Source of the DNA: a virus
IMG/VR virus record: IMGVR_UViG_3300046535_000830
Span: 1-59,613 of that record
Reading direction: 5' to 3' (one strand)
Length of the DNA stretch: 59,613 nucleotides
The position numbers and the translations under genes were made by a program. Positions 1-59,613 of the stretch are shown here, in pieces. The notes under the pieces are model-generated. The model did no database searches, was not told the origin of the DNA, and worked only from the letters and a program-made list of their open reading frames with translations. Numbering within the stretch: the first letter of the stretch is position 1; the number at the start of each line of letters is the position of its first letter.

Positions 1-924
1 GTGCGGGGCTCAGACTTGCCCGCGCCGTCACGGCTGATCATGTTGACGCTCTCGGACGCCGCAGAGGCGCAGTCCGGGACCGTGCCGCCCGACCGCGCGC
101 CGTCCGTGAGTCAGCTCGTGGCTGAGACGGGGCTCGGCGAGTCGGCCGTGAAGAAGCACCTGGCAGGACTCGAATCCCTGGGATGGCTTGAGCGCTCGCG
201 CCCGAGCGCCCGGGAGGCCGCCCGGCACACCCCGAGTCAGTACCGACTGTTGATCGGCAAGGCGTCGCTCGGGGGTCACGAGGCGACCCCCGAAGTTGAC
301 TCCCGGGGGTTGTCAGACGACCCCCGCGAGGGTCGCGACGTGACCCCCGAAACCTCGAATCGGGTGTCACCTGATGACCCCCGAATGGAAGGCCGGGGGT
401 CACGAGAAGACCCCCGCGGGGGTCACGAGGCGACGGCCGCGGGGGTCACGAGGCGACCCCCTATGCCTATATACGAAGTAGACGATAGAGACGAAGAACT
501 ACTGGCGGCTGACGCCGCTCCCGCCGAGGACGACTCGGTGATCAAGGAGCCCTCTCCGGAGGCGTCCGCACCGAAGGCCGCCAAGCCCTCGAAGCACGAG
601 ACCGCCGACGCGCTCGCCGCCGGGTTCTGGGAGATCCACAAAGCCTCGACCGCGCAGTCGTTCCTCGCCGTCCGCGGAGTCGTGCGCACAGCCATCGCCA
701 ACGGCCTCGACCGAGACGACGTCGCCCGCGCCCTGGACCGGATCGCCCGCGAGGGCCGCGCCATCTCCGGCGGCTCCATCACCGTCGCCCTCGGCCAGAT
801 CCGCAACGGCGCCGGAGCCATCGCGCCCTACGTGGGCGGCTACCCGGCCAAGCCCTCCACCACCGACCAGCGCGTCGCCGCAGGCCTCGCCCTGGCCGAC
901 TACTACCGCTCACGAGGGGAGTAA
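1..924 (+). CDS. Replication-initiator-like winged-helix protein (5' end may be cut)
   Basis: 307 aa from a GTG at the first base of the window; a few N-terminal residues could be missing. Residues about 5-85 form a winged-helix domain: LPAPSRLIMLTL, then SVSQLVAETGLGESAVKKHL (recognition helix) and GWLERSRPSA. Actinophage replication proteins of this kind start almost identically. The middle (about 90-155) is low-complexity because it is laid over seven DNA iterons. The C-terminal part (about 200-300) looks folded and may bind a helicase or loader. An initiator gene holding its own origin is a known plan (lambda O). The role is inferred from the domain plus the iterons; no enzyme motif is visible. 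Confidence 0.65.
   Translation: MRGSDLPAPSRLIMLTLSDAAEAQSGTVPPDRAPSVSQLVAETGLGESAVKKHLAGLESLGWLERSRPSAREAARHTPSQYRLLIGKASLGGHEATPEVDSRGLSDDPREGRDVTPETSNRVSPDDPRMEGRGSREDPRGGHEATAAGVTRRPPMPIYEVDDRDEELLAADAAPAEDDSVIKEPSPEASAPKAAKPSKHETADALAAGFWEIHKASTAQSFLAVRGVVRTAIANGLDRDDVARALDRIAREGRAISGGSITVALGQIRNGAGAIAPYVGGYPAKPSTTDQRVAAGLALADYYRSRGE
271..461. repeat. Seven iterons, imperfect palindromes GGGGGTC-N7-GACCCCC
   Basis: Units of 21 bp start at 271, 305, 328, 362, 395, 418 and 441. The consensus is GGGGGTC, seven bases (often ACGAGGC), then GACCCCC. Start-to-start spacings are 34, 23, 34, 33, 23 and 23 bp, close to three or two helical turns, so all sites face one side of the DNA. The units fall in all three reading frames of the host gene, so the conserved object is DNA and not peptide. 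They are probably initiator binding sites of the phage origin. Confidence 0.75.
462..503. other. A+T-rich segment next to the iterons (candidate DNA unwinding element)
   Basis: Only 16 of 42 bases are G or C in a window that is otherwise very GC-rich. The segment directly follows the last iteron. An iteron array beside an easily melted tract is the standard arrangement of a theta-type origin, so this is the likely opening site. Function is inferred from position and composition. Confidence 0.5.
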
Positions 925-926
925 CC

Positions 927-1445
927 GTGAACAAGTCCGAAGCGACCGAGCTGCTCACCTTCGCCAGCGCCTACGACCAGCGCACCATCGGCCGCGCCGA
1001 CGTCGAAGCCTGGGCCATGGCCATGACCAAGGCCGAAGTCCCCCTCGACGAATCCACCCGCGAAGCTGTCATCGAGTACTACACCGAGACACCCCCCGCC
1101 GACACGGGCGACATGGGGCGCCGGTTCATCCAGCCCCACCACGTCGTGTCCCTGCGCCGCCGCATCCGGACCGCCCGCGCACGACGCCTGCCGATGCCGT
1201 GCCCTAACCAGACCTTCGGCGTATCCGAAGGCGACGAGATCCGCGCCATCGAAGCGGCCATCGCCGACGGGAAGATCACGACCATCGCCGAGGTCTACGC
1301 GTACGAGCGCTGGGGCGGCTCGCTGCACCTCGCGAGGCAGACCGGCGACTTCCCCGCCCTCGAAGGCCCCGCGCCCACCGGCGATCCGCGCAAGGTCATC
1401 GAAGCGATAGCCCCCACGTTCCGGCGGGTGCCCCGTGTCCAGTGA
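927..1445 (+). CDS. Hypothetical protein, possible replication accessory factor
   Basis: 172 aa with a GTG start two bases after the stop of the initiator-like gene (RBS-like cgagggga). The sequence is mostly helical and charged, with a basic stretch RRRIRTARARR near residue 80 and a WGG motif near residue 130. I do not recognise the family. Its place directly behind the initiator is where phages often encode a helicase loader, but no Walker motif is present, so that role stays a guess. Confidence 0.5.
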   Translation: MNKSEATELLTFASAYDQRTIGRADVEAWAMAMTKAEVPLDESTREAVIEYYTETPPADTGDMGRRFIQPHHVVSLRRRIRTARARRLPMPCPNQTFGVSEGDEIRAIEAAIADGKITTIAEVYAYERWGGSLHLARQTGDFPALEGPAPTGDPRKVIEAIAPTFRRVPRVQ

Positions 1446-1782
1446 ACGCGACCTCGTGCTCGCCAACCCCGACCTCGCCGCGCGCCTGCTGCGGCCGACG
1501 CTCGGCTTCAAGCAGCCCGAGCAGTGGAACGGCTACGTGCCGCCGTACATGGTCTCCGGCCACGACCGGCACGTGCGCAACGACTCGCCGCAGCGCGTGC
1601 ACCTGGTGGCGATCGTGCGCGAGGCCATCGCCCGCAAGTACGGGCCGGACGCCGGCAAGGCGTGGCTCGACCAGATGAACACCGACCACTGGACCGGCGA
1701 CTGGATGCCGTCGCACGAGGACGCCATCAAGCGCGCGGCTCAGGTCGTCGAACGCTCCGAACCCCGATACCCGAAGGACTGA
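1435..1782 (+). CDS. Hypothetical protein
   Basis: 115 aa with a GTG start overlapping the previous gene by 11 bp, which suggests translational coupling. It is Trp/His/Pro-rich in the middle (EQWNGYVPPYM, MNTDHWTGDWMP) and ends in a short charged tail. No known domain or membrane segment is seen. It lies in the replication-proximal early block. Confidence 0.5.
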   Translation: MSSERDLVLANPDLAARLLRPTLGFKQPEQWNGYVPPYMVSGHDRHVRNDSPQRVHLVAIVREAIARKYGPDAGKAWLDQMNTDHWTGDWMPSHEDAIKRAAQVVERSEPRYPKD

Positions 1783-1788
1783 CCATCC

Positions 1789-2574
1789 ATGACCAAGACC
1801 AAGACCCTCACCGACCACATCGCCGAGCGCTTCGCCCGCGAGACCGCCACGCACGAGATGAAGATCCTGCACGACGACGGCTTCTACCGGCACCTGAAGT
1901 TCAAGACCCCCGGCGACTCGTCCTACTGGTACGAACTGATCACCGCCCCCAACTCGCTCACCTTTCGCGGCGACGGCGAGTCGTTCGTCTTCAGCCGCCT
2001 TGCGGACATGTTCGAGTTCTTCCGCTCCAACCCCGACCGCAAGGCGCACCGGATCAGCCCGGACTACTGGGCCGAGAAGCTGACCTCCGACCGCGACTCG
2101 GTCAAGGGCTACTCCCGCGAGAAGTTCGAGCAGGCCGTCGCCGAGCACCTGGCGGACGTGGAGGAGGGGTGGCCCGGCGTCACTGCCGCCTGGGCCGCTG
2201 CGATGGACGACACGGTCGACTACGACCTCGAGTACGAGCAGTCCGCCCAGCAGGCGCTGAGCGACTTCGAGTTCGGCGCGAAGACCGTTGCGGTCTGCCG
2301 TTGCGGTGAGCGCATCGAGGTCGGCGCCGACGACCTGATTCCCGTCGACTGGCGCGACAAGCACCCGCGCGGTCGCGTCGACCACGCCTACATGACCGAT
2401 CGGACTCCGGGCTTCCGCTTCCGGGACACGTGGGAGTGGGACTTCAAGGACTTCGACTGGTGGTACCTGTGGGCCTGCCACGGCATCGTCGCCGGGATCG
2501 CCCAGTACGACGCCGCGAAGGCCGAGGCCGCGCGCCCGGTCGAGACCGTGGCCGTCACCTCCGGGGCGGTGTGA
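1789..2574 (+). CDS. Conserved actinophage hypothetical protein
   Basis: 261 aa with an ATG start six bases after the previous stop. The N-terminus (TLTDHIAERFARETATHEM, then DDGFYRHLKFKTP and SFVFSRLADMFEFF) is of a type I associate with many Streptomyces phages and prophages, though its function is unknown to me. A CRCGE element near residue 170 could be half of a metal site. The C-terminal half is rich in Trp, Asp and Tyr. It has no catalytic signature. Confidence 0.55.
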   Translation: MTKTKTLTDHIAERFARETATHEMKILHDDGFYRHLKFKTPGDSSYWYELITAPNSLTFRGDGESFVFSRLADMFEFFRSNPDRKAHRISPDYWAEKLTSDRDSVKGYSREKFEQAVAEHLADVEEGWPGVTAAWAAAMDDTVDYDLEYEQSAQQALSDFEFGAKTVAVCRCGERIEVGADDLIPVDWRDKHPRGRVDHAYMTDRTPGFRFRDTWEWDFKDFDWWYLWACHGIVAGIAQYDAAKAEAARPVETVAVTSGAV

Positions 2575-2975
2575 TCGTGACCAAGACTTGCCCCCGAACG
2601 ACCGCCCTCGCCACCCATGAAGAGATCATCAAAGGCTGCGAGACCTTCTACGGCGTCCCGATCACCGAGTGCGGCGAAGAGGGCGACGTGATCGCGGCGA
2701 TCGGCCACCACGAGCCGAAGCGCTTCCTCGCCGCAGTCCTCGCGCTCGGCCGCGACCGCGGTTGGGACGTGCGCGACCAGAATCTGCACCTCGTCAAGTT
2801 CGACGAGATCGAAAAGCTGAAGACGTGGCGCCTGATCTACCGGCACGCGGACGCCTCGACCGTCGACGTGGACTACCTCGAAGACGACTGCGTCTGCGGC
2901 GAGTGCCACTGGTGGGCCGTCGAGGCCGCCGAGAGCACGCCGAATGCAACGTCGGTCATGTGGTGGGTGATCTGA
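2571..2975 (+). CDS. Hypothetical protein with clustered C-terminal cysteines
   Basis: 134 aa from a GTG at 2571 whose GTGA overlaps the TGA of the previous gene; a GTG at 2577 is an alternative. The body is an acidic alpha/beta sequence (HEEIIKGCETFYGVPITEC). A CVCGECHWW cluster close to the C-terminus looks like a metal-binding knuckle. I do not recognise the family. The overlap style matches neighbouring genes and places it in the same operon. Confidence 0.5.
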   Translation: MIVTKTCPRTTALATHEEIIKGCETFYGVPITECGEEGDVIAAIGHHEPKRFLAAVLALGRDRGWDVRDQNLHLVKFDEIEKLKTWRLIYRHADASTVDVDYLEDDCVCGECHWWAVEAAESTPNATSVMWWVI

Positions 2976-2976
2976 C

Positions 2977-3429
2977 ATGACCACAACCAACACCGCCACC
3001 CGGACCGCCCGCCGCCGCATGACCCAGGCCGCGCTCATCGCCGAAGGCCTGCGCCGCGCCGCGACCACCGACGCGTTCCAGATCCCCTTCCGCTGCCCCG
3101 CCTGCGGCCACGTCCAGCGAGCCGCCGACCTCCCGCCCGAGCGCGCCCTGCACGTCGCACAGGCCTGCTTCGGCTGCGAAGCGCTCGCCGAGCAGATGAC
3201 CGGCGACCAGCGCGCGGCACTGATCCGCGTGACGCTGCCCGGCGACGTGAGGACCGACTCGTTCCCGCTGGCCGACGAGTTCGACCAGGACGGCCCGAGC
3301 GCGGGCCACGGCAGGGCGCTGAGCGTCGTGCACGCCGTGGGCGACGCCGGACCCGCGATACCGCCTGAGGGGCCGTCAGCGGCAGCCGTGACGCCCGAGA
3401 CCGACGACATCGAAAGCGAGGCCTGCTGA
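2977..3429 (+). CDS. VVA0879-like small zinc-binding protein
   Basis: 150 aa with an ATG start. The N-terminus RRMTQAALIAEGLRRA is followed by FRCPACGHVQRAADL and a second cysteine pair, CFGCE, giving a CxxC...CxxC site. This resembles the short phage family named VVA0879, whose role is unknown to me. The last third is acidic and probably disordered. The stop overlaps the next start by one base. Confidence 0.5.
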   Translation: MTTTNTATRTARRRMTQAALIAEGLRRAATTDAFQIPFRCPACGHVQRAADLPPERALHVAQACFGCEALAEQMTGDQRAALIRVTLPGDVRTDSFPLADEFDQDGPSAGHGRALSVVHAVGDAGPAIPPEGPSAAAVTPETDDIESEAC

Positions 3430-4028
3430 TGCCCAACTCCGAGCGCGTCGCCCTCATCCTCACCGAAGCCGTCGTCGGCCCGCAGATCTGGCAGCACGGC
3501 ATATGCGACACCATGCCCGACGACGAATACGAACTCACCAAGCTCGCCGCCGTCGCCGTCCTCGAACTCGCCTGCCGCGCCATCGACTGGCCCCGACTGC
3601 TCGCCGACGCCGAGGCGCGCCACTACAGACTCCACCGCGGCGCAACCCCCACCGACTACGGCGCCATGGCCCAGCCCACCAACCGCGACGTGTGCGGCGA
3701 GTGCCTCCGCGAAGCGCTGCTCGCCCACGGCTTCACCGGCCATTCCCAGGACTGGGGCGCCGAACCGAAGGTGACCCGCCGCGCCGGTCACCTCGACTGG
3801 CCGCAGGTGTTCGCCGATGTCATCAAGCACCGGCGTCCGGGATACGTCGAGCGGCTTCACGCCCGGCAGCGCGAACTGGACGGCCACCAGATGCCCAAGC
3901 CGCCCTGCGAGGCCTGCGGCAAGCGGCCCGGCGAATACGGCGGCAGCCCCGGCGACGGCAACCTCTGCTCCCCCTGCTACGACGCCGCCATCGCCGGAGA
4001 GCTGGCCTGGGACGGAGAGCCGCGATGA
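3429..4028 (+). CDS. Hypothetical zinc-ribbon protein
   Basis: 199 aa. Two cysteine-rich parts are visible: VCGECLREAL near residue 90 and a C-terminal CEACGKRPGEYG...LCSPCYDAAI, a four-cysteine ribbon. The N-terminal half is helical. The gene overlaps the next one by ATGA. It is one of several small Zn-ribbon proteins in this block, probably nucleic-acid or protein binders; function unknown. Confidence 0.5.
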   Translation: MPNSERVALILTEAVVGPQIWQHGICDTMPDDEYELTKLAAVAVLELACRAIDWPRLLADAEARHYRLHRGATPTDYGAMAQPTNRDVCGECLREALLAHGFTGHSQDWGAEPKVTRRAGHLDWPQVFADVIKHRRPGYVERLHARQRELDGHQMPKPPCEACGKRPGEYGGSPGDGNLCSPCYDAAIAGELAWDGEPR

Positions 4029-4828
4029 CCACCCGCCCCCCGGCTCGTACCGGCCCCACTCGGCCCGCGAACGCGCGCCGTTTCGTCGACGCCGAACCCG
4101 CCCGCGTCCACCTGCGCTACCTCTCCCAACACGGCATCGGCTTCCGCGCCGTCGCCGAACACGTCGGCACAAGCCGCAGCACCATCGAACGGATCGCAGG
4201 CATCGGCGCCGGAAAACGCCGACCCAGCCGAGCCGTCACCCGCCACACCGCCGCCGCCATCCTCGCCATCCAGCCCGGCATCGACACCGCGCGCGATGGC
4301 GCCTTCGTCGACCCCGCCGGCAGCACCCGGCGCCTTCAGGCTCTCGTCGCCCTCGGCTTCCCCGGCAGGTTCCTCGCCGCGCGCCTCGGCGCCGACCCGA
4401 AATGGCTCCCCATCTACCGCATCCCCGAGCACGTCCGCGCTGTATCTGCGCGCGCCATCCGCGACCTGTACGACGAGCTGTCCATGCGCAGCCCGGCCGA
4501 ATTCCCGGAGATCGACCTGCGCGGTTCGACGCGCGCCCGCAACCACGCCCGCGCCCTCGGCTGGCCGCGCCCCCTCGAATTGGACGACGACCTCATCGAC
4601 GACCCGAGCGCCACGGCTCAGCGCGTCGAGCGCGTCGAGGAGCGCGGGCGCACCGTCACCGACGACGAGATCGAAGACGCCATGTGGATCATCCGCACGA
4701 CCGGCGCCGACATGAGCCACGAACACGAGCGCGCAGTCGTGGCCGACCGGCTCGGCGTCGCGATCCACCGGCTCGAATACATCCTCGCGAAGGTCGCCGG
4801 CCGCGTGCAGTTGGCGGCGGCGGCATGA
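4025..4828 (+). CDS. HTH DNA-binding protein
   Basis: 267 aa from an ATG at 4025 overlapping the preceding stop. Residues about 28-60 (HLRYLSQHGIGFRAVAEHV, then GTSRSTIERIAG) read as a helix-turn-helix. A second HTH-like part lies near the C-terminus (AVVADRLGVAIHRLEYILAKV). This layout is common in Streptomyces phage regulators of unknown target. It sits directly before a VRR-NUC nuclease, with which it may be co-regulated. Confidence 0.55.
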   Translation: MTTRPPARTGPTRPANARRFVDAEPARVHLRYLSQHGIGFRAVAEHVGTSRSTIERIAGIGAGKRRPSRAVTRHTAAAILAIQPGIDTARDGAFVDPAGSTRRLQALVALGFPGRFLAARLGADPKWLPIYRIPEHVRAVSARAIRDLYDELSMRSPAEFPEIDLRGSTRARNHARALGWPRPLELDDDLIDDPSATAQRVERVEERGRTVTDDEIEDAMWIIRTTGADMSHEHERAVVADRLGVAIHRLEYILAKVAGRVQLAAAA

Positions 4829-5187
4829 CGGCCCGCGTCGCCTCACCGCGCGCCGCCATCGCCTTGACGGAGGAGCAGTTCCTCCAGCAGGTCCGGCAAC
4901 TCGCCCAGATCTGCGGATGGATCACCTACCACACCCGCGACTCGCGCCGCTCCGACCCTGGCTACCCCGACCTTTCGATGTTCCACCGCGGCCAGGGCCG
5001 GGCGCTGTTCGTCGAGCTCAAGAAGCACGACGGACGGCTGTCCGGGCCGCAGGTCGACTGGCTCACGATGATCAGCGAGTCCGGGTTCGAAGCCGACGTG
5101 TGGCGCCCGGCCGACATGCCGCGGATTAAGGCGATCCTGCGCGGCCAGTCCATCCCCACCCATCGAGCGACAGAGGAGTTCCACTGA
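4825..5187 (+). CDS. VRR-NUC domain nuclease
   Basis: 120 aa, the usual size for stand-alone phage VRR-NUC proteins. The PD-(D/E)xK core is clear: DPGYPDLSM (D49), then LFVELKK (E64, K66) and the helix GPQVDWL (Q76). Family members cut branched or structured DNA, for example Holliday or flap-type intermediates, so a role in resolving replication or recombination intermediates is likely. The start is an ATG overlapping the previous TGA; the stop overlaps the next ATG by one base. Confidence 0.8.
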   Translation: MTARVASPRAAIALTEEQFLQQVRQLAQICGWITYHTRDSRRSDPGYPDLSMFHRGQGRALFVELKKHDGRLSGPQVDWLTMISESGFEADVWRPADMPRIKAILRGQSIPTHRATEEFH

Positions 5188-6125
5188 TGACCGAGCCCAC
5201 CCTCAGGGTCCTATCCCTAGGTGCCGGGGTGCAGTCGACAACGCTGTTGCTGCTCGCTGCCGAGGGTCGAATCGGCCCGCTCGATGCCGCGATCTTCGCG
5301 GACACCGGCTGGGAACCGAAGGCCGTCTACGAGCACCTCGACCGCATCGAACGCGAGGTGGCGAAGGGCGCCGGGATCCCGATCTACCGAGTGTCCACAG
5401 GCAATATCCGCGAGGACGCGCTCACCCCGGATCACCGGTTCGCCTCCATGCCGCTGTTCATCAAGAACCAGGACGGCGGCGACGGGATGACCCGACGCCA
5501 GTGCTCGAACGAGTACAAGGTGACCCCGATCAAGCGGAAGGTGCGACAGCTTCTCGGCTACGAGCACCCGACCCCGGTACCGCGCGGCGTGTTCGTCGAG
5601 CAGTGGATCGGGATCAGCCGAGACGAGTTCGGAAGGGCCAAGGACTCTGACGTCCGCTACGCCCGCAATACGTTCCCGCTGCTCGACATGACGGGGGGGG
5701 CAGACGGTCGCGTCGGCTGGACCCGCTCCGACTGCCAGCGCTACCTGCGCTCCGTAGGATTCGGCGACACCCCCAAGAGCGCGTGCATCGGCTGCCCGTT
5801 CCACGGAAACGCCCAGTGGCGGCGAATGAGGGACGAGCACCCCGAGGAGTGGGCGGACGCCGTCGACTTCGACGCCTCGATCCGCAAGGGCTCGGCCTGC
5901 GCCCCGGCGAACGGCCACGACCTGCTCGGCGAGGCGTATCTGCACCGCTCTCGGCTCCCGCTGAGCGAAGCGCCGATCGACCGCGTCACGGCGCACGAGT
6001 GGAAGTCCCAGCAGGTCGACCTGTTCGACGCCGTGGCCGACCAGGAGGCCGAGGACGGCGATCCGGACGGCTGCTCGCCCTGGGCATGCCGCAGCGGGAC
6101 GGCCGTAGGCGGCGAAGCGAGTTGA
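5187..6125 (+). CDS. PAPS-reductase-like PP-loop protein
   Basis: 312 aa. The PP-loop is SLGAGVQST (residues 10-18), the ATP pyrophosphate-binding motif of adenine nucleotide alpha-hydrolases. Four cysteines at 106 (RRQCSNEYK), 183, 200 and 203 (CIGC) resemble the Fe-S or thiol-relay cysteines of PAPS reductase and DndC-type proteins. Phage members are common but their substrate is mostly unknown; sulfur transfer, DNA or tRNA modification and plain sulfate metabolism are all possible. An eight-G run at 5693-5700 lies inside the gene and is a possible slippage site. Confidence 0.65.
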   Translation: MTEPTLRVLSLGAGVQSTTLLLLAAEGRIGPLDAAIFADTGWEPKAVYEHLDRIEREVAKGAGIPIYRVSTGNIREDALTPDHRFASMPLFIKNQDGGDGMTRRQCSNEYKVTPIKRKVRQLLGYEHPTPVPRGVFVEQWIGISRDEFGRAKDSDVRYARNTFPLLDMTGGADGRVGWTRSDCQRYLRSVGFGDTPKSACIGCPFHGNAQWRRMRDEHPEEWADAVDFDASIRKGSACAPANGHDLLGEAYLHRSRLPLSEAPIDRVTAHEWKSQQVDLFDAVADQEAEDGDPDGCSPWACRSGTAVGGEAS

Positions 6126-6129
6126 CCGT

Positions 6130-6390
6130 ATGACGCGCACCCAAGGCCAGCGCCGCCCCGCCGAACCTCAGGACGCGGCCGCCCACGCGCTCACCCTCCG
6201 GCTGGACAAGCCGCTCACCAACCGCCTGAACCTCGCGTCGCTCGCCACCGACCAGGCGGCCAGCGACATCATCCGCGCCGCGCTGCGCTCGTGGCTCGAC
6301 CGGCTTGAGGCAGCGCCCGAGCACCGGCAGGCGTACGACGACCTGCGCGCCGCACTCGCGGCAGCGACCGAACCGAAGCAAGAGGACTAA
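6130..6390 (+). CDS. Ribbon-helix-helix (CopG/Arc-like) DNA-binding protein
   Basis: 86 aa with an ATG start. The central part ALTLRLDKPLTNRLNLASL then QAASDIIRAALRSWLDRL has the strand-helix-helix pattern of MetJ/Arc/CopG repressors. Such proteins bind DNA as dimers through the strand. The size is typical. The target is unknown; it may regulate this early block. The C-terminus is a charged tail. Confidence 0.55.
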   Translation: MTRTQGQRRPAEPQDAAAHALTLRLDKPLTNRLNLASLATDQAASDIIRAALRSWLDRLEAAPEHRQAYDDLRAALAAATEPKQED

Positions 6391-6393
6391 CCC

Positions 6394-6942
6394 GTGACCG
6401 ATCAAGACGACTTCGACGCCGCCGTACTGCTGCCCGGCGTCGCGCCGCACGTCCAGGCCGCCATCGTCGCCGCAGCCGCACACGACCTCCCGACCGTCGG
6501 CGAGGCATGGCGGCGCATCCTGCCGCTCGGTGAGCGCTCGCTATTTATCGCACTGACGGCGCTCAGCGACATGGCCACGCTCGGCGTCAAGCCGTCGGGC
6601 GGCCGCTTCACATGGCAGCCCGTGGTGCGCGACCACGCGACCGGCGAGCCGGTAGACCCGGACGACCCGGAGCACGCAGCAGCCGCGTTCACGGGCCGGT
6701 TCTGCGCGGCCGCGCTGGCGAGGGACCGGGCGTTGCAGCGGGACCTGTTCTACGCGTTCCTGCTGCCCGCAGCGCGGGACGAGCCGGATCCGGCGGCCGA
6801 GGAGGACGTCGCCGACGCGTTCGCGATGCTCACGCAGCTCGCCGTCAAGGGCATCGCCCGTGAGCGCGTGCGGCGCGAGCGCACGCATCATCATCCGCAG
6901 GCCCGGCACCGACCGAACCGCCGGGACCAGCGCCGACGCTGA
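6394..6942 (+). CDS. Hypothetical protein with basic C-terminal tail
   Basis: 182 aa with a GTG start three bases after the previous stop. It is mostly helical, with an acidic part near 130 (DEPDPAAEEDVADAF) and a very basic tail RERVRRERTHHHPQARHRP. No family is recognised. The tail could bind nucleic acid. The 74 bases after the gene are less GC-rich than average and may hold a promoter for the next genes. Confidence 0.5.
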   Translation: MTDQDDFDAAVLLPGVAPHVQAAIVAAAAHDLPTVGEAWRRILPLGERSLFIALTALSDMATLGVKPSGGRFTWQPVVRDHATGEPVDPDDPEHAAAAFTGRFCAAALARDRALQRDLFYAFLLPAARDEPDPAAEEDVADAFAMLTQLAVKGIARERVRRERTHHHPQARHRPNRRDQRRR

Positions 6943-7016
6943 CCCGGTTCCATAAATCCGACCGACAATGAGGCCTATTCGGACACGAATACGGCTGCTG
7001 ATCTAAGGACTAGACC

Positions 7017-7391
7017 ATGACCGACACGACCACCCCCGAGGCCGAGCAGCCGTTCGACCCCGAGGCCGCCGGGCGCATCCAGGCTCTCATCGACGACATC
7101 GACCGCATCCGCGCCCAGCAGCCGGAGCACATGCGCTCTCTGCCCGTCGCCCCGACACTCGACGGCAACACCCGCCACGGCGCTCGTGTCGACGACCTGC
7201 GCGAGATGGTGCGCCAGCGCGCCTACGCCAAGAACGAGGCCCGGCTCCTCGCCGAGAGGTCCGCGTCTTGGCGCGGCCAGTACGAGGAGCAGCACGCCCG
7301 CGCCGACCACCTCCAGGCGCTGGCCGACGAGCGGGCGCGGACGATCATCGAGCTCGGCGACCAGCTCCGCAAGGTAGGCGTCGAGCAGTGA
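7017..7391 (+). CDS. Hypothetical coiled-coil protein
   Basis: 124 aa with an ATG start. Two helical stretches are predicted: about 15-40 (AAGRIQALIDDIDRIRAQQ) and 60-120, rich in Arg, Glu, Ala and Leu with heptad-like spacing. No enzyme motif or membrane segment is present. It overlaps the next gene by GTGA, and both have the same coiled-coil character, so they may form a complex. Function unknown. Confidence 0.5.
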   Translation: MTDTTTPEAEQPFDPEAAGRIQALIDDIDRIRAQQPEHMRSLPVAPTLDGNTRHGARVDDLREMVRQRAYAKNEARLLAERSASWRGQYEEQHARADHLQALADERARTIIELGDQLRKVGVEQ

Positions 7392-7810
7392 CGCCCGAAA
7401 CTCTCGCCGCCTACCGCGCCCATCTCGAGGGCGCCAACGGCTCGCGCCTCACCCCCCGCGCCCTCCGTGAGCTCTTCGACGAGATCGACCGGCTCACCCA
7501 ACTGACCGTCAACAAGGATCAGGCGAACACCGAGATCTACGCGGCCAACCTCGATCTCCGTGCCGAGGTCGAGCGACTCAAGACCGAACTCGGCGACAAA
7601 GTCGAATGGACCATCGGCCACGTAGACATCGACGGGACCTACTACGCGGGCGAATACACCGAGGCCGGAGCCCGTCATCACGCGGCCCTGCGACGTCAAG
7701 GCGAGCACTTCCCCGCCTATCGCCGCGTCGGCAACTGGCAGCGCGCTGACGCGCCCGAGCCCGGCGAGCCGGACCTGTCGAACGAGCCGATCGGTGCGAT
7801 CGATGTCTAG
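7388..7810 (+). CDS. Hypothetical coiled-coil protein
   Basis: 140 aa from a GTG at 7388 (GTGA overlap with the previous stop). The N-terminal half forms a helix with leucine heptads (LDLRAEVERLKTELGDKVE). The C-terminal half contains a GTYYAGEYTEAGARHHA stretch and an acidic end. Related small proteins are scattered through actinophage early regions without known role. Confidence 0.45.
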   Translation: MTPETLAAYRAHLEGANGSRLTPRALRELFDEIDRLTQLTVNKDQANTEIYAANLDLRAEVERLKTELGDKVEWTIGHVDIDGTYYAGEYTEAGARHHAALRRQGEHFPAYRRVGNWQRADAPEPGEPDLSNEPIGAIDV

Positions 7811-8066
7811 GCGCCGGATCCGCCGCATGCACCGCCGCCGCGCCGTGGTCCTGCGCGCCCTGGCCGAGCACGGCCCCATGCCCCTGGGCCGCCTCGACCG
7901 GGTGACCGGATGGCGGAGCGTGCGCCCCGGATTCTGGTCGCTCTACGCCGAGGGGCTCATCGATTCCGGGGAGGCCGTGCTGCCCGACGGCACCCGGGAG
8001 ACCTACTACCGACTCGCGGACGGCGCCCTATCGCACACCACCGACAAGAACGGGACCCCCGTATGA
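7803..8066 (+). CDS. Small winged-helix DNA-binding protein
   Basis: 87 aa from an ATG at 7803 that overlaps the previous stop by 8 bp; a GTG at 7794 would add three residues. The very basic N-terminus RRRIRRMHRRR precedes a winged helix: VLRALAEHGPMPLGRLDRV, GFWSLYAEGLI, then a beta-wing. This is the fold of small PadR/MarR-like regulators. The target is unknown. It overlaps the next gene by ATGA. Confidence 0.5.
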   Translation: MSRRRIRRMHRRRAVVLRALAEHGPMPLGRLDRVTGWRSVRPGFWSLYAEGLIDSGEAVLPDGTRETYYRLADGALSHTTDKNGTPV

Positions 8067-8689
8067 GCAACTCGAAGCTCGACCAGTTCGCCGAAGCCAT
8101 CGCCCAGGCCCGCGCCGCCGGGTCGTTCGGCAACGCCGAGCCCGCCGAGCAGCAGCTCCTCGACGTCCTGCTGGACATCGCCCCCGAACTCGACCACACC
8201 ACCGTCGGCGCCGCGTGGCTCGTGATCGGCAACCTGTTCCGCAGCAACCTCGAACAGGCACCCCCGCACCAGCAGGGCGACGCGGCGGTCAACCTGATGA
8301 ACCTCGTGCAGCTCGCGGGGCAGCGCCTGTACGCGGGCGCGCCGCTGACCCATCCGTGCCCGATCCCGCGTTCGAACGGGACTGCGTGCAGGTTCACGGC
8401 GAAGGGGGCGCGGCAGGAGGTGCTGGACGCGATGATGCGCGCGCACGTCGCGGTCTACCACCCGGGGCAGAGCTGGCCGCCGGAGCCCGACGAGCCCGAC
8501 GGGGACGACCTGCTACTGCGCATCCCCTGCGGCAATTGCGGCCACCACCGGGCGTACCACCGCGAGCACCAGGGCCGCAACCACGGCTGCGAGGCCAATG
8601 CCGCCCATCCGTCGCCGGGCGGCGGCACGCGGTACGGCCCCTGCGGCTGCGGCAGCTTCGTCGCCCCCACCACCGATGCGCAGCCGTAA
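8063..8689 (+). CDS. Hypothetical protein with C-terminal Cys/His zinc site
   Basis: 208 aa from an ATG at 8063. The N-terminal 90 residues are helical. The C-terminal part carries PCGNCGHHRAYHREHQGRNHGC and then CGCGSF, a Cys/His pattern likely to bind zinc. I do not recognise a family. It is one of the many Zn-ribbon proteins of this early block. Confidence 0.5.
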   Translation: MSNSKLDQFAEAIAQARAAGSFGNAEPAEQQLLDVLLDIAPELDHTTVGAAWLVIGNLFRSNLEQAPPHQQGDAAVNLMNLVQLAGQRLYAGAPLTHPCPIPRSNGTACRFTAKGARQEVLDAMMRAHVAVYHPGQSWPPEPDEPDGDDLLLRIPCGNCGHHRAYHREHQGRNHGCEANAAHPSPGGGTRYGPCGCGSFVAPTTDAQP

Positions 8690-8864
8690 GCAGTCGTGCA
8701 CCCGCAAGCGCCGCCACGAGACGAGGGCGGATGCGTGGGCCAGCATCCGCTCCCTGATCGCGCGCGGCGCCTGGGGGTTCGACATGCATGTGTACGGACC
8801 ATGTAGGCATTGCGGCGGTTACCACGTTGGGCACCGCAACGGATCAGGAGGGAAACGACCATGA
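8676..8864 (+). CDS. Small Zn-ribbon protein
   Basis: 62 aa from an ATG at 8676 inside the end of the previous gene (14 bp overlap). It has CTRKRRHETRADAWASIRS, then MHVYGPCRHCGGYHVGH: a cysteine/histidine knuckle followed by the HVG ending that is very common in tiny phage Zn-ribbon proteins. The size fits. It is probably a nucleic-acid or protein binder; no defined function. Confidence 0.55.
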   Translation: MRSRKQSCTRKRRHETRADAWASIRSLIARGAWGFDMHVYGPCRHCGGYHVGHRNGSGGKRP

Positions 8865-9184
8865 CCGAACCCGGAGATGCGCTACCGACACCCGACGCGC
8901 TGCTCGCCGCCCTCCCGACGCTCGTCGAGACGGAATGCCGACGGCGCGGCCTCACTCAGCGCGCCGCATCCCGCGAGCTCGGATTCTCCCCGTCTACCGT
9001 CACCCGGATCATCCAGGGGCACGGCGTCGACGCCCGCTCGTTCTGCAAGGTGCTCAGGTGGCTCGACCTGACGGCGGAATGGCTGCGTGAGCCCGCCGCG
9101 GCGGACGGCGCCTATCAGCGCGGCTGGAACGACTGCGCCGTGCGCGTGCGGGCAGCGCTCGTAGCCGATTGCGAGGCGATCTGA
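8861..9184 (+). CDS. XRE/Cro-type HTH protein
   Basis: 107 aa from the ATG at 8861, chosen because AGGAGGG lies a few bases upstream. Residues about 20-60 form a Cro/C1-type HTH: RRRGLTQRAASRELGFS, PSTVTRIIQG. The remainder is helical (GAYQRGWNDCAVRVRAAL). A local regulator is likely. It is followed by an overlapping tiny gene. Confidence 0.6.
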   Translation: MTEPGDALPTPDALLAALPTLVETECRRRGLTQRAASRELGFSPSTVTRIIQGHGVDARSFCKVLRWLDLTAEWLREPAAADGAYQRGWNDCAVRVRAALVADCEAI

Positions 9185-9327
9185 TGCCACCGCCCCGCCG
9201 GAAGCGCGCATGGCCGACCGACACCTACGCCCAACGCTGGGCCCGGATGCTCGACCTCGCCTGCATCCTCTACGCCCCGCCCACGATCTTCTACACCCTG
9301 CTTGAGCACGTCTTCCACGTTCACTGA
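9184..9327 (+). CDS. Tiny protein with one hydrophobic segment
   Basis: 47 aa from an ATG at 9184 that overlaps the previous TGA, ending at the TGA at 9325-9327. The basic N-terminus PPPRRKRAWP is followed by a hydrophobic stretch LDLACILYAPPTIFYTLLEHV that could span or touch the membrane, with the positive end inside. It is too short for family assignment. The tight coupling to the neighbour supports that it is translated. Confidence 0.4.
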   Translation: MPPPRRKRAWPTDTYAQRWARMLDLACILYAPPTIFYTLLEHVFHVH

Positions 9328-9356
9328 CCGCCGCACCGAGCCCGGAAGGCACCGAG

Positions 9357-10064
9357 ATGACCACCGACACCCGCCCCTACTGGGTGCACTCCGACCCCAA
9401 CACCCCGAGCACCATCGGCTGCCTCGTCTGCGTAGAGAACCACCCCGTCGACGGCTCGTTCCTGTGCGGCTACTGCTTCGGCCGGCTACGCAGGAACGTG
9501 TCGATCCTCGTCGGCGCGTACGGCTGGCTCGGCGTCGCGATGCGCTCTCCGGCGCCCGCGTTCAGGGACGGCAGCGGCCGGTCCGCGCCCGCCTCCCGGC
9601 CGCCGTTCGACGTGGGCCTGCACGACCTGCGCGACGACATCACGTTCAAGCTCCGGTCCTGGGCCCGGGTCATCGCCGAGGAGCATCAGCTCCGGGGGCC
9701 GTCCGACGGCGACGTTCGCACGGTGGCGGCCTGGATCAAGCCGCAGCTGTCCTGGGTGTCGGACCAGCCGTGGTGCGACGACATGGCGACGGAGTTCGAC
9801 GAGGCCGTCCGGGCTGCGCGTGGACGGGTGCCGTGGGAGCGGATCTGTCGCAGTCTGCCGCTACCGTGTCCCGGCCGGTACGGGTGCAACCTGCTGACGC
9901 TGGCGGTCTACGGCGGGGATGATGCGGTGACGTGCCGGAATGTGGCGTGCGGACGGGTGATTCCCTGGGCGGAATACTGGACCGCGGTCAAGCAGCAGCA
10001 CCTCGCATTGACGGCGCTTCCGTCGCAGACCGCACCGCTGACTATCACTGGAGCAGCAGCATGA
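9357..10064 (+). CDS. Hypothetical Zn-finger protein of actinophages
   Basis: 235 aa with an ATG start and a good RBS region (ggaaggcaccgag). An N-terminal CLVCVENHPVDGSFLCGYCF gives CxxC...CxxC, and a C-terminal part has further cysteines (CPGRYGCN, CRNVACGRVIPWAEYW). Proteins with this two-ended zinc layout occur in Streptomyces phages, role unknown. The middle is a helical domain with SWVSDQPWCDDM. Confidence 0.5.
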   Translation: MTTDTRPYWVHSDPNTPSTIGCLVCVENHPVDGSFLCGYCFGRLRRNVSILVGAYGWLGVAMRSPAPAFRDGSGRSAPASRPPFDVGLHDLRDDITFKLRSWARVIAEEHQLRGPSDGDVRTVAAWIKPQLSWVSDQPWCDDMATEFDEAVRAARGRVPWERICRSLPLPCPGRYGCNLLTLAVYGGDDAVTCRNVACGRVIPWAEYWTAVKQQHLALTALPSQTAPLTITGAAA

Positions 10065-10372
10065 GCCCTGAAGTCACCTTCCCTGCAATCCCAGGCAGAT
10101 TACGCCCGCTCTGGTTCGCCGTCGGAGACATCGTGGTGCAGGAGTTCCGCAAGCGAGACGATCCCGCCGTCCGTTGCGCCGCGATCCTGGACCGTATGCG
10201 GGGCGCCTTCGAGAACCCCAATGACCAGGATCTCTGGCTGGCCATTGAGCGGTTCGGCGACGACGTCCGCGGGATGCACGCCGCGCTGCTCGCCGTCGCA
10301 GAACAGTGCAGTGATCCCGCGACCGTGCGCATGATCGCCCAGAAGCTCGGGATCGAGGTGGACCGTGGCTGA
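10061..10372 (+). CDS. Hypothetical protein
   Basis: 103 aa from an ATG at 10061 (ATGA overlap with the previous stop). It is mainly helical, ending VAEQCSDPATVRMIAQKLGIEVD, which looks like a small helical bundle. No motif or membrane segment is visible and no family is recognised. It overlaps the next gene by 8 bp. Confidence 0.45.
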   Translation: MSPEVTFPAIPGRLRPLWFAVGDIVVQEFRKRDDPAVRCAAILDRMRGAFENPNDQDLWLAIERFGDDVRGMHAALLAVAEQCSDPATVRMIAQKLGIEVDRG

Positions 10373-11009
10373 CCGCCTGTACGTCGTCGTCGAGACCGCC
10401 CAGGCCTACGCCGGATGGCTGCGCTCGCGCGGCCTCTCGTCGTACGATCCGCGCCTCGTGCCGCTCTACCCGCTCAACCACGAGCGGAAGCTGCGCAGAG
10501 CATCGCGCGGCATCGCATACATGAAGGTCTGGCGGGCCCCCGCCCGCAGCGACCGGAGCCGCCCGATCCTGGACATGCTCGACGCGCGCGACGCCTTCCT
10601 GCTCGTCGGCAAGGAGATCGACCAGTGGCTCGCCAGCCATCCCGGCCCGGACGAGCTCGTCGGGCTCGCGCTGCTCGCGATGCTGCGCGACAAGACCGGC
10701 CTGTCCGGCACCGTCGACTACGTCGGCGAAGGCTGGGACAGGCGCGAGGAGCAGTCCGCGCGCTGGAGCCACCTCGAGGACTGCGCCGAGGCCTCGATCG
10801 CCGGACCCGTGGCCTGCACCGAGGACGCCACCAGCACCGGCTCAGGCTTCGAAATCCTCACCGTGCCGATCAGCTGCCCGCACGGCGAGCCGATCACCGC
10901 GAAAACCGCCGGATACGGCCACGGACACCTGCTGCCGAAGATGTTCGAGCTCGGCGAGCACCTGGCCGAGGTGCGCGAGTGCGAGCGGGAAGAGGGCGAC
11001 GATGCCTAA
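10365..11009 (+). CDS. Hypothetical protein
   Basis: 214 aa with a GTG start. The N-terminal half has YVVVETAQAYAGWLRSRGL and a basic stretch. The centre is helical (DELVGLALLAMLRDKTGL). The C-terminal third has one Cys-His element (ISCPHGEPITAKTAGYGHGH). I cannot assign a family. It lies in a run of overlapping small genes. Confidence 0.45.
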   Translation: MADRLYVVVETAQAYAGWLRSRGLSSYDPRLVPLYPLNHERKLRRASRGIAYMKVWRAPARSDRSRPILDMLDARDAFLLVGKEIDQWLASHPGPDELVGLALLAMLRDKTGLSGTVDYVGEGWDRREEQSARWSHLEDCAEASIAGPVACTEDATSTGSGFEILTVPISCPHGEPITAKTAGYGHGHLLPKMFELGEHLAEVRECEREEGDDA

Positions 11010-11214
11010 GGGTCAGAAGGGTCAGATCCGCATCGGCGACGGCCCGTGGATCGACGTCGAGAACGTGCAGATGACGTGGGCTACGCGCCCCGAGTGGCTG
11101 ACGGTCACCCTCGACCAGCGTCCCGAGGCGGAAGCCGCACGCCTGCGCGCGATCGGCGTCGACCCGGACCGCGTCATCGACGGCGAGACCGTGCGGAAGG
11201 AGATCGAGGGCTGA
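11002..11214 (+). CDS. Small hypothetical protein
   Basis: 70 aa with an ATG start overlapping the previous gene by 8 bp. The basic start PKGQKGQIRIGDGPW is followed by two short beta strands and a charged helix ending VRKEIEG. No family is recognised. Its stop overlaps the start of the next gene by one base. Confidence 0.45.
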   Translation: MPKGQKGQIRIGDGPWIDVENVQMTWATRPEWLTVTLDQRPEAEAARLRAIGVDPDRVIDGETVRKEIEG

Positions 11215-11411
11215 TGAAGGGGCGCACCCATTGCACCCGCGCCTGCCCGGTCGGCGGGCACGTGCACTACGCCAGCAGCGGTCGGGGCGGCGTGTGCTGG
11301 ACGCTCGAACGCCAGCCGCGCGTCGGCAACCACATGTCGTGGCTGGAGCGCGTGCCGCCCGCCAACCGGCTGCAGCGGCTCTTGCCGCGACTCAGGCGGC
11401 CGAAATGGTGA
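11214..11411 (+). CDS. Small basic Cys/His protein
   Basis: 65 aa from an ATG at 11214 (TGATG junction). It has CTRACPVGGHVHYASSGRGG, then a basic C-terminus RLQRLLPRLRRPKW. The pattern suggests a small metal- or nucleic-acid-binding protein. Function unknown. Confidence 0.4.
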   Translation: MKGRTHCTRACPVGGHVHYASSGRGGVCWTLERQPRVGNHMSWLERVPPANRLQRLLPRLRRPKW

Positions 11412-11620
11412 CGGCGCCCATCCGCTACGGTCCGCGCGAGAGCGAGTTCGTGCGTCCGGTCCGGATCATCAACATGACCACCGGCGAGTGGATGCCGTTC
11501 GACGGCGAGATCCACGAGGACGACGTGCAGTGGCTCGTATGGCTGCTCAACGAGGGCTGGGCGCTCGACTGGAAGCTGGCCCAGGCCGAACTGGCGCAAC
11601 GCAAGGAGGTCGAGGGCTGA
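11405..11620 (+). CDS. Small hypothetical protein
   Basis: 71 aa from an ATG at 11405, overlapping the previous gene by 7 bp. The sequence is acidic and Trp-rich (MTTGEWMPFDGEIHEDDVQW, VWLLNEGWALDWKL) with a helical end. No family is recognised. It is coupled to the HTH gene that follows through a TGATG junction. Confidence 0.4.
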   Translation: MVTAPIRYGPRESEFVRPVRIINMTTGEWMPFDGEIHEDDVQWLVWLLNEGWALDWKLAQAELAQRKEVEG

Positions 11621-11946
11621 TGGGTTACCGGAAGATCCCATGCGGCGCGACAGGCGAGACCGTACGGGCCAACATCGACATGCTGCGCAGGGCGAAGGGG
11701 CTCACTACAACGATGCTTTCGGAGAAGCTCAGCGCGGTCGGGCGTCCGATCGAGAAAAGTGGGGTGTGGCGGATCCTGAACGGTGAACGCCAGGTCGACG
11801 TCGATGACCTCGTCGCGTTTGCCGCCGTGTTCAGCGTTCGCCCGGAGCGGCTGCTTGCCGCATGGGAGTGCGACGGCTGCCAGGGGACGCCCCCCGCAGG
11901 CTTCACGTGCCAAGCTTGCGGACAGGGCGCCGCATGGCCAGCGTAA
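11620..11946 (+). CDS. XRE-type HTH protein with C-terminal zinc ribbon
   Basis: 108 aa. Residues about 16-70 are a Cro/C1-type HTH (NIDMLRRAKGLTTTMLSEKL, KSGVWRILNGERQVDVDDLV). The C-terminus CDGCQG...FTCQACGQG is a four-cysteine zinc ribbon. HTH proteins ending in such a ribbon are common small actinophage regulators. The start overlaps the previous stop by one base. Confidence 0.6.
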   Translation: MGYRKIPCGATGETVRANIDMLRRAKGLTTTMLSEKLSAVGRPIEKSGVWRILNGERQVDVDDLVAFAAVFSVRPERLLAAWECDGCQGTPPAGFTCQACGQGAAWPA

Positions 11947-11967
11947 GCGCCTGTCGCACCCGCCCCG

Positions 11968-12008
11968 TAGACTTGGACCATCCCCACGAACCACCCCCGG
12001 ACGGTCCA
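11968..12008 (+). promoter_or_regulatory. Possible promoter and inverted repeat before a MerR-like gene
   Basis: A Streptomyces-like -10 hexamer TAGACT lies at 11968-11973. Just downstream GGACCATCC and GGACGGTCC form a near-perfect inverted repeat ending about 12008, directly before the next start. No clear -35 is visible. The repeat could be an operator for the MerR-like protein it precedes. Weak evidence. Confidence 0.3.
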
Positions 12009-12010
12009 GC

Positions 12011-12313
12011 ATGCACCCGCCTGAACTCTCCTACCTGCGCACCAAATGCGGACTACCCGCCGTGCGAGTCGTCGTGATCCCGGACCCCGACGACCCGGCG
12101 AGCAGGACCCTGACGACCGCCGAAGCCGCCACGGCCGCCCACGTGTCCGAGAACGTCATCGCCAAATGGAAGGACCGAGGCCTGATCGTGCCGGTCGACG
12201 ACGACGCCGTACCCCGGTACCGCGAACTCGACGTACTACGCGCCGAAGCCAAGACGCGCCGCGCCCCGAGAGTCCGTCAACTCCTGGACGAGGCGTCACG
12301 AATAGTCCAGTAG
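12011..12313 (+). CDS. MerR/excisionase-like HTH protein
   Basis: 100 aa from an ATG at 12011. The centre is a MerR-type winged helix: LTTAEAATAAHVSENVIAKW, then KDRGLIVPVDDDAVPRYREL. The N-terminus is a short beta-rich extension and the C-terminus a basic helix. It could regulate transcription of the structural block that begins downstream. Targets unknown. Confidence 0.55.
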   Translation: MHPPELSYLRTKCGLPAVRVVVIPDPDDPASRTLTTAEAATAAHVSENVIAKWKDRGLIVPVDDDAVPRYRELDVLRAEAKTRRAPRVRQLLDEASRIVQ

Positions 12314-12314
12314 C

Positions 12315-12343
12315 TTGACTACCTGATCGCTTTGTCAGACACT
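12315..12343 (+). promoter_or_regulatory. Candidate sigma70-type promoter
   Basis: TTGACT at 12315-12320, a 17-bp spacer, then GACACT at 12338-12343. The -35 is near consensus and the -10 is acceptable for actinobacteria. It begins two bases after the MerR-like gene and points into a hairpin terminator about 30 bp downstream. Confidence 0.45.
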
Positions 12344-12370
12344 CTGCACGTAGGCGCACTGCGCCCATCA

Positions 12371-12403
12371 GCCCCGGAGACCCCACGCGGTCCGGGGCTT
12401 TTG
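12371..12403 (+). terminator. Hairpin with T-run (terminator or attenuator)
   Basis: GCCCCGG at 12371-12377 pairs with CCGGGGC at 12392-12398, and TTTT follows. It lies between the early block and the tail-spike cluster, just after a promoter-like sequence, so it could end the early operon or act as an attenuator. Confidence 0.6.
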
Positions 12404-12434
12404 CGTTCCCCGAATCAGCAGACTGGGAGTCAGC

Positions 12435-12746
12435 ATGTCCGCCATGTCCGACCTGCACGCGAAGGCCGAAGAGTTCAAGTCGAAGCTCGCCGCCGACGCC
12501 AGCCACCTCGTCGCCGAGTTCGAGCAGCTGCTGCACACGCTCCTCGGCCAGGGCGAGGCCAACGTCAAGGCCATCGCCACCACGGCCGAGGCCGCAGCGA
12601 AGCCCGTCGAGGCCGACGCGGAGCACGACGTCGCCGCCCTCGGCGAGACCGCCGTGCAGGAAGCGGGCCAGCTCGCACAGACCGCCGCGGCCGACCTCTC
12701 CACCCAGTCTGCGTCGGCCGCGGCGCCCGTCACCCCCGGCGCCTGA
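12435..12746 (+). CDS. Ala-rich amphipathic helical protein
   Basis: 103 aa with an ATG start and ggag upstream; an ATG at 12444 is an alternative. The whole sequence is a long Ala/Glu/Lys amphipathic helix (DLHAKAEEFKSKLAADASHL and similar repeats). It resembles LEA or phasin-like proteins in composition only. It is the first gene after the terminator, ahead of the papain-like enzyme and tail spike. A structural or membrane-associated role is possible but unproven. Confidence 0.4.
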   Translation: MSAMSDLHAKAEEFKSKLAADASHLVAEFEQLLHTLLGQGEANVKAIATTAEAAAKPVEADAEHDVAALGETAVQEAGQLAQTAAADLSTQSASAAAPVTPGA

Positions 12747-12748
12747 CG

Positions 12749-13273
12749 ATGCCCCCCGGCCGCTACCCCAACCCGCAGGCCGGATGGATCGGCCTCACTC
12801 AGATCGAAGGCCCCGTCGGCTTCGGCATCAGGTTCGGCCAGTGGCTCAACGGCTCAGGGTTCGAGGACTTCGAGCACGCCCTGGTCGCCACCGACGCCCC
12901 AGCTGGCGAGACAGGCCTCTGGATCGTCGAGGCCGAACCCGGCGGCGCGCGCCACGTGCCGATGCACTACTCCTCCGGGAGCATGTACTGGCTCCGGCCG
13001 CCGGACGCCGCCACCGGCCAGCGCGTAGCCGAAGCCGCGATCAGCCTGGTCAAGACGCCGTACTCGTTCCTCGAGTACGACGCGCTCGCCTTGCGCCGAC
13101 TGAACATCCCCGCGCCCGGCCTGCGGCACTACGTCGCCGATACCGGTCACATGATCTGCAGTCAGCTCGCAGACGAGGCCGCGAAGCGCGGCGGCTGGCA
13201 GCTGTTCGACGACGGGCGCTGGCCCGGCGACGTCACCCCCGGAGACATCTGGGAGCACGGCATCTCGTACTGA
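12749..13273 (+). CDS. Permuted papain-like (YiiX/NlpC-P60 type) cysteine hydrolase
   Basis: 174 aa from an ATG two bases after the previous stop. The His of FEHALVAT (H43) precedes the Cys of MICSQL (C137), the permuted order of the YiiX/LRAT-type papain-like group. The size fits a single domain. Such enzymes cut amide bonds in peptidoglycan or lipids. Next to a tail-spike gene it could be a virion-associated cell-wall enzyme; a soluble role is also possible. There is no signal peptide. Confidence 0.55.
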   Translation: MPPGRYPNPQAGWIGLTQIEGPVGFGIRFGQWLNGSGFEDFEHALVATDAPAGETGLWIVEAEPGGARHVPMHYSSGSMYWLRPPDAATGQRVAEAAISLVKTPYSFLEYDALALRRLNIPAPGLRHYVADTGHMICSQLADEAAKRGGWQLFDDGRWPGDVTPGDIWEHGISY

Positions 13274-13294
13274 CCGGACCAGGGGGTGAGCGTC

Positions 13295-16054
13295 ATGCCG
13301 TGGCCTGCCGACCTCACCACCAAGACCGTCACCAGCTCGTACCCGAACAACGGCACAGGCCTCAACGGCTGGTGCAGCTTCGTGCCCACCGCCGACCTGG
13401 CCGACTCGACCGGCCTCGCGATCCTGCGCGCCGCGCCCATGCAGGAGCAGGTCACGAACGGCGTGATGGCCCCGATCGTGCTGCCGTGCACCGACAATGC
13501 CGACCTCAGTCCGTCCGGCTGGGCGTGGACCGTCGTCGAGAACCTCCAGGGCGCGCCCCCGCGCGTCTGGTCGTTCTTCCTGCCGCACACGCTGCCCTCG
13601 ACGGTCGACCTCTCGGCGCTCACGCCGCTGGTCACCCCGCCGAGCCTCGTGCAGTACCTGCTCGCGGCGAACAACCTCAGCGACCTGACCAACCCGGCGG
13701 CCGCGCGCACGAGCCTCGGCCTCGGATCCGCCGCGACGCAGGCCTCCACGGCATTCGACGTCGCCGGCGCGGCCGCGACCGCGCTGGCGACCGCCGAGTC
13801 GTTCGCAACCAGCGCGGTCGCCACGGAAACGACCCGCGCCCAGACCGCCGAAGCGGGCAAAGCGCAGGGCCTCACCGTCACCGCCGTGCAGACCGCCTCG
13901 TACGCGATGGCGCTCGGGGACTTCGCCCGGTTCGACGTGTCCGGCGGCTCGGTGAGTCAGCCGCTGCCGTCCGGCGCCACGTCCGGCGCCAGGGTCGGCG
14001 CGAAACTGATCAAGAACTCGGCGACCAACAGCAACACGGTCACCCTCACCTGCCAGGGCAGCGACGTGTTCAACGTCGCCGGCGGGTCCACGTCGCTCGC
14101 CTTGACCCTCCCCGCGCAGGGCGTCGTCCTGCAGTACCTCGCGGGCAGCCCCGGCGTGTGGACCGTGCAGTCCGACGACATTCCGCTGACCCCGCTGCGC
14201 AACCTGTTCCCGGACTGGCTCAACGGCAAGGGCTACGGCGCGGTCGGTAACGGCGTGCGGCTGACCGACGGCGCGATGACTGCCGCGTCGAACGTGTTCA
14301 CCTCGGCGTCGGCGAGCTTCACCGCGGCGGACGTCGGCAAGCTGATCGTGGTCATGGGCGCGGGCGCGCTCAACGGCGCGGTCGGTGTCCCTCTCCCGGG
14401 CACGATCGCCGGGTTCACCTCGGCCACGCAGGTCACGCTCTCGGCCAGCGCGGTCACGACGGTGGCCGGGGCGACCGCGACCTACGGCACCGACGACCTG
14501 GCGAAGAACCAGGCGATGATCAACGCGTGCGCCCCTGGGCAGACCGCGTTCCTGCCGTACGGCATCTACATGCACTCCGGCGAGCTCTCGGTCACCACGC
14601 CGATCCGGCTCACGGGTGACGGCGCCACGATCGTCACCACCAACTCGGCCGCGATCAACTTCCAGAACACATACATCACCGCCGCGTCCGGGTCGTCCAC
14701 CACGATCGGCCTGGAGATCGACCACCTGGTGTTCGATGTCAGCGGCGGCCACGTGCTCTACAACTGCAACTGGAACAAGTTCTCCCTGCACGACCTGCGC
14801 CTGGTGCAGCGCTCGTACCAGTACGCCGTCTGGTACTCGACCGCGCAGAACCTGCTCGACACCGACGTGCGCAACGTCGTCACGCGGGTCTACGGCAACC
14901 CGCGCACAGTCCCGGCCTGGTACTTCAAGTCGGCGCTCGGCGGCGGCATCGCCATGTGGAAGTCGCAGAACACGCTGTTCCAGAACGGCGACCTCGACGC
15001 CACGCAGTACTACGTGTGGATCGAGTGCGAGGACGCGTCCAACCACAGCTACACCAACGACCTCACGTTCGAGCACGCGTGGTTCGACTCCGCATACGGC
15101 GGCTGCGTCAAGCTGCTCGCGACCCAGAGCGCGTCGTTCCGCAGCTGCAACGTGATCGACTCGTACTCGGCGACCTGGGGCAACTCCGCGTACTACATCG
15201 GCGCGGCCACGAGCAACGGCCTGTGGGCGAGCCAGAAGGTCAGCTTCCACGACTGCGGACGCGACCTCTCCGGCCCGAACGGCACCACCTCGTGGGACAT
15301 CGAGTGCGAGGCCACCACCGACTCGGTGACGATCTCGAACTATGCGATCCGCGACACCGTCCAGCCGCCGACGAACACGAAGCCGCAGTTCAATTTCCAC
15401 GGCTGCACGAACGTGCTGCTGCTGAACAACAAATTCCGGATCATCACCAACCCGGCGACCACGAGCGTCGAGCTCCTCGACGGCAACATCACCTACACCG
15501 GGCTGCTCTCCGGCGCGAACCAGCCGAACATCGACCTGCCGCAGCACCACGGCTGGCGCTCGTGGCCGTTCGACCTGAAGCTGTGCAACTCGACGGCCAA
15601 CCTGACCGCCGGCGTCCTGCAGATGGTGATGCAGTACATCAACGACACCGGCCCGCTGACCGGCGTCATGTTCAACCTGACCACCGCGCCCACGACGCCC
15701 ACCGCGGGCGAGAACTTCATCGCCTTGATCGACCAGTCCACCGGCTCCGTCGTGGCAGTCTCGGCCGACATGACCGCGGCCATCAGCACCTCGGGCGTGA
15801 AGAAGGTCCCATTCACCGCGCAGTTCACCCCCGTTGCCGGGCGCCTGTACTGGGCCGTGGTGCTGCCGAACTTCTCGGCCGGGACGTTCACGCTCGCCAG
15901 GCTGAGCAACGCCAACGGCCCGCTGAACAGCGGCCAGGGCGCCACGAACTACGAGTTCGCGACCAACGGCACTGCGCAGATCGCGGTCCCGGGCAGCATC
16001 ACCCCCAGTGCGAACGGCGCTGGCGGCGGCGCCTGGTGGGTCGGCACCTACTGA
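13295..16054 (+). CDS. Tail spike with pectate-lyase-like beta-helix
   Basis: About 919 aa; an ATG at 13295 with ggggg upstream, or a GTG at 13286. The N-terminal part contains the tail-fibre motif NNLSDLTNPAAARTSLGLGS (about 125-150) and an Ala/Thr coiled region. From about residue 300 (LFPDWLNGKGYGAVGNG) a right-handed parallel beta-helix of the Pectate_lyase_3 type begins, with YGTDDLAKNQAMINAC and repeated short strands to about 730. A C-terminal beta-sandwich follows. It is probably a receptor-binding depolymerase. Its place upstream of terminase is unusual. Confidence 0.7.
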   Translation: MPWPADLTTKTVTSSYPNNGTGLNGWCSFVPTADLADSTGLAILRAAPMQEQVTNGVMAPIVLPCTDNADLSPSGWAWTVVENLQGAPPRVWSFFLPHTLPSTVDLSALTPLVTPPSLVQYLLAANNLSDLTNPAAARTSLGLGSAATQASTAFDVAGAAATALATAESFATSAVATETTRAQTAEAGKAQGLTVTAVQTASYAMALGDFARFDVSGGSVSQPLPSGATSGARVGAKLIKNSATNSNTVTLTCQGSDVFNVAGGSTSLALTLPAQGVVLQYLAGSPGVWTVQSDDIPLTPLRNLFPDWLNGKGYGAVGNGVRLTDGAMTAASNVFTSASASFTAADVGKLIVVMGAGALNGAVGVPLPGTIAGFTSATQVTLSASAVTTVAGATATYGTDDLAKNQAMINACAPGQTAFLPYGIYMHSGELSVTTPIRLTGDGATIVTTNSAAINFQNTYITAASGSSTTIGLEIDHLVFDVSGGHVLYNCNWNKFSLHDLRLVQRSYQYAVWYSTAQNLLDTDVRNVVTRVYGNPRTVPAWYFKSALGGGIAMWKSQNTLFQNGDLDATQYYVWIECEDASNHSYTNDLTFEHAWFDSAYGGCVKLLATQSASFRSCNVIDSYSATWGNSAYYIGAATSNGLWASQKVSFHDCGRDLSGPNGTTSWDIECEATTDSVTISNYAIRDTVQPPTNTKPQFNFHGCTNVLLLNNKFRIITNPATTSVELLDGNITYTGLLSGANQPNIDLPQHHGWRSWPFDLKLCNSTANLTAGVLQMVMQYINDTGPLTGVMFNLTTAPTTPTAGENFIALIDQSTGSVVAVSADMTAAISTSGVKKVPFTAQFTPVAGRLYWAVVLPNFSAGTFTLARLSNANGPLNSGQGATNYEFATNGTAQIAVPGSITPSANGAGGGAWWVGTY

Positions 16055-16071
16055 CCAGTAAGGAGGCGGCG

Positions 16072-16821
16072 ATGCTCCAGGACTACCGGTACGCGCGGCC
16101 CCACGACGCGGCCGAATGCCCCGTGTGCGCGCCGTCCGGCCCCGGCCATCCGCTGTGCCAGGCGCCGGGCTGCCAGAACGTGGCCGAATTCCAGGTCCCG
16201 CGTCACGCCACACAGGCGGAATACGACGCGCTGCCCGAGGAGCGCAAGCCGATCGACGGGCTCGCCCACCAGTCCGTGTTCGCGTGCGACGACGACGCCC
16301 ACGCCGAGGCGACCGCAGCGTTCTGCACGCACCCCGAACCCAAGTCGCCCACGTGCCCCACATGCAACGCGGCCGTCGACGCGCCCTGCGTCAAAGCCGA
16401 CGGCACCGAGCGCACCGTCCACCACGCCGCACGGTCGAAGAAGCCCGGGGTCTACGACGTGTGCCTGCACGCGCACCGCGAGGACTGCCAGGTCTTCACC
16501 GGCTGCCAGTGCACCGGCGACGACGCAGCCCCGGCTCGCATCCCGCGCACCGTTGCACCCCCCGATCATGCGGACGGCAGCAGGTCCAAGCTCCCCGCCG
16601 AGATCGTCAAGACGCTCGCCGAGGCCTGGGACGTCCCCTGGTGGACCGTCCAGACCTACTGGACCGGCCTGACGCAGGACAACCTGCCCATGGTCACCGT
16701 CGAGTACTGGCAGCTCGACGCGGACGGCAACATCGACCACGACGAGCACGGGGCGGAGATCCCGCTTTCCAAGGTCATCGCGCTGGACGGGACGCTCCCG
16801 CCAGCGCTCGCTGGACCGTAA
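16072..16821 (+). CDS. Hypothetical Cys-rich (multi zinc-site) protein
   Basis: 249 aa from an ATG at 16072 with AAGGAGG close upstream. Several cysteine pairs occur: CPVCAPSG, CQAPGCQN, CPTCNAAVDAPCVK, CQCTGD. The part CPTCNAAVDAPCVKADGTER resembles the phage Zn-finger element CPxC..xGxPC found in many actinophage proteins. The C-terminal 80 residues are Trp-rich. It follows the tail spike in the same operon. Function unknown. Confidence 0.5.
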   Translation: MLQDYRYARPHDAAECPVCAPSGPGHPLCQAPGCQNVAEFQVPRHATQAEYDALPEERKPIDGLAHQSVFACDDDAHAEATAAFCTHPEPKSPTCPTCNAAVDAPCVKADGTERTVHHAARSKKPGVYDVCLHAHREDCQVFTGCQCTGDDAAPARIPRTVAPPDHADGSRSKLPAEIVKTLAEAWDVPWWTVQTYWTGLTQDNLPMVTVEYWQLDADGNIDHDEHGAEIPLSKVIALDGTLPPALAGP

Positions 16822-16877
16822 CGGCACGAACGCGCCGCCTACCTACGCGCCGCCACGAGCACCACGAAGGGGGAACC

Positions 16878-18143
16878 GTGACCGCCCTCGACGCGAGCGC
16901 CGGCATGGCCTACATCGCGACCCGAAGCGTGCCGCTCGACGAACTGACCCCGTACCCCGGCAACGCCAAGCGCGGCGACGTCGAGGCGATCCGCGGCTCG
17001 CTGCGCAAGAACGGCCAGTACCGTTCCCTCGTCGTGCGCTCCATCCCGAACGGGCCGCTGGTGGTGCTCGCCGGCAACCACACCATGCAGGCGCTCGCCG
17101 CGGAAGGCCACACGGAAGCGCGCTGCGAGATCATCGAATGCGACGACGCGACCGCGCGGCGCATCAACCTTGCTGACAACCGCACCTCGGAACTCGGCAC
17201 GTATGACGACGAGGCGCTCGCGGAACTGATCAGCGCGCTCGACGGGGACTACGACGGCACCGGCTGGGTGCAGGACGACCTCGACGCGATCCTCGGCGGG
17301 ATCGAGGAACTGCCGCCGGCCCTCGGCGACCCGGACGACGTGCCGGGCGCGCCCGCGCAGCCAGTTAGCACGCTGGGGGACCTGTGGCTCCTCGGCCCGC
17401 ACCGCCTCATGTGCGGCAACTGCAGCGAGCCCGACGTGCTCGAGCGGGCAGTGGGGGACCTCGAGCCGAGGCTCGTGTATACGGACCCTCCCTACGGCAT
17501 CGCGATCGTGAAGAAGAACGGCAAGATTGGATCGGGGGGAAGGTTTCGCGGCAAGATCGGCGACGGAAAGATCGTCTCCGCCACCGAATACCTTCCCGTG
17601 GCTGGCGATGAATCCACCGACGTCGCCCGCGACGCTTTCGCCCTGGTCACCGCCGAGTATCCGGCGGCCAGGCATATCTGGTGGGGCGGCAATCACTACG
17701 CCAACTCCGCCGGACTGCCCGACGCCTCCTGCTGGCTCGTATGGGACAAAGAAAACGGCAGCAACGACTTCGCCGACGCTGAGCTCGCCTGGACCAATCA
17801 CCCCGGCGCAGTACGCCTGTTCCGGCACATGTGGAATGGGATGCTGCGCGCCAGCGAACGCGGCCCGCGGGTCCACCCGACGCAGAAGCCGGTCGCGCTC
17901 GCAGCCTGGGCGATGGGCGTCGTAGACCCAGACAGCACGCGCAAAATCGTGCTCGACATCTTTGCGGGCAGCGGCTCAACGCTCATGGCCGCCCACGAAA
18001 CCGGTCGCGTGGCGGTCCTCATCGAGATGGAACCGGGCTACGTCGACATCATCTGCCGCCGCTTCCAGGAGTACACCGGCACCAAGCCGATCCTCGCCTC
18101 GACCGGCCAGCCGCACGACTTCACCGCCCCGCCGCAACAGTAG
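16878..18143 (+). CDS. ParB-N domain fused to beta-class DNA methyltransferase
   Basis: 421 aa with a GTG start after gggggaacc. Residues about 15-110 are a ParB/Srx N-terminal domain (LTPYPGNAKRGDVEAIRGSL, LAGNHTMQALAAEG). The methylase follows with DPPYG (D203-Y206) before FAGSGS (F362-G366), the beta-group order for N6-adenine or N4-cytosine methylation. The fusion is common in phages. It is an orphan, with no restriction enzyme nearby, so host-restriction evasion is likely. It is not a partition protein by this architecture. Confidence 0.8.
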   Translation: MTALDASAGMAYIATRSVPLDELTPYPGNAKRGDVEAIRGSLRKNGQYRSLVVRSIPNGPLVVLAGNHTMQALAAEGHTEARCEIIECDDATARRINLADNRTSELGTYDDEALAELISALDGDYDGTGWVQDDLDAILGGIEELPPALGDPDDVPGAPAQPVSTLGDLWLLGPHRLMCGNCSEPDVLERAVGDLEPRLVYTDPPYGIAIVKKNGKIGSGGRFRGKIGDGKIVSATEYLPVAGDESTDVARDAFALVTAEYPAARHIWWGGNHYANSAGLPDASCWLVWDKENGSNDFADAELAWTNHPGAVRLFRHMWNGMLRASERGPRVHPTQKPVALAAWAMGVVDPDSTRKIVLDIFAGSGSTLMAAHETGRVAVLIEMEPGYVDIICRRFQEYTGTKPILASTGQPHDFTAPPQQ

Positions 18144-18152
18144 GAGGCGATC

Positions 18153-18590
18153 GTGGCCGCATCGAACGCGCAGCGCGCAGCGACCGCCGACCGGCGCGCC
18201 AAGGCCATCGCCATGAAGCTCGCCGGCGTCGACTTCCAGGTCATCGCCGACCGGCTCGGCTACTCCAGCCGCGGCGCCGCCACCAAGGATGTGCACCGCG
18301 CACTGGAGGCGAACCTCGCCGAAGAAGCCGCCGCATCCGAGTTGCTGCGCCATCAGGAAGCCGCGCGCCTCGACCGCCTGCAGGCTGCCGTATGGACCAC
18401 CGCGCTCAGCGGCGATGTGCGTGCGATCGAAACCGTGCTGAAGATTAGCGCGCAGCGTGCGCGGCTACTCGGCCTGAACGCGCCCGAGAAGCACGAGGTG
18501 ATCACCCTTGACTACCTCGACGCTCAGATTCGAGACGCCACCGAAGAGCTTGCTCGAGCTGCGGCTGCAGAAGCTGCAGACCCTTCGTGA
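18153..18590 (+). CDS. terS: Terminase small subunit
   Basis: 145 aa with a GTG start and aggaggcgatc upstream. The N-terminal half contains an HTH (AIAMKLAGVDFQVIADRLGY, SSRGAATKDVHRAL), followed by a long helix (RLDRLQAAVWTTALSGDVRA) and an oligomerisation-like tail. This matches small terminases that recognise the packaging site. It overlaps the large subunit by 83 bp, so the two are translationally coupled. Confidence 0.75.
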   Translation: MAASNAQRAATADRRAKAIAMKLAGVDFQVIADRLGYSSRGAATKDVHRALEANLAEEAAASELLRHQEAARLDRLQAAVWTTALSGDVRAIETVLKISAQRARLLGLNAPEKHEVITLDYLDAQIRDATEELARAAAAEAADPS

Positions 18591-20202
18591 ACTCAAGCTC
18601 AAGCAGCTTGAGCTCACCCGCTCGAAGGCGCGCACCCAGTACGCCACACCCGGGTTGCTCGCAGCCTCGGTAGACCGCACAACAATACAAACCCCGGCGC
18701 TCGACGTCATCGACGCCGCGCTGGTAGACGTCGCCGAAGGCCGCTGCGACCGGCTGATCATCAGCATGCCGCCGCAGGAAGGCAAGTCCACCCGCGTCAC
18801 CACGACGACGCCGCTGTGGCTGCTGCTCCGCGACCCCGAACTGCGCGTCGCGATCGCCTCCTACGGGCAGGACCTGGCGCAGGAGTTCGGCCAAGCCATC
18901 CGCGACATGATCGCCGCGAACAGCGGCGACGAAGGCACGCTCGACCTCGGGTTGCGGATCGCGCCGGACAATGGCGCCGCCGCTCGCTGGAAGCTCGACG
19001 GCCACCGCGGCGGCGTGCGCTCGGTAGGCCTCGGCTCCGGCCTGACGGGACGCCCGGCGGACGTGCTGTTCATCGACGACCCGATCAAGGGCCAGGAGGA
19101 CGCCGACTCCGAGACCTGGCGCAACCGGGTGTGGAACTGGTGGCAGAAGGTCGGCTCCACGCGGCTCGCCCCCGGCGCCCCGGTGATCCTGGTTCTGACC
19201 CGCTGGCATGAGGACGACCTCGCCGGCCGCCTGATCGCGGCCGAAGACGGCCACCGCTGGCGTGTGATCAACATTCCGGCGCTCGCGGACCACAAGCCCG
19301 AAGCGGGCGAGAGCGACCCGCTCGGGCGCGACCCGGGCGTGTGGCTGGAGTCCGCGCGCCGCCGCACCGAAGAGCAGTGGGAGCAGATCCGCGTCCAGGC
19401 GGGCACCCGCGGGTTCAACGCCCTGTATCAGGGGCGGCCGTCTCCGGACTCCGGGTCGGTATGGAAGCGCGAATGGTGGCGCCGGTTCGACGCGCCGATC
19501 TGGTCGCAGCACCCGGACATCGCCGAGGCGTACTGGATCGAGGACTGCGACGAGGTCCTGATCTCGGCGGACATGGCGTTCAAGGACACCAAGGGCTCCG
19601 ACTTCGTCGCGATGGGCGTGTGGGTGCGGCGCGGCGCGATGATCTACCTGGTCGATCAGGTGGTCAAGCGGCTGAGCTTCACCGAGACGCTCGCCGCGTT
19701 CCAGGCGCTGTGCCGCAAATGGCCCCAGGCCACGGCGAAGCTCGTCGAGGACAAGGCGAACGGCACCGCGGTCATCGACTCGCTGCGCAAGAAGATCGTC
19801 GGAATCATCCCGGTCAACCCGACCGAATCGAAGTACGCCCGCGCGCAGGCGGTCGGCCCGATGGTCGAGGCCGGGAACGTGTTCCTGCCGACCCGGGCGA
19901 TCGCCCTGTACGACGTCGACGCGTTCATCGACGAGGCCGCGGCGTTCCCGCAGGCGTCCCACGACGACCAGGTCGACCAGGCATCGCAGGCGCTCTCACG
20001 GCTGCTGCTGCGCGTCGGCCAGGGCGCCGCATACCTCGAGGCGATGAAGCGGCGCGCAGCCGCCGAGGGCATCGAGATCCCCGAACAGACACGCCGACGG
20101 CGCGACAAGCCGACACCTATACGAGCAACGGGAGGACGGCGACGTGCAGACCTCCCTGGCCCCGCGCAGGTACTTCCGGAAGTCATCCGCCGCCCCCTCT
20201 AG
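18508..20202 (+). CDS. terL: Terminase large subunit (TTG start)
   Basis: 564 aa. The Walker A variant is MPPQEGKST (about 87-95), Walker B is VLFIDDP (186-192). The RNase H-like nuclease acidic residues are in ISADMAFKDT (near 352) and SHDDQVD (near 491). It packages DNA into proheads through the portal. I accept the TTG start because GAGGTGATC at 18495-18503, complementary to the 16S 3' end, lies at the right distance and no ATG/GTG fits better. It overlaps terS by 83 bp and the portal gene by 59 bp. Confidence 0.85.
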   Translation: MTTSTLRFETPPKSLLELRLQKLQTLRELKLKQLELTRSKARTQYATPGLLAASVDRTTIQTPALDVIDAALVDVAEGRCDRLIISMPPQEGKSTRVTTTTPLWLLLRDPELRVAIASYGQDLAQEFGQAIRDMIAANSGDEGTLDLGLRIAPDNGAAARWKLDGHRGGVRSVGLGSGLTGRPADVLFIDDPIKGQEDADSETWRNRVWNWWQKVGSTRLAPGAPVILVLTRWHEDDLAGRLIAAEDGHRWRVINIPALADHKPEAGESDPLGRDPGVWLESARRRTEEQWEQIRVQAGTRGFNALYQGRPSPDSGSVWKREWWRRFDAPIWSQHPDIAEAYWIEDCDEVLISADMAFKDTKGSDFVAMGVWVRRGAMIYLVDQVVKRLSFTETLAAFQALCRKWPQATAKLVEDKANGTAVIDSLRKKIVGIIPVNPTESKYARAQAVGPMVEAGNVFLPTRAIALYDVDAFIDEAAAFPQASHDDQVDQASQALSRLLLRVGQGAAYLEAMKRRAAAEGIEIPEQTRRRRDKPTPIRATGGRRRADLPGPAQVLPEVIRRPL

Positions 20203-23200
20203 CGCGCAGCTCGCGCTCGCCCCGGGCCGCACGCCCGCCGCGATCCAGGACGGCCTGAGCCGCGACGGCATGGACTCCGGCTCCTACCTGGGCCCCGGAC
20301 GCCCGCTGCAGCCCGCGATCGGCTACTCGCCGCGCCCGCGCTCGACGGACTACCCGATGTCCGTCAACATCGCGACGCAGGGCCGCGCGGCGTGGGGACG
20401 GCCGTCGTACGGCGTCCTGAAGGCGATCATCGACGCGTACGACGTCGCGCGGATGTGCGTCAACCACAAGATCGACGAGTTGCGCAGCATGGAGCCGATG
20501 TTCCTGCCCGCCGACGGCGTCAAGGACGACGTGGACGACGCGATCGACGTCGCGAAGCTCGTGCTCGCCTACCCGGACCGGGAACTGCCCTACGACTCGT
20601 GGCTGAGCAAGTGGCTCGAGAACGCCGTCAAATACGACTCCGCGCCGCTCTACCGGCGCCGCAACTACAACGGCGACATCATCGGCCTCGAGGTCGTGGA
20701 CGGAAAGACCGTCAACCCGTACATCGACGAGAACGGGCGCCGCCCCGAACCGCCGTCCCCGGCGTTCTACCAGACCGTCAAGGGCATGGTCGCGGGCTGG
20801 TTCACCACCGACGACCTGATTTTCGTGCCGTTCCGGCCGCAGGAGGACACCCCGTACGGGCTCGCCCCGATCGAGTCGATCCTGCTGACCGCGAACACGG
20901 ACATCCGCTTCCAGTGGCATTTCCTGCAGATGTTCACCGACGGGTCCGTCCCGGCCGGGTTCATGGAGCTGCCCCCGGACATCTCCGCACCGGAGCAGGT
21001 CGAGGAGTGGCAGGACTACTGGGACGCCGTCGTCATGGGCGATCAGGCGAAGCTCGCGCAGCTGATCGCCGTACCGAACGGCACGAAGTTCACCCCGACG
21101 AAGCCGGGCACGTTCGACGAGAAGTTCCCGCAATACCTGATGCGCCGCACCTGCGCCGCGTTCGGCGTGGTGCCGCAGGATCTCGGGTTCGTCGAGACCG
21201 TGAACCGCGCCAACGGCGAAACCCAGGTCGACGTGCAGTTCCGCGTCAACACCCTGCCGTGGGTGCGTTACGTCGAGGGGCACCTGACCCGGTACCTGCA
21301 GCACGACCTCGGCCTGCCGGTGAAGGTCGCGCTCGATACCGGCCGCGACAAGGAGGACCGGCTCGCCGAAGCCCAGGCGCACCAGCTGTACGTCGAGATG
21401 GGCGCCGAGTCCCCCGACGAGGTGCGCTCGGAGATCCTCGGGCTGCCGATCGACCAGGAGCGCCCGACGCCGCGGTTCTTCTCCACTCCGCGCATCGGCG
21501 TCATCCCGCTGCTCGCCATCGAGGGTGTCGCGGGGCGCACCGACCCGGAGACCTACGGTCCGGCGAAGGATCAGCCGATCCTGGACCAGCCGTACGTGCC
21601 GCCGATCGGTGTCGTGCCCACGCCGGGCACCACGGACGACAAGGCGTCGCTGGCGGCTACCGACCAGTACCAGATCCAGACGCGGCGCGCGCTCCAGGCC
21701 GAGCAGGGTGGCAAGGAGCGCGAGTCGGACACGGACAAGTCCGCGCGCGGCCAGAAGGCCGAGCAGGAGCAGGCCGACGCCGTGGCCGAGGCCAGCGACG
21801 TATCCGAGGCCGCCGGCGCCCAGGACGGGCCGGACGCGGGCGACGACGAGCAGCAGCCCGGCAAGCCGGTCGCCAAGGGCGAGGTCATCGACGGCCGGGA
21901 GGCCGAGGAACTCGCGGCGTTCCGCACGTTCGTCGCCGGCCGGGTGCGCAAGGGCGCCTGGCGCGACTTCACGTTCGCGACGCTGCCGAAGCACATCGCG
22001 TCGGAGCTCAACCGCGGCGGACGCGCCGAAGTGGTCGCCAAGCAGGCGGCGAAGGGCGCGGGCGCGCATGGCGTTCCGGGCCTGACGAAGCGCTCCGGCA
22101 TGATCTCGCTCGACCTCGACCCCGGCACGATCGCAACCGTGCCGGGCGGTGTGGACGATCACCACATCACGATCGTCTACCTCGGCCCGGACGTGGACGA
22201 CGAGGCGTTCGAGCGCGCCTGCCAGCGCGCCCAGGCCGCGGCGTCGGCACAGGCCGGACCGATCGAGGGCAGCGTCGGAGGCCTCGGCGCGTTCCCGCCC
22301 TCGGACGGCAGCGACGGGAAGATCCCCGCGTTCGCGCAGGTCGACGTCCCCGCGACGAAGGACCTATACACGCGGCTCAAGGACCTGTCCGCAGCCGGGC
22401 GCCGCACCTACACCCCGCACGTCACCCTCGCCTATGTCGACCCGGGCGAGCAGTTGCCCGACGCCGTCCCGGACACCGCAGTGCGCTTCACGCACCTGTC
22501 GGTGCACCGCGGCGACCAAGTCAACCGCTACCCGCTCGGCGGTCCCGGCGCGGTCACCCCGACCGAAGTGGTGAAGGCGAACTTCGCCGACCCAAAAGCC
22601 TCGGCCGGGCAGTCGACTGACTGGCCCGGCTGGCGCTACGACCTCGAGGCCGCCGCCTACTGGGGACCTCGGATCGCCGCCGCGGTGCTCGCCTCCGTCG
22701 ACCTCCAGTCGATCGCGAGCGGCTGGCTCGCGGGACAGCACCCTGAGGACAACGGCCACGACGGCGAGAAGGAACGCCGCAAGGCCCTGACCATCACCGC
22801 CGCGGCATGGCTGGCCGTGTACACGGCGCGGATCAACGCCGCGCTGCGCACCGTCCTCTCGGAGGTGTGGACCGACGGGTACGCGATCGGCACCGCCGCC
22901 GGTGACGCGCTCACCTCCGGCCAGCTGATGGACCTCGGCGGCTGGGAACCCGGCGAGATCGCAGCAGCAGACCGGCTGATCCTCGCGCGCGGAGACGCAC
23001 CGGGCCTGCGGGCCCTTTTCGAAGCGGCGCAGCACACGATCGGGCTGATGGCCGACGCGCGCACCGACGCGATGGCCAGGGCGCTCGCCGACGCCGTGAT
23101 CAACGGACGGTCGGCGGACTCGCTCGGAGCCGCACTGCGCGCGCTGCTCGCCGACCCGGACCGCGCGGTGCGCCTGGCGCTCAGCGAACTGACCCGGGCA

Positions 23201-23404
23201 TCCGGCGCCGGCGCGCAGGGCGTGTACGGCGCTCGCAGGATCGCCGCGACCCGCTGGATCACCGCAGAGGACGAGCGCGTGTGCGCGATCTGCGACGCCA
23301 ACGCCGACGCCGGGCGCATCCCGCTCGGCATGCCGTACCCGTCCGGCGACATGTACCCGCCCGCGCATCCGGGCGGCTGCCGGTGCGCCACGATCCCCGG
23401 CTGA
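20144..23404 (+). CDS. Portal protein fused to 2H phosphoesterase and MuF-type head domain
   Basis: 1086 aa with a GTG start. Residues about 1-505 are a portal (GVLKAIIDAYDVARMCVNHK, YGLAPIESILLTANTDI, GETQVDVQFRVNTLPWVRYV). After an Ala/Asp/Gln linker, residues about 640-800 hold two H-x-T motifs, HIT at 674-676 and HVT at 759-761, 85 residues apart: a 2H phosphoesterase (LigT/2'-5' ligase-like) domain. Residues about 830-1086 are a MuF/SPP1 gp7-like minor head domain ending CAICDANADAG...PGGCRC. Portal-MuF fusions are known; the enzyme in between is unusual. It could travel inside the virion and act on a nucleotide substrate in the new host. Confidence 0.8.
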   Translation: MQTSLAPRRYFRKSSAAPSSAQLALAPGRTPAAIQDGLSRDGMDSGSYLGPGRPLQPAIGYSPRPRSTDYPMSVNIATQGRAAWGRPSYGVLKAIIDAYDVARMCVNHKIDELRSMEPMFLPADGVKDDVDDAIDVAKLVLAYPDRELPYDSWLSKWLENAVKYDSAPLYRRRNYNGDIIGLEVVDGKTVNPYIDENGRRPEPPSPAFYQTVKGMVAGWFTTDDLIFVPFRPQEDTPYGLAPIESILLTANTDIRFQWHFLQMFTDGSVPAGFMELPPDISAPEQVEEWQDYWDAVVMGDQAKLAQLIAVPNGTKFTPTKPGTFDEKFPQYLMRRTCAAFGVVPQDLGFVETVNRANGETQVDVQFRVNTLPWVRYVEGHLTRYLQHDLGLPVKVALDTGRDKEDRLAEAQAHQLYVEMGAESPDEVRSEILGLPIDQERPTPRFFSTPRIGVIPLLAIEGVAGRTDPETYGPAKDQPILDQPYVPPIGVVPTPGTTDDKASLAATDQYQIQTRRALQAEQGGKERESDTDKSARGQKAEQEQADAVAEASDVSEAAGAQDGPDAGDDEQQPGKPVAKGEVIDGREAEELAAFRTFVAGRVRKGAWRDFTFATLPKHIASELNRGGRAEVVAKQAAKGAGAHGVPGLTKRSGMISLDLDPGTIATVPGGVDDHHITIVYLGPDVDDEAFERACQRAQAAASAQAGPIEGSVGGLGAFPPSDGSDGKIPAFAQVDVPATKDLYTRLKDLSAAGRRTYTPHVTLAYVDPGEQLPDAVPDTAVRFTHLSVHRGDQVNRYPLGGPGAVTPTEVVKANFADPKASAGQSTDWPGWRYDLEAAAYWGPRIAAAVLASVDLQSIASGWLAGQHPEDNGHDGEKERRKALTITAAAWLAVYTARINAALRTVLSEVWTDGYAIGTAAGDALTSGQLMDLGGWEPGEIAAADRLILARGDAPGLRALFEAAQHTIGLMADARTDAMARALADAVINGRSADSLGAALRALLADPDRAVRLALSELTRASGAGAQGVYGARRIAATRWITAEDERVCAICDANADAGRIPLGMPYPSGDMYPPAHPGGCRCATIPG

Positions 23405-23418
23405 CGAAGGAGGCTGCG

Positions 23419-23811
23419 ATGGCTGACGAGCAGCGCTACGTCCTCGGGATCGCCTACCAGGCGGGCCCCGACCCGAAGATCCGCAAAGGGATGGACGGGT
23501 CCCGCGACTTCTTCTCCGAGGTGGAACTGGAGAAGGCCGCGTTCGAGTTCCTGCGCAGCGGCCCGGTCGTGGGCCTGTTCCACGCCGACGGCACGCAGGG
23601 CGCCGCGACGGTCGTCGAGTCGTACATCTACCGCGGCCCAAACTGGCAGGTCACCGGTCCCGACGGGTCGACGACGGTGGTCAAAAAGGGCGACTGGCTC
23701 GTCGGGGCGATCCTCTCCCCCGAGGCCTGGGACCTCTACAAGCGCGGCAAAGTCACCGGCTGGTCGCCGCAAGGCGTCGCCCGCCGCATCACCCGTAGGA
23801 GCGGCGGATGA
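23419..23811 (+). CDS. XkdF-like (S78_2) prohead protease
   Basis: 130 aa from an ATG after GAAGGAGGCTGCG. The arrangement LFHADGTQGAATVVESYIY (H55), WLVGAILSPEAWDLYKRG and KVTGWSPQG (S116) fits the XkdF-type putative serine protease domain of PBSX-like phages, with H55 and S116 as likely catalytic residues. It would process capsid or scaffold during head maturation. It overlaps the scaffold-like gene by ATGA. Confidence 0.65.
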   Translation: MADEQRYVLGIAYQAGPDPKIRKGMDGSRDFFSEVELEKAAFEFLRSGPVVGLFHADGTQGAATVVESYIYRGPNWQVTGPDGSTTVVKKGDWLVGAILSPEAWDLYKRGKVTGWSPQGVARRITRRSGG

Positions 23812-25298
23812 CCACCGAAGACGACGGCGAGTTCGGCGAACTGGCGGACCTGAAGACCGAGGCGATGCACGCGGTCGGCAAGGCCGCGAACGGCACCTCG
23901 TTCCTGGTCGCCAAGTCCGCGGCCGACGACGCGCCGGGCGGACTGCTGGACGGCGACCTGGTGCGCGATCTCGTCGCGAAGGCTGAGGCCGACGAGCGGC
24001 AGACCTCGCCCGTGACCGTCTCGGGCACCCCGGCCGCGGTCGCGGACATGATGGCCCGGGTGCACGCGGGCGCGGTGCGCAAGTCCGAGGCGCTCGACTG
24101 GGTCGTCAAGGCCGCCGATGGCGAGTACGTGGCGTTCCTCAAGGCCAAGTACTCGGCCGACGACAAGCGGAAGCTCGCCGCGCGCGGCCACGCGATGCGC
24201 AACGCCGACGGCGAGCCGGACTATCCGATCGACGACGAGGAAGACCTCGGCAAGGCGATCCGCGCGGTCGGCCGTGGCGGAGCCGACCACGACAAGATCC
24301 GCAGGTACGTCATCGGCCGCGCCAAGGCGATGGGCAAGTCCGATCAGATCCCGGACAACTGGGCGTCGGACGGCTCGCTCAAGCAGCCGGTCTCCAAGGC
24401 CGACGCCACCGACCCCGGCTCCCCTACCTGGGAGGGCCAGGACGCTGCGAGCGCGGACGCCGTCGTCGCGAAGATCCTCGCCTGCGTCCCCGCCGTCAAG
24501 GCGCTCGCCATGCGCGAAGCCACCGAGGTCGGCGCGGGCCACCTCGAGGACTTCGGCGACGTACTCGACCTGCAATGCGCGATCGACCAGCTGACCTGTG
24601 CGGCGCAGACCGTCGCAGGGTTCGCCATCTCCGAGCGCGTCGAAGCAGGCGCCGTAAGCAAGGCGCAGGCTCCCGCCGCGCCCATCACCGCCGCCTCCGC
24701 GGCAACCTCATCCAAGGAGAACACCGTGGACACGACCGCAGAGGGCACCGCGGCGGCCGGTACCGAGCCCACCGCCGTCAGCAAGGCCGCGGCCCTGGCC
24801 GAGCAGCTCGGCATCAGCCCGGAGAAGCTCGCCGAGATCGGCGCGCAGGCCGTGCTCAAGGCCGCCCAGGACGCGGCGGCCACCCAGACCACCGACGCCA
24901 ACCCGGCGCCGGCCGACAACGCCCGGGTCATCCCGGGCACCGACACCGTCCAGGCGCCCGCACAGGCGACGGACGAGGTCAGCAAGGCGCAGGCGACTCT
25001 CGTCACTGCGCTCGCAGAGGTCATGGCACCGGTGGCGAAGCAGCTCGGAGAGCTGGCCACGCAGGTGAACGCCCAGGGCGAGCGCGTGGAGAAGATGGCG
25101 GCCAAGCCTGACGACCGCAGGTCCCCGCTGCTCAACGGCGCGACGGGTGAGCCGCAGGCCGCCCAGCGCGGCGTGACCGGCACCCCCGAGTACCAGTCGA
25201 TCATCAAGGCCATCGACGAACTGCCCGAAGGGCCGGTTCGCGACGCGGCCAAGGGAGCGATCGGCCTGAAGGCGATCGCGGCCCGCTTCGGCGGCTAG
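23808..25298 (+). CDS. Scaffold-like protein with DUF6582-type domain
   Basis: 496 aa. Residues about 100-185 (KYSADDKRKLAARGHAMRNA, YPIDDEEDLGKAIRAVGRGG, RRYVIGRAKAMGK) match the domain I know as DUF6582, often found beside prohead protease genes. The rest is Ala/Glu/Gln-rich and probably helical or disordered, ending with a conserved-looking tail (GPVRDAAKGAIGLKAIAARF). Position between protease and capsid and low complexity argue for a scaffold. No protease motif of its own is seen. Confidence 0.6.
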   Translation: MTTEDDGEFGELADLKTEAMHAVGKAANGTSFLVAKSAADDAPGGLLDGDLVRDLVAKAEADERQTSPVTVSGTPAAVADMMARVHAGAVRKSEALDWVVKAADGEYVAFLKAKYSADDKRKLAARGHAMRNADGEPDYPIDDEEDLGKAIRAVGRGGADHDKIRRYVIGRAKAMGKSDQIPDNWASDGSLKQPVSKADATDPGSPTWEGQDAASADAVVAKILACVPAVKALAMREATEVGAGHLEDFGDVLDLQCAIDQLTCAAQTVAGFAISERVEAGAVSKAQAPAAPITAASAATSSKENTVDTTAEGTAAAGTEPTAVSKAAALAEQLGISPEKLAEIGAQAVLKAAQDAAATQTTDANPAPADNARVIPGTDTVQAPAQATDEVSKAQATLVTALAEVMAPVAKQLGELATQVNAQGERVEKMAAKPDDRRSPLLNGATGEPQAAQRGVTGTPEYQSIIKAIDELPEGPVRDAAKGAIGLKAIAARFGG

Positions 25299-25315
25299 GG
25301 ACCTCCTTTCCACGC

Positions 25316-25346
25316 AAGCCCCCAACGCGGCGCGTTCGGGGTGCTT
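25316..25346 (+). terminator. Hairpin between scaffold and capsid genes
   Basis: AAGC/GCTT, CCCC/GGGG and AACGC/GCGTT pair around a GGC loop. There is no T-run, so it is more likely an RNA-stabilising or partial-termination hairpin that raises capsid yield than a full stop. Confidence 0.45.
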
Positions 25347-25374
25347 CGGCATGCCCTGAAAGGCAGGCAACAGC

Positions 25375-26865
25375 ATGGATCTCGACCAGATCAGCGAGGA
25401 AACTCTCTCGATCTTCAAGGCCGCGACAAGCGGTATCACCAGCTCCACCGGCATCCTCGGCGTCGACCTCTCGGACCTGATCTCCCTGGTTCCGGTCGTC
25501 ACGCCCCTCGGCGACGAGCTGGCGCGCACCGGACCGAACATGGGCTCGGACATCGCCCAGTGGGAGGCGCTGCTGAACGTCAACAACCAGCAGCCCAACC
25601 CCTCTGTCGCGCTCGACGCCGCCGGCCCGCTGGCGCTCAACCAGCTGATGAAGGTCTCCGCGCCGTACTACCCGCTGGCGATGGGCTACACGGTCACCCG
25701 TGACGCGATCGCCCGGTCCCGCGGCTATGCGGACGCGAAGGCGCGCGGCGTGTTCTCCGCGATCGCCCAGTGGAAGATCGGCCAGGACTGGAAGGCGTAC
25801 GGCGCGCAGAACTTCGCACTCCAGCGCCCGGTCGCCCCGACCGTCACCGACTCGGCCACCGGCGGCTCGATCGCCGCCTCGACCACCGTGCACGTCGGCG
25901 TCGCGGCCCGCACCGGCAGCGGCTACCACTACTGCAACGGCACCGGCACGGCCGGGCAGGGCAACTCGCAGGGCAACGTCGGGCAGGTCACCACCTCCAC
26001 GGTGGCCGCGGCGACGCACAGTGTCTCGGCGTCGACGACCTCCGTGGTCGGCGCGGTCGCCTACGACTGGTTCCAGTCGGCGGACGGCGCGACCTGGTTC
26101 TACTACACGACCACGACCATCCCCAGCGTGACCATGACCTCGGTCATCGTCGCCGCCCAGACGGTGCCGACGGCCACGTTCCCGGGCCTGTCGACCACGA
26201 CCCCGACGTTCAACTCGGCGGCCGACAACGGCTCGGCGGGCGTGAACGAGTTCAACGGCATGCTGGCCACGATCACCGCCGACTACACCACCAACGGCGG
26301 CCCGATCATCCAGCACGGCTCCGGCACCCCCTCGGGCGCGATCATCCAGGACGCGGCGGGCTCCCAGTTCACCGTGTCCGGCGGCGGCATCGCGCAGCTC
26401 GACGCCCTGAACGTCGCCCTGTACAACTCGGTCCAGCTCGGCCCGAGCGTGTACATGGTCAACGCGCAGGAGGCCAACAGCCTCGGCAAGCTGATCCTGA
26501 ACAGCCCCGGCGCGGTCACCTACCTGACGATGAACGACGCGGCGGGCCGTGGCGAGATCGTCGCGGGCGGCCGGATCGGCTCCTACGTCAACCGGCTCAC
26601 CGGCGAGCAGGTGCCGATCAAGCTGTACCCGAACTCGGCGCCCGGCACGCTGGTCGCCCGTCGCGACACGGTCCCGTTCCCGAACGCGGACGTCGGCAAC
26701 GTGTTCGAGATGCGCTGCCTGGACGACATGTACGACTACGTGTACGGCTCCAACCGCTCCAGCGGCGGTCCGCGAGACGACGGCGAAGTCCGCTCCCTGT
26801 CCACCTTCATCAACAAGGCACCGGTCGCGCAGGCTGTCCTGCAGTCGATCGCGCCGACGCCGTAG
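25375..26865 (+). CDS. Major capsid protein with inserted beta-sandwich domain
   Basis: 496 aa with an ATG start (ggcaggcaac upstream). The N-terminal half has HK97-like capsid features of actinophages (LSDLISLVPVVTPLGDELAR, GPLALNQLMKVSAPYYPLAM). A Thr/Ser/Val-rich insertion at about 160-290, with AYDWFQSADGATWFYYTTTT, looks like an Ig-like decoration domain. The capsid fold resumes with GGIAQLDALNVALYNSVQLG and the end TLVARRDTVPFPNADVGNVF. It assembles the icosahedral shell. Hairpins flank the gene on both sides. Confidence 0.75.
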   Translation: MDLDQISEETLSIFKAATSGITSSTGILGVDLSDLISLVPVVTPLGDELARTGPNMGSDIAQWEALLNVNNQQPNPSVALDAAGPLALNQLMKVSAPYYPLAMGYTVTRDAIARSRGYADAKARGVFSAIAQWKIGQDWKAYGAQNFALQRPVAPTVTDSATGGSIAASTTVHVGVAARTGSGYHYCNGTGTAGQGNSQGNVGQVTTSTVAAATHSVSASTTSVVGAVAYDWFQSADGATWFYYTTTTIPSVTMTSVIVAAQTVPTATFPGLSTTTPTFNSAADNGSAGVNEFNGMLATITADYTTNGGPIIQHGSGTPSGAIIQDAAGSQFTVSGGGIAQLDALNVALYNSVQLGPSVYMVNAQEANSLGKLILNSPGAVTYLTMNDAAGRGEIVAGGRIGSYVNRLTGEQVPIKLYPNSAPGTLVARRDTVPFPNADVGNVFEMRCLDDMYDYVYGSNRSSGGPRDDGEVRSLSTFINKAPVAQAVLQSIAPTP

Positions 26866-26873
26866 CCGATCGT

Positions 26874-26903
26874 GCCGCGCCCGGGCTCACCCCCGGGCGC
26901 GGC
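26874..26903 (+). terminator. Perfect 12-bp hairpin after the capsid gene
   Basis: GCCGCGCCCGGG at 26874-26885 pairs exactly with 26892-26903 around a 6-base loop. There is no T-run. It may be a GC-type actinobacterial terminator or a transcript-protecting hairpin, with partial read-through to the connector genes. Confidence 0.55.
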
Positions 26904-26929
26904 GCCCGGACCGAATCTAAGGACCCCTC

Positions 26930-27310
26930 ATGCGCGTGATCTCCAAGTCCAACGCGTCCGGCGTCACCCTCGGCGGCGTCGCGTACGAGCCGGGCCCGGA
27001 CGGCGTGTTCGATTTCCCGGAGCCGGTCGGCGTCGAGCTGACCACGAAGCACGCCTCGATGTGGGTCGCCGAGGCCGCGCATCTGGCGGCCATGAGCGCG
27101 GCCGAGGTCGAGCGGCTGCGCGACCCGAACGCGCTCGTGCCGACCGTGGCTGAACTGCTCGGCCGCGTCGCCGCGCTCGAGGCGAAGCTCACCGGCGGCG
27201 AGCATGCGGCGGCGAGCGAGCCGGACGCGCCGAAGCCGGCGAAGAAGACGGTCGCGAAGAAGACCGCCCCCGCGAAGCCGCAGCAGTCCGGCGACGCCCC
27301 GCCGGCGTGA
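26930..27310 (+). CDS. Head-region structural protein with Lys/Ala tail
   Basis: 126 aa with an ATG start. The N-terminal part RVISKSNASGVTLGGVAYEP is followed by a helix (LVPTVAELLGRVAALEAKL) and a basic Ala/Lys/Pro tail (KKTVAKKTAPAKP). Short proteins of this kind occur directly after capsid genes in actinophages. It may be a minor head or decoration protein; not firmly assigned. Confidence 0.45.
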   Translation: MRVISKSNASGVTLGGVAYEPGPDGVFDFPEPVGVELTTKHASMWVAEAAHLAAMSAAEVERLRDPNALVPTVAELLGRVAALEAKLTGGEHAAASEPDAPKPAKKTVAKKTAPAKPQQSGDAPPA

Positions 27311-27780
27311 TCCTGCTTCCCTACACGCGGCTGCACCCGGCGACCGCGCGCCTGGCCAACTCGTACGCCCCGGGCCACACCCGCGTGCGCCTGGACCCAC
27401 GGGACGACGCCGCCTACTGGCGGCTGCTCGCCCAGGCGTGGGCCGAACCGGGCGACCTGGTCGTCATCGAGCACGACATCGGACTGCGCCCCCTGGTGAT
27501 CGCAGGGTTCAACTCCTGCCGCGAGCCGTGGTGCGGGCATCCGTACGCGATTGGCTCGCTGCAGCTGGTGTGCCTCGGCTGTACGCGGTTCACCGCTGAG
27601 CTGAAGGCGGCCGAGCCGGACCTGCTCGAGGCCGTGGGCCGGGACGGCACGGGCGGGCTGCCCGCGCGCGACTGGCGGCGGCTCGATGTGCGGCTGCTCA
27701 ACGAGCTGAACCGCCGCGGCTACCAGCAGCACCGGCACCTCCCGAGCGTGGCCCATTACCACCGGTATCCGACGACGTAG
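27307..27780 (+). CDS. Hypothetical protein, glycosyltransferase-like
   Basis: 157 aa with a GTG start in a GTGA overlap. The core GDLVVIEHDIGLRPLVIAGF, SCREPWCGHPY, then QLVCLGCTRFTAEL resembles small actinophage proteins related to nucleotide-sugar transferases, where E-x-D/H-D would be the DxD-like metal site. The resemblance is partial and the protein is short for a full GT-A fold. If real, it might glycosylate a virion protein. Confidence 0.4.
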   Translation: MILLPYTRLHPATARLANSYAPGHTRVRLDPRDDAAYWRLLAQAWAEPGDLVVIEHDIGLRPLVIAGFNSCREPWCGHPYAIGSLQLVCLGCTRFTAELKAAEPDLLEAVGRDGTGGLPARDWRRLDVRLLNELNRRGYQQHRHLPSVAHYHRYPTT

Positions 27781-27786
27781 AAGGCG

Positions 27787-28707
27787 GTGGCCGAGGTGAC
27801 GGTGAATCCGGCGATCGCCCCGTACGTCCCGACGTACGCGACCTACACCCCGTACATCAGCCCGGAAGAGTTCCTGACCGCGAACACCGGCGTGGACACC
27901 TCGCAACTGGTGCCGTCCGGGTCGCTGCTGACGGAGGAGCAGGCGCTGCTCGACCTGCTCGCCCGCGCCTCCTCGCAGGCGGACCGGATCTGCCGCAAGC
28001 CGCTCGCCGCGACCGTCGACATCGTCTCCGACGAGTACCGGATCTTCCGGGATCGCACGCTGCGCATCCCGATGCCGTACAAGCCGATCGTGGCCATCAC
28101 CGCGGTCAGCACCGGCTACGCGATCAACGCGCTGACGCCGATGACCGACCTGTCCGGGATCTTCATCAAGTCGAAGGTCGCCCGGATCCCGGTGGCGTCC
28201 GCGACACTGCCGTCGGTCGCGTTCTCCCAGCACCCCCCGGCGCTCGCCGCCGTGGGAAGGCTGTTCGCGCAGGTGACCTACGTGAACGGCTGGATGCATT
28301 CGACGCTCGCGAGCCCCGTGATCGCCGGAGCCGCGTCGATCTCGCCGTTCAACGTCGACGGCGCGGTCCCGGGGCTGCCGTTCACCATCAAGGACGGCGC
28401 GTCTACCGAGAACGCCGTCATCGCCCCCTCGTACGTGTACGGGTCGGCCAGCGTGCCGCTGGTGGCGCCCCTGCAGTACGCGCACGGCGCGGGCACGACC
28501 GTCTCGGCGCTGCCGCCGTTCGTGAAGGACGCGGTCATCGACCTCGCGAAGTCGCTCGCGAAGGCCAAGGGCTCCAAGGCGGTCGTGATGGGCGCGATCA
28601 ACGGGCAGAAGATCACGGCGCCGAAGACGCAGACGACCGAGCCTGGCGGCGACGCGGACCTGGCGCGCGCCACGGCGACGCTGCTGACCCTAAGGCGGTC
28701 GCGGTGA
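27787..28707 (+). CDS. Head-tail connector (adaptor) protein
   Basis: 306 aa with a GTG start. An N-terminal helical part EEQALLDLLARASSQADRIC is followed by a beta-rich body (LRIPMPYKPIVAITAVSTGY, FAQVTYVNGWMHSTLASPVI) and a C-terminal helix (FVKDAVIDLAKSLAKAKGSK). This order of helix bundle, strands and helix is that of phage head-completion adaptors of the gp6/gp15 type. Position after capsid genes agrees. Confidence 0.55.
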   Translation: MAEVTVNPAIAPYVPTYATYTPYISPEEFLTANTGVDTSQLVPSGSLLTEEQALLDLLARASSQADRICRKPLAATVDIVSDEYRIFRDRTLRIPMPYKPIVAITAVSTGYAINALTPMTDLSGIFIKSKVARIPVASATLPSVAFSQHPPALAAVGRLFAQVTYVNGWMHSTLASPVIAGAASISPFNVDGAVPGLPFTIKDGASTENAVIAPSYVYGSASVPLVAPLQYAHGAGTTVSALPPFVKDAVIDLAKSLAKAKGSKAVVMGAINGQKITAPKTQTTEPGGDADLARATATLLTLRRSR

Positions 28708-29285
28708 GCCTCAAGACGGTGCGCGGCGCGATCGCCGCCTACCTCACCGCCGGGATCGGCACCAGCGGCCCGCTGCCGGGGCTGAACAAGGTCTACCGGG
28801 CGCAGCCCACCTTCATCGACCCGACGAAGTGGTGGATCCTGCCGCCGGAGCTCGGCGCCGGGACCGTCGGCTTCCTGCACCTGGCGAAGTCGGACGAGGA
28901 CCGGATCGCGTACCCCGCGGTCGACGGCGCGAAGTTGGTCGAGTACGTGGTCGCGCTCGTGCTGATCGGCCGCTACCAGATCCCGTCGGCGAGCCAAGCC
29001 GTCGCCTATGAGGGCGACGAGTGGGTGGACGCGCAGGACGAGACCATCGAGGCGATCAAGGCCTGGATCCGCAAGGACCCGTGCCTCGGCACGGCCCAGA
29101 CCACCCAGGGCACCGGGGCGCCCGGTGTCATCTACGGCCAGTACCCGGGCGTGATCTGGGAGGCGGGCCAGACGCAGGGCGACCTGTCGATGAACGCCGA
29201 TCCGCCGATCCGCGACGAGGACGGCGGCGAGGTCCTCACGTTCCAGGTGCTCGAGTTCCACGTCACCGAGGCCATCACCGCCTGA
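28704..29285 (+). CDS. Head closure or tail terminator-like protein
   Basis: 193 aa with a GTG start overlapping the previous gene by 4 bp. It begins with a helix (KTVRGAIAAYLTAGI), has strands with AKLVEYVVALVLIGRYQI, and an acidic helix (EWVDAQDETIEAIKAWIRKD). Size, fold pattern and position before the tail tube fit a neck protein or tail terminator. The exact role cannot be decided from sequence. Confidence 0.5.
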   Translation: MSLKTVRGAIAAYLTAGIGTSGPLPGLNKVYRAQPTFIDPTKWWILPPELGAGTVGFLHLAKSDEDRIAYPAVDGAKLVEYVVALVLIGRYQIPSASQAVAYEGDEWVDAQDETIEAIKAWIRKDPCLGTAQTTQGTGAPGVIYGQYPGVIWEAGQTQGDLSMNADPPIRDEDGGEVLTFQVLEFHVTEAITA

Positions 29286-29363
29286 CCTGACCTTTCCTTC
29301 CGGCCTGCCGCGCTCGCGGTGCGGCCGTATCAGCCTGCCCGCACACCCTCCCGGGAGCCATGC

Positions 29364-29714
29364 ATGGCCGCATCGAGCACGAAGACACCCCCAGAGCCCG
29401 CACCGGACGAGACCTCGCCCGCGGACGCCGCACCGGCCCCGGATTCGGCGCCCGCCAAGCAGGTCATCGCCGAGTACCTCGACGAGACGCCGCGCACCTA
29501 CCTGTGGCCGGACGGCCCGCAGACCGCCGAGCGCGGCGACGTGTGCGCGCTGCCGGACGGCTGGGCGAACGACGGCCGCTGGCGCCCGTTCAAGGGCATC
29601 GTCACGCGGCTGCGCGACAACCACCCGGACCAGGCCGCCAAGACCTCCGAGCGGCAGGCCGAGGCCCGCCGCAAGGCCCACCAGCAGGCCGCGGGCGCGG
29701 CCGGTCAGGAGTAA
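29364..29714 (+). CDS. Hypothetical structural-region protein
   Basis: 116 aa from an ATG at 29364 with cgggag upstream. The N-terminal 35 residues are a Pro/Ala/Asp-rich disordered tail. The core VIAEYLDETPRTYLWPDGPQ and GDVCALPDGWANDGRWRPF is a compact beta part. The C-terminus is a charged helix. Related small proteins precede the tail-tube gene in several actinophages; role unknown. Confidence 0.45.
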   Translation: MAASSTKTPPEPAPDETSPADAAPAPDSAPAKQVIAEYLDETPRTYLWPDGPQTAERGDVCALPDGWANDGRWRPFKGIVTRLRDNHPDQAAKTSERQAEARRKAHQQAAGAAGQE

Positions 29715-29717
29715 CCG

Positions 29718-30749
29718 ATGGCCGCACCTGTCGTCTACCCGGTCGCACCACAGTTCGGCGGCATCGCCAAGGAAGTGGTCACCACCCCCGGTACCGCCGT
29801 CGCCATGACGAACACGCTCAACGTCGACATGCTCAAGTGGGAGGACAAGCCGGTCTGGCTGGAGGACAAGGCCTACCGGGGCGTCATGGGCAACGACGTC
29901 TTCAACGAAATCGAAGGCGTCGAGTACTGCGACATCTCCTCGATCGGCGGCCCCGTCTACGTCGACGTACTGCCGTTCCTGCTCGGCAACATCATGGGCG
30001 ACATGGTCGAGACCGGGACCGCAGCGCCGTACACGCACAAGGCGTGCCTGCTCAACCCGACCTCGGGAGCGCCGACCGCGCAGCCGACCACGCACACCCT
30101 CACCGCGTACTACGGTCCGACCGCGTCCGTCGGCGCGCGCGTGTTCTCCTACTTCTGCCTCAGTCAGCTGGTGCTGACGTGGGACAACGCGACGAAGATG
30201 CTGACCTGGTCCGGGAAGGGCAACTCGTTCGCGTCCGCGCCGGCGGCAGCGCGCCCGACGGCGTCCCCGTCGGCGATCAAGCCGTTCGCGGGCTGGCAGT
30301 CGCAGTTCGCAGTCGGCGGCGTCAACCCCGCCGCGTCGGTGAAGAACCTCGAGACGTTCACCCTCACCCTCACCCGTGAGCTGGAGAACGAGTTCACCGG
30401 CAACAACGTCCAGACCCCGCTCGCGATCGCCCGCGGCGCCCTGTCGGCGGCCTGGTCGGCGGACTTCCTCGCGCAGGACGAGGCGTACCTGACCGACATG
30501 CTGTCCAACACGCAGCCGCAGATCCAGGCCCTGTTCACCACCGGCACCGGCCCCACCTTGCAGGCGGTGCAGATCGACATGCAGCAGGCGGCGTTCACCA
30601 AGGCCGCGCCCGACATGAGCAAGAAGATGGTCCGCTGGTCCACCGGCGGCAAGGGCGTCTTCAACTCGACCAACGTCGGCACCTCCGCGGGCCTCGGCCC
30701 GGCGACGGTGTCCGTCACCAACGCGGTGACCTCGGGCACGTACGTCTAG
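29718..30749 (+). CDS. Major tail tube protein
   Basis: 343 aa with an ATG start. The beginning QFGGIAKEVVTTPGTAVAMT, then MLKWEDKPVWLEDKAYRG and a series of beta strands (TFTLTLTRELENEF, LQAVQIDMQQAAFTKAAPDM) is the pattern of actinophage siphovirus tail-tube proteins. It is placed directly before the chaperone frameshift pair, the universal siphophage order. It forms hexameric rings of the non-contractile tail. Confidence 0.7.
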   Translation: MAAPVVYPVAPQFGGIAKEVVTTPGTAVAMTNTLNVDMLKWEDKPVWLEDKAYRGVMGNDVFNEIEGVEYCDISSIGGPVYVDVLPFLLGNIMGDMVETGTAAPYTHKACLLNPTSGAPTAQPTTHTLTAYYGPTASVGARVFSYFCLSQLVLTWDNATKMLTWSGKGNSFASAPAAARPTASPSAIKPFAGWQSQFAVGGVNPAASVKNLETFTLTLTRELENEFTGNNVQTPLAIARGALSAAWSADFLAQDEAYLTDMLSNTQPQIQALFTTGTGPTLQAVQIDMQQAAFTKAAPDMSKKMVRWSTGGKGVFNSTNVGTSAGLGPATVSVTNAVTSGTYV

Positions 30750-30784
30750 ATCATCAGAGCACTACAACGCAGACTGGGAGCACC

Positions 30785-31270
30785 ATGTCCATCACCGACG
30801 AGGCGCCGCGGGATCCCGCGGCGCCGGTCAGGAAGACCCTCCCCTCCGGGAAGGTCGTCGAGATCCGCTCGCACCGCACCCTGCTGGGCGCCGAGATCGC
30901 CACCGCAATGGCGTCCCAGCCGGGCAGCACGTGGATGGCGAACAGCGTTGCCATGCGCAACACCCTCCTCACCATGCTGGCGACCGAGGTCGAACCCGGC
31001 GGGGCCGGGACGCCGATGCTCGCCGCAGCCCCCGCGCCGGACGGCACGCTCGAGGCGGCGCAGGCGTTCGAGGCGGCGCACAAGGCGGTCCTCGCCCAGC
31101 GCGCCGACGACTACCGCAGCCTCTACAGCCTGGTCGAGGAGGCCATGAAGCTCGCCCTCGGCCTGTCGGTCATCATCGACCACGACGAGTACGAAGACCC
31201 AAAAGCCCCTACAGCGGATGGCTCCGCGCCCGAGCCCGGTTCCGGGGACGTCGACCAGCCGAACGCCTAG
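30785..31270 (+). CDS. Tail assembly chaperone, short form (G-like)
   Basis: 161 aa with an ATG start and tgggag upstream. An N-terminal beta part (VRKTLPSGKVVEIRSHRTLL) is followed by helices and an acidic end. The slippery heptamer CCCAAAA at 31198-31204 lets a fraction of ribosomes move to the -1 frame and make the longer form. Both forms hold the tape measure during tail-tube polymerisation. Confidence 0.75.
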   Translation: MSITDEAPRDPAAPVRKTLPSGKVVEIRSHRTLLGAEIATAMASQPGSTWMANSVAMRNTLLTMLATEVEPGGAGTPMLAAAPAPDGTLEAAQAFEAAHKAVLAQRADDYRSLYSLVEEAMKLALGLSVIIDHDEYEDPKAPTADGSAPEPGSGDVDQPNA

Positions 31271-31422
31271 GCACCGACTGGGAGGACGCGGCCGACTACG
31301 CCTGGTTCGCGTTCCAGTTCCAATGGACCCCCCGGCAGGTCGACGAGCTGCCGCACTGGCTGCGCGTGCGCTACCGGAAGTTCGCAACCGAGTGGGGCAA
31401 GTGGCAGCGCGGCGAGGAGTAG
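30785..31422 (+). CDS. Tail assembly chaperone, frameshifted long form (GT-like)
   Basis: About 212 aa: 140 codons in the first frame to the AAA ending at 31204, then 72 residues in the -1 frame (next codon AGC at 31204-31206) to the stop at 31420-31422. The extension has DAADYAWFAFQFQWTPRQVD, PHWLRVRYRKFATEW, a real-looking protein sequence with no independent good start. The slip site C CCA AAA fits X XXY YYZ. This is the conserved G/GT strategy of siphophages. Confidence 0.7.
31198..31204 (+). promoter_or_regulatory. -1 programmed ribosomal frameshift heptamer CCCAAAA
   Basis: The heptamer is positioned as C CCA AAA in the zero frame of the chaperone gene. Sliding back by one base gives CCC AAA and joins the ORF that ends at 31422. 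Confidence 0.75.
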
Positions 31423-31431
31423 GGGGCGTCC

Positions 31432-31848
31432 GTGGCCGTCGAGTTCGCCTCCACTCTCAACTCGCTGTCCGCCCTCGTCGAGCGGGTGCGGGCCCAGGTC
31501 GCCGACGGCGTCCAGGAGGGCGCGGAGGTTCTCAAGGAACAGGTCCAGGAGAACCTGTCCGCCTCGCACTACCCGCCCGTCAGCGAGCCGGGCACACCGC
31601 CCGCGTACCGCACGGGATACCTGCACGACTCGGTCTTCACGATGTACGCCCCGACCGAGACCGGCGCGTACGGCGAGGTGTGGCCGTCCACGGTGTACGC
31701 CCGGATCCACGAACTCTCGGGCTGGGCCGGACGCGGGCACCGCAGCTTCCTGCCTAAGCGTCCGTACGTCGAACCGGCGCGCGACGAGCAGGCCGACCAC
31801 ATCCGGCAGATCATCGCGGCGCGCGTCGCCCAGGCGCTCGGAGGCTGA
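31432..31848 (+). CDS. HK97 gp10-like neck or tail-completion protein
   Basis: 138 aa with a GTG start. It has a long helix (LVERVRAQVADGVQEGAEVL), then SASHYPPVSEPGTPPAYRTG, HELSGWAGRGHRSFLPKRPY and a C-terminal helix. The PPxxEPGxPP...YRTGxLxxS pattern is that of gp10-like proteins. Such genes usually lie before the tail tube; here it follows the chaperones, a shuffled position. Confidence 0.6.
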   Translation: MAVEFASTLNSLSALVERVRAQVADGVQEGAEVLKEQVQENLSASHYPPVSEPGTPPAYRTGYLHDSVFTMYAPTETGAYGEVWPSTVYARIHELSGWAGRGHRSFLPKRPYVEPARDEQADHIRQIIAARVAQALGG

Positions 31849-31849
31849 C

Positions 31850-34800
31850 ATGTCCGGTGAGCAGCTCCCCCCAGTCGTCGTAACGATCACCGGTGACGAC
31901 GCCGAGTTCCTGGACATGCTCGACCGGGACGTCGCCTCGCTCCAAGCCGCCGCCGGGGAGATCGACGCCCTGCTCGCCGGGCTCGACCTCGGCGCGGCCC
32001 TGGCCGACTCCCTGTCGACCGCGAACCTCGGTTCGCTCAACACCGACCAGATCGCGCAAGGCCTGACCGAGGGCGCGGCCGGGATCGGCGACGCCATGGG
32101 CGCCGACATCGCGCACGGCCTGGAGACCTCCCTCGGCGGCGCGGGCACGCTCGCGGGCGACGAGATCGGCCAGGCGATCGTCGAGGGCGCGGTCGGCGCC
32201 GGCGACACGCTCGCCGCGCAGCTCGCCAGCGAACTGCAGTCCGGCGCGGAGCGGGCGGGCGGGGCGGCCGGGGAGATCCTGGCCGAATCGATCGTCGGCC
32301 CGGTCTCGCTGGCGGGTAGCGATATCTCGCAGATCCTCAGTCAAGGGCTGAGCGCGGGCCTGCCGGAGATCGACGCGCAGGTTTCCGCGCTGATGCGGCA
32401 GCTTCCCGCGGTCATCGAACCGGATGCCGTCTACGCCGGGCTGATGATCGGCGGGGGGCTCGCCGCGGCGGCCGGGGTGGCCGCTTCCGGGCTTGGCGGC
32501 CAGGTTGCGCAGAGTTTCGCCGAGGCCGTGGCCTCCCCGCTCGAAACCGCGATGACCGAAGCCGGGATGGCCGCGGCCGACGCTCTCGCGGCGGGGATGG
32601 AAAGCGCCGGGACTGCAGTCGAGGCAGCCGCATCCAGCCTCGCCGCCGACTTCACCGCCACCGTCGAAGCCGACACCGCCGCCGGATCCGAGCAGGCCGG
32701 GAGGGTGGCGGGCGCCGCATACGCCCAAGGCTGGGGCTATGCGGCGCTCTCTGGCGTCGACCTGATCGAACAGGGCATCGGCACCATCGGCATTCCGATG
32801 CCGGGCAGTGCCGCCGCGGCCCAGGCGGCTCAGGCGGCGCTCGCCGCAGCGGCCCAGCGGGAGGCCGAAGAGATCGCCGCGGCCATGGTGCAGGATGAGC
32901 AGTTCCTGCAGCAGGGCATCGACAACTTCCTGACCCTCGGCGGCCAGGGTCTCGACGAGTGGCTCAATCAGGTCCAGCTCGCGAGCGAGACGGCCAAAGA
33001 CGCGTTCATCAGCGTGTACGAGGCCGTCAATGCTCAACTCGAGGCGACCACGGCCCTGACCGACGAGCAGGCCGCCGCGCTCGACCTGATGTACTACCGG
33101 GCGCGCACGGAGATGGACGCGCTGCAAACCGAGGCTCTCGCGTTCAACCAGTCGGTGGATGCCGCGGCGAACGGCACGCACGGATTCGCCCCCACGCAGG
33201 GCATCGACCTGGTTGAAGCCGGGATCGGGACGTCGGGGCGCGAACTGGGGGGGCTGGCCTCGGGCGCGGAGGAGGCTACCGCCGCAGTCAAGGACACCAC
33301 CTCCGCGTTCGGCGGCATGGCCTCGATGATGTACGGGCCGTGGGGCATGGCCGCGTTCGCGGCGATGTCGATCCTGCCGATGCTCTCCGGGATGTTCAAT
33401 TCGACCTCGGTCTCGGCCGCGGACTTCACCCAGGTTCTCCAGCAGGACTCCGGCGCGGTGGGCGACAACACCGCCGCGACGATCCAGTCCACGCTCGCGA
33501 AGACGGACCTGTCGGCGATCTCCGGGCAGCTCGGCATCTCCCAGGCCACCCTGATCGAGTACGCGGCCGGGGAGTCGCAGGCGCAGCAGACGGTGACCGC
33601 GGCCTACCAGCAGAAGCAGCAGGCCCTGTCGACCACCACCGACAGCGAGCAGATCCACTCCAAGGCGCAGCTCGAGGGCGCGTCGGCGGCGCAGGTGCAG
33701 TCGCAGAACCTCCAGGGCCAGAAGGCGGCGCTCGACCAGGTCACGGCGGCCGTGCAGCAGGCGATCGTGGCGGACCAGGCGCAGTCGGACGCGCTGCTCG
33801 CGGCGGAGCAGACCACGCAGATCTACGACGCGGCGGTCAAGGCCCTGGGCTCGTCGATGCTGCTGCAGGTCCAGCAGACGAAGATGAGCAACCAGGCGAC
33901 CGCCGAGTACGGGTCGCAGATCCTGTTCGCCGAGTCGTCGACTTCCTATATGACCGCGGCGATGCAGGCTGCCGTGGCCGCGAACCGCGAGTCGGCCCTG
34001 ACCAGCGCGTACGCGTCGGTGGCGCTGCTCGGCCTGGGCACGTCCCAGACGGAGCTGAATGCGCAGCTCGCGGCCGGGGAAACGATGTACACCGAGGCGC
34101 AGTCGGGCGCCCAGGCATACAACACGGCGCTGACCTCGCTGAACGGCACGGTGAACACGCTGCTCGGGGCCGAGGCCAGCTTCACCACGACGCTGTCCGG
34201 CCTGACGACGACAGTGAAGGCCAACGGCGACTCGCTGGACGTGAACACCGCCAAGGGTGCCGCGAACATCACCGCGATCACCGGGATCGCCACCTCCGCG
34301 CAGGCCGCCGCGGTCGCCGTGTACCAGAACGACGTCGCCACCGGCAACGCCTCCAAGGCCTATCAAGACGCGACGACCACGCTGCAGCACGAGAAGCAGG
34401 CGTTCATCGACGCCGGGGAAAAGGCCGGGCTGAACAAGCAGGCGGTGCAGCAGCTCGCCGACGAGCTGTTCAAGCTCCCGCCGTCCGTGTCGACCACGAT
34501 CCACGTCGACACCTCCGCCGCGACGAACAACCTCGACAACCTTTACAGCCTGATCGACCAGTTGCAGGGCGCGGGCTCGACGCTCGCGAACAGCCTGGAC
34601 GTCACGGCCGCGAAGCAGCAGTCGAAGCTCTCCGGCGCCCGCGCGTCCGGCGGCCCGGTCGAGGAAGGGCACATCTACCGGGTCAACGAGTCCGGCGAGG
34701 AGGGCTTCTTCACCGCTCCGGCGAACGGCTACATCATCCCGCACGAGCAGTTCGCGGCGATCGGCTCGGGCGTCGGTGCGGCCGTCTCGTCGTCGGGGTT

Positions 34801-34945
34801 CGCCTCCGGCGGCGGGGGCTCGGCGCCGCAGGTCAACGTGCGCGTGTACCTCAACAGCCAGGAGATCTCAGCCGAAGTACGCACGGACGTACAGCAGTAC
34901 GCGTCGCACAACTCGCAGACCGGTTTCGCAGGCGTCGGGAGGTAG
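31850..34945 (+). CDS. Tape measure protein
   Basis: 1031 aa with an ATG one base after the previous stop. It is Ala/Gln/Thr-rich and mainly helical, with hydrophobic parts near residues 200-220 (AGLMIGGGLAAAAGVAASGL) and 485-505 (YGPWGMAAFAAMSILPMLSG). It ends with the typical tape-measure tail (GPVEEGHIYRVNESGEEGFF, then ANGYIIPHEQF). Being the longest helical protein after the chaperones, it would set tail length. No lytic domain is seen inside. Confidence 0.8.
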   Translation: MSGEQLPPVVVTITGDDAEFLDMLDRDVASLQAAAGEIDALLAGLDLGAALADSLSTANLGSLNTDQIAQGLTEGAAGIGDAMGADIAHGLETSLGGAGTLAGDEIGQAIVEGAVGAGDTLAAQLASELQSGAERAGGAAGEILAESIVGPVSLAGSDISQILSQGLSAGLPEIDAQVSALMRQLPAVIEPDAVYAGLMIGGGLAAAAGVAASGLGGQVAQSFAEAVASPLETAMTEAGMAAADALAAGMESAGTAVEAAASSLAADFTATVEADTAAGSEQAGRVAGAAYAQGWGYAALSGVDLIEQGIGTIGIPMPGSAAAAQAAQAALAAAAQREAEEIAAAMVQDEQFLQQGIDNFLTLGGQGLDEWLNQVQLASETAKDAFISVYEAVNAQLEATTALTDEQAAALDLMYYRARTEMDALQTEALAFNQSVDAAANGTHGFAPTQGIDLVEAGIGTSGRELGGLASGAEEATAAVKDTTSAFGGMASMMYGPWGMAAFAAMSILPMLSGMFNSTSVSAADFTQVLQQDSGAVGDNTAATIQSTLAKTDLSAISGQLGISQATLIEYAAGESQAQQTVTAAYQQKQQALSTTTDSEQIHSKAQLEGASAAQVQSQNLQGQKAALDQVTAAVQQAIVADQAQSDALLAAEQTTQIYDAAVKALGSSMLLQVQQTKMSNQATAEYGSQILFAESSTSYMTAAMQAAVAANRESALTSAYASVALLGLGTSQTELNAQLAAGETMYTEAQSGAQAYNTALTSLNGTVNTLLGAEASFTTTLSGLTTTVKANGDSLDVNTAKGAANITAITGIATSAQAAAVAVYQNDVATGNASKAYQDATTTLQHEKQAFIDAGEKAGLNKQAVQQLADELFKLPPSVSTTIHVDTSAATNNLDNLYSLIDQLQGAGSTLANSLDVTAAKQQSKLSGARASGGPVEEGHIYRVNESGEEGFFTAPANGYIIPHEQFAAIGSGVGAAVSSSGFASGGGGSAPQVNVRVYLNSQEISAEVRTDVQQYASHNSQTGFAGVGR

Positions 34946-34948
34946 GGC

Positions 34949-37900
34949 ATGGGCATCGCCACGTTCCCCGCCGCCCTGCACCACGAGATCGCCTGGAACT
35001 CGGGTCCGCTGCAGGCGTCGCCCCCGGCGCTGTTCTCCTCGATCGACGCCCGCGTGCTGCGCCCGTGGTCGGTCACGCGCGGGCGGCAGTACGAGCTGGA
35101 CCGCAACGAGGCCGGGACGTGGCGCCCGGTGCTCGACAACCGGGACGGGGCGCTGGATCCCGGCAACCAGTCCTCGCCGTTCTGGCCGAACGTGATCCCG
35201 TACAAGCCGTGCCGGGTGCGCACGCAGCTCGGCGTCAACATGCTGAGCGCCGACCAGGCCACCGCCGGGGAGTCCTCCGGGTTCCTCGGCAGCATCTACA
35301 ACTGGACCAAGCTGGGCGTGACCAACGATTTCGGCTACCCCGTCTCGGTGGTCGCGTCCGGTTCGGCATGGCAGGGTACGCAGGTCTACCAGGCGGTGAT
35401 GCCGTCCGGCGCGACGCAGTACTCGACCGTCCTGATGATCCAGCAGCTGCACGTCGTGCCGGGCCAGTGGTACAGCGCCACCGCGCAGGCGCAGGTCACG
35501 GCGGGCAACAGTCCGCAGGTCAACATCGGTGTGCTGTTCTACGACAACAACGGCGTCGAACTCGCGGCCGACGGCGGCCCCTCGGCCACCCTGACCGCGG
35601 GCGCGGGCACCTGGACTGCACTGACGGCCTCGGAGCAGGCCCCCTCCGGGGCGTACAGCGCATGGCTGAAGGTCGAACTGTCCGGCGCGCCGTCGCTCAC
35701 CGCGCAGACCACGTTCCTGATCGACGGGCTCCAGTGGGAGCAGTCGATGACCGCCACGCCGTGGCAGATGCCCGGGGCGATCTCGCAGAACCTGCTCCCC
35801 CAGGCGATCGCGACCGGCACGCAGTCCATCAACCCGGTCAGCGACTCCCCGGCGAACTACTTCTACCCGGTGGCCGGATCGCTCTCCCAGTCGAACTGGC
35901 TCGCACCGCCCACCTCCGGGCAGACCGGCGCCCTGGCCTGGACGACGCCGTCCGGGACGACGAGCTCCTCCCCGCTGTACGTCGGGGTGGCGAACCCGGC
36001 AGCCTCGGCGATCGGGCCCGTGCAGGACATCACCCCGGTCACGCCGTCGCTGCCGTACACGGCGAGCCTGTACATGACCCGCACCTCCAGCCTCGACCTG
36101 ACGCTGCAGGTGACCGTCAGCTACCGGTGGCTGGACGCGAACGGCAACCTGATCTCGACCTCCAGCGGGACCGCGGTCACGGTGCCGGCGCTCGGCGCGT
36201 GGGTGCGCGGCACCTGCACCGCGACGGCGCCGAGCAGCGCCGTATGGGTGCGCACCCGGATCTTCATCTCGTCGCCGTCGCTCACGACCGCCAGCAACAC
36301 GATCTTCTGCGCGGGCTGGCAGCTCGAGCAGGCTTCGGCGGCGACCGCGTGGATCGACCCGGGGCCGGCCGCGTCCATCTTCGCCGGATACCTGGAGCAG
36401 TACCCGCAGGCCTGGGAGCTCTCGGGAACCTGGGGGCGGCTGGACGCGGTCGCGGTCGACGGGCTCGGCGGCCTCGGCCTCGACCAGTTCTGGCCGCCGT
36501 TCATCGAGGAAGCCCTCGCGCTGAACCCGTCCTTCATCTACCAGCTCGCGGACCCCGCCGGATCCACCGTGCTCGTGGACACCGCGGGCAACTGCCCGCC
36601 CGCGAGCATCGGCAACAGCCCCGGCGGCGTCGGCTCGCTCACCCTCGGCGGCGGCATCTCCGGCGGCAGCACGTTCGCCGGGACGCAGGGCCCGGTCGCC
36701 GCGTTCGCGAACACCCCGTCGACCGGCAGCCAGTCGCCGATGAGCTACATCGTGCTGCCGCCGGCGTTCACGACCCCGAACTACGGGCTGTTCAGCAGCC
36801 TCGGGGTTCCCGCGACCTCCTGGACCCGGATGGTCGCGTTCAACGCGGCCGCGATCCCGGCGCACCCGATGTACCTGTGGTCCGCGACGATGAACAGCAA
36901 CCAGTCCGCGGCCCCGGCCGAGATCTCGTTCTGGCTCGACACCTCCGGCCACCTGAACATCACCGTCACCAGCTCCACGACGTACACGCAGACCTACAGC
37001 TCACAGTCGTACTGCGACGGCAACTGGCACCTGGCCAGCGTCGGCGTGGACAACGTGAACGGCAATCCGATCTTCTCGATCGACGGGGTGAGTGTCACCG
37101 CGTCCCCGGGCGCGAGCGTCAACCCGATCAACATGATCCGGGACACGATCGGCGGCCGGATCCAGGACCCGCAGCCCACGTTCACCGGCGGCGCGGCGGC
37201 ATCGATCGCGCTGGCGATCCAGTGGCCCTCGAAGCTGACCGCCGCGCAGATCACGAACCTGTACAACTCCTGGAGGTCCGCGAGCGCCGGGGAGTCCTCC
37301 GGCGCGCGCGCGCAGCGGATCCTCACCTGGGTCGGCTGGACCGGACCGACCGCGATCGACACCGGCTCGACCGGCGACATGGGCCCGGCCTCGGACCTGT
37401 CCGGCTCCTCGGCGCTCAACGCCCTGAACCAGGTGGCGACGACCGAGAACGGCAACGTGTACGCCTCGAACACGGGCGCGATCACGTTCAAGTCGCGGGC
37501 CGCGAGGTACAACCAGAACACTCCCGCGATCATCTTCGGGGAGCAGTTCCAGTGGGGCGAGTGGCCGTACGAGGACGGGCAACTGCCCACCGACCCGATC
37601 CACACGTACGACGACGTGCAGGTCCAGCAGTACAGCGCCTACTCGCAGTACGTGTTCGCCCCCATCGGCCAGCAACTCGCCGTGTCCGCGTCGCCGGCGA
37701 GCCAGCTACAGAACTTCGACCGCGTCCTGTCGCGCACCGTGAACGTCCAGTCGTTCTCCGAGGCCGCGAGCGCGGCGGCGTACCTGCTCGGCCAGTACGA
37801 GACCTCCCAGATGCGCGCCAAGGGGATCAAGCTGAACTGCTCGGCGGTGCCGGGCCTGTTCCGGGCGTGTCTCGGACTGGAGATCGGCGCGCGCATCCGC

Positions 37901-39265
37901 GTGATGAAGCGCGCGCCGTGGCGCTCGCCGGCCAACCCGATCCAGTTCGACGGGTTCGTCGAGCGGATCTCCTGGTCCTACGACCCGCGCGGGCCGAAGG
38001 TGTACTGCACGCTGGAGTGCTCCCCGGCTTTGCGCTCGCAGTACTGGACGCTCTCGGCGCTACGCACCACCCTGCACGCGCAGGCCGCGTCCGGCCAGAA
38101 TCAGGCGCAGATCAACGCGTTGCCGGATTCGGCGGTCAACAACCTCGCCTCGTCGCTGCCGCAGTCCAGCCAGCTGACCTTCGAGCCGGGCACGCAGTTC
38201 GCGGAGACGATGACGATCCAGCCGCCGCTGCCGTCCACGAACGTCGGCTACAACACGGCGATATTGACGTTCACCTCGAACTTCCAGTTCACGCACGCCG
38301 CGAACGCGGAGGTGTGCGAGCCGCTTCCGGCGGGCTACACGAACCCGGCGACCTGGGACGCGAACTCGATCCTCGGCGCCGGGTACGCGCAGGTCAACAG
38401 TGCGCAGTCCTCCGGGTTCAGCCAGCTCGAGGTCGGCGCGTGGACGGACGGCGCCTCGAACCCGCTGTCCTGCGACCTCGCGGTCGGCGACCTGGTCTGG
38501 ATCGCGCCGGGCACGCCGCGGTTCGAGGGCTACAACCTGCTGCACCCGAACGCGTCCACGGCCGGCGAAGGCGTCCTGCCGCTCGCGGCCGGCTCGACCG
38601 GCGCCGCGTACGGGATCACCGGGGCGGCGGGCACCCCGACCGTCACCGCGTCCGGGTCGGCGTACCAGGGCTCGCAGGTGTGGCAGACCGCGGTCGCGGG
38701 CGGCCACGCCACGCCGTCCGGGGTGCTGTTCGTCAACAAGGTCCCGGCCACCCCGGGGTTCACGTACGCCGTGTCCGCGTACATGCGCTCGGCCACCACC
38801 GGCGCGAACCCGCAGATCCAGCCCTACGTCGAGTTCCTCGACATCAACGGGGCGGTCCTGGCCTCCCAGGTCGGCACGACGGTGACGCTCACCGGATCCC
38901 CGACCGCCGCCTGGACGCGCGCGTCGGCCGCGGACTTCGCGCCGTCCGGCACGGCGTGGCTGCAGATGGGCCTTGTGCTCGTCGGCACCGCCCCTTCCTC
39001 GGCGTGGTCGTGGCAGGGCGACGGGCTGCAGGCCGAGCAGGCCGCCACCGCGTCGGCGTACCAGACCTGCCCGCAGGTGCTGTCCATCCAGTCGACGGCG
39101 CTGATCGGGCAGACCGGGAACCTGTCGTCGGCGGGCGGCTCGTTCATCAACCTCGCGCAGCCGCTGGTCAACAACCATTCGGTCGGCGACTACGTGTGCG
39201 ACCCGCTGCCGCCCGGCACCACCACCCCGCTCGCGGTGCCCGGCACCGCGCGTCTCGCCTACTGA
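34949..39265 (+). CDS. Large tail-tip protein with three CBM-like modules and a LamG-like domain
   Basis: 1438 aa with an ATG start. The N-terminal about 90 residues (RGRQYELDRNEAGTWRPVLD, RDGALDPGNQSSPFWPNVIP) are Dit-like. Carbohydrate-binding-like beta-sandwich modules sit at about 107-274, 294-471 and 1204-1381; the first and last share ASGSAxQGxQVxQ and the ending DGLQxEQ. A LamG/concanavalin-like domain lies at about 614-771 (GNWHLASVGVDNVNGNPIFS). A hub-like part follows (FDGFVERISWSYDPRGPKVY). It probably combines baseplate and sugar-receptor binding. Confidence 0.7.
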   Translation: MGIATFPAALHHEIAWNSGPLQASPPALFSSIDARVLRPWSVTRGRQYELDRNEAGTWRPVLDNRDGALDPGNQSSPFWPNVIPYKPCRVRTQLGVNMLSADQATAGESSGFLGSIYNWTKLGVTNDFGYPVSVVASGSAWQGTQVYQAVMPSGATQYSTVLMIQQLHVVPGQWYSATAQAQVTAGNSPQVNIGVLFYDNNGVELAADGGPSATLTAGAGTWTALTASEQAPSGAYSAWLKVELSGAPSLTAQTTFLIDGLQWEQSMTATPWQMPGAISQNLLPQAIATGTQSINPVSDSPANYFYPVAGSLSQSNWLAPPTSGQTGALAWTTPSGTTSSSPLYVGVANPAASAIGPVQDITPVTPSLPYTASLYMTRTSSLDLTLQVTVSYRWLDANGNLISTSSGTAVTVPALGAWVRGTCTATAPSSAVWVRTRIFISSPSLTTASNTIFCAGWQLEQASAATAWIDPGPAASIFAGYLEQYPQAWELSGTWGRLDAVAVDGLGGLGLDQFWPPFIEEALALNPSFIYQLADPAGSTVLVDTAGNCPPASIGNSPGGVGSLTLGGGISGGSTFAGTQGPVAAFANTPSTGSQSPMSYIVLPPAFTTPNYGLFSSLGVPATSWTRMVAFNAAAIPAHPMYLWSATMNSNQSAAPAEISFWLDTSGHLNITVTSSTTYTQTYSSQSYCDGNWHLASVGVDNVNGNPIFSIDGVSVTASPGASVNPINMIRDTIGGRIQDPQPTFTGGAAASIALAIQWPSKLTAAQITNLYNSWRSASAGESSGARAQRILTWVGWTGPTAIDTGSTGDMGPASDLSGSSALNALNQVATTENGNVYASNTGAITFKSRAARYNQNTPAIIFGEQFQWGEWPYEDGQLPTDPIHTYDDVQVQQYSAYSQYVFAPIGQQLAVSASPASQLQNFDRVLSRTVNVQSFSEAASAAAYLLGQYETSQMRAKGIKLNCSAVPGLFRACLGLEIGARIRVMKRAPWRSPANPIQFDGFVERISWSYDPRGPKVYCTLECSPALRSQYWTLSALRTTLHAQAASGQNQAQINALPDSAVNNLASSLPQSSQLTFEPGTQFAETMTIQPPLPSTNVGYNTAILTFTSNFQFTHAANAEVCEPLPAGYTNPATWDANSILGAGYAQVNSAQSSGFSQLEVGAWTDGASNPLSCDLAVGDLVWIAPGTPRFEGYNLLHPNASTAGEGVLPLAAGSTGAAYGITGAAGTPTVTASGSAYQGSQVWQTAVAGGHATPSGVLFVNKVPATPGFTYAVSAYMRSATTGANPQIQPYVEFLDINGAVLASQVGTTVTLTGSPTAAWTRASAADFAPSGTAWLQMGLVLVGTAPSSAWSWQGDGLQAEQAATASAYQTCPQVLSIQSTALIGQTGNLSSAGGSFINLAQPLVNNHSVGDYVCDPLPPGTTTPLAVPGTARLAY

Positions 39266-39280
39266 TCGGAGGGACGGCAC

Positions 39281-39817
39281 GTGGCCAACCCCGCACCCCC
39301 GCAGCCGCGCACATTCGGCGTCAACGAGGTCCAGGTCGCCTCGTACCTCAACTCCGTGCGCGACGGGTTGATCTTCTTGTCGAATCCGCCGGTGTGCAAC
39401 GCGGTGCAGGCGACTGGCCAGAACATCACCAGCGGCGCCAGCTGGACGTCTCTGGCCCAGGACGGTACTGCGGCCGACCCGTATGGGATGCACTCCAACA
39501 CCACCAATAACAGCAGGGCGACGTCGCAGGCGGCGGGCTACTACATGGTGTTCACGTCCGCCTGCTTCCCGTCGAATGCGACCGGCTGGCGCGGAACGCG
39601 TGCCGCGAAGAACGGCGCGGCGATCGCGGGGGGCGCCGGCGAGTTCGGCGCGAACGCCGCGGGTGTCACCTGCATCCCGTCCCCGCCGGTGGTGACCTAC
39701 CTGAACGTCGGCGACTACGTCGAGGCGCAGGGCCTGCAGACCAGCGGTTCCACCCTGACCACGTCTACCAACAGCGACGCCGACAGCTCCCTGACTGCGA
39801 TCTGGGTGCACGGCTAG
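39281..39817 (+). CDS. Minor tail or receptor-binding protein
   Basis: 178 aa with a GTG start and ggaggga upstream. The N-terminal attachment part PPQPRTFGVNEVQVASYLNS precedes a Thr/Asn/Ser-rich beta domain with TSAGYYMVFTSACFP-like strands and NVGDYVEAQGLQTSGSTLTT, resembling C1q/TNF-like trimeric tips of actinophages. It follows the tail-tip gene and probably decorates it. Confidence 0.55.
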   Translation: MANPAPPQPRTFGVNEVQVASYLNSVRDGLIFLSNPPVCNAVQATGQNITSGASWTSLAQDGTAADPYGMHSNTTNNSRATSQAAGYYMVFTSACFPSNATGWRGTRAAKNGAAIAGGAGEFGANAAGVTCIPSPPVVTYLNVGDYVEAQGLQTSGSTLTTSTNSDADSSLTAIWVHG

Positions 39818-39832
39818 AGAAGGGCAACCTCG

Positions 39833-40089
39833 ATGAGTAGCTCGTCCGGCTTCACGCAGTGGAACATCAACATCAGCGTCGGTGACGTGAACGACAGCGG
39901 TGGTTCGCTGAACTTCTACGAAGCCGACGGGTACACCGACGAGATGGTGGCGGCGATCTACCAGGCACTCGCGAACCTCACGTGGCCCAGGCGGTGCGCC
40001 CCGGCTCCAACATCGGCGTGTCCAAGAGCAATCAGTCGAGCACGAGCTACGCCACGGGGTACTCGACGGACCCGGTGACCTTCGCGTGA
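39833..40089 (+). pseudogene. Small tail-associated protein, apparently split by a frameshift
   Basis: An ATG frame from 39833 reads FTQWNINISVGDVNDSGGSL, YTDEMVAAIYQALANLTW and then turns into Arg/Pro-rich nonsense to a stop at 40078. From about 39985 the -1 frame reads SNIGVSKSNQSSTSYATGYS and TDPVTFA, with a stop at 40087-40089 that overlaps the next start as GTGA, the junction style of this genome. The real product is probably about 85 aa. No slippery heptamer is seen, so a base change or sequencing error is more likely than programmed shifting. Confidence 0.55.
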
Positions 40090-40535
40090 GCAAGCGCACG
40101 AGCGGCACGGTGGCCGCGCACGTCCAGGCGCACACGAGCCACTACGACGTGCATTACCCGGACCACGGCACACGTCAGGACGACCCGCACTACCGGGACT
40201 TCGACGCGTTCCACCGGCGCACCAAGGCCGATCCGGAGCTGTATCAGTGCGCCGTGGGCAAGCGCCGCGGCGACGTCTCGGACTGCACCCTGGACCTGCC
40301 GCTCGAGCTGCACCACACGCACATCGAGTGGGCGCTGGCCAACGGCGTCGACCTGACGCTGCTCGAGCACCAGTACCCGGGGATCTCGAACCCTGACGAG
40401 GTCGGCGCCTGGATCGAGACCGCGGCCAACCTCGAATGGCTCTGCCAGTTCCACCATCGCGGCCACGGCGGCGCGCACGTCGCCTCGGCCAGCGACTTCG
40501 AGGGCCAGCACTTCGTGAAGCGTCTGATCACGTGA
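40086..40535 (+). CDS. HNH-like protein
   Basis: 149 aa with a GTG start. The pattern LELHHTHIEWALANGVDL then LEWLCQFHHRGHGGAHVASA carries the paired histidines of an HNH/beta-beta-alpha-metal site, but only one Cys pair member is present (C55, C64, C119 are spread out). Actinophages often have such proteins in the tail-lysis interval. Nuclease activity is plausible but the motif is not classic. Confidence 0.5.
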   Translation: MSKRTSGTVAAHVQAHTSHYDVHYPDHGTRQDDPHYRDFDAFHRRTKADPELYQCAVGKRRGDVSDCTLDLPLELHHTHIEWALANGVDLTLLEHQYPGISNPDEVGAWIETAANLEWLCQFHHRGHGGAHVASASDFEGQHFVKRLIT

Positions 40536-40840
40536 ACTGGCTCCTCCACATCATCGGCCTCGACAATCCGGCGGGCCGGTGGGAGCTGTTCTGGTCCGGG
40601 TTCGGCTCGGACGTCGGCGAGGCCGCGCTGCTCGGCGCGGCCTTCGCGTTCTGGCGCCGCCACACGTGCCACGTGGACACCCCGCGGTACTGCTGGCGCT
40701 GGGCGGCGCACCCCGTGACCGGCACCCCGTTCCGGGCGTGCAAGAAGCACCATCCGCAGGTGCCGGACAGAATCTCGGCCGAGCACATCCAGGCCGCACA
40801 CGACGATGCCCGCAAGGAGGTTCCCCATGCTGATCGGTGA
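40532..40840 (+). CDS. Small membrane protein near lysis genes
   Basis: 102 aa from a GTG at 40532 overlapping the previous stop. An N-terminal amphipathic helix NWLLHIIGLDNPAG and a hydrophobic segment (FWSGFGSDVGEAALLGAAFAF) precede a Cys/His/Arg/Trp-rich cytoplasmic part (RRHTCHVDTPRYCWRWAAHP). This layout is frequent next to endolysin genes of Streptomyces phages. A holin-related role is possible. Confidence 0.5.
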   Translation: MNWLLHIIGLDNPAGRWELFWSGFGSDVGEAALLGAAFAFWRRHTCHVDTPRYCWRWAAHPVTGTPFRACKKHHPQVPDRISAEHIQAAHDDARKEVPHADR

Positions 40841-41717
40841 TTCCGCGTTCCCGCCAGCCACGTATCCGACCGAGTTCGACGGCAAGCCGCTCGAGGGTTG
40901 GTGCGCCTACATCCCCGGCGGTGACGCGTACCACGGCTGGTCGCAGGCCGAGATCGAGGGCCTGAAGTCGCAGCCGTGGTGCCGCTACATCGTGCCGGTG
41001 TTCGTCCGGTCCAACCCGCGGGGGGCGGTGCAGGGCGCGGCTGACGCGGCGACCGTGGTCGCCTGGTCCCGCGCTCAGGGCCAGCCGCGCGGCACGCTGG
41101 TGATGTGGGACGCGGAGACCGCCGTCGACTCGGCGTACGAGCTGGCGTTCGACGCTGCGCTCAGGGCCGAGGACGGCGACCTGGAGATCGCCTACGGATC
41201 GAAGTCCACGGTCATCCGGATGCCCGCGCCCTCGGGCGGTGACGACGTGGCGGACTGGACCGGGACGATCCCCGGTTCGCTGGCGTCGATGGCCGTGCAG
41301 TTCTACAGCGCCGACGCCTACGACCTGAACGACTTCCGGGACGGCGCCCCCCTATGGGACCTGCGCCCAGGGCCGGCCGCACCGACACCCGCGCCGACGG
41401 CGCACAGCCTCGAGGAGAACGATATGCGAACCACATCCGTCAACGGGCGTGCCGGGCTGGCGTGGGCGGCGGGCCAGTGCCACGTCATCGAAGCGAACTA
41501 CGGCGCGGCCGACCAGCCGGACCTCGAGCTCGACATCGAGCTGAAGCTGACGACGGGGCCGCTGTACGTCGGCCCGGTCGGCGCCTGGATCATCGGCCAC
41601 CAGACGGGCACCTCGACCTACGAGATCCCGGCCGAGCACATCGCCGCGTGCCGGGGCGTGATTCTGACGGTGAAGTCCGGCCCGAAGGACGTCGTCTACG
41701 ACGTGTGCGCGGTCTGA
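40827..41717 (+). CDS. Endolysin-like glycoside hydrolase (GH25/Rv2525c-like)
   Basis: 296 aa from an ATG at 40827, chosen for AAGGAGG at 40814-40820. The domain at about 20-190 has GWCAYIPGGDAYHGWSQAEI, then LVMWDAETA with D95 and E97 as likely acid residues and QFYSADAYDLNDF, fitting GH25-like or DUF1906-type wall hydrolases. The C-terminal about 97 residues form a separate beta domain, probably wall-binding, with its own in-frame start at 41424. There is no signal peptide, so a holin is needed. Confidence 0.6.
   Translation: MLIGDSAFPPATYPTEFDGKPLEGWCAYIPGGDAYHGWSQAEIEGLKSQPWCRYIVPVFVRSNPRGAVQGAADAATVVAWSRAQGQPRGTLVMWDAETAVDSAYELAFDAALRAEDGDLEIAYGSKSTVIRMPAPSGGDDVADWTGTIPGSLASMAVQFYSADAYDLNDFRDGAPLWDLRPGPAAPTPAPTAHSLEENDMRTTSVNGRAGLAWAAGQCHVIEANYGAADQPDLELDIELKLTTGPLYVGPVGAWIIGHQTGTSTYEIPAEHIAACRGVILTVKSGPKDVVYDVCAV
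41424..41717 (+). CDS. Possible independently translated endolysin C-terminal domain
   Basis: An in-frame ATG at 41424 follows GAGGAG at 41412-41417 by six bases. It would give a 97-aa protein equal to the C-terminal beta domain of the hydrolase. Some endolysins are known to make such extra binding-domain copies that assemble with the full enzyme. This is inference from the start site only. Confidence 0.35.
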   Translation: MRTTSVNGRAGLAWAAGQCHVIEANYGAADQPDLELDIELKLTTGPLYVGPVGAWIIGHQTGTSTYEIPAEHIAACRGVILTVKSGPKDVVYDVCAV

Positions 41718-41764
41718 CGTTGTAACAGCGGCGCCCCGGGGGCACAGCGAGAGTGGAGGTGGGC

Positions 41765-42061
41765 GTGAGTGACGAGGCAGTCAGCCGCTACGAGTTCGAG
41801 ACATTCAAGTCGCTCGCCCGCGACCTGCGCGACGCGGACCGCGCGCAGGTCGCGCGGATAGCCCAGGACGTCGACAACCTAGATACCCGGCTGGACAGTG
41901 AGATGGAGCGCCTCGCGGAACAGCGCGAGGGGGACCGGTCCGCCGCAGCCGAGACGACACGGCATCACAAGGAGTGGTCATGGCAGAGGGTTTCGGCACT
42001 GGTCATGGCAGGGCTGGCGCTCGCCGCCCTGTGGGTGCAGTCCCTCGCGCTGCACAAGTAG
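41765..42061 (+). CDS. Holin-like protein with one C-terminal membrane helix
   Basis: 98 aa from a GTG at 41765 with TGGAGGTGGGC upstream. A charged coiled coil (residues about 15-65: ARDLRDADRAQVARIAQDVD, then LDSEMERLAEQ) is followed by a single transmembrane helix SALVMAGLALAALWVQSLAL. This shape matches the single-TM, coiled-coil proteins next to lysins in many actinophages, proposed as holins or holin partners. Confidence 0.55.
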   Translation: MSDEAVSRYEFETFKSLARDLRDADRAQVARIAQDVDNLDTRLDSEMERLAEQREGDRSAAAETTRHHKEWSWQRVSALVMAGLALAALWVQSLALHK

Positions 42062-42084
42062 GCGCGTTCACTCGTCTGCATTCG

Positions 42085-42558
42085 GTGACGGCGGCGTGGT
42101 CCGCGATCGCCGCGGGCGCGATCGGGCTGTTCGCCTACAACCTGTCCGCGACCGGGAGCGTGCTGCCGCAGGCGGGTGGCGCTCCGGGGCCGACGGTGAC
42201 TGCGACCGTGCCGAATGGCGCGTCGTCGCCGACGGCCACGGGTCCGAGCGCCGGTGCCACGGTCGGGCTGGTGGGCGCTTCGAGCGTCCCATCGGCGCGG
42301 GTCGTGTACGTGCGGCTGCCGACCGGGAGCGCGTCGTCGTCCGGGCCGTCGGCCAGCGCGGCGCCTTCGCCGTCGGCATCGCCTGCAAGCCCGAGCGCCT
42401 CGCGCACGGTCACGCCGACGCCGAGCCCGTCGGGCGCCTCATCGTCACCGCCCGCGCCGGCTGCCGTCGCGGTCGCGGTGGTGGTGAGCACGTCTCCGGC
42501 ACTGGGGGCGAGTATCGGCGTGGGACTGCTCGGCGCCGAACTGGGCGCTGAACTCTGA
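42085..42558 (+). CDS. Membrane-anchored Ser/Pro/Thr-rich protein
   Basis: 157 aa from a GTG at 42085. The N-terminal hydrophobic segment TAAWSAIAAGAIGLFAYNLS is a signal anchor, followed by a long Ser/Pro/Ala/Thr extracytoplasmic part typical of wall-spanning linkers and a hydrophobic C-terminus (LGASIGVGLLGAELGAEL). It is the last gene before the late terminator. It may aid lysis by bridging the envelope. Confidence 0.45.
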   Translation: MTAAWSAIAAGAIGLFAYNLSATGSVLPQAGGAPGPTVTATVPNGASSPTATGPSAGATVGLVGASSVPSARVVYVRLPTGSASSSGPSASAAPSPSASPASPSASRTVTPTPSPSGASSSPPAPAAVAVAVVVSTSPALGASIGVGLLGAELGAEL

Positions 42559-42576
42559 GCTAACGACGAGACACGG

Positions 42577-42612
42577 AAAGCGGCCTCACCCTTCACGGGG
42601 TGAGGCCGCTTT
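42577..42612. terminator. Strong bidirectional terminator
   Basis: A perfect 15-bp stem AAAGCGGCCTCACCC (42577-42591) pairs with 42598-42612 around a TTCACG loop, with A-runs and T-runs at the ends for both strands. It separates the rightward late operon from the leftward transfer-like operon. Confidence 0.85.
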
Positions 42613-42673
42613 CTTGTCCCTCCGGGCGGGGACAGGGAGGGCGCCTCGACCGTAGCGCGGCCCTCCGACAGAT

Positions 42674-42856
42674 TCAGGCGTTCGCGAGCATCGTCGCCGG
42701 ATCGACCCCGAACCGCCGCAACCGCGCCTCGATCGCCGGAACCTCATCCGCAGGCAGCGACACCACCATCTCGGCCACGAGCAGCCGGTCACCGACCTGC
42801 ACCGCCCGCAGCAGCATCCCGAACCGGGCGGCGGTGGCGAGCGAGATCTCAGGCAT
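42674..42856 (-). CDS. Small hypothetical protein downstream of the translocase
   Basis: 60 aa, start ATG at 42856-42854, overlapping the translocase stop by 8 bp. The sequence MPEISLATAARFGMLLRAV, then VVSLPADEVPAIEARLRRFG is an alpha/beta mix with no known motif. It is last in the leftward operon and translationally coupled to the translocase, so it may be its partner. Confidence 0.5.
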   Translation of the reverse strand: MPEISLATAARFGMLLRAVQVGDRLLVAEMVVSLPADEVPAIEARLRRFGVDPATMLANA

Positions 42857-44837
42857 GCTCGGCCGCCACATACTCGCCCTTGGCTCGCCGCACGATGGTG
42901 CGGTTGCGGATCTCGTCGGACAGCCAGCTGTGCACGGCCTGCCGCCCCACCTCAATGCCCGCGTCCTGAAGCTTGCGCAGCAGCTCGGCCGGGCTGATCC
43001 CGTCGGATCCGGCGCCCCGCACGAACCCGAGCATCCGCTCGCGACCGACGTGCACGTCGGTGGTCTCCAGGTCGGCGAGGCCGGAGCGCAGGTCGGCGAA
43101 CATCTCGTCCACCGCCCTGTCGTCGAGCTTGCGCGGGATCGGCGTGCCGTCCATCGTGCGATAGGCCGGCTTGGCGTTCTCGGGCGGCGGCGGGATGGTC
43201 GGCAGCGCGGTCGCTGCCGGGGCTGTGCTCACCGCGACGGCAGCGGTCTCGTCCTTGGCCGCGTCCGGGTCGTAGCCGCGCGCGCGCTGAAGGTCGGGCG
43301 ACAGGAGGTGTCCGGAGCGCTGAAGGCTCCACCGGTCGGCGTAGATCTTGCCGAGCTTCGCCTCCAGGTCCTCCTCCAGCCCCGGACGGCGCGCCGAGCA
43401 CACCTCGGCGATCGTCGGCACGTCCTCGGCCTCCAGTCGGTACACCTTGCCCTTGCTCAGCTCGTCCTTCGCGTGCTGCACGACCATCGAGCCGGGGTGC
43501 TTGAGGCTGGCGATCGCCTTGCCCATCCCCGCATTGTCGAGCGCCTGGGTGCCGTCGGCCGAGGATCCGGCGCCGAGCGCGATCCGCAGCATCGACTGCG
43601 CCTTCAGGTCGCTGGAGCCGGTGAGCGTGACCGTGGCGCGCAGGTAGGCGAGGATCGCGTCCACGGCCTCGGAGCGGCCCCGGTTGATCAGGTCGAACAG
43701 TAGGTCGGTACGCCCCCTGGCGCCGCGTGCGCGCAGGCCGGTGAGGTTCGCGCCCTCGTCGGCGATGACGAAGATGGCGGGCTGCCGCGCGGACGGGGTG
43801 ACCTTCTCGCCGACGCCGTTCGAGGAACGGTGGTCGATCGCGGTGACGGCGGCGTCGAGCATGAGTGCGGCCTCGTCGGGGGTGGTGGCGACCCAGTCGA
43901 GCACGGGCCTGCCGATGCCCTTCTCGAGCCAGGGCTGAATCCACGGCCGGGCGACCCGGCCGCCCTTCAAGTCGATGACCCAGATGATGACGTCCACGCA
44001 CCGGGCGAGCATCGCGATCAGGACGGCGATCAGGTTCGACTTGCCGGACCCGCGCGGCGCGAAAATCATCGTGAGGACTTCGCGCAGCAGCAGCTCGATC
44101 TCGTCGCCGAACTCGTCGAGCCCGATCGTGAACGGCTCGTTCACCGAACACGGGGTCAGGTCGAGCGGCATCGGCAGCGCCTCGGCGAGCACGTCCCGGG
44201 TATGGATGTCCATGTGGAACGCGCGGCCGGTCGCTCCTGGCCGGAACCGCACGGAGCCGCGCGGCAGGTCGCGGGCGACCTCGATCTTCTCGGCGAGCAT
44301 GGTGACGCTGCTGAAAGTGGCGCGCCCGTGCGCGGGGAGCCGGAATTCGAAGGTGTCCCCGGCCCGGAACTCGCCCTCGGCCACGAGTTCGATATCGCGC
44401 ACCCCGAGGGTTGCGAAGATCGCGCCCCATTCACCGCGCTCGGCCTTGCGCCGCAGCGACGCGAGCAGCTCGTCGGTCTTGCGCTTGTCGCGCCGGTCGA
44501 CGAACGCCGCGACCGGGTAGAGCGCCGCCAGCGCGAGCGTGCCCGCGGCGAACGCGGTCAGGCCGCGGGCGGTGAACGGGCCGAAGTGCTCGGCGTAGAG
44601 GATCCACGCGAGAGACACGACGGTCGCTGCGGTCAGGTAGACCTGCAGCCAGAAGTGGTGGTCGCGGATCCAGGTCGCGCCAGTGGCGGCGACCGCGGCA
44701 GTGACGGCAACCGCGTCCACGTCGCCGTTCTGGTGGGCGAGGCTCGCTAGGGCCTCAACCGTGTAGAGGCTGGCGGCGGCCAGCAGCGGGTTCGAGAGGT
44801 CGTGGTGACGCCACTCGGCGTCCCAGCTGCTGGCCAT
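42849..44837 (-). CDS. FtsK/SpoIIIE/TraB-type DNA translocase
   Basis: 662 aa. Two N-terminal membrane helices (about 65-81 and 90-112) precede a RecA-like motor: Walker A APRGSGKSN (260-268) and Walker B IFVIADE (355-361). The last about 65 residues (GISPAELLRKLQDAGIEVGR, QAVHSWLSDEI) form a winged helix like FtsK-gamma or TraB DNA-recognition domains. In mycelial actinomycetes this architecture moves double-stranded plasmid DNA between cells. Here it lies in a phage genome beside Spd-like and KorSA-like genes, so conjugation-type transfer is the leading idea; chromosome or phage DNA pumping within the host is the alternative. Confidence 0.75.
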   Translation of the reverse strand: MASSWDAEWRHHDLSNPLLAAASLYTVEALASLAHQNGDVDAVAVTAAVAATGATWIRDHHFWLQVYLTAATVVSLAWILYAEHFGPFTARGLTAFAAGTLALAALYPVAAFVDRRDKRKTDELLASLRRKAERGEWGAIFATLGVRDIELVAEGEFRAGDTFEFRLPAHGRATFSSVTMLAEKIEVARDLPRGSVRFRPGATGRAFHMDIHTRDVLAEALPMPLDLTPCSVNEPFTIGLDEFGDEIELLLREVLTMIFAPRGSGKSNLIAVLIAMLARCVDVIIWVIDLKGGRVARPWIQPWLEKGIGRPVLDWVATTPDEAALMLDAAVTAIDHRSSNGVGEKVTPSARQPAIFVIADEGANLTGLRARGARGRTDLLFDLINRGRSEAVDAILAYLRATVTLTGSSDLKAQSMLRIALGAGSSADGTQALDNAGMGKAIASLKHPGSMVVQHAKDELSKGKVYRLEAEDVPTIAEVCSARRPGLEEDLEAKLGKIYADRWSLQRSGHLLSPDLQRARGYDPDAAKDETAAVAVSTAPAATALPTIPPPPENAKPAYRTMDGTPIPRKLDDRAVDEMFADLRSGLADLETTDVHVGRERMLGFVRGAGSDGISPAELLRKLQDAGIEVGRQAVHSWLSDEIRNRTIVRRAKGEYVAAEHA

Positions 44838-44865
44838 CGTCGATCCTTCCTTGGAGGCGTGGGGG

Positions 44866-45270
44866 TTAGCGCAGCCAGTAGAGGGCTGCGGTATTGATCA
44901 GGATGTGCACAGTGTTGTCGGCTGCGATCATCAGGCCGACCGCCAGCCACATCGGAGTCTCGGGCGGGTAGCCAGTCGTCCTGCATGCCGACCAAGGCGG
45001 GTTGAATCCGCGCGGCGAGGCCAAGTTCTTCACCCATACGAGGTGCCGGGCGAGCCGGTACCGGTCGATCACGATGTGCGTCCCGGCGATCAGGAGCAGG
45101 GCGAGCGGGCTGTGGGTGAGGATCAGGAACGGCAGTCCGTAGGCGAGGCCGTGCAGGACCGCGGGCAGGTGCCGCTTCGTCTTCTCCGTCGCCATCCAGT
45201 GCGACTGGAGGACGTAATCCCCGACGAAGTGCAGGATCACCCCGACGAGCAGCACGGTCGCGGTGTCCAC
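44866..45270 (-). CDS. DUF3307-like membrane protein
   Basis: 134 aa with an ATG start. It is hydrophobic, with about four membrane segments. Near the N-terminus HFVGDYVLQSHWMATEKTK and later AGTHIVIDRYRLARHLVWVK are hallmarks of DUF3307 proteins. Function is unknown. In this operon it stands between the lipoprotein and the translocase and may be part of the same envelope apparatus. Confidence 0.6.
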   Translation of the reverse strand: MDTATVLLVGVILHFVGDYVLQSHWMATEKTKRHLPAVLHGLAYGLPFLILTHSPLALLLIAGTHIVIDRYRLARHLVWVKNLASPRGFNPPWSACRTTGYPPETPMWLAVGLMIAADNTVHILINTAALYWLR

Positions 45271-45271
45271 G

Positions 45272-45760
45272 TCAGCGCCTCGCGCAGTCTGCGGTCGTGA
45301 CGCTGGCGGTCTTGCCCCAGGCGTCGTTGGTGATCGCGGTGCCGCCGACGGTGGCGCCGTACAGGACGTGCAGGGCGTAGTCGCCGGGCACGCAGGGCGC
45401 GTTGGTGGTGTATGCGGGCTGGCCCTGCTGGTAGGTGACGCCCGCGGCTTCGACGTCGTTCGCGGGGCTGGCTCCGGGCGGTATGTAGGTGAGGGTGAGG
45501 GACACGAACACGTCGCTGACGGTGCCGTTGCAGTGGAGGGACACGGTGGCGTCGACCTTGTGGCCGGTGGCGTAGATCCCGGCCTGGTTGGGGCCGAAGT
45601 CGACGGTGCAGGACGGGGCGGCGGTCGCGCCCGGGCTGCTGACGGCCGCGTTGCTGACGGCCGCGCTATGGCTCGTGCTGGCGGGCGCGGGCTTGCAGGC
45701 GGCGAGCGTGGTGGAGATGGCGGCGGCGCCTATGGCGGCGGCGAGGATTCGGCGGTTCAT
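45272..45760 (-). CDS. Lipoprotein
   Basis: 162 aa. The N-terminus MNRRILAAAIGAAAISTTLA then AC forms a signal peptide and lipobox (LAAC, Cys near 22). A Ser/Ala/Thr linker follows, then a beta domain with four cysteines likely to form disulfides (PSCTVDFG, SLHCNGTV, NAPCVPGD, TADCARR). It would be tethered to the outer face of the membrane. The ligand is unknown. It could act in mating-pair contact or exclusion. Confidence 0.6.
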   Translation of the reverse strand: MNRRILAAAIGAAAISTTLAACKPAPASTSHSAAVSNAAVSSPGATAAPSCTVDFGPNQAGIYATGHKVDATVSLHCNGTVSDVFVSLTLTYIPPGASPANDVEAAGVTYQQGQPAYTTNAPCVPGDYALHVLYGATVGGTAITNDAWGKTASVTTADCARR

Positions 45761-45793
45761 GATTGGCCCCCTGATGGTGGTGTGGTGTACGGG

Positions 45794-47239
45794 TCAGCGG
45801 TTGCGCTCGACGTCCCAGTCCTCTTCGCGCACGCGCGGGTTCTCCAGGCGTGCGAGGTCCGCCTCGTGCGCGGCACGGAACAGGCCGCTGGTCTGGGTGC
45901 CGTAGTCGGCGAGGGTGAGGGCATGCGCACCCATCTGCTGCAGGTGCTCGACGACCGAGGAGTCCACGGGGTGCTCGCCGCCCAGCCGCTCGGAGACGGC
46001 GACGAGTCCGCCACCGAGTTCGGAGAACAGGCCGTCGAGCCCGGCGAGGAAGCCGCCGATCTCCAGGGCGTTCTCGGGCTCGAATCCGGTGATGTGCTGC
46101 TGTATGGCATCGACGACGGCGGTGAGACCGAGCGTCGGGGTGCTGGCGTCCATGATGTCCTTCGGGGTCAGGCCGGGAGGGGTGAGGGCGCGACCGGGCG
46201 CTGTCGCCGGTCGCCGGATGGCGGGCTTCTTCTTGGCGGGGGCTCCGGCTGCCTTCCGCGTCTCTGCGGTGGCGCTGGCCGGTTCGGGCTTCGGCTTGAG
46301 CGCGGCGCGCTCGCTGGCGGGCGGTCGCAGCCGCAGGTACGGCGCGGCGGCCTTGGCGCCCCCGGTGACGAAGCGGCGCGCGAGCACCGCCTGACGCGTC
46401 CCCTTGCGCGCCGTCCGGCGCTGGCGCCCGGTGCCCGCGGCGGGTCGCGGGGTCGGCCGGTTCGTCGCAGAGGTCGGACGTGTGGGCCGGGTAGCGCGGG
46501 CGTCGCCTGTCGCAGCGCGGCGCAGTCGGGCGCGAGTCGGGCGCGTACTGGCGGCCGGTCGTGTCGCGCCCTTGGAGCCGCGCGGGGTCGTGGTCGCCGG
46601 TGCGCGTCGGGTCGTCGCGGAGGGCTTGGCGCCAGCGGCACGGGGGGCGGTCGCGGCGGGTCGCGCAGTGGCCGCGCGAGCCTTCCTGCGACGGGTCGCG
46701 GTCGCAGCGCCACCACGTCGCGTCGCGCCACCGGTCGCACCCGGACGGCCCGTGGTCGCACGGCGCGGCGTCGCAGCGCGACCGCGTCGCACACCCGCCG
46801 TGCGACGTGTCGGGGTCGCAGTCGCACCCTTGCCGCGCGTCGCAGGCGTGCGACCACGGGCCGTCGCAGCCGCGCCGGTGCGACGGGTCGCAGACGTCTT
46901 GTGTCGCAGTCCGGCGCCCGTCGCACGGCGCGACCCGGGCTCGCGTATCGGGCGGCGTCGCAGGAGGGGCTTCGGTCGCGACCCGGTCTGCTTGCTCGAC
47001 TTGCCGCTGCGCTTCAGTGCGACCGCGCCGCCTGCGACTGTAGCCACGGCAGCGAGGCCTATCCCGAGTCCGGTCGGGCCGAACGCGTGGAACGCCGCGG
47101 CACCCGCAGACAGGCCGCTCGCTGCAGCGCCGTGCGCGGTGACGTGCCTGACCGTGCGGTGCCTGCGCCCGGGGCCCGCCTGGGGCTTCGGGACGTCGGG
47201 CTTCGGCTCGGTCGGAGCCTCAGGGGTCTCGGTGCTCAT
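45794..47239 (-). CDS. Membrane-associated protein with long basic repeat region
   Basis: 481 aa. The N-terminal region has a hydrophobic double segment (about 36-75: AAASGLSAGAAAFHAFGPTG, LGIGLAAVATVAGGAVAL). Residues about 80-330 are a low-complexity Arg/Ala/Thr/Gly chain, strongly basic and probably DNA-binding. The C-terminal about 130 residues (LTPKDIMDASTPTLGLTAVV...) are acidic and helical. Codons in the basic part contain the DNA hexamer TGCGAC far more often than expected. It may tether DNA to the membrane for the translocase. No known family. Confidence 0.5.
   Translation of the reverse strand: MSTETPEAPTEPKPDVPKPQAGPGRRHRTVRHVTAHGAAASGLSAGAAAFHAFGPTGLGIGLAAVATVAGGAVALKRSGKSSKQTGSRPKPLLRRRPIREPGSRRATGAGLRHKTSATRRTGAAATARGRTPATRGKGATATPTRRTAGVRRGRAATPRRATTGRPGATGGATRRGGAATATRRRKARAATARPAATAPRAAGAKPSATTRRAPATTTPRGSKGATRPAASTRPTRARLRRAATGDARATRPTRPTSATNRPTPRPAAGTGRQRRTARKGTRQAVLARRFVTGGAKAAAPYLRLRPPASERAALKPKPEPASATAETRKAAGAPAKKKPAIRRPATAPGRALTPPGLTPKDIMDASTPTLGLTAVVDAIQQHITGFEPENALEIGGFLAGLDGLFSELGGGLVAVSERLGGEHPVDSSVVEHLQQMGAHALTLADYGTQTSGLFRAAHEADLARLENPRVREEDWDVERNR
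46464..47038. repeat. Cluster of TGCGAC/GTCGCA hexamers, part 1
   Basis: On the plus strand I count 15 GTCGCA (first at 46464, last at 46957) and about 7 TGCGAC (first at 46687, last at 47033). Twelve of the 15 share one frame, and on the coding strand the motif puts a rare wobble-position T before GCG-AC. That suggests selection on DNA as well as on protein. Possibly recognition sites for the translocase. Confidence 0.5.
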
Positions 47240-47388
47240 GTCGTCGTCGTCCTTGTCGTCGCCTCGGCCGATGTCGTCGTCGTGTCATGTCGCCTGCTGT
47301 CGGCGCTGGTCGGGGGCGTGTCGTTGTCGTGTCGTCGAGGCGACATGGGCGACGACACGACAACGGCGACATCGGGGCGCGGGTTCAT
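47236..47388 (-). CDS. Possible 50-aa coupling ORF
   Basis: The ATG at 47388-47386 overlaps the stop of the Spd-like gene by one base, and the TGA at 47238-47236 overlaps the ATG of the next gene as ATGA, so both junctions look translationally coupled. The product is Thr/Asp/Arg/Ser-rich (DVAVVVSSPMSPRRHDNDTP) with no fold signature. It may exist for its DNA or RNA structure, since a 15-bp inverted repeat lies inside. Confidence 0.35.
   Translation of the reverse strand: MNPRPDVAVVVSSPMSPRRHDNDTPPTSADSRRHDTTTTSAEATTRTTTT
47323..47364. repeat. Perfect 15-bp inverted repeat in a GTCGTC-rich tract
   Basis: GTTGTCGTGTCGTCG at 47323-47337 is repeated inverted at 47350-47364 with a 12-base loop. 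Around it (47230-47375) the trinucleotide units GTC and GAC recur. It is either a strong RNA hairpin or a cis-acting DNA site of the transfer module. Confidence 0.55.
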
Positions 47389-48131
47389 CAGGGGGTCGCC
47401 GCCGCGGGCGCGGGGAGCTTGAGCTTGCCTGCTTCGAGGTCGGCCTTGACGCGGGAGAGGTGGCGGCAGCCGGTGGCCTTGTGGGCGCCGAGGGCGTCGG
47501 CGACCATCTGCCCGGTGACGTTGTCGACGCCGTGCTGGGCCATGAGGTCGAGCACGACGGGGTTGATCGTGGGTCGCGCGGGCTGCTTGGTCGCGGCGGT
47601 CGCGGGCTTGGGTGCGACGGGCTTCGGCTTGGGCGCTGCGACGCTCGCGGTCACCGCCGAGGCGGCAGGGTGCGACACGGGTGCGACTGCGACGGGTGCG
47701 ACGGTTCGGGTCGCAGGCGCGGGCGCGACCCGGGCCGGTGCGACCGGCGTCGCAGGGGTCGCAGTCGCAGGCGCGTCGTCGTGCGCGAGGAGAGTGCACA
47801 CGAGCAGTGCGACCGCGGGCCACACGCCGATCGCGACCGCCAGCGCGCGGCCGACGGGCGTCGCAGTCCACGAGTCGATGACGTTCGCGGCGAGCGACGC
47901 CGAGAGGCCGAGGAGGAACGCCAGCCACGTGAAGCCGCCGCCCTGGCCGTTGCGGATCTTCCGGAACGCGGCGACCGTGAGCAGGTCGACCGAGAGCGGG
48001 TAGAGCCACGACTTCCAGCCTGCCTGGCCGTGCGCGGCGACGACGTCGTGGATGTGGGAGAAGCTGAGAGATCCGACCATCAGGAACTGGAACAGGATCC
48101 CGTCCGCGACGGTGTGTAGGTGCTTCTTCAT
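47388..48131 (-). CDS. DUF2637/Spd-like membrane and DNA-binding protein
   Basis: 247 aa, ATG at 48131 with AAAGGAGG upstream on that strand. The N-terminal about 115 residues have three to four membrane segments with FLMVGSLSFSHIHDVVAAHG, WLYPLSVDLLTVAAFRKIRN and a third helix, the DUF2637 pattern seen in Streptomyces plasmid-spread (Spd) type proteins. An Ala/Pro/Val linker rich in TGCGAC codons follows, then a C-terminal HTH-like part (NVTGQMVADALGAHKATGCR). It would act with the translocase in intramycelial spread. Confidence 0.6.
   Translation of the reverse strand: MKKHLHTVADGILFQFLMVGSLSFSHIHDVVAAHGQAGWKSWLYPLSVDLLTVAAFRKIRNGQGGGFTWLAFLLGLSASLAANVIDSWTATPVGRALAVAIGVWPAVALLVCTLLAHDDAPATATPATPVAPARVAPAPATRTVAPVAVAPVSHPAASAVTASVAAPKPKPVAPKPATAATKQPARPTINPVVLDLMAQHGVDNVTGQMVADALGAHKATGCRHLSRVKADLEAGKLKLPAPAAATP
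47613..47865. repeat. Cluster of TGCGAC/GTCGCA hexamers, part 2
   Basis: Thirteen copies in about 250 bp: TGCGAC at 47613, 47637, 47671, 47682, 47688, 47697, 47739 and 47808, and GTCGCA at 47710, 47749, 47758, 47764 and 47860. Both orientations occur. They lie in the linker-coding part of the Spd-like gene. The same hexamer forms the cluster in the next gene. Confidence 0.5.
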
Positions 48132-48241
48132 GGTCGGGTCCTCCTTTCGGTGTCGGTGGCCGGTGGTGGGTGTCCGGTTGTCCGCGGCGAGCCGGCGTCC
48201 CGTAGGTCGTCGGCAGGCGTGGGCCGCCGGGGTGTAGTTGT

Positions 48242-48430
48242 CTACTGGCCGTTGCGGATGCGCCGGGCCTCGCGGCTCAGCTGTGCGGCGGTTTCGTTGC
48301 GCTCGTGGGCGGTGATGAAGTCGCCGTCGCCGGTCGCGGTCTCGGCGTCGCGGGCTGCGATCTGGGCGCGCTTCGCGATGTTCTCGGCTTGGATCTGCCG
48401 GTAGAGCCTTTCGCCGGGGCTCACGGACAT
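48242..48430 (-). CDS. Small helical hypothetical protein
   Basis: 62 aa, ATG at 48430 with AAGGAGAAC upstream on that strand. It is fully helical and charged (PGERLYRQIQAENIAKRAQI, NETAAQLSREARRIRNG). No family is recognised. It belongs to the leftward operon. Confidence 0.5.
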   Translation of the reverse strand: MSVSPGERLYRQIQAENIAKRAQIAARDAETATGDGDFITAHERNETAAQLSREARRIRNGQ

Positions 48431-48446
48431 GGTGTTCTCCTTCGGA

Positions 48447-48653
48447 CTAGGGCTGATCGGTGATCGGCTGGTACACGGTGGGGATGCGACGCCCCAGGTC
48501 GTCCTCGTCGAGGAGCATGAACGCGCCGTCGCGTCCGTCCTGGTGCGGGTGGCGCAGGTGCTCAGGCGTGATGTCGTAGGCCTCGCGGGCGTGCTCGGCC
48601 GGGACGATGATGCTGCCGTCGACGGCCGTGACCCGGTAGTTCATCGCCGTCAC
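48447..48653 (-). CDS. Small hypothetical protein
   Basis: 68 aa with a GTG start at 48653 that overlaps the preceding stop as GTGA. It begins NYRVTAVDGSIIVPAEHARE and ends with an acidic tail. No motif is seen. It is the second gene of the leftward operon, likely co-regulated by the GntR-type repressor. Confidence 0.5.
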   Translation of the reverse strand: MTAMNYRVTAVDGSIIVPAEHAREAYDITPEHLRHPHQDGRDGAFMLLDEDDLGRRIPTVYQPITDQP

Positions 48654-48958
48654 GTCCTAAACGCGATCCACGTGCGGCCGTACCGCACGTCGCGCGCGAT
48701 CTCGCCGCAAGCGCCGGTCGAGCTGGCCGCCTCCTGCGCCTGCTCGACCTCGACGATGCGGTAGCGGTACAGGCGCGAGTCGCTGCGCGCGCTGGCCTCG
48801 GCGGCCGCGCGGTCGTCGTCGGTTGCGCCCCACACGAGCAGGCGCGCACTGTCGCGGCTCGATGCCGTCCCGGTGGCGGGCCCGACGCGGATGCTGCGCA
48901 GGCGCTGATGGGGGTCATAGGGCTCATAAGCCTTGGCCCAGACGGCGGCACTCATCAT
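48650..48958 (-). CDS. Hypothetical protein, first gene of the leftward operon
   Basis: 102 aa; ATG codons at 48958 and 48955 are both possible. The body is alpha/beta (ARLLVWGATDDDRAAAEASA, SRLYRYRIVEVEQAQEAASS). No family is recognised. Its start lies only 15 bp from the operator repeats, so the regulator probably controls it directly. Confidence 0.5.
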   Translation of the reverse strand: MMSAAVWAKAYEPYDPHQRLRSIRVGPATGTASSRDSARLLVWGATDDDRAAAEASARSDSRLYRYRIVEVEQAQEAASSTGACGEIARDVRYGRTWIAFRT

Positions 48959-48972
48959 TCCCGCTTCCTCGA

Positions 48973-49015
48973 CGTGTACTAGTAGACGGTTGTACCGTAC
49001 GTCTACTAGTACACG
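48973..49015. promoter_or_regulatory. Operator: 16-bp inverted repeat with TACTAGTA cores
   Basis: CGTGTACTAGTAGACG at 48973-48988 is repeated inverted at 49000-49015. Each arm contains the palindrome TACTAGTA. A further degenerate copy, GTGCTAGTACATG, is at 49034-49046. CTAG is normally very rare in GC-rich actinobacteria. The site lies between the divergent GntR gene and the leftward operon and is the likely binding site of that regulator. Confidence 0.75.
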
Positions 49016-49070
49016 ATTGCAAGTGTATGCTGAGTGCTAGTACATGATCACGATCCGCAGGAGGTACGCG

Positions 49071-49787
49071 ATGCCGCGAGTAGTCAAAGGGCCGCCGCCG
49101 TACGTGCAGATCCAGGACCACTACCGCACTGCGATCCTGGACGGCGCCATCAAGGAGGGCGAACGCCTGCCCGCCATCGCCGCGCTCGCCGAGGAGTGGG
49201 GGGTCGCCCCGGCCACCGCCGCCAAGGCCGTCTCCGGACTCCAGGTCGAGGGCTACGTCTACACCTCGACGCAGGGTACGTTCGCGACCCTCGGCAAGGG
49301 CGCGCAGTCGGCGCACGACCGCATCGACGCCGTGCACCGCGGCCGGAGCGAGCGCCCTGCGGAACGGATCGAGATCGTCGACGCCGGGATCGTGGACGCG
49401 CCCCTGTACGTCGCCGAGTTGCTCGGCGTCGATCCGGACGGCGCCCGCGTCGCCCGCCGCGAGTCGGTCGCGTTCCGCGGGCCGCAGCCGCAGCGCCTGA
49501 CCGTCCAGTGGTGGTCCGCGATCCTGGTGCCCGAACTCACGGTCGCGGAGATCGCCGACCCTCTCGTGCGCATCGCCGAGGTGGCCGGCCGTCAGCCGAC
49601 CCACGGCCGCGACTTCTTCGAGGGCCGGGAGGCGGACGTGCGGGAGGCTCGCGCGCTGGGTGTGAAGGCGGGGGACGCGGTGCTCGCCTCGACGTACGTG
49701 TGGCAGGACGATGAGGGTGTGATCGAGTACGGCGAGGTGGTGCTGCCGCGAAAGCGTGTCGTCAGCACCTCGTACACGATCGGCTGA
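49071..49787 (+). CDS. GntR/UTRA (HutC-type, KorSA-like) transcriptional repressor
   Basis: 238 aa from an ATG at 49071, chosen because CAGGAGGT lies directly upstream; an ATG at 49044 lies inside the operator. Residues about 8-75 are a GntR winged helix (YRTAILDGAIKEGERLPAIA, LAEEWGVAPATAAKAVSGLQ). The rest is a UTRA-type effector domain (PLYVAELLGVDPDGARVARR, IEYGEVVLPRKRVVSTSYTI). KorSA and TraR regulators of Streptomyces plasmids and integrative elements belong here and repress transfer genes. It is divergent from the translocase operon. Confidence 0.75.
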   Translation: MPRVVKGPPPYVQIQDHYRTAILDGAIKEGERLPAIAALAEEWGVAPATAAKAVSGLQVEGYVYTSTQGTFATLGKGAQSAHDRIDAVHRGRSERPAERIEIVDAGIVDAPLYVAELLGVDPDGARVARRESVAFRGPQPQRLTVQWWSAILVPELTVAEIADPLVRIAEVAGRQPTHGRDFFEGREADVREARALGVKAGDAVLASTYVWQDDEGVIEYGEVVLPRKRVVSTSYTIG

Positions 49788-49830
49788 CGCGTGGCCCGCA
49801 GTCCTCGGTGTCGCACGGTAGCCTCGGTTC

Positions 49831-49883
49831 CGGTCAGTCTTCGGCCCGGTCGTCCATCCAGGGCGGCCGGGCTGACCGCTTTT
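49831..49883. terminator. Terminator after the GntR gene
   Basis: CGGTCAG (49831-49837) pairs with CTGACCG (49872-49878), an inner CCCGG/CCGGG pair extends the stem, and CTTTT follows. It ends the GntR transcript and touches the end of the convergent HTH gene. Confidence 0.65.
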
Positions 49884-50071
49884 CAGGCGCTTGGCAGACG
49901 ACCGCTCGCGACACCCCAGGCGCGCACATCTTCGGCCCGCCATACCTTTCCCATCGCCAACTCGGCCGCAGGTGCGGGGAAGCCGGGTTTGGCGATGAGT
50001 TGCTGGACGCGCTGCCGGCTGACGCCGAAGAGTTTTTCGATCTCAGCGGACCCCATGAGCGAAAGAACCAT
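49883..50071 (-). CDS. Small excisionase-like HTH protein
   Basis: 62 aa from the ATG at 50071; 50077, 50092 and 50056 are other possible starts. It has MGSAEIEKLFGVSRQRVQQL, then FPAPAAELAMGKVWRAEDVR, the HTH_17/AlpA-type winged helix of excisionases and small regulators. It is one of three Xis candidates in the window. Its upstream region has two ACTAGT sites, so the GntR-type repressor may control it. Confidence 0.55.
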   Translation of the reverse strand: MVLSLMGSAEIEKLFGVSRQRVQQLIAKPGFPAPAAELAMGKVWRAEDVRAWGVASGRLPSA

Positions 50072-50095
50072 AGTCATCAGCCTACTGGGCACTTG

Positions 50096-50124
50096 ACTAG
50101 TTGGCCAGATGAGTAGAGACTAGT
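50096..50124. promoter_or_regulatory. Two ACTAGT sites 23 bp apart
   Basis: ACTAGT at 50096-50101 and 50119-50124, on one face of the helix, between a leftward HTH gene and a rightward small gene. They share the CTAGT core with the operator at 48973-49015 and may bind the same regulator. Confidence 0.5.
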
Positions 50125-50157
50125 CACAAGACAAGGGGTACGTCGAAGGAGAAGCCG

Positions 50158-50337
50158 ATGGCCATCAACTGGACCGACCCGAGCAAGAACAGCCCCGCAG
50201 ACCTGGACGACTACCGCAAGTTCATCGCTGACACCGACCCGACCGTAGACCACTCGGACCTGTACCGGCCGACGAGTAAGACGCCCGTGCACCCCGCCTC
50301 CAAGCCCGCAAGGGCCCAGAGCGTCGCGACAGGTTGA
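50158..50337 (+). CDS. Small hypothetical protein
   Basis: 59 aa from an ATG at 50158 with AAGGAG at 50147-50152, ending at the TGA at 50335. It begins AINWTDPSKNSPADLDDYRK and ends in a Pro/Lys/Ala tail. A good RBS, an upstream operator pair and a terminator just after it support a real gene. Function unknown. Confidence 0.5.
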   Translation: MAINWTDPSKNSPADLDDYRKFIADTDPTVDHSDLYRPTSKTPVHPASKPARAQSVATG

Positions 50338-50349
50338 GGATCGAGCAGG

Positions 50350-50387
50350 GAACGGCCCCGCTTCGGCGAGGGCCGTTCTTGCGTTTC
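50350..50387 (+). terminator. Intrinsic terminator
   Basis: GAACGGCCC (50350-50358) pairs with GGGCCGTTC (50370-50378), followed by a T-rich tail. It separates the 59-aa gene from the lipoprotein gene. Confidence 0.7.
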
Positions 50388-50460
50388 CGGACCGCCCCGC
50401 TACCCGTCACCCTCCGTGCGGCGTACCATCCCCCACGTCATCACGACTGGAGGGGGACCC

Positions 50461-50898
50461 ATGTTCGACACCTACCGCGCCACGCTCGCCGCTGCCGTCC
50501 TCGCGTGCGGACTGCTGCTCGCCGGCTGCGGCTCGCCCGGCACGTCGCCGATCGCTGCGACCTCCTCGGCTGCCGCATCGCCGAGCCCGACCGTCGCGGC
50601 CACCGCGCCCGCGCCCGGTGAGTGCAGCAGCTTCGCACAGGCCTACAACGGGAAGGTGTCGCCAGTACTCGCCTCCCCCGCACCCGGCGGCAACGCCGAT
50701 GTCTACAGCACCGAAATGACCGACGCCTTCAACGCTCTGGCCGCGACCGTCTCTAGCGCCACCGACCCGTACTCGCAGACCATCGCCAAGGACGCCGCAG
50801 CCGTCGCGGCCGAGCCGACGAGCTACACGGCGCTCGGCACGTTCAACACGGACCTGGCCGCGTTCCTCAAGGCCTGCGGCATGAGAGCCGGGTCGTAG
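50461..50898 (+). CDS. Secreted lipoprotein
   Basis: 145 aa from an ATG at 50461 with TGGAGGGGG upstream. The signal peptide ends in LLLAGC (lipobox). A Ser/Ala/Thr/Pro linker leads to a helical domain with two cysteines (GECSSFAQAYNGKV, FLKACGMRAGS). It stands alone between terminators, next to the integrase, the place of lysogen-expressed genes. A superinfection-exclusion or lysogenic-conversion role is possible; the sequence gives no direct proof. Confidence 0.55.
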   Translation: MFDTYRATLAAAVLACGLLLAGCGSPGTSPIAATSSAAASPSPTVAATAPAPGECSSFAQAYNGKVSPVLASPAPGGNADVYSTEMTDAFNALAATVSSATDPYSQTIAKDAAAVAAEPTSYTALGTFNTDLAAFLKACGMRAGS

Positions 50899-50980
50899 CG
50901 GGGAGAAATCGGGGAGACGATCACGGCAATCGTGATGCGTCCGATGCGCGAAAACGTCACCACCTGCGGCCAATACGCGA

Positions 50981-51016
50981 ACTGACCTGCACCGTTCTGC
51001 GACGGTGCAGGTCAGT
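50981..51016. terminator. Bidirectional hairpin between lipoprotein and integrase genes
   Basis: A perfect 14-bp stem ACTGACCTGCACCG (50981-50994) pairs with 51003-51016 around an 8-base loop. It separates convergent genes. The surrounding 50899-51055 interval has no ORF and may also hold the phage attachment site, which I could not identify. Confidence 0.65.
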
Positions 51017-51055
51017 CCTATGCGTACTCATAACTGGGATTCACTTGAGTCAGTG

Positions 51056-52324
51056 CTATCCGACCTGGATACCGGCGTACTCGAACAGGTCCCGGGGAGA
51101 ATCTGGGGAGAAGGTCTCGGCCTCGGCCGCCCATGCCTCCCAGCGCGCCTGGAGCCCGTCGAGCAGCAGCCGCCGCATGTCCGGCGTCGGGTGCTCGTAC
51201 GCCGAGCGCGCGGAGCCGTCGGAGTGCCCGAGCCGGTAGTCGCGCATCACCCGGTGCACCCCGAGATCGTCCAGCATCGCGCCGTGACTGTGCTTCCCGT
51301 CGTGCAGCCGCAGCCCCGGCCAGACCGGCTCCCACGCCCTGCGCGTAGCGGACTCGGCGCGACCGTCGCAGGCCGGCCGCCAGTAGGTGCGCGTGAAGTT
51401 CGAGGCCGAATGCGGGCGCCCGACGTGGTCCGGGAAGATCAGGTCCCTGTCGTCGGGCGCGACGCGCGGACCCGGCGCCGGCAGCCGCGCGACGTGGTCG
51501 ATCAACTGCTGCGCGAGGAACGGCGGCAGCTGCCACTCGCGCCCGGGCCCCGACTTCGGGGGGCCGTAGTGGCGGTGCTCGGCCGCGTCCTTGTGCGCCG
51601 CGCCGACGTCCGGGTGCAGGTAGTACACCCCGGCCGCAGGATGTCCGTCCGTGGCCGGGGTGAGGGTCAAAAACCGGGCGCGCATCGCGGTCACCTCCGA
51701 AAAGCGCATCCCGGTCCAGTACACGGTCCGCGCCATCAGCGCGTGCGCGGCGGGCAGCCGCGCACAGATCGCCTCCCAGGTCCCGAGCGGCACGGCGACC
51801 CCGGCGGACTCCCGATGGTTGCGCTTGGATGCCCGCTTCTTGGCGGGCAGCGCGGAACGGGTGATCAGCCCGTTGGCGAAGGCGTCCTCGAGCATCCGCC
51901 GGAACGGCGCGGTGATCGATACCACGGTGGGGCGGGCGTAGCTGGCGCCGAGCTCCTTCTCCCACGCCTGGATGTGGATGGGCCGGATCTCCCCCAGGGG
52001 CATCCGGCCCCACCGCGGTTCGATGTGCTTGCGCCAGTGCTGCGCGTACGTCTTCTCGGTATTGGTGGACCCGTACTCCTGGGCCGGGATCCACTGCTCG
52101 TACCACTGGGCGAGCGTCATGGCGCCGCCCTTGGGGTCGATCCACCGATTGGCGCGGATGTCGGCGTCGGCGTCGTCCGCGGCGTCCTGCGCCTGCTTCT
52201 TCGTGCGGAATCTGACGACGTTTCCGGCCTCGTCCTTGACCGCCGGGTAGGTTCCGTCAGGCGCCTTGTACCGGGCGCGGTAGTAGGCGTCCTTGCCGGC
52301 GCCGCGCTTCTCGGGGTACCCCAT
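51056..52324 (-). CDS. int: Tyrosine integrase
   Basis: 422 aa with an ATG start. An N-terminal AP2-like arm domain (YRARYKAPDGTYPAVKDEAG) and a SAM-like core-binding domain (TLAQWYEQWIPAQEYGSTNT) precede the catalytic domain: R207 (TGMRFSE), K257 (PPKSGPGRE), H341, H367 (LGHSD) and the nucleophile Y376 (SAYEHPT). The second arginine of the H-x-x-R box is K344 here (HDGKHSH). It would integrate the element at a host att site. The product is complete and probably functional unless the Lys matters. Confidence 0.85.
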   Translation of the reverse strand: MGYPEKRGAGKDAYYRARYKAPDGTYPAVKDEAGNVVRFRTKKQAQDAADDADADIRANRWIDPKGGAMTLAQWYEQWIPAQEYGSTNTEKTYAQHWRKHIEPRWGRMPLGEIRPIHIQAWEKELGASYARPTVVSITAPFRRMLEDAFANGLITRSALPAKKRASKRNHRESAGVAVPLGTWEAICARLPAAHALMARTVYWTGMRFSEVTAMRARFLTLTPATDGHPAAGVYYLHPDVGAAHKDAAEHRHYGPPKSGPGREWQLPPFLAQQLIDHVARLPAPGPRVAPDDRDLIFPDHVGRPHSASNFTRTYWRPACDGRAESATRRAWEPVWPGLRLHDGKHSHGAMLDDLGVHRVMRDYRLGHSDGSARSAYEHPTPDMRRLLLDGLQARWEAWAAEAETFSPDSPRDLFEYAGIQVG

Positions 52325-52336
52325 GGCAGCTCCCTC

Positions 52337-52987
52337 CTAAAGGTTCACGCACACCTGGAGGATAGACGAAGCGTCCAGGACGACCGGGCAGCCGGGGCTG
52401 GAGGTCGGCGTCGGGGTGCCGCTGGCAGTCGGCTTGGGCGATTTGGGCGGCACCGAGGTCGGCGGGGGTACGGGCGCGGAGCTGCTCGGCGCAGGCGCGC
52501 CCGTATCCGGCGAGGCCGGTGTCGCACTCGGTGCGGCCGGGGTGTGCACGGGGGCGATTGCGGTCCGCGGCGCGCGGGGGCTGGGCGCGCCAGGGGCTGT
52601 TGTCGCCGACGTGATGGGGGTGCTCGCGCCGACATGGGCGCCGATGGCGAGCGCCGGCGGGGGGTCCGCCGGTATGGACAGCAGGGTGATGGCGCGGCCC
52701 GGTCCCCCGGGCGTTGTATGCGCCGGGACGGCCAGCACGACGGCCAGCGCTCCGACCACTGCTGCGGCCACGCCGACCGCGATGGGGTGGCGCTTTCGGC
52801 GCCCCAGGGTGGCCAGCGGGAGCGCGGCGGCGCCGAGCCCTCCCTTGATGATCGTGAACCTGGGGCGCCCGTCGTCGCCCCGATCGTTTCCGCCTAGTTG
52901 AGCGATCAGACTGTCGAGTTCTTGGACCTTCTCGCCGAGTTCGGCGCGGATCTCCGCGATCCGCGCGACGGCCTCTTCCCGTTCCAT
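52337..52987 (-). CDS. Coiled-coil and single-TM protein with Pro/Ser/Thr tail
   Basis: 216 aa from the ATG at 52987; 53008 and 53026 are upstream alternatives. The N-terminal coiled coil (EREEAVARIAEIRAELGEKV) is cytoplasmic. A membrane helix (HPIAVGVAAAVVGALAVVLA) and a long Pro/Ser/Thr/Ala extracellular stalk follow, ending with two cysteines (GCPVVLDASSILQVCVNL). It lies between integrase and repressor, an interval often used for lysogenic genes. Function unknown; surface exclusion or signalling possible. Confidence 0.5.
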   Translation of the reverse strand: MEREEAVARIAEIRAELGEKVQELDSLIAQLGGNDRGDDGRPRFTIIKGGLGAAALPLATLGRRKRHPIAVGVAAAVVGALAVVLAVPAHTTPGGPGRAITLLSIPADPPPALAIGAHVGASTPITSATTAPGAPSPRAPRTAIAPVHTPAAPSATPASPDTGAPAPSSSAPVPPPTSVPPKSPKPTASGTPTPTSSPGCPVVLDASSILQVCVNL

Positions 52988-53061
52988 GCGTTGCCCCGCA
53001 ATCAACATAGTGAGGCGTATCAACATAGGGCGAGATGAATCATGCCGATAGAGAGGGTCGC

Positions 53062-53079
53062 TTCACCCTTTCGGGTGAA
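53062..53079. terminator. Small hairpin TTCACCC/GGGTGAA
   Basis: A 7-bp stem with a TTTC loop just after the excisionase-like gene. It is a weak terminator candidate with no clear T-run. Confidence 0.35.
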
Positions 53080-53087
53080 CGCGCGCC

Positions 53088-53276
53088 CTACGCCTGCGTA
53101 CGGCGCTGGGCGCGCAGCTGCTCGCGCAGGTCCTCGACATCCCATCTGGCGTGGTTGCCGGGCGTGACGAGGGCCGGGGTGACGACACCGTCCTTCCACC
53201 AGCGGGCGAGCGTGGAGTGGGCCACGCCGATGGCCTTGGCGGCGATACCGGTGGCGACGAGCGGGGCGTCGGGCAT
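53088..53276 (-). CDS. MerR/excisionase-like HTH protein
   Basis: 62 aa with an ATG start. It has PLVATGIAAKAIGVAHSTLA, RWWKDGVVTPALVTPGNHAR, WDVEDLREQL: a MerR-type HTH and wing, as in actinobacterial excisionases and BldC-like regulators. It is upstream of and co-directional with the integrase. An Xis or integrase regulator are the two main options. Confidence 0.55.
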   Translation of the reverse strand: MPDAPLVATGIAAKAIGVAHSTLARWWKDGVVTPALVTPGNHARWDVEDLREQLRAQRRTQA

Positions 53277-53308
53277 GGCGCAACGATGGGCCGTGCTCCG
53301 ACGCGTTT

Positions 53309-53343
53309 CATCTCGAAAGGGCTGGTCAGCGCGATTCGAGATG
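53309..53343. promoter_or_regulatory. Inverted repeat CATCTCGAA/TTCGAGATG
   Basis: 9-bp arms at 53309-53317 and 53335-53343 lie directly upstream of the MerR-like HTH gene, with GCGTTT sequences close to both arms. It is a probable operator for autoregulation of that gene. Confidence 0.5.
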
Positions 53344-53362
53344 TTCCGCAGCGTTTGAGACG

Positions 53363-53788
53363 CTAGGCGCTCTTCCTGTGGCCCGCCGTGCCGCCGTTGC
53401 CGGTTTCCCGATCAACGCGGGCCAGCGCCTCGTCGGCGCGGGCGCGGGCTTCCTCGGCGATGGCCTGGAGCCGGAGCGCTTCGGCGCGCAGCTGCTCGCG
53501 CTCATCGTCGGTGAGGTTGGTCGCGCCTCCGTTGCCAGGCACCCATTGGGCGATGGCCCCCTGGCGTACCTGCTCGTAGGGAACGCGCAGGCCGACTGCT
53601 ATGGCGCGCAGGTGGTAGTCGCGGGGCATCCGGTCCAGCTTGCCGTTCGCGATGTCAAAGAAAATCGACGCCGAAGCGCGCTTGTCGGTGACGGGGTCGA
53701 CTGCGCGGCTGCCGAGTTCGCGGTAGGTGGCCCCGCGTTCAAGCTCGGCGTTGATCATGTCGCGCAGCGTGGGGGACTGCTCTGGCAT
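53363..53788 (-). CDS. Immunity repressor-like HTH protein
   Basis: 141 aa from the ATG at 53788 (the frame is open further up but lacks a better start). The N-terminal about 85 residues (TLRDMINAELERGATYRELG, ASASIFFDIANGKLDRMPRD, YHLRAIAVGLRVPYEQVRQG) form an HTH domain as in actinophage CI-type repressors. A charged coiled coil (REQLRAEALRLQAIAEEARA) follows for dimerisation. It is divergent from a Cro-like gene across operator palindromes, so it is the likely lysogeny repressor. Confidence 0.65.
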   Translation of the reverse strand: MPEQSPTLRDMINAELERGATYRELGSRAVDPVTDKRASASIFFDIANGKLDRMPRDYHLRAIAVGLRVPYEQVRQGAIAQWVPGNGGATNLTDDEREQLRAEALRLQAIAEEARARADEALARVDRETGNGGTAGHRKSA

Positions 53789-53833
53789 GGTCGTTCTCTC
53801 TGTTCGATGGGGGGTTCCAGACATAGTGTCCAT

Positions 53834-53849
53834 GTTTCCGTACGGAAAC
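53834..53849. promoter_or_regulatory. Operator 1, perfect palindrome GTTTCCG-TA-CGGAAAC
   Basis: A 16-bp perfect palindrome in the divergent immunity region, 45 bp upstream of the repressor start. A second related site lies at 53908-53923. Probably bound by the repressor and/or the Cro-like protein. Confidence 0.7.
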
Positions 53850-53873
53850 GATAGTGCCTCGGGCCGGGAATCC

Positions 53874-53903
53874 TTGACGCGGCGTCCGGAACGGGGGTAG
53901 CGT
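53874..53903 (+). promoter_or_regulatory. Early rightward promoter
   Basis: TTGACG at 53874-53879, an 18-bp spacer, TAGCGT at 53898-53903. Transcription would begin near 53910, inside operator 2, so repressor bound there would block it. It drives the Cro-like gene and the recombination operon. Confidence 0.6.
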
Positions 53904-53907
53904 TCGT

Positions 53908-53923
53908 GTTTGTAAACGGAAAC
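53908..53923. promoter_or_regulatory. Operator 2, GTTTGTAAACGGAAAC
   Basis: It shares the right arm CGGAAAC and the outer GTTT with operator 1. It covers the expected start of the rightward early transcript and lies just upstream of the RBS of the Cro-like gene. Confidence 0.6.
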
Positions 53924-53934
53924 GAGGAGGCTAG

Positions 53935-54246
53935 ATGCCACCCAGGCGTCCCTACTGCGTCCGCGACGTCGAGGCCCTGCGCAAGCGCATGGAAACCTCG
54001 GAGCGGGTCGTCCCGCACAGCGTGCGCAGTCTCGCCGACCAGGTCCAGAGCAGCCGGGGCACCATCGGGGCCCTCCTTACCGGGGAACTGCCCACGCTCA
54101 GCGAGGAGCTTGCCCAGCGCATAGCCTCCGCACTGAACGCACCGATGGAGGATCTTTTTATGCCCACCGCGCTCGCGTTTGGAAACAGCGACGAGTCGTC
54201 CGAAAACGGGAGCACGGAGCACTCGGAGGGAGTGCGCGGTGAATAA
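53935..54246 (+). CDS. Cro-like XRE HTH protein
   Basis: 103 aa with an ATG start and GAGGAGGC upstream. Residues about 25-75 (HSVRSLADQVQSSRGTIGAL, LTGELPTLSEELAQRIASAL) are a Cro/C1-type HTH; the C-terminal 30 residues are acidic and disordered. As first gene of the early rightward operon and divergent from the repressor, it should act as the lytic antagonist. Confidence 0.65.
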   Translation: MPPRRPYCVRDVEALRKRMETSERVVPHSVRSLADQVQSSRGTIGALLTGELPTLSEELAQRIASALNAPMEDLFMPTALAFGNSDESSENGSTEHSEGVRGE

Positions 54247-54481
54247 GAACCCCCCTGGGCGCCCAGTCGCGCCCGTCGAGCGCCTGATGGGTGCCGGCGA
54301 GGTCGGCAAGTTGCTCGACATGTCCCCCCGGACGGTCCTGCTCAAGGCGCAGCGCCGGGAGATCGGGTGCGTCCGCGACGGGCGCCTCGTGAAGTTCCGG
54401 GCGCACCACGTCGCCGAGTACCAGGACGCCCACGAGCAGTCCGCGATCCCGGCCCAGGTCCCCGCGCGCCCCAAGCGCTGA
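54239..54481 (+). CDS. Excisionase/MerR-like HTH protein
   Basis: 80 aa from a GTG at 54239 with GGAGGGAG upstream. It has RLMGAGEVGKLLDMSPRTVL, LKAQRREIGCVRDGRLVKFR, the HTH_17 domain of excisionases and recombination directionality factors. Being in the early lytic operon it is the best Xis candidate of the three small HTH proteins in this part. Its start overlaps the previous stop. Confidence 0.6.
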   Translation: MNKNPPGRPVAPVERLMGAGEVGKLLDMSPRTVLLKAQRREIGCVRDGRLVKFRAHHVAEYQDAHEQSAIPAQVPARPKR

Positions 54482-54491
54482 AAAAGCCGAA

Positions 54492-54517
54492 CGGCCCCCT
54501 GGTGACGCAGGAGGCCG
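54492..54517 (+). terminator. Hairpin after the Xis-like gene (possible attenuator)
   Basis: CGGCC...CCTG at 54492-54501 pairs with CAGG...GGCCG at 54508-54517, each with one unpaired base. There is no T-run, so it more likely modulates than stops transcription of the operon that continues downstream. Confidence 0.35.
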
Positions 54518-54551
54518 GACGTGACACCAAAACCGATTGTGAGGGTATTCG

Positions 54552-54830
54552 ATGCAAACCCAGACTACCAGGGCCCGGCACGCGGCCCCCAGGGCGCGGC
54601 GCTTCTCGCGCCTGATCGGCGCCGTCCTGCGGCCGATCACGCTCACCCCCACCCCGCTGGCCGACGCGCGTGTCGCGGACGCCGTGCCGTCGATGGAACT
54701 GCCTGAGGGCCACATGGCGCAGCGGCCCCGCATGCTCGCCGAGGGTGAGGGCCGGATCGTTCCGGTGCTGGCCACCCCCGACGCGCCGACGATCGTGATG
54801 GACGCGGTCCGCGAGCAGGTGTCGGCATGA
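54552..54830 (+). CDS. Hypothetical protein
   Basis: 92 aa with an ATG start. The basic N-terminus TTRARHAAPRARRFSRLIGA is followed by a Pro/Thr/Ala part and an acidic C-terminus (APTIVMDAVREQVSA). No family is recognised. The N-terminal basic helix could contact membrane or nucleic acid. It overlaps the next gene by ATGA. Confidence 0.4.
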   Translation: MQTQTTRARHAAPRARRFSRLIGAVLRPITLTPTPLADARVADAVPSMELPEGHMAQRPRMLAEGEGRIVPVLATPDAPTIVMDAVREQVSA

Positions 54831-55165
54831 GCACGATCAGCGACATCGAGCTCGACGACCTGCACCTTCAGGTCGCTTGGCACCGTCCCGCGCTGTGCGG
54901 CGCCAAGGCCTCGCAGGCCTTCCGCACCACGATGTACGACTTCGCCGACTGCAAGAAGTGCATCGCCATCGCGGACCAGATGATGGCCGAGGACGAGCGC
55001 AACGAGGTGATGGTGCGCTCGCGGCGGTCCCAGTACAACGGCCGCATCGGGCACGTCGTCGAGCGGGACGAGGAGGGCGGCTTCGAGGTCAATCTCCCGG
55101 GCGTCGCTCGCCTGCTGCACTTCGAGGCGTCCGAGATCGAGTTCAGGGCGGCGGTGGCACGATGA
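54827..55165 (+). CDS. Hypothetical protein
   Basis: 112 aa with an ATG start. The N-terminal half has three cysteines (ALCGAKASQ, DFADCKKCIAIADQMM) that may bind metal. The C-terminal half is a small beta-barrel-like region (YNGRIGHVVERDEEGGFEVN) resembling a KOW/SH3-type fold. Function unknown. It overlaps the next gene by ATGA. Confidence 0.45.
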   Translation: MSTISDIELDDLHLQVAWHRPALCGAKASQAFRTTMYDFADCKKCIAIADQMMAEDERNEVMVRSRRSQYNGRIGHVVERDEEGGFEVNLPGVARLLHFEASEIEFRAAVAR

Positions 55166-55641
55166 CCGCCCTCGACCACCGCCCCGCCGTGCGCGTCCAC
55201 GGCCCGTACGACGACTACGCCGCGGCCTGCGCCGACGTCGAGTCCATGTTCTACCTGGGCGGCGCCCTTGGGACCGGAGTGCGCCCGGCCGTCGAGGTCG
55301 CGCGGCTCGCGTACGCCACCCTGTCCGGCTCGCTCGCCGCGCACCGCGTCGCGCTCGGCGGCTACGACATGGACGTCGCCTCCCAGATCGGCCAGTTCGA
55401 GCCGCAGATCATCGCGGTCGTCGCGGGCTGGATCGAGCGAGCCTACTCGGCCGGCCAGGACTCGATCCTCGGCGGCGTGCAGTCGATGCTCGACGACCCG
55501 GCCGCGGTGCTCGGGCGCGACGTGCGCCTGATCCGCTGCGCCGCGACCGGCTGCCAGAACGTCGAGCTGCTGCCGGTCGGATCCACGCTGCTCTGCCCGG
55601 ACCACGGCGGCGAGCACCACGACATCAAGACGGGGGCCTGA
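55162..55641 (+). CDS. Hypothetical protein with C-terminal zinc site
   Basis: 159 aa from an ATG at 55162. The first 120 residues are helical (ADVESMFYLGGALGTGVRPA, FEPQIIAVVAGWIERAYSAG). The end has LIRCAATGCQNVELL then STLLCPDHGGEHH, a Cys/Cys/Cys/His zinc knuckle. No family is recognised. Confidence 0.45.
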   Translation: MTALDHRPAVRVHGPYDDYAAACADVESMFYLGGALGTGVRPAVEVARLAYATLSGSLAAHRVALGGYDMDVASQIGQFEPQIIAVVAGWIERAYSAGQDSILGGVQSMLDDPAAVLGRDVRLIRCAATGCQNVELLPVGSTLLCPDHGGEHHDIKTGA

Positions 55642-55643
55642 CC

Positions 55644-56033
55644 GTGACCGACATCCTGACGCCCACGTCGATCGTGCGCACGCGCAGTGAGCTGCGCGCG
55701 ATTCTCCCCCCCGAGGTCGAGGCGTTCGTCGACGACGAGCTGCTGCGCGACGCCTGGTCCGCCGCGGCCCTGCGCGTGCTGGCCACCATCCGCAACGACT
55801 TCTGGCACCGCTACATCGGCAGGTGCCGGATCGACTGGGCGCCGCTGCTCGACCAGGCCCGCGCCCTGTACGACTCGCGCTCGGTCCTGGAGCGCGCCGA
55901 GCTCGCCGCATCGCTGGCGGGCCGGGACGACGCCCGCGTGAACCTCATGATGGCCGCCCGCGTGCTGGACCGCGCGAACTTCGTGGCGTTCCTGGACGCG
56001 CAGCGGATCCTGCTGGAAGGGCTGAGCGCATGA
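55644..56033 (+). CDS. Hypothetical helical protein
   Basis: 129 aa with a GTG start. It is almost fully helical (ELLRDAWSAAALRVLATIRN, DQARALYDSRSVLERAELAA, FVAFLDAQRILLEGLSA) with no cysteine cluster or enzyme motif. It overlaps the next gene by ATGA in the recombination operon. Confidence 0.45.
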   Translation: MTDILTPTSIVRTRSELRAILPPEVEAFVDDELLRDAWSAAALRVLATIRNDFWHRYIGRCRIDWAPLLDQARALYDSRSVLERAELAASLAGRDDARVNLMMAARVLDRANFVAFLDAQRILLEGLSA

Positions 56034-56341
56034 ACACCCTGTCGATCCCGAACGTCGCGAGCGGGCGCCACGTCCAGATGCTCACCGTCCCGGCGACGCA
56101 GCTGCGCGCCGACGACATCATGGGCGGCTCGGCCTGGTACAGGGTCGTGCTCGTCACGGTCTACAACGACGAGGACTGCACGTCCGTCAGCGTGCTCGCC
56201 GAGCCGATCGACGGGTTCGGTACGGCGTGCACGATCCAGCTCCTCGGGAGCGTGCTCGTCTCGATCCTGCGGCCTGGGCCGCCTGTGCCGGTCCGCGTAA
56301 CCGGCGAGGCCGTAGCGCTGCTGATCGGCGGCTCGCAGTGA
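56030..56341 (+). CDS. Hypothetical beta-rich protein
   Basis: 103 aa from an ATG at 56030. It is beta-strand rich (VQMLTVPATQLRADDIMGGS, WYRVVLVTVYNDEDCTSVSV) with no recognised motif. It ends in a GTGA overlap with the exonuclease gene, hence coupled to recombination functions. Confidence 0.45.
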   Translation: MNTLSIPNVASGRHVQMLTVPATQLRADDIMGGSAWYRVVLVTVYNDEDCTSVSVLAEPIDGFGTACTIQLLGSVLVSILRPGPPVPVRVTGEAVALLIGGSQ

Positions 56342-57396
56342 CCATCACCGACATCGCCCCGGCGGCCACCTCCGGCCGCCGGGTGACCCCGGCCGCGCGC
56401 CTCGTACTGCCGTCCACGGCCAGCCGCGAGCAGTGGCTCGCCGCCCGCGGCTCGGGCCTCGGCTCCTCCGACATCCCGCAGGTGCTCGAAGTCACTGAGT
56501 ACGGCACCCCCTCGCACGTCTACTACAACAAGATCGGCGAACTCGACGAGCGCGAGGACGCGGGCGAGGCCGCCCTCTGGGGCACCCTGCACGAGGACAC
56601 TGTCGCCCGCGAGTGGGCGCGGCGCAACAAGTCCGCGATCCGCAAGGTCGGCCTGGTCGCGAACGTCGAGCACCCGCACCGCATGACGACGCTCGACCGG
56701 CGCGTCACCGTCTGCCCGCTCAGCCAGCGCGCCGTCGAGTCCTGCGCCTTGGAAGTCAAGACGCGCAGCGCGTTCCTGGCTGGGAAGTGGAAGCGCTCGA
56801 TTCCGGACGATGTGCTCTCCCAGGTGCTCTGGCAGATCGCGACCACCGGCTACGACCACATCCACGGCGTGGTGCTGATCGGCGGCAACGACTACCGGCA
56901 GTTCACCGTCTACCGCCGCGACCACGAGCAGCTGCTCGCCGACATCCTCACCATCGCCGACCGCCTGTGGTTCGAGCACATCGTGCCGCGCCGACCCCCG
57001 GCGCCGTCCGGCAACCCCGAGGCGCTGCTCGACCTGTACGACGAGCTGCACCCGGACCGCACCGGTATCGCGCACCTGGACCGGGACCTCGACGCGTACG
57101 AGGCGCTCCAGGAGTACATGGAGGCCGCGAACGTCGAGAAGGCCGCGAATTCGCGCAAGGCCGCGGCGCGCGCCGTCATGGTCAACGCGCTCGGCGACGC
57201 CGAGATCGGGGTGATCGGCGACAAGCCCGTCTTCACCTACAAGCAGGTCGGCCGCGACTCGGTCAACACCGCCCGCCTAGCCGAGCACTTCCCCGAGGCC
57301 TACGACGAGTGCGTCTCGCGCGGAGAGTCCCGCCGCTTCGACATCGACCACAAGTACCGGAAGAGCTGGAGGTCGTTCGATGACGACGCTCGCTGA
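56338..57396 (+). CDS. YqaJ-type viral recombination exonuclease
   Basis: 352 aa from a GTG at 56338. The lambda-exonuclease-like fold is marked by REQWLAARGSGLGSSDIPQV at the start, GTLHEDTVAREW (E86), MTTLDRRV (D120), ALEVKT (E139 and K141) and SQVLWQ (Q162). Such enzymes resect 5' strands to leave 3' tails. It forms a pair with the ERF protein directly downstream (17 bp overlap), the phage Red-type recombination system. Confidence 0.85.
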   Translation: MTITDIAPAATSGRRVTPAARLVLPSTASREQWLAARGSGLGSSDIPQVLEVTEYGTPSHVYYNKIGELDEREDAGEAALWGTLHEDTVAREWARRNKSAIRKVGLVANVEHPHRMTTLDRRVTVCPLSQRAVESCALEVKTRSAFLAGKWKRSIPDDVLSQVLWQIATTGYDHIHGVVLIGGNDYRQFTVYRRDHEQLLADILTIADRLWFEHIVPRRPPAPSGNPEALLDLYDELHPDRTGIAHLDRDLDAYEALQEYMEAANVEKAANSRKAAARAVMVNALGDAEIGVIGDKPVFTYKQVGRDSVNTARLAEHFPEAYDECVSRGESRRFDIDHKYRKSWRSFDDDAR

Positions 57397-58282
57397 CAGG
57401 GCCGCCACGCTCGCCGGCGCCCACGCTGCGCCGCAGATGGCTCCCGTCGAGGAGCCGGCCTACGTGCCGCAGCCGGACGCCCCCGAGGCGCCGCGCATCT
57501 ACACCAAGCCCGAGCAGATCCCCGTCCACGAGGCGTGGAACCGCGTGATGCAGGACGTCACGTACATCAAGAAGACCCGGAACGTCACCAGCGGCCCGGC
57601 TAAGTTCGCGTTCCGCGGCATCGAGGACGTCGTGCAGGCCTTCGGCGTCTCGGTCCGGCGTCACGGCGTCATCGTCGCGCCGACGAAGGTCGTGCCGAGC
57701 TACACGACGAGTTCGAGCAAGTCGGGCACGTCGATGCGGGAGTGCACGGTCGTCGTGACGTGGACCGTGATCGGGCCGATGGGCGACACGATGCCCGTGC
57801 AGTTCGAGAGCGCGGGCGAGGCTGCCGACTACTCGGACAAGTCGACGACGAAGGCGCAGTCGATCGCCGAGCGGACGCTGCTGGTGATCCTCGGATTGGT
57901 GCCGACGGACGATCCGGAGCCGGAGCTGGAGTCGGCCGACATCGAGCGCGGGGACGCGGCGGTCACTCCGCGCGCCTACTACGCCGAGATCACGAATCCG
58001 TTGACGCCGCGCGAGCGGTTCCGGCAGATCTACAACGAGCTGGGCCAGCACCGGCTGGTCGACACCGTGATGCCGCACGAGGGCGAGGAGATCACTCTCG
58101 GGAAGTTGTTCATGCGCGTCGGCGAGGAGCGCTGGCCGAAGGCGCCGCAGCGGGCCGCCGCGCCCGAATCCCCCGAGCCCCCGGCGATGCCCGACCACAC
58201 CGACCACCCGCCCGGCATCCACGACATGCACTGCCCCGCGTGCTTCGCGTCGGCCGAGATCGATCGGCAGGCCGCGTCGTGA
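57380..58282 (+). CDS. ERF-family single-strand annealing protein
   Basis: 300 aa with an ATG start. After a Pro/Ala-rich head the ERF core is VHEAWNRVMQDVTYIKKTRN, KFAFRGIEDVVQAFGVSVRR, ESAGEAADYSDKSTTKAQSI, AERTLLVILGLVP. The C-terminal part has an acidic Pro-rich tail and a CPACF pair. ERF proteins form rings that anneal complementary strands. It works with the YqaJ exonuclease in replication-linked recombination. Confidence 0.8.
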   Translation: MTTLADRAATLAGAHAAPQMAPVEEPAYVPQPDAPEAPRIYTKPEQIPVHEAWNRVMQDVTYIKKTRNVTSGPAKFAFRGIEDVVQAFGVSVRRHGVIVAPTKVVPSYTTSSSKSGTSMRECTVVVTWTVIGPMGDTMPVQFESAGEAADYSDKSTTKAQSIAERTLLVILGLVPTDDPEPELESADIERGDAAVTPRAYYAEITNPLTPRERFRQIYNELGQHRLVDTVMPHEGEEITLGKLFMRVGEERWPKAPQRAAAPESPEPPAMPDHTDHPPGIHDMHCPACFASAEIDRQAAS

Positions 58283-58407
58283 TCTACGGGGTTGCACTGG
58301 CGGCGGGAATCATCGTCGGCCTCGCCGCCCTCCGGCTCTACATCCGCCACGACGAGCGCCGACTCGCGGAGCAGGCGCGACACCAGCCCCCGCACGACGA
58401 GTCCTGA
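58279..58407 (+). CDS. Tiny single-pass membrane protein
   Basis: 42 aa from a GTG at 58279 in a GTGA overlap with the ERF gene. One transmembrane helix (YGVALAAGIIVGLAALRLYI) is followed by a basic cytoplasmic tail (RHDERRLAEQARHQPPHDES). Tight coupling suggests it is translated. The role is unknown; a membrane-targeted inhibitor of host processes is one option. Confidence 0.45.
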   Translation: MIYGVALAAGIIVGLAALRLYIRHDERRLAEQARHQPPHDES

Positions 58408-58415
58408 TTCCCCGT

Positions 58416-58440
58416 CCCGCCCGGCTCTCCCCCGGGCGGG
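58416..58440 (+). terminator. GC-rich hairpin between the ERF-linked genes and the STAS gene
   Basis: CCCGCCCGG (58416-58424) pairs with CCGGGCGGG (58432-58440). There is no T-run. It may be a partial terminator; TTGACA at 58454-58459 soon after could be a -35 for a separate STAS promoter. Confidence 0.45.
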
Positions 58441-58475
58441 GCATCCCAGGCCATTGACAACTGAAGGAGGGCATC

Positions 58476-58859
58476 GTGCCCGCGAGCGAGACGTCCGTAC
58501 CACTCTCCATGCACCTGCGCGCCGACGGGATCGCCGTCGTCCACGCCCCCGTAATGCTCGACAAAGACACCGCCTCCCAGCTGCGGAGCGCGTTCATCGC
58601 CCTCACGAACACCGAGGCGATCCCCCGCATCGTCGTCGACTGCGGCGCCGTCGAGTTCGTCGACTCGACCGGCCTCGGCGTGCTCGTGGGTGGCCGCAAG
58701 CGCGCTGGTGCGCGTGACGGCGCGCTGGTCCTGGCGGACGTGAGTGAGCGCATCCGCAACACGATGCGCGTTACGGGGCTGCTGAAGATCTTCACCGTGT
58801 ACGGCACGGCGAGCGAGGCCGTCGAGGCGCTCGCGGTCTCAGACCCCGAGGACGCCTAA
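58476..58859 (+). CDS. BldG/SpoIIAA-like STAS anti-sigma factor antagonist
   Basis: 127 aa with a GTG start and GAAGGAGGGC upstream. The STAS core IVVDCGAVEFVDSTGLGVLV then GGRKRAGARDGALVLADV, with VTGLLKIF near the end, is remarkably like Streptomyces BldG; S64 in DSTGL is the expected phosphorylation site. Such proteins bind anti-sigma factor kinases and free sigma factors. BldG controls development and stress genes. A phage copy could retune host sigma factors during infection or lysogeny. Confidence 0.75.
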   Translation: MPASETSVPLSMHLRADGIAVVHAPVMLDKDTASQLRSAFIALTNTEAIPRIVVDCGAVEFVDSTGLGVLVGGRKRAGARDGALVLADVSERIRNTMRVTGLLKIFTVYGTASEAVEALAVSDPEDA

Positions 58860-58870
58860 CCCCATGAGCT

Positions 58871-58906
58871 GGCCGCCGTGCTGGTGCCGCACCCGGCACG
58901 GCGGCC
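58871..58906 (+). terminator. GC-rich hairpin after the STAS gene
   Basis: GGCCGCCGTGC (58871-58881) pairs exactly with 58896-58906. No T-run follows. It is a likely GC-type terminator or attenuator. Confidence 0.5.
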
Positions 58907-58945
58907 GACCTACCAACACCACAGAGCTGTGAGACGAGGGGCGAG

Positions 58946-59350
58946 ATGAGCGAGACCGAACCGAAGCCGCCGCGAACGGGCGCCGGAATGCCCGCGAGCA
59001 TCCTGCTCGACGCCTTCGGCCAATGGCTCTACGAGGCCTTCGACGAGACCGCGTATCTCGTCGGCTCGGCCGCCGTCGGCAAGGAGTGGCGCGATATCGA
59101 CGTCCGGCTCATGCTCGACGACCCCGAGTTCTTCGACACTTTTCCGGGATACCGCAAGCATCATCAGCAGGACGCCAAGTGGGCCCTGATGTGCGCCGCG
59201 ATCAGCCTGCTCGGCAAGCACATGACCGGGCTGCCGGTCGACTTCCAGATCCAACGCGCCGAACAGGCGAACCGCGACTTCAAGGGCATCCGCGAGCCGC
59301 TATTCATCCAGCGCTCGCCGCGTACCGAGGACGACGGGGCGACCGGCTGA
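58946..59350 (+). CDS. Nucleotidyltransferase-fold (pol-beta-like) protein
   Basis: 134 aa with an ATG start. YLVGSAAVGKEWRDIDVRLM gives G40-S41 and D50-x-D52, the GSx8-DxD signature of minimal nucleotidyltransferases, and LPVDFQIQ may supply the third acidic residue. The family includes toxin-antitoxin and RNA- or antibiotic-modifying enzymes. It is convergent with an antitoxin-like gene two bases away. The substrate is unknown. Confidence 0.6.
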   Translation: MSETEPKPPRTGAGMPASILLDAFGQWLYEAFDETAYLVGSAAVGKEWRDIDVRLMLDDPEFFDTFPGYRKHHQQDAKWALMCAAISLLGKHMTGLPVDFQIQRAEQANRDFKGIREPLFIQRSPRTEDDGATG

Positions 59351-59352
59351 TG

Positions 59353-59556
59353 TCAGGGGCCCTCGACGGTCGGCAGCGGCTCACGCGGGTCGCCGCCCTT
59401 GCTGATGTACCAGGAGACCGGCACGAGCACCGCGACGGGACGCCCGTAGCGCTCGAGGACGGTGTGCTGCCCCTCTTCGACCGCCGCGTCGACCAGCGTA
59501 CGCAGGCCGTCGCGGGCGGACTGGATGTTGGTGATGACCACAGTGCTCTCTCCCAT
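59353..59556 (-). CDS. Phd/YefM-family antitoxin
   Basis: 67 aa with an ATG start. ESTVVITNIQSARDGLRTLV, then HTVLERYGRPVAVLVPVSWY is the Phd/YefM DNA-binding fold. The C-terminal part that would hold a toxin is short. No toxin gene follows on this strand, so the antitoxin is an orphan here, unless the nucleotidyltransferase-fold neighbour is its unusual partner. Orphan phage antitoxins can neutralise host abortive toxins. Confidence 0.7.
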   Translation of the reverse strand: MGESTVVITNIQSARDGLRTLVDAAVEEGQHTVLERYGRPVAVLVPVSWYISKGGDPREPLPTVEGP

Positions 59557-59613
59557 AGGTCCAGCGTACAGAACCGGTCCAATTGACCCTCCCGATGCTA
59601 CCAGAATGATGTA

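Follow-up and report, generated by a model that had tools for sequence, protein, structure and literature searches.

Phage effectors that are packaged in the head are known mainly from T4, P1, N4 and the giant phages. In T4, the head protease gp21 trims the injected IP and Alt proteins (PMC9958956), and in SPN3US gp245 cuts the major capsid protein (MCP), the portal and the ejection proteins after AxE (PMC10052503). Nearer in architecture are the fusions described by Iyer et al. 2017 (PMC5512222), in which a 2H phosphoesterase is joined to a MuF or a portal domain and for which the accessible part of the paper proposes an RNase function or the degradation of defence nucleotides. A survey in Viruses from 2022 (PMC9503650), in its accessible text, repeats this proposal and includes NUDIX domains fused to MuF, portal and capsid protease. 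The accessible portions of both sources had also proposed that the 2H-MuF and 2H-portal fusions are packaged and injected, and they ascribe the release to embedded metallopeptidase domains. The 2H-portal/MuF fusion and the idea of an injected counter-defence enzyme are, in this sense, already known, and the new and testable part of the present analysis is the proposed release code.

The window analysed here, that is, the whole stretch of DNA, is the 59,613 nt of the IMG/VR virus record IMGVR_UViG_3300046535_000830, from a soil actinophage. Its host is not fixed, since a 2H scan of GTDB genomes returned no relative of the window domain; one Arthrobacter prophage has a related portal-NUDIX-MuF arrangement. 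The chain of interest (20144-23404; this and all other window features with a given strand lie on the plus strand) is open from a GTG at 20144, with GGGAGG a few bases 5' of it, to a stop ending at 23404, and comprises 1086 aa. Its 5' end overlaps the end of the gene for the terminase large subunit (18508-20202, start uncertain; phrog_38, E 4e-105). The portal domain (residues 86-446, 20399-21481) is recognised by a local profile and by Pfam Phage_portal (PF04860, residues 102-429, E 2.3e-21), and it has the late-gene place directly after the terminase that is expected of a portal. It is followed by a disordered linker (residues 543-581, 21770-21886, pLDDT below 50 throughout), by a conserved helical “KGKWRDF” element (residues 589-630, 21908-22033), which in the nearest relatives lies ahead of the slot, by the 2H domain (residues 650-799, 22091-22540) and, after a second disordered linker (residues 801-823), by the MuF domain (residues 933-1086, 22940-23401). 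The Pfam match of the latter (Phage_Mu_F, PF04233, residues 978-1084, E 1.8e-5) scores 25.8 bits, slightly below the cut-off of 29.6; the assignment is nevertheless secure, because 26 of 42 relatives match at E<=0.001 and because C1047, C1050, H1075 and C1081 of its C1047xxC...H1075...C1079RC1081 pattern are conserved, with C1047, H1075 and C1081 invariant across 27 chains. The three-domain chain that an earlier note had read from the letters alone is hence borne out by Pfam and by the relatives, and the two H-x-T motifs, 85 residues apart, are exactly where that note had placed them: H674-I-T676 (22163-22171) and H759-V-T761 (22418-22426), the predicted catalytic motifs.

That the inserted domain is a genuine member of the 2H phosphoesterase superfamily follows from several comparisons. 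Pfam 2_5_RNA_ligase2 matches residues 674-781 (E 2.8e-7; its 31.1 bits exceed the cut-off of 27), and LigT_PEase reaches 23.0 bits, slightly under its cut-off of 23.3. An AlphaFold2 model built on an alignment of 36 rows has a mean pLDDT of 91.8 and shows the two-lobed 2H core whose presence the earlier note had made the test of its enzyme claim. Searched against the PDB with Foldseek, this model gives 38 matches at E<=0.001, nearly all of them known 2H enzymes, led by Deinococcus CPDase (5h7e, TM 0.70, E 9e-7), with E. coli LigT and Thermus TT0787 (2'-5' RNA ligase/ThpR type) and then Usb1 (TM 0.65) further down. A single-sequence phmmer search of the domain against the PDB found zero matches, whereas an alignment profile succeeded, its four best chains (2fyh, 5h7e, 1vdx and 1iuh) being of the ThpR/LigT type. 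In the viral library, the nearest relatives are proteins of actinophages (of Gordonia, Mycobacterium and Brevibacterium), many of them annotated as “RNA ligase”; PADLOC gave no match. A scan of IMG/VR yielded 40 loci with a 2H of the window kind, and among the 38 distinct sequences compared (40-71% identity) H674 and T676 are retained in all 38, and H759 and T761 in 36 of the 37 that reach this position, each being lost in one. A chance origin of the pair can be rejected on this conservation, on the predicted fold and on shuffles of the same stretch, only 0.4% of which contain two H-x-T-hydrophobic motifs. As nearly every one of the 38 relatives retains both motifs, the domain is very probably an active enzyme.

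Which substrate such an enzyme would have is a separate matter. The earlier note had pointed to Acb1, the anti-CBASS enzyme, but the comparison does not single it out: the Pfam Acb1 model (PF23474) finds no match in the window protein at E<=1, and phage Acb1 (7t26) occupies rank 40 among the fold matches (TM 0.50, E 1.9e-3), behind the ThpR/LigT type (up to 0.70) and Usb1. A virion-borne, Acb1-like 2H that degrades the cyclic di- or trinucleotides of CBASS or type III CRISPR as infection begins is a tentative and somewhat unlikely reading. It draws on the fold common to both, on a DNA-coupled delivery that would suit such an enzyme, on its earlier proposal in the accessible text of PMC5512222 and PMC9503650, and on the weak matches of some other head-module 2H proteins to the Acb1 model (Cantare gp9, E 6e-4), while the nearer folds lie elsewhere and the host of the window phage, with its defences, is not fixed. 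Both by profile and by fold, the best matches among solved structures are proteins of the RNA 2',3'-cyclic phosphodiesterase type, which would fit a ThpR/LigT-like enzyme repairing RNAs after their cleavage by nucleases of the host, or an RNase of the Usb1 kind. However, the fold rank does not fix the substrate, the window contains zero tRNA genes, neither an RNA ligase nor an RNA kinase was found among roughly 30 of its ORFs scanned, and 2H versions of this kind were never found next to RNA ligases according to the accessible part of PMC5512222, so that RNA-end processing appears unlikely.

Portal relatives were collected from 67 IMG/VR loci, and the content of the stretch between portal and MuF was recorded for 41 distinct portal-MuF chains: 15 carry a NUDIX domain, 9 a 2H, 4 two domains, 1 a ParB-like domain and 7 none, the remaining 5 having enzymes solely after MuF. 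Along the portal tree, the state changes at least 6 times for 2H, at least 8 times for NUDIX and at least 3 times for ParB (these counts are approximate, being based on a quick tree). Even sister portals differ, as in L022, with a 2H, and L019, with ParB plus NUDIX; likewise, the flanks of the empty L042 are otherwise alignable with those of L043 and L126, in which a NUDIX sits between VAKS and (L)AKA. No enzyme domain was found in L005, L042 and L085. In the cultured Arthrobacter phages Sonali and Mufasa8, the slot holds a NUDIX (E about 1e-20), and L112 encodes a single 1390-aa chain (348-4517) with the order portal, 2H, MuF and VIP2-type ADP-ribosyltransferase (ART). The portal-MuF junction is, therefore, a cassette slot whose cargo is swapped between sister portals, in a family of chains that combines structural head domains with variable enzymes (2H, NUDIX, ParB-like and ART). 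A further domain, of the DGHHR type, occurs in L025, L019, L021 and L069, alone or together with NUDIX or 2H; among solved structures it is closest to free serine kinase, SbnI and ParB (E values of 5e-4 or poorer).

This ParB/SerK-like domain accompanies 2H in many head chains, often adjoining it (L025:2451-2810, L069:6696-7055, L104:4596-4958 and 15 more sites), and has only marginal matches in Pfam (ParBc_2, E 0.03; DUF1015, E 0.001). In the portal ORFs of L045, L081 and L104, the portal domain is split by intein-like inserts of ~150-340 aa that begin with CYS/CYT..TEVLT. The structural region of Tunturiibacter phage Tunturi_5 encodes a 1362-aa protein (ORF321; L018:3432-7520) with SprT-like, 2H, ART-PolyVal and GNAT domains, annotated as a MutT/NUDIX hydrolase only.

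Downstream of the portal chain lie the genes expected of a head module. The first encodes an XkdF-type head maturation protease of 131 aa (23416-23811; PF14550, E 5.9e-14, above the cut-off; phrog_3017), the putative cutter of what follows; next come a scaffold-like protein of 496 aa (23808-25298), with a weak C-terminal match to phrog_3017, and a major capsid protein candidate (25375-26865; phrog_13692, E 2e-31) homologous to the annotated MCPs of Sonali and Mufasa8. Matches of the region 23281-23811 to phrog_1530 and phrog_14859 indicate that other phages appear to fuse either a DNA methyltransferase or a domain annotated as RNA ligase (2H) N-terminally to the same protease, a hint that the protease gene may be a second cargo slot. 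Upstream of the terminase, the window encodes a protein that joins a ParB-like domain to an N6/N4 DNA methyltransferase (16116-18143) and one of 922 aa that contains a beta-helix region resembling pectate lyases (13286-16054); further away are a PAPS-reductase-like protein (5187-6125; phrog_424, E 1e-53) and a GntR/UTRA transcription regulator, unusual for a phage (49044-49787).

When the linkers of the portal chains were inspected, a hydrophobic-x-K-A sequence was seen at many domain borders. Formulated as [VIL]-x-K-[AS], this motif is nearly absent from the other ORFs of the window genome, which is poor in lysine, and is found 12 times in the window scaffold (1.3 expected). Across 40 scaffold relatives it is observed 273 times against 42.6 expected (6.4-fold), and in portal-chain linkers 122 times against 27.1 (4.5-fold), the folded domains having 50 against 36.3. 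The reversed motif stays at 0.85-fold in scaffolds and 1.18-fold in linkers, and replacing K by R, E, D or Q brings both down to about 1-fold. With all lysines aligned, the information content is raised at two positions alone, -2 (V, I, L) and +1 (A, S), a signal present in scaffolds and linkers and absent in domains. An effect of composition or of coiled coils was rejected on these reverse-motif, residue-swap and position controls. A strict site lies within 60 aa before the enzyme domain in 22 of 48 cases and within the same distance after it in 27 of 48, with about 3 expected on each side, about half of the enzyme boundaries being without one. In most MCP relatives the motif has one fixed place close to the N-terminus, a little beyond “ETL” (IFKA, IKKA, IAKA, LFKA), where the window candidate has IFK|A at residues 13-16. 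The enrichment is weak in the most distant group (L104, L106, L113, L116 and L121). In another group in which XkdF is present, the Arthrobacter phages Salgado and Kovu, the scaffold position is taken by a motif-rich protein, and LTKA separates the 2H from the XkdF domain fused to it; in GTE6 and Cantare, neither the enrichment nor an XkdF match was found among the scanned proteins. The portal of Chidiebere and one protein of DalanDe carry some motifs, though the search for an XkdF protease there was negative.

The motif is directional, specific for K and located in scaffold, linkers and capsid N-terminus near the protease, and for these reasons it looks like the cut site of the XkdF-type head protease. 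A docking site could just as well be distributed in this way over scaffold, portal linkers and the N-terminus of the capsid protein; the motif would then serve packaging or scaffold binding, and the 2H would remain attached to the portal with a role in structure or assembly. We consider this improbable, given the direction of the motif, its requirement for K, its confinement to the -2 and +1 positions and its location in disordered linkers at domain borders near a protease; besides, both HxT motifs would hardly be retained in a 2H whose role was structural only. Returning to the motif as a cut site, the window chain has one candidate on each flank of the helical element plus 2H, V576-A-K578|G579 and V809-V-K811|A812 (22568-22579), in the disordered linkers 543-581 and 801-823, respectively. 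Cutting at both would yield a portal of 63.6 kDa, a 2H of 24.4 kDa (residues 579-811) and a MuF of 28.6 kDa. Taken alone, the window chain shows no enrichment of the strict motif (2 observed, 1.2 expected), so that the argument for this chain is drawn from the family and from position; the site before the 2H ends in G rather than A or S, and relatives have VAKG or VAKS at that spot. The release by proteolysis that the earlier note had suggested thereby gains support at the level of sequence, from a motif resembling a protease site on both flanks of the 2H, the cutting itself being what we infer from it.

The mechanism that we regard as probable leads from a head polyprotein, through a protease-freed 2H in the capsid and its ejection with the DNA, to the hydrolysis of a nucleotide phosphodiester. 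The product of 20144-23404 would be a head polyprotein that assembles as the portal ring, carrying its C-terminal part (2H, then MuF) into the prohead. There, the XkdF-type protease would cut [VIL]-x-K-|-[A/S/G] sites, shredding the scaffold, shortening the capsid protein at its N-terminus by about 15 residues and cutting the portal chain on either side of the 2H, with the result that about 12 free copies of a ~24 kDa enzyme would be left within the capsid. The freed 2H would leave with the DNA during ejection and, in the opening minutes of infection, would hydrolyse a phosphodiester bond of a nucleotide. Twelve copies in a cell of 1 fL correspond to about 20 nM, enough, assuming full ejection and a kcat of 1 per second, to remove about 7,000 molecules within ten minutes, or about 12 uM; at that assumed rate, an enzyme in portal stoichiometry would be adequate against a signalling nucleotide. 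Whether the portal-MuF chain serves a whole group of actinophages as a loader for cargo in general, with an exchangeable slot for small enzymes (2H, NUDIX, ParB/SerK-like), XkdF release at [VIL]-x-K|[AS] and about 12 effector copies per virion ejected with the DNA, is in our judgement evenly balanced. The open papers that could be searched, subscription journals and preprints lying outside the search, describe neither a K-ending site nor an XkdF specificity, contain no interchangeable-cargo slot with a cut-site code and offer no virion proteomics bearing on these proteins; PMC10792529 and the BCSR5 literature held nothing relevant.

As to the substrate, a host-made nucleotide signal, either a cyclic oligonucleotide or an NAD-derived one, has about an even chance and is more likely than RNA-end healing, a nucleotide-signal or NAD-type chemistry being favoured, although not decisively, by the alternation of the slot with NUDIX and by the ART and SerK-like company. 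The narrower proposal that 2H, NUDIX, ART and ParB/SerK-like domains all act on NAD-derived products, with ADP-ribose cyclic phosphate, cyclic ADP-ribose signals or ADP-ribosylation products as candidate substrates, has in its favour this alternation, the L112 chain, the Chidiebere 2H gene adjoining a VIP2-like ART gene and a framework given in the accessible text of PMC9503650, but this is co-occurrence only and both the NUDIX and the 2H families have many other substrates, which makes it decidedly doubtful. If release of the 2H by the head protease is true, it would explain how an enzyme fused to the portal, with only 12 copies, still acts in the cell, and a cut-site code in small actinophages would allow the prediction, from sequence only, of the proteins freed in the head. 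It would also provide the XkdF protease family with a predicted specificity and name a set of first-minute effectors to be screened against nucleotide-based defence. The cultured phages Sonali, Mufasa8 and Salgado make the code directly testable.

Compared with the systems described so far, the window shares with the polyvalent 2H-MuF and 2H-portal proteins the same fusion of head domain and enzyme, but their release is assigned to a metallopeptidase in the accessible parts of PMC5512222 and PMC9503650, and not, as proposed here, to the protease of head maturation acting at a defined site; nor do those parts describe a single junction at which cargo is exchanged. From T4 gp21 and SPN3US gp245 comes the precedent of a head protease with a short site that cuts scaffold, capsid and internal cargo, and the window resembles T4 in having one short motif in its scaffold, its putative cargo and the N-terminus of its capsid protein and in encoding the protease within the same operon; its cutting would differ in a site ending in K, an XkdF-type protease and a cargo placed inside the portal chain. 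ThpR and LigT have the fold and the two HxT motifs of the window 2H, with the best profile and fold matches, at only about 15-18% identity and with LigT_PEase just under its cut-off. Acb1 shares the superfamily and the phage origin, but its profile is unmatched, its fold match is weaker and it is synthesised, unfused, once infection has begun. Salgado gp18 and Kovu gp20 also have a 2H in the head module, with LTKA between it and the protease, although there the 2H is fused to the XkdF protease and not to the portal-MuF chain. Gp3 of Sonali and Mufasa8 (portal-NUDIX-MuF) belongs to the same portal family as the window chain (about 46% identity) and uses the same junction, in phages with the protease-scaffold-capsid order of the window, scaffolds rich in the motif and a capsid N-terminus with IKKA; it carries a NUDIX instead of a 2H, placed before the helical element, whereas the 2H of the window comes after it.
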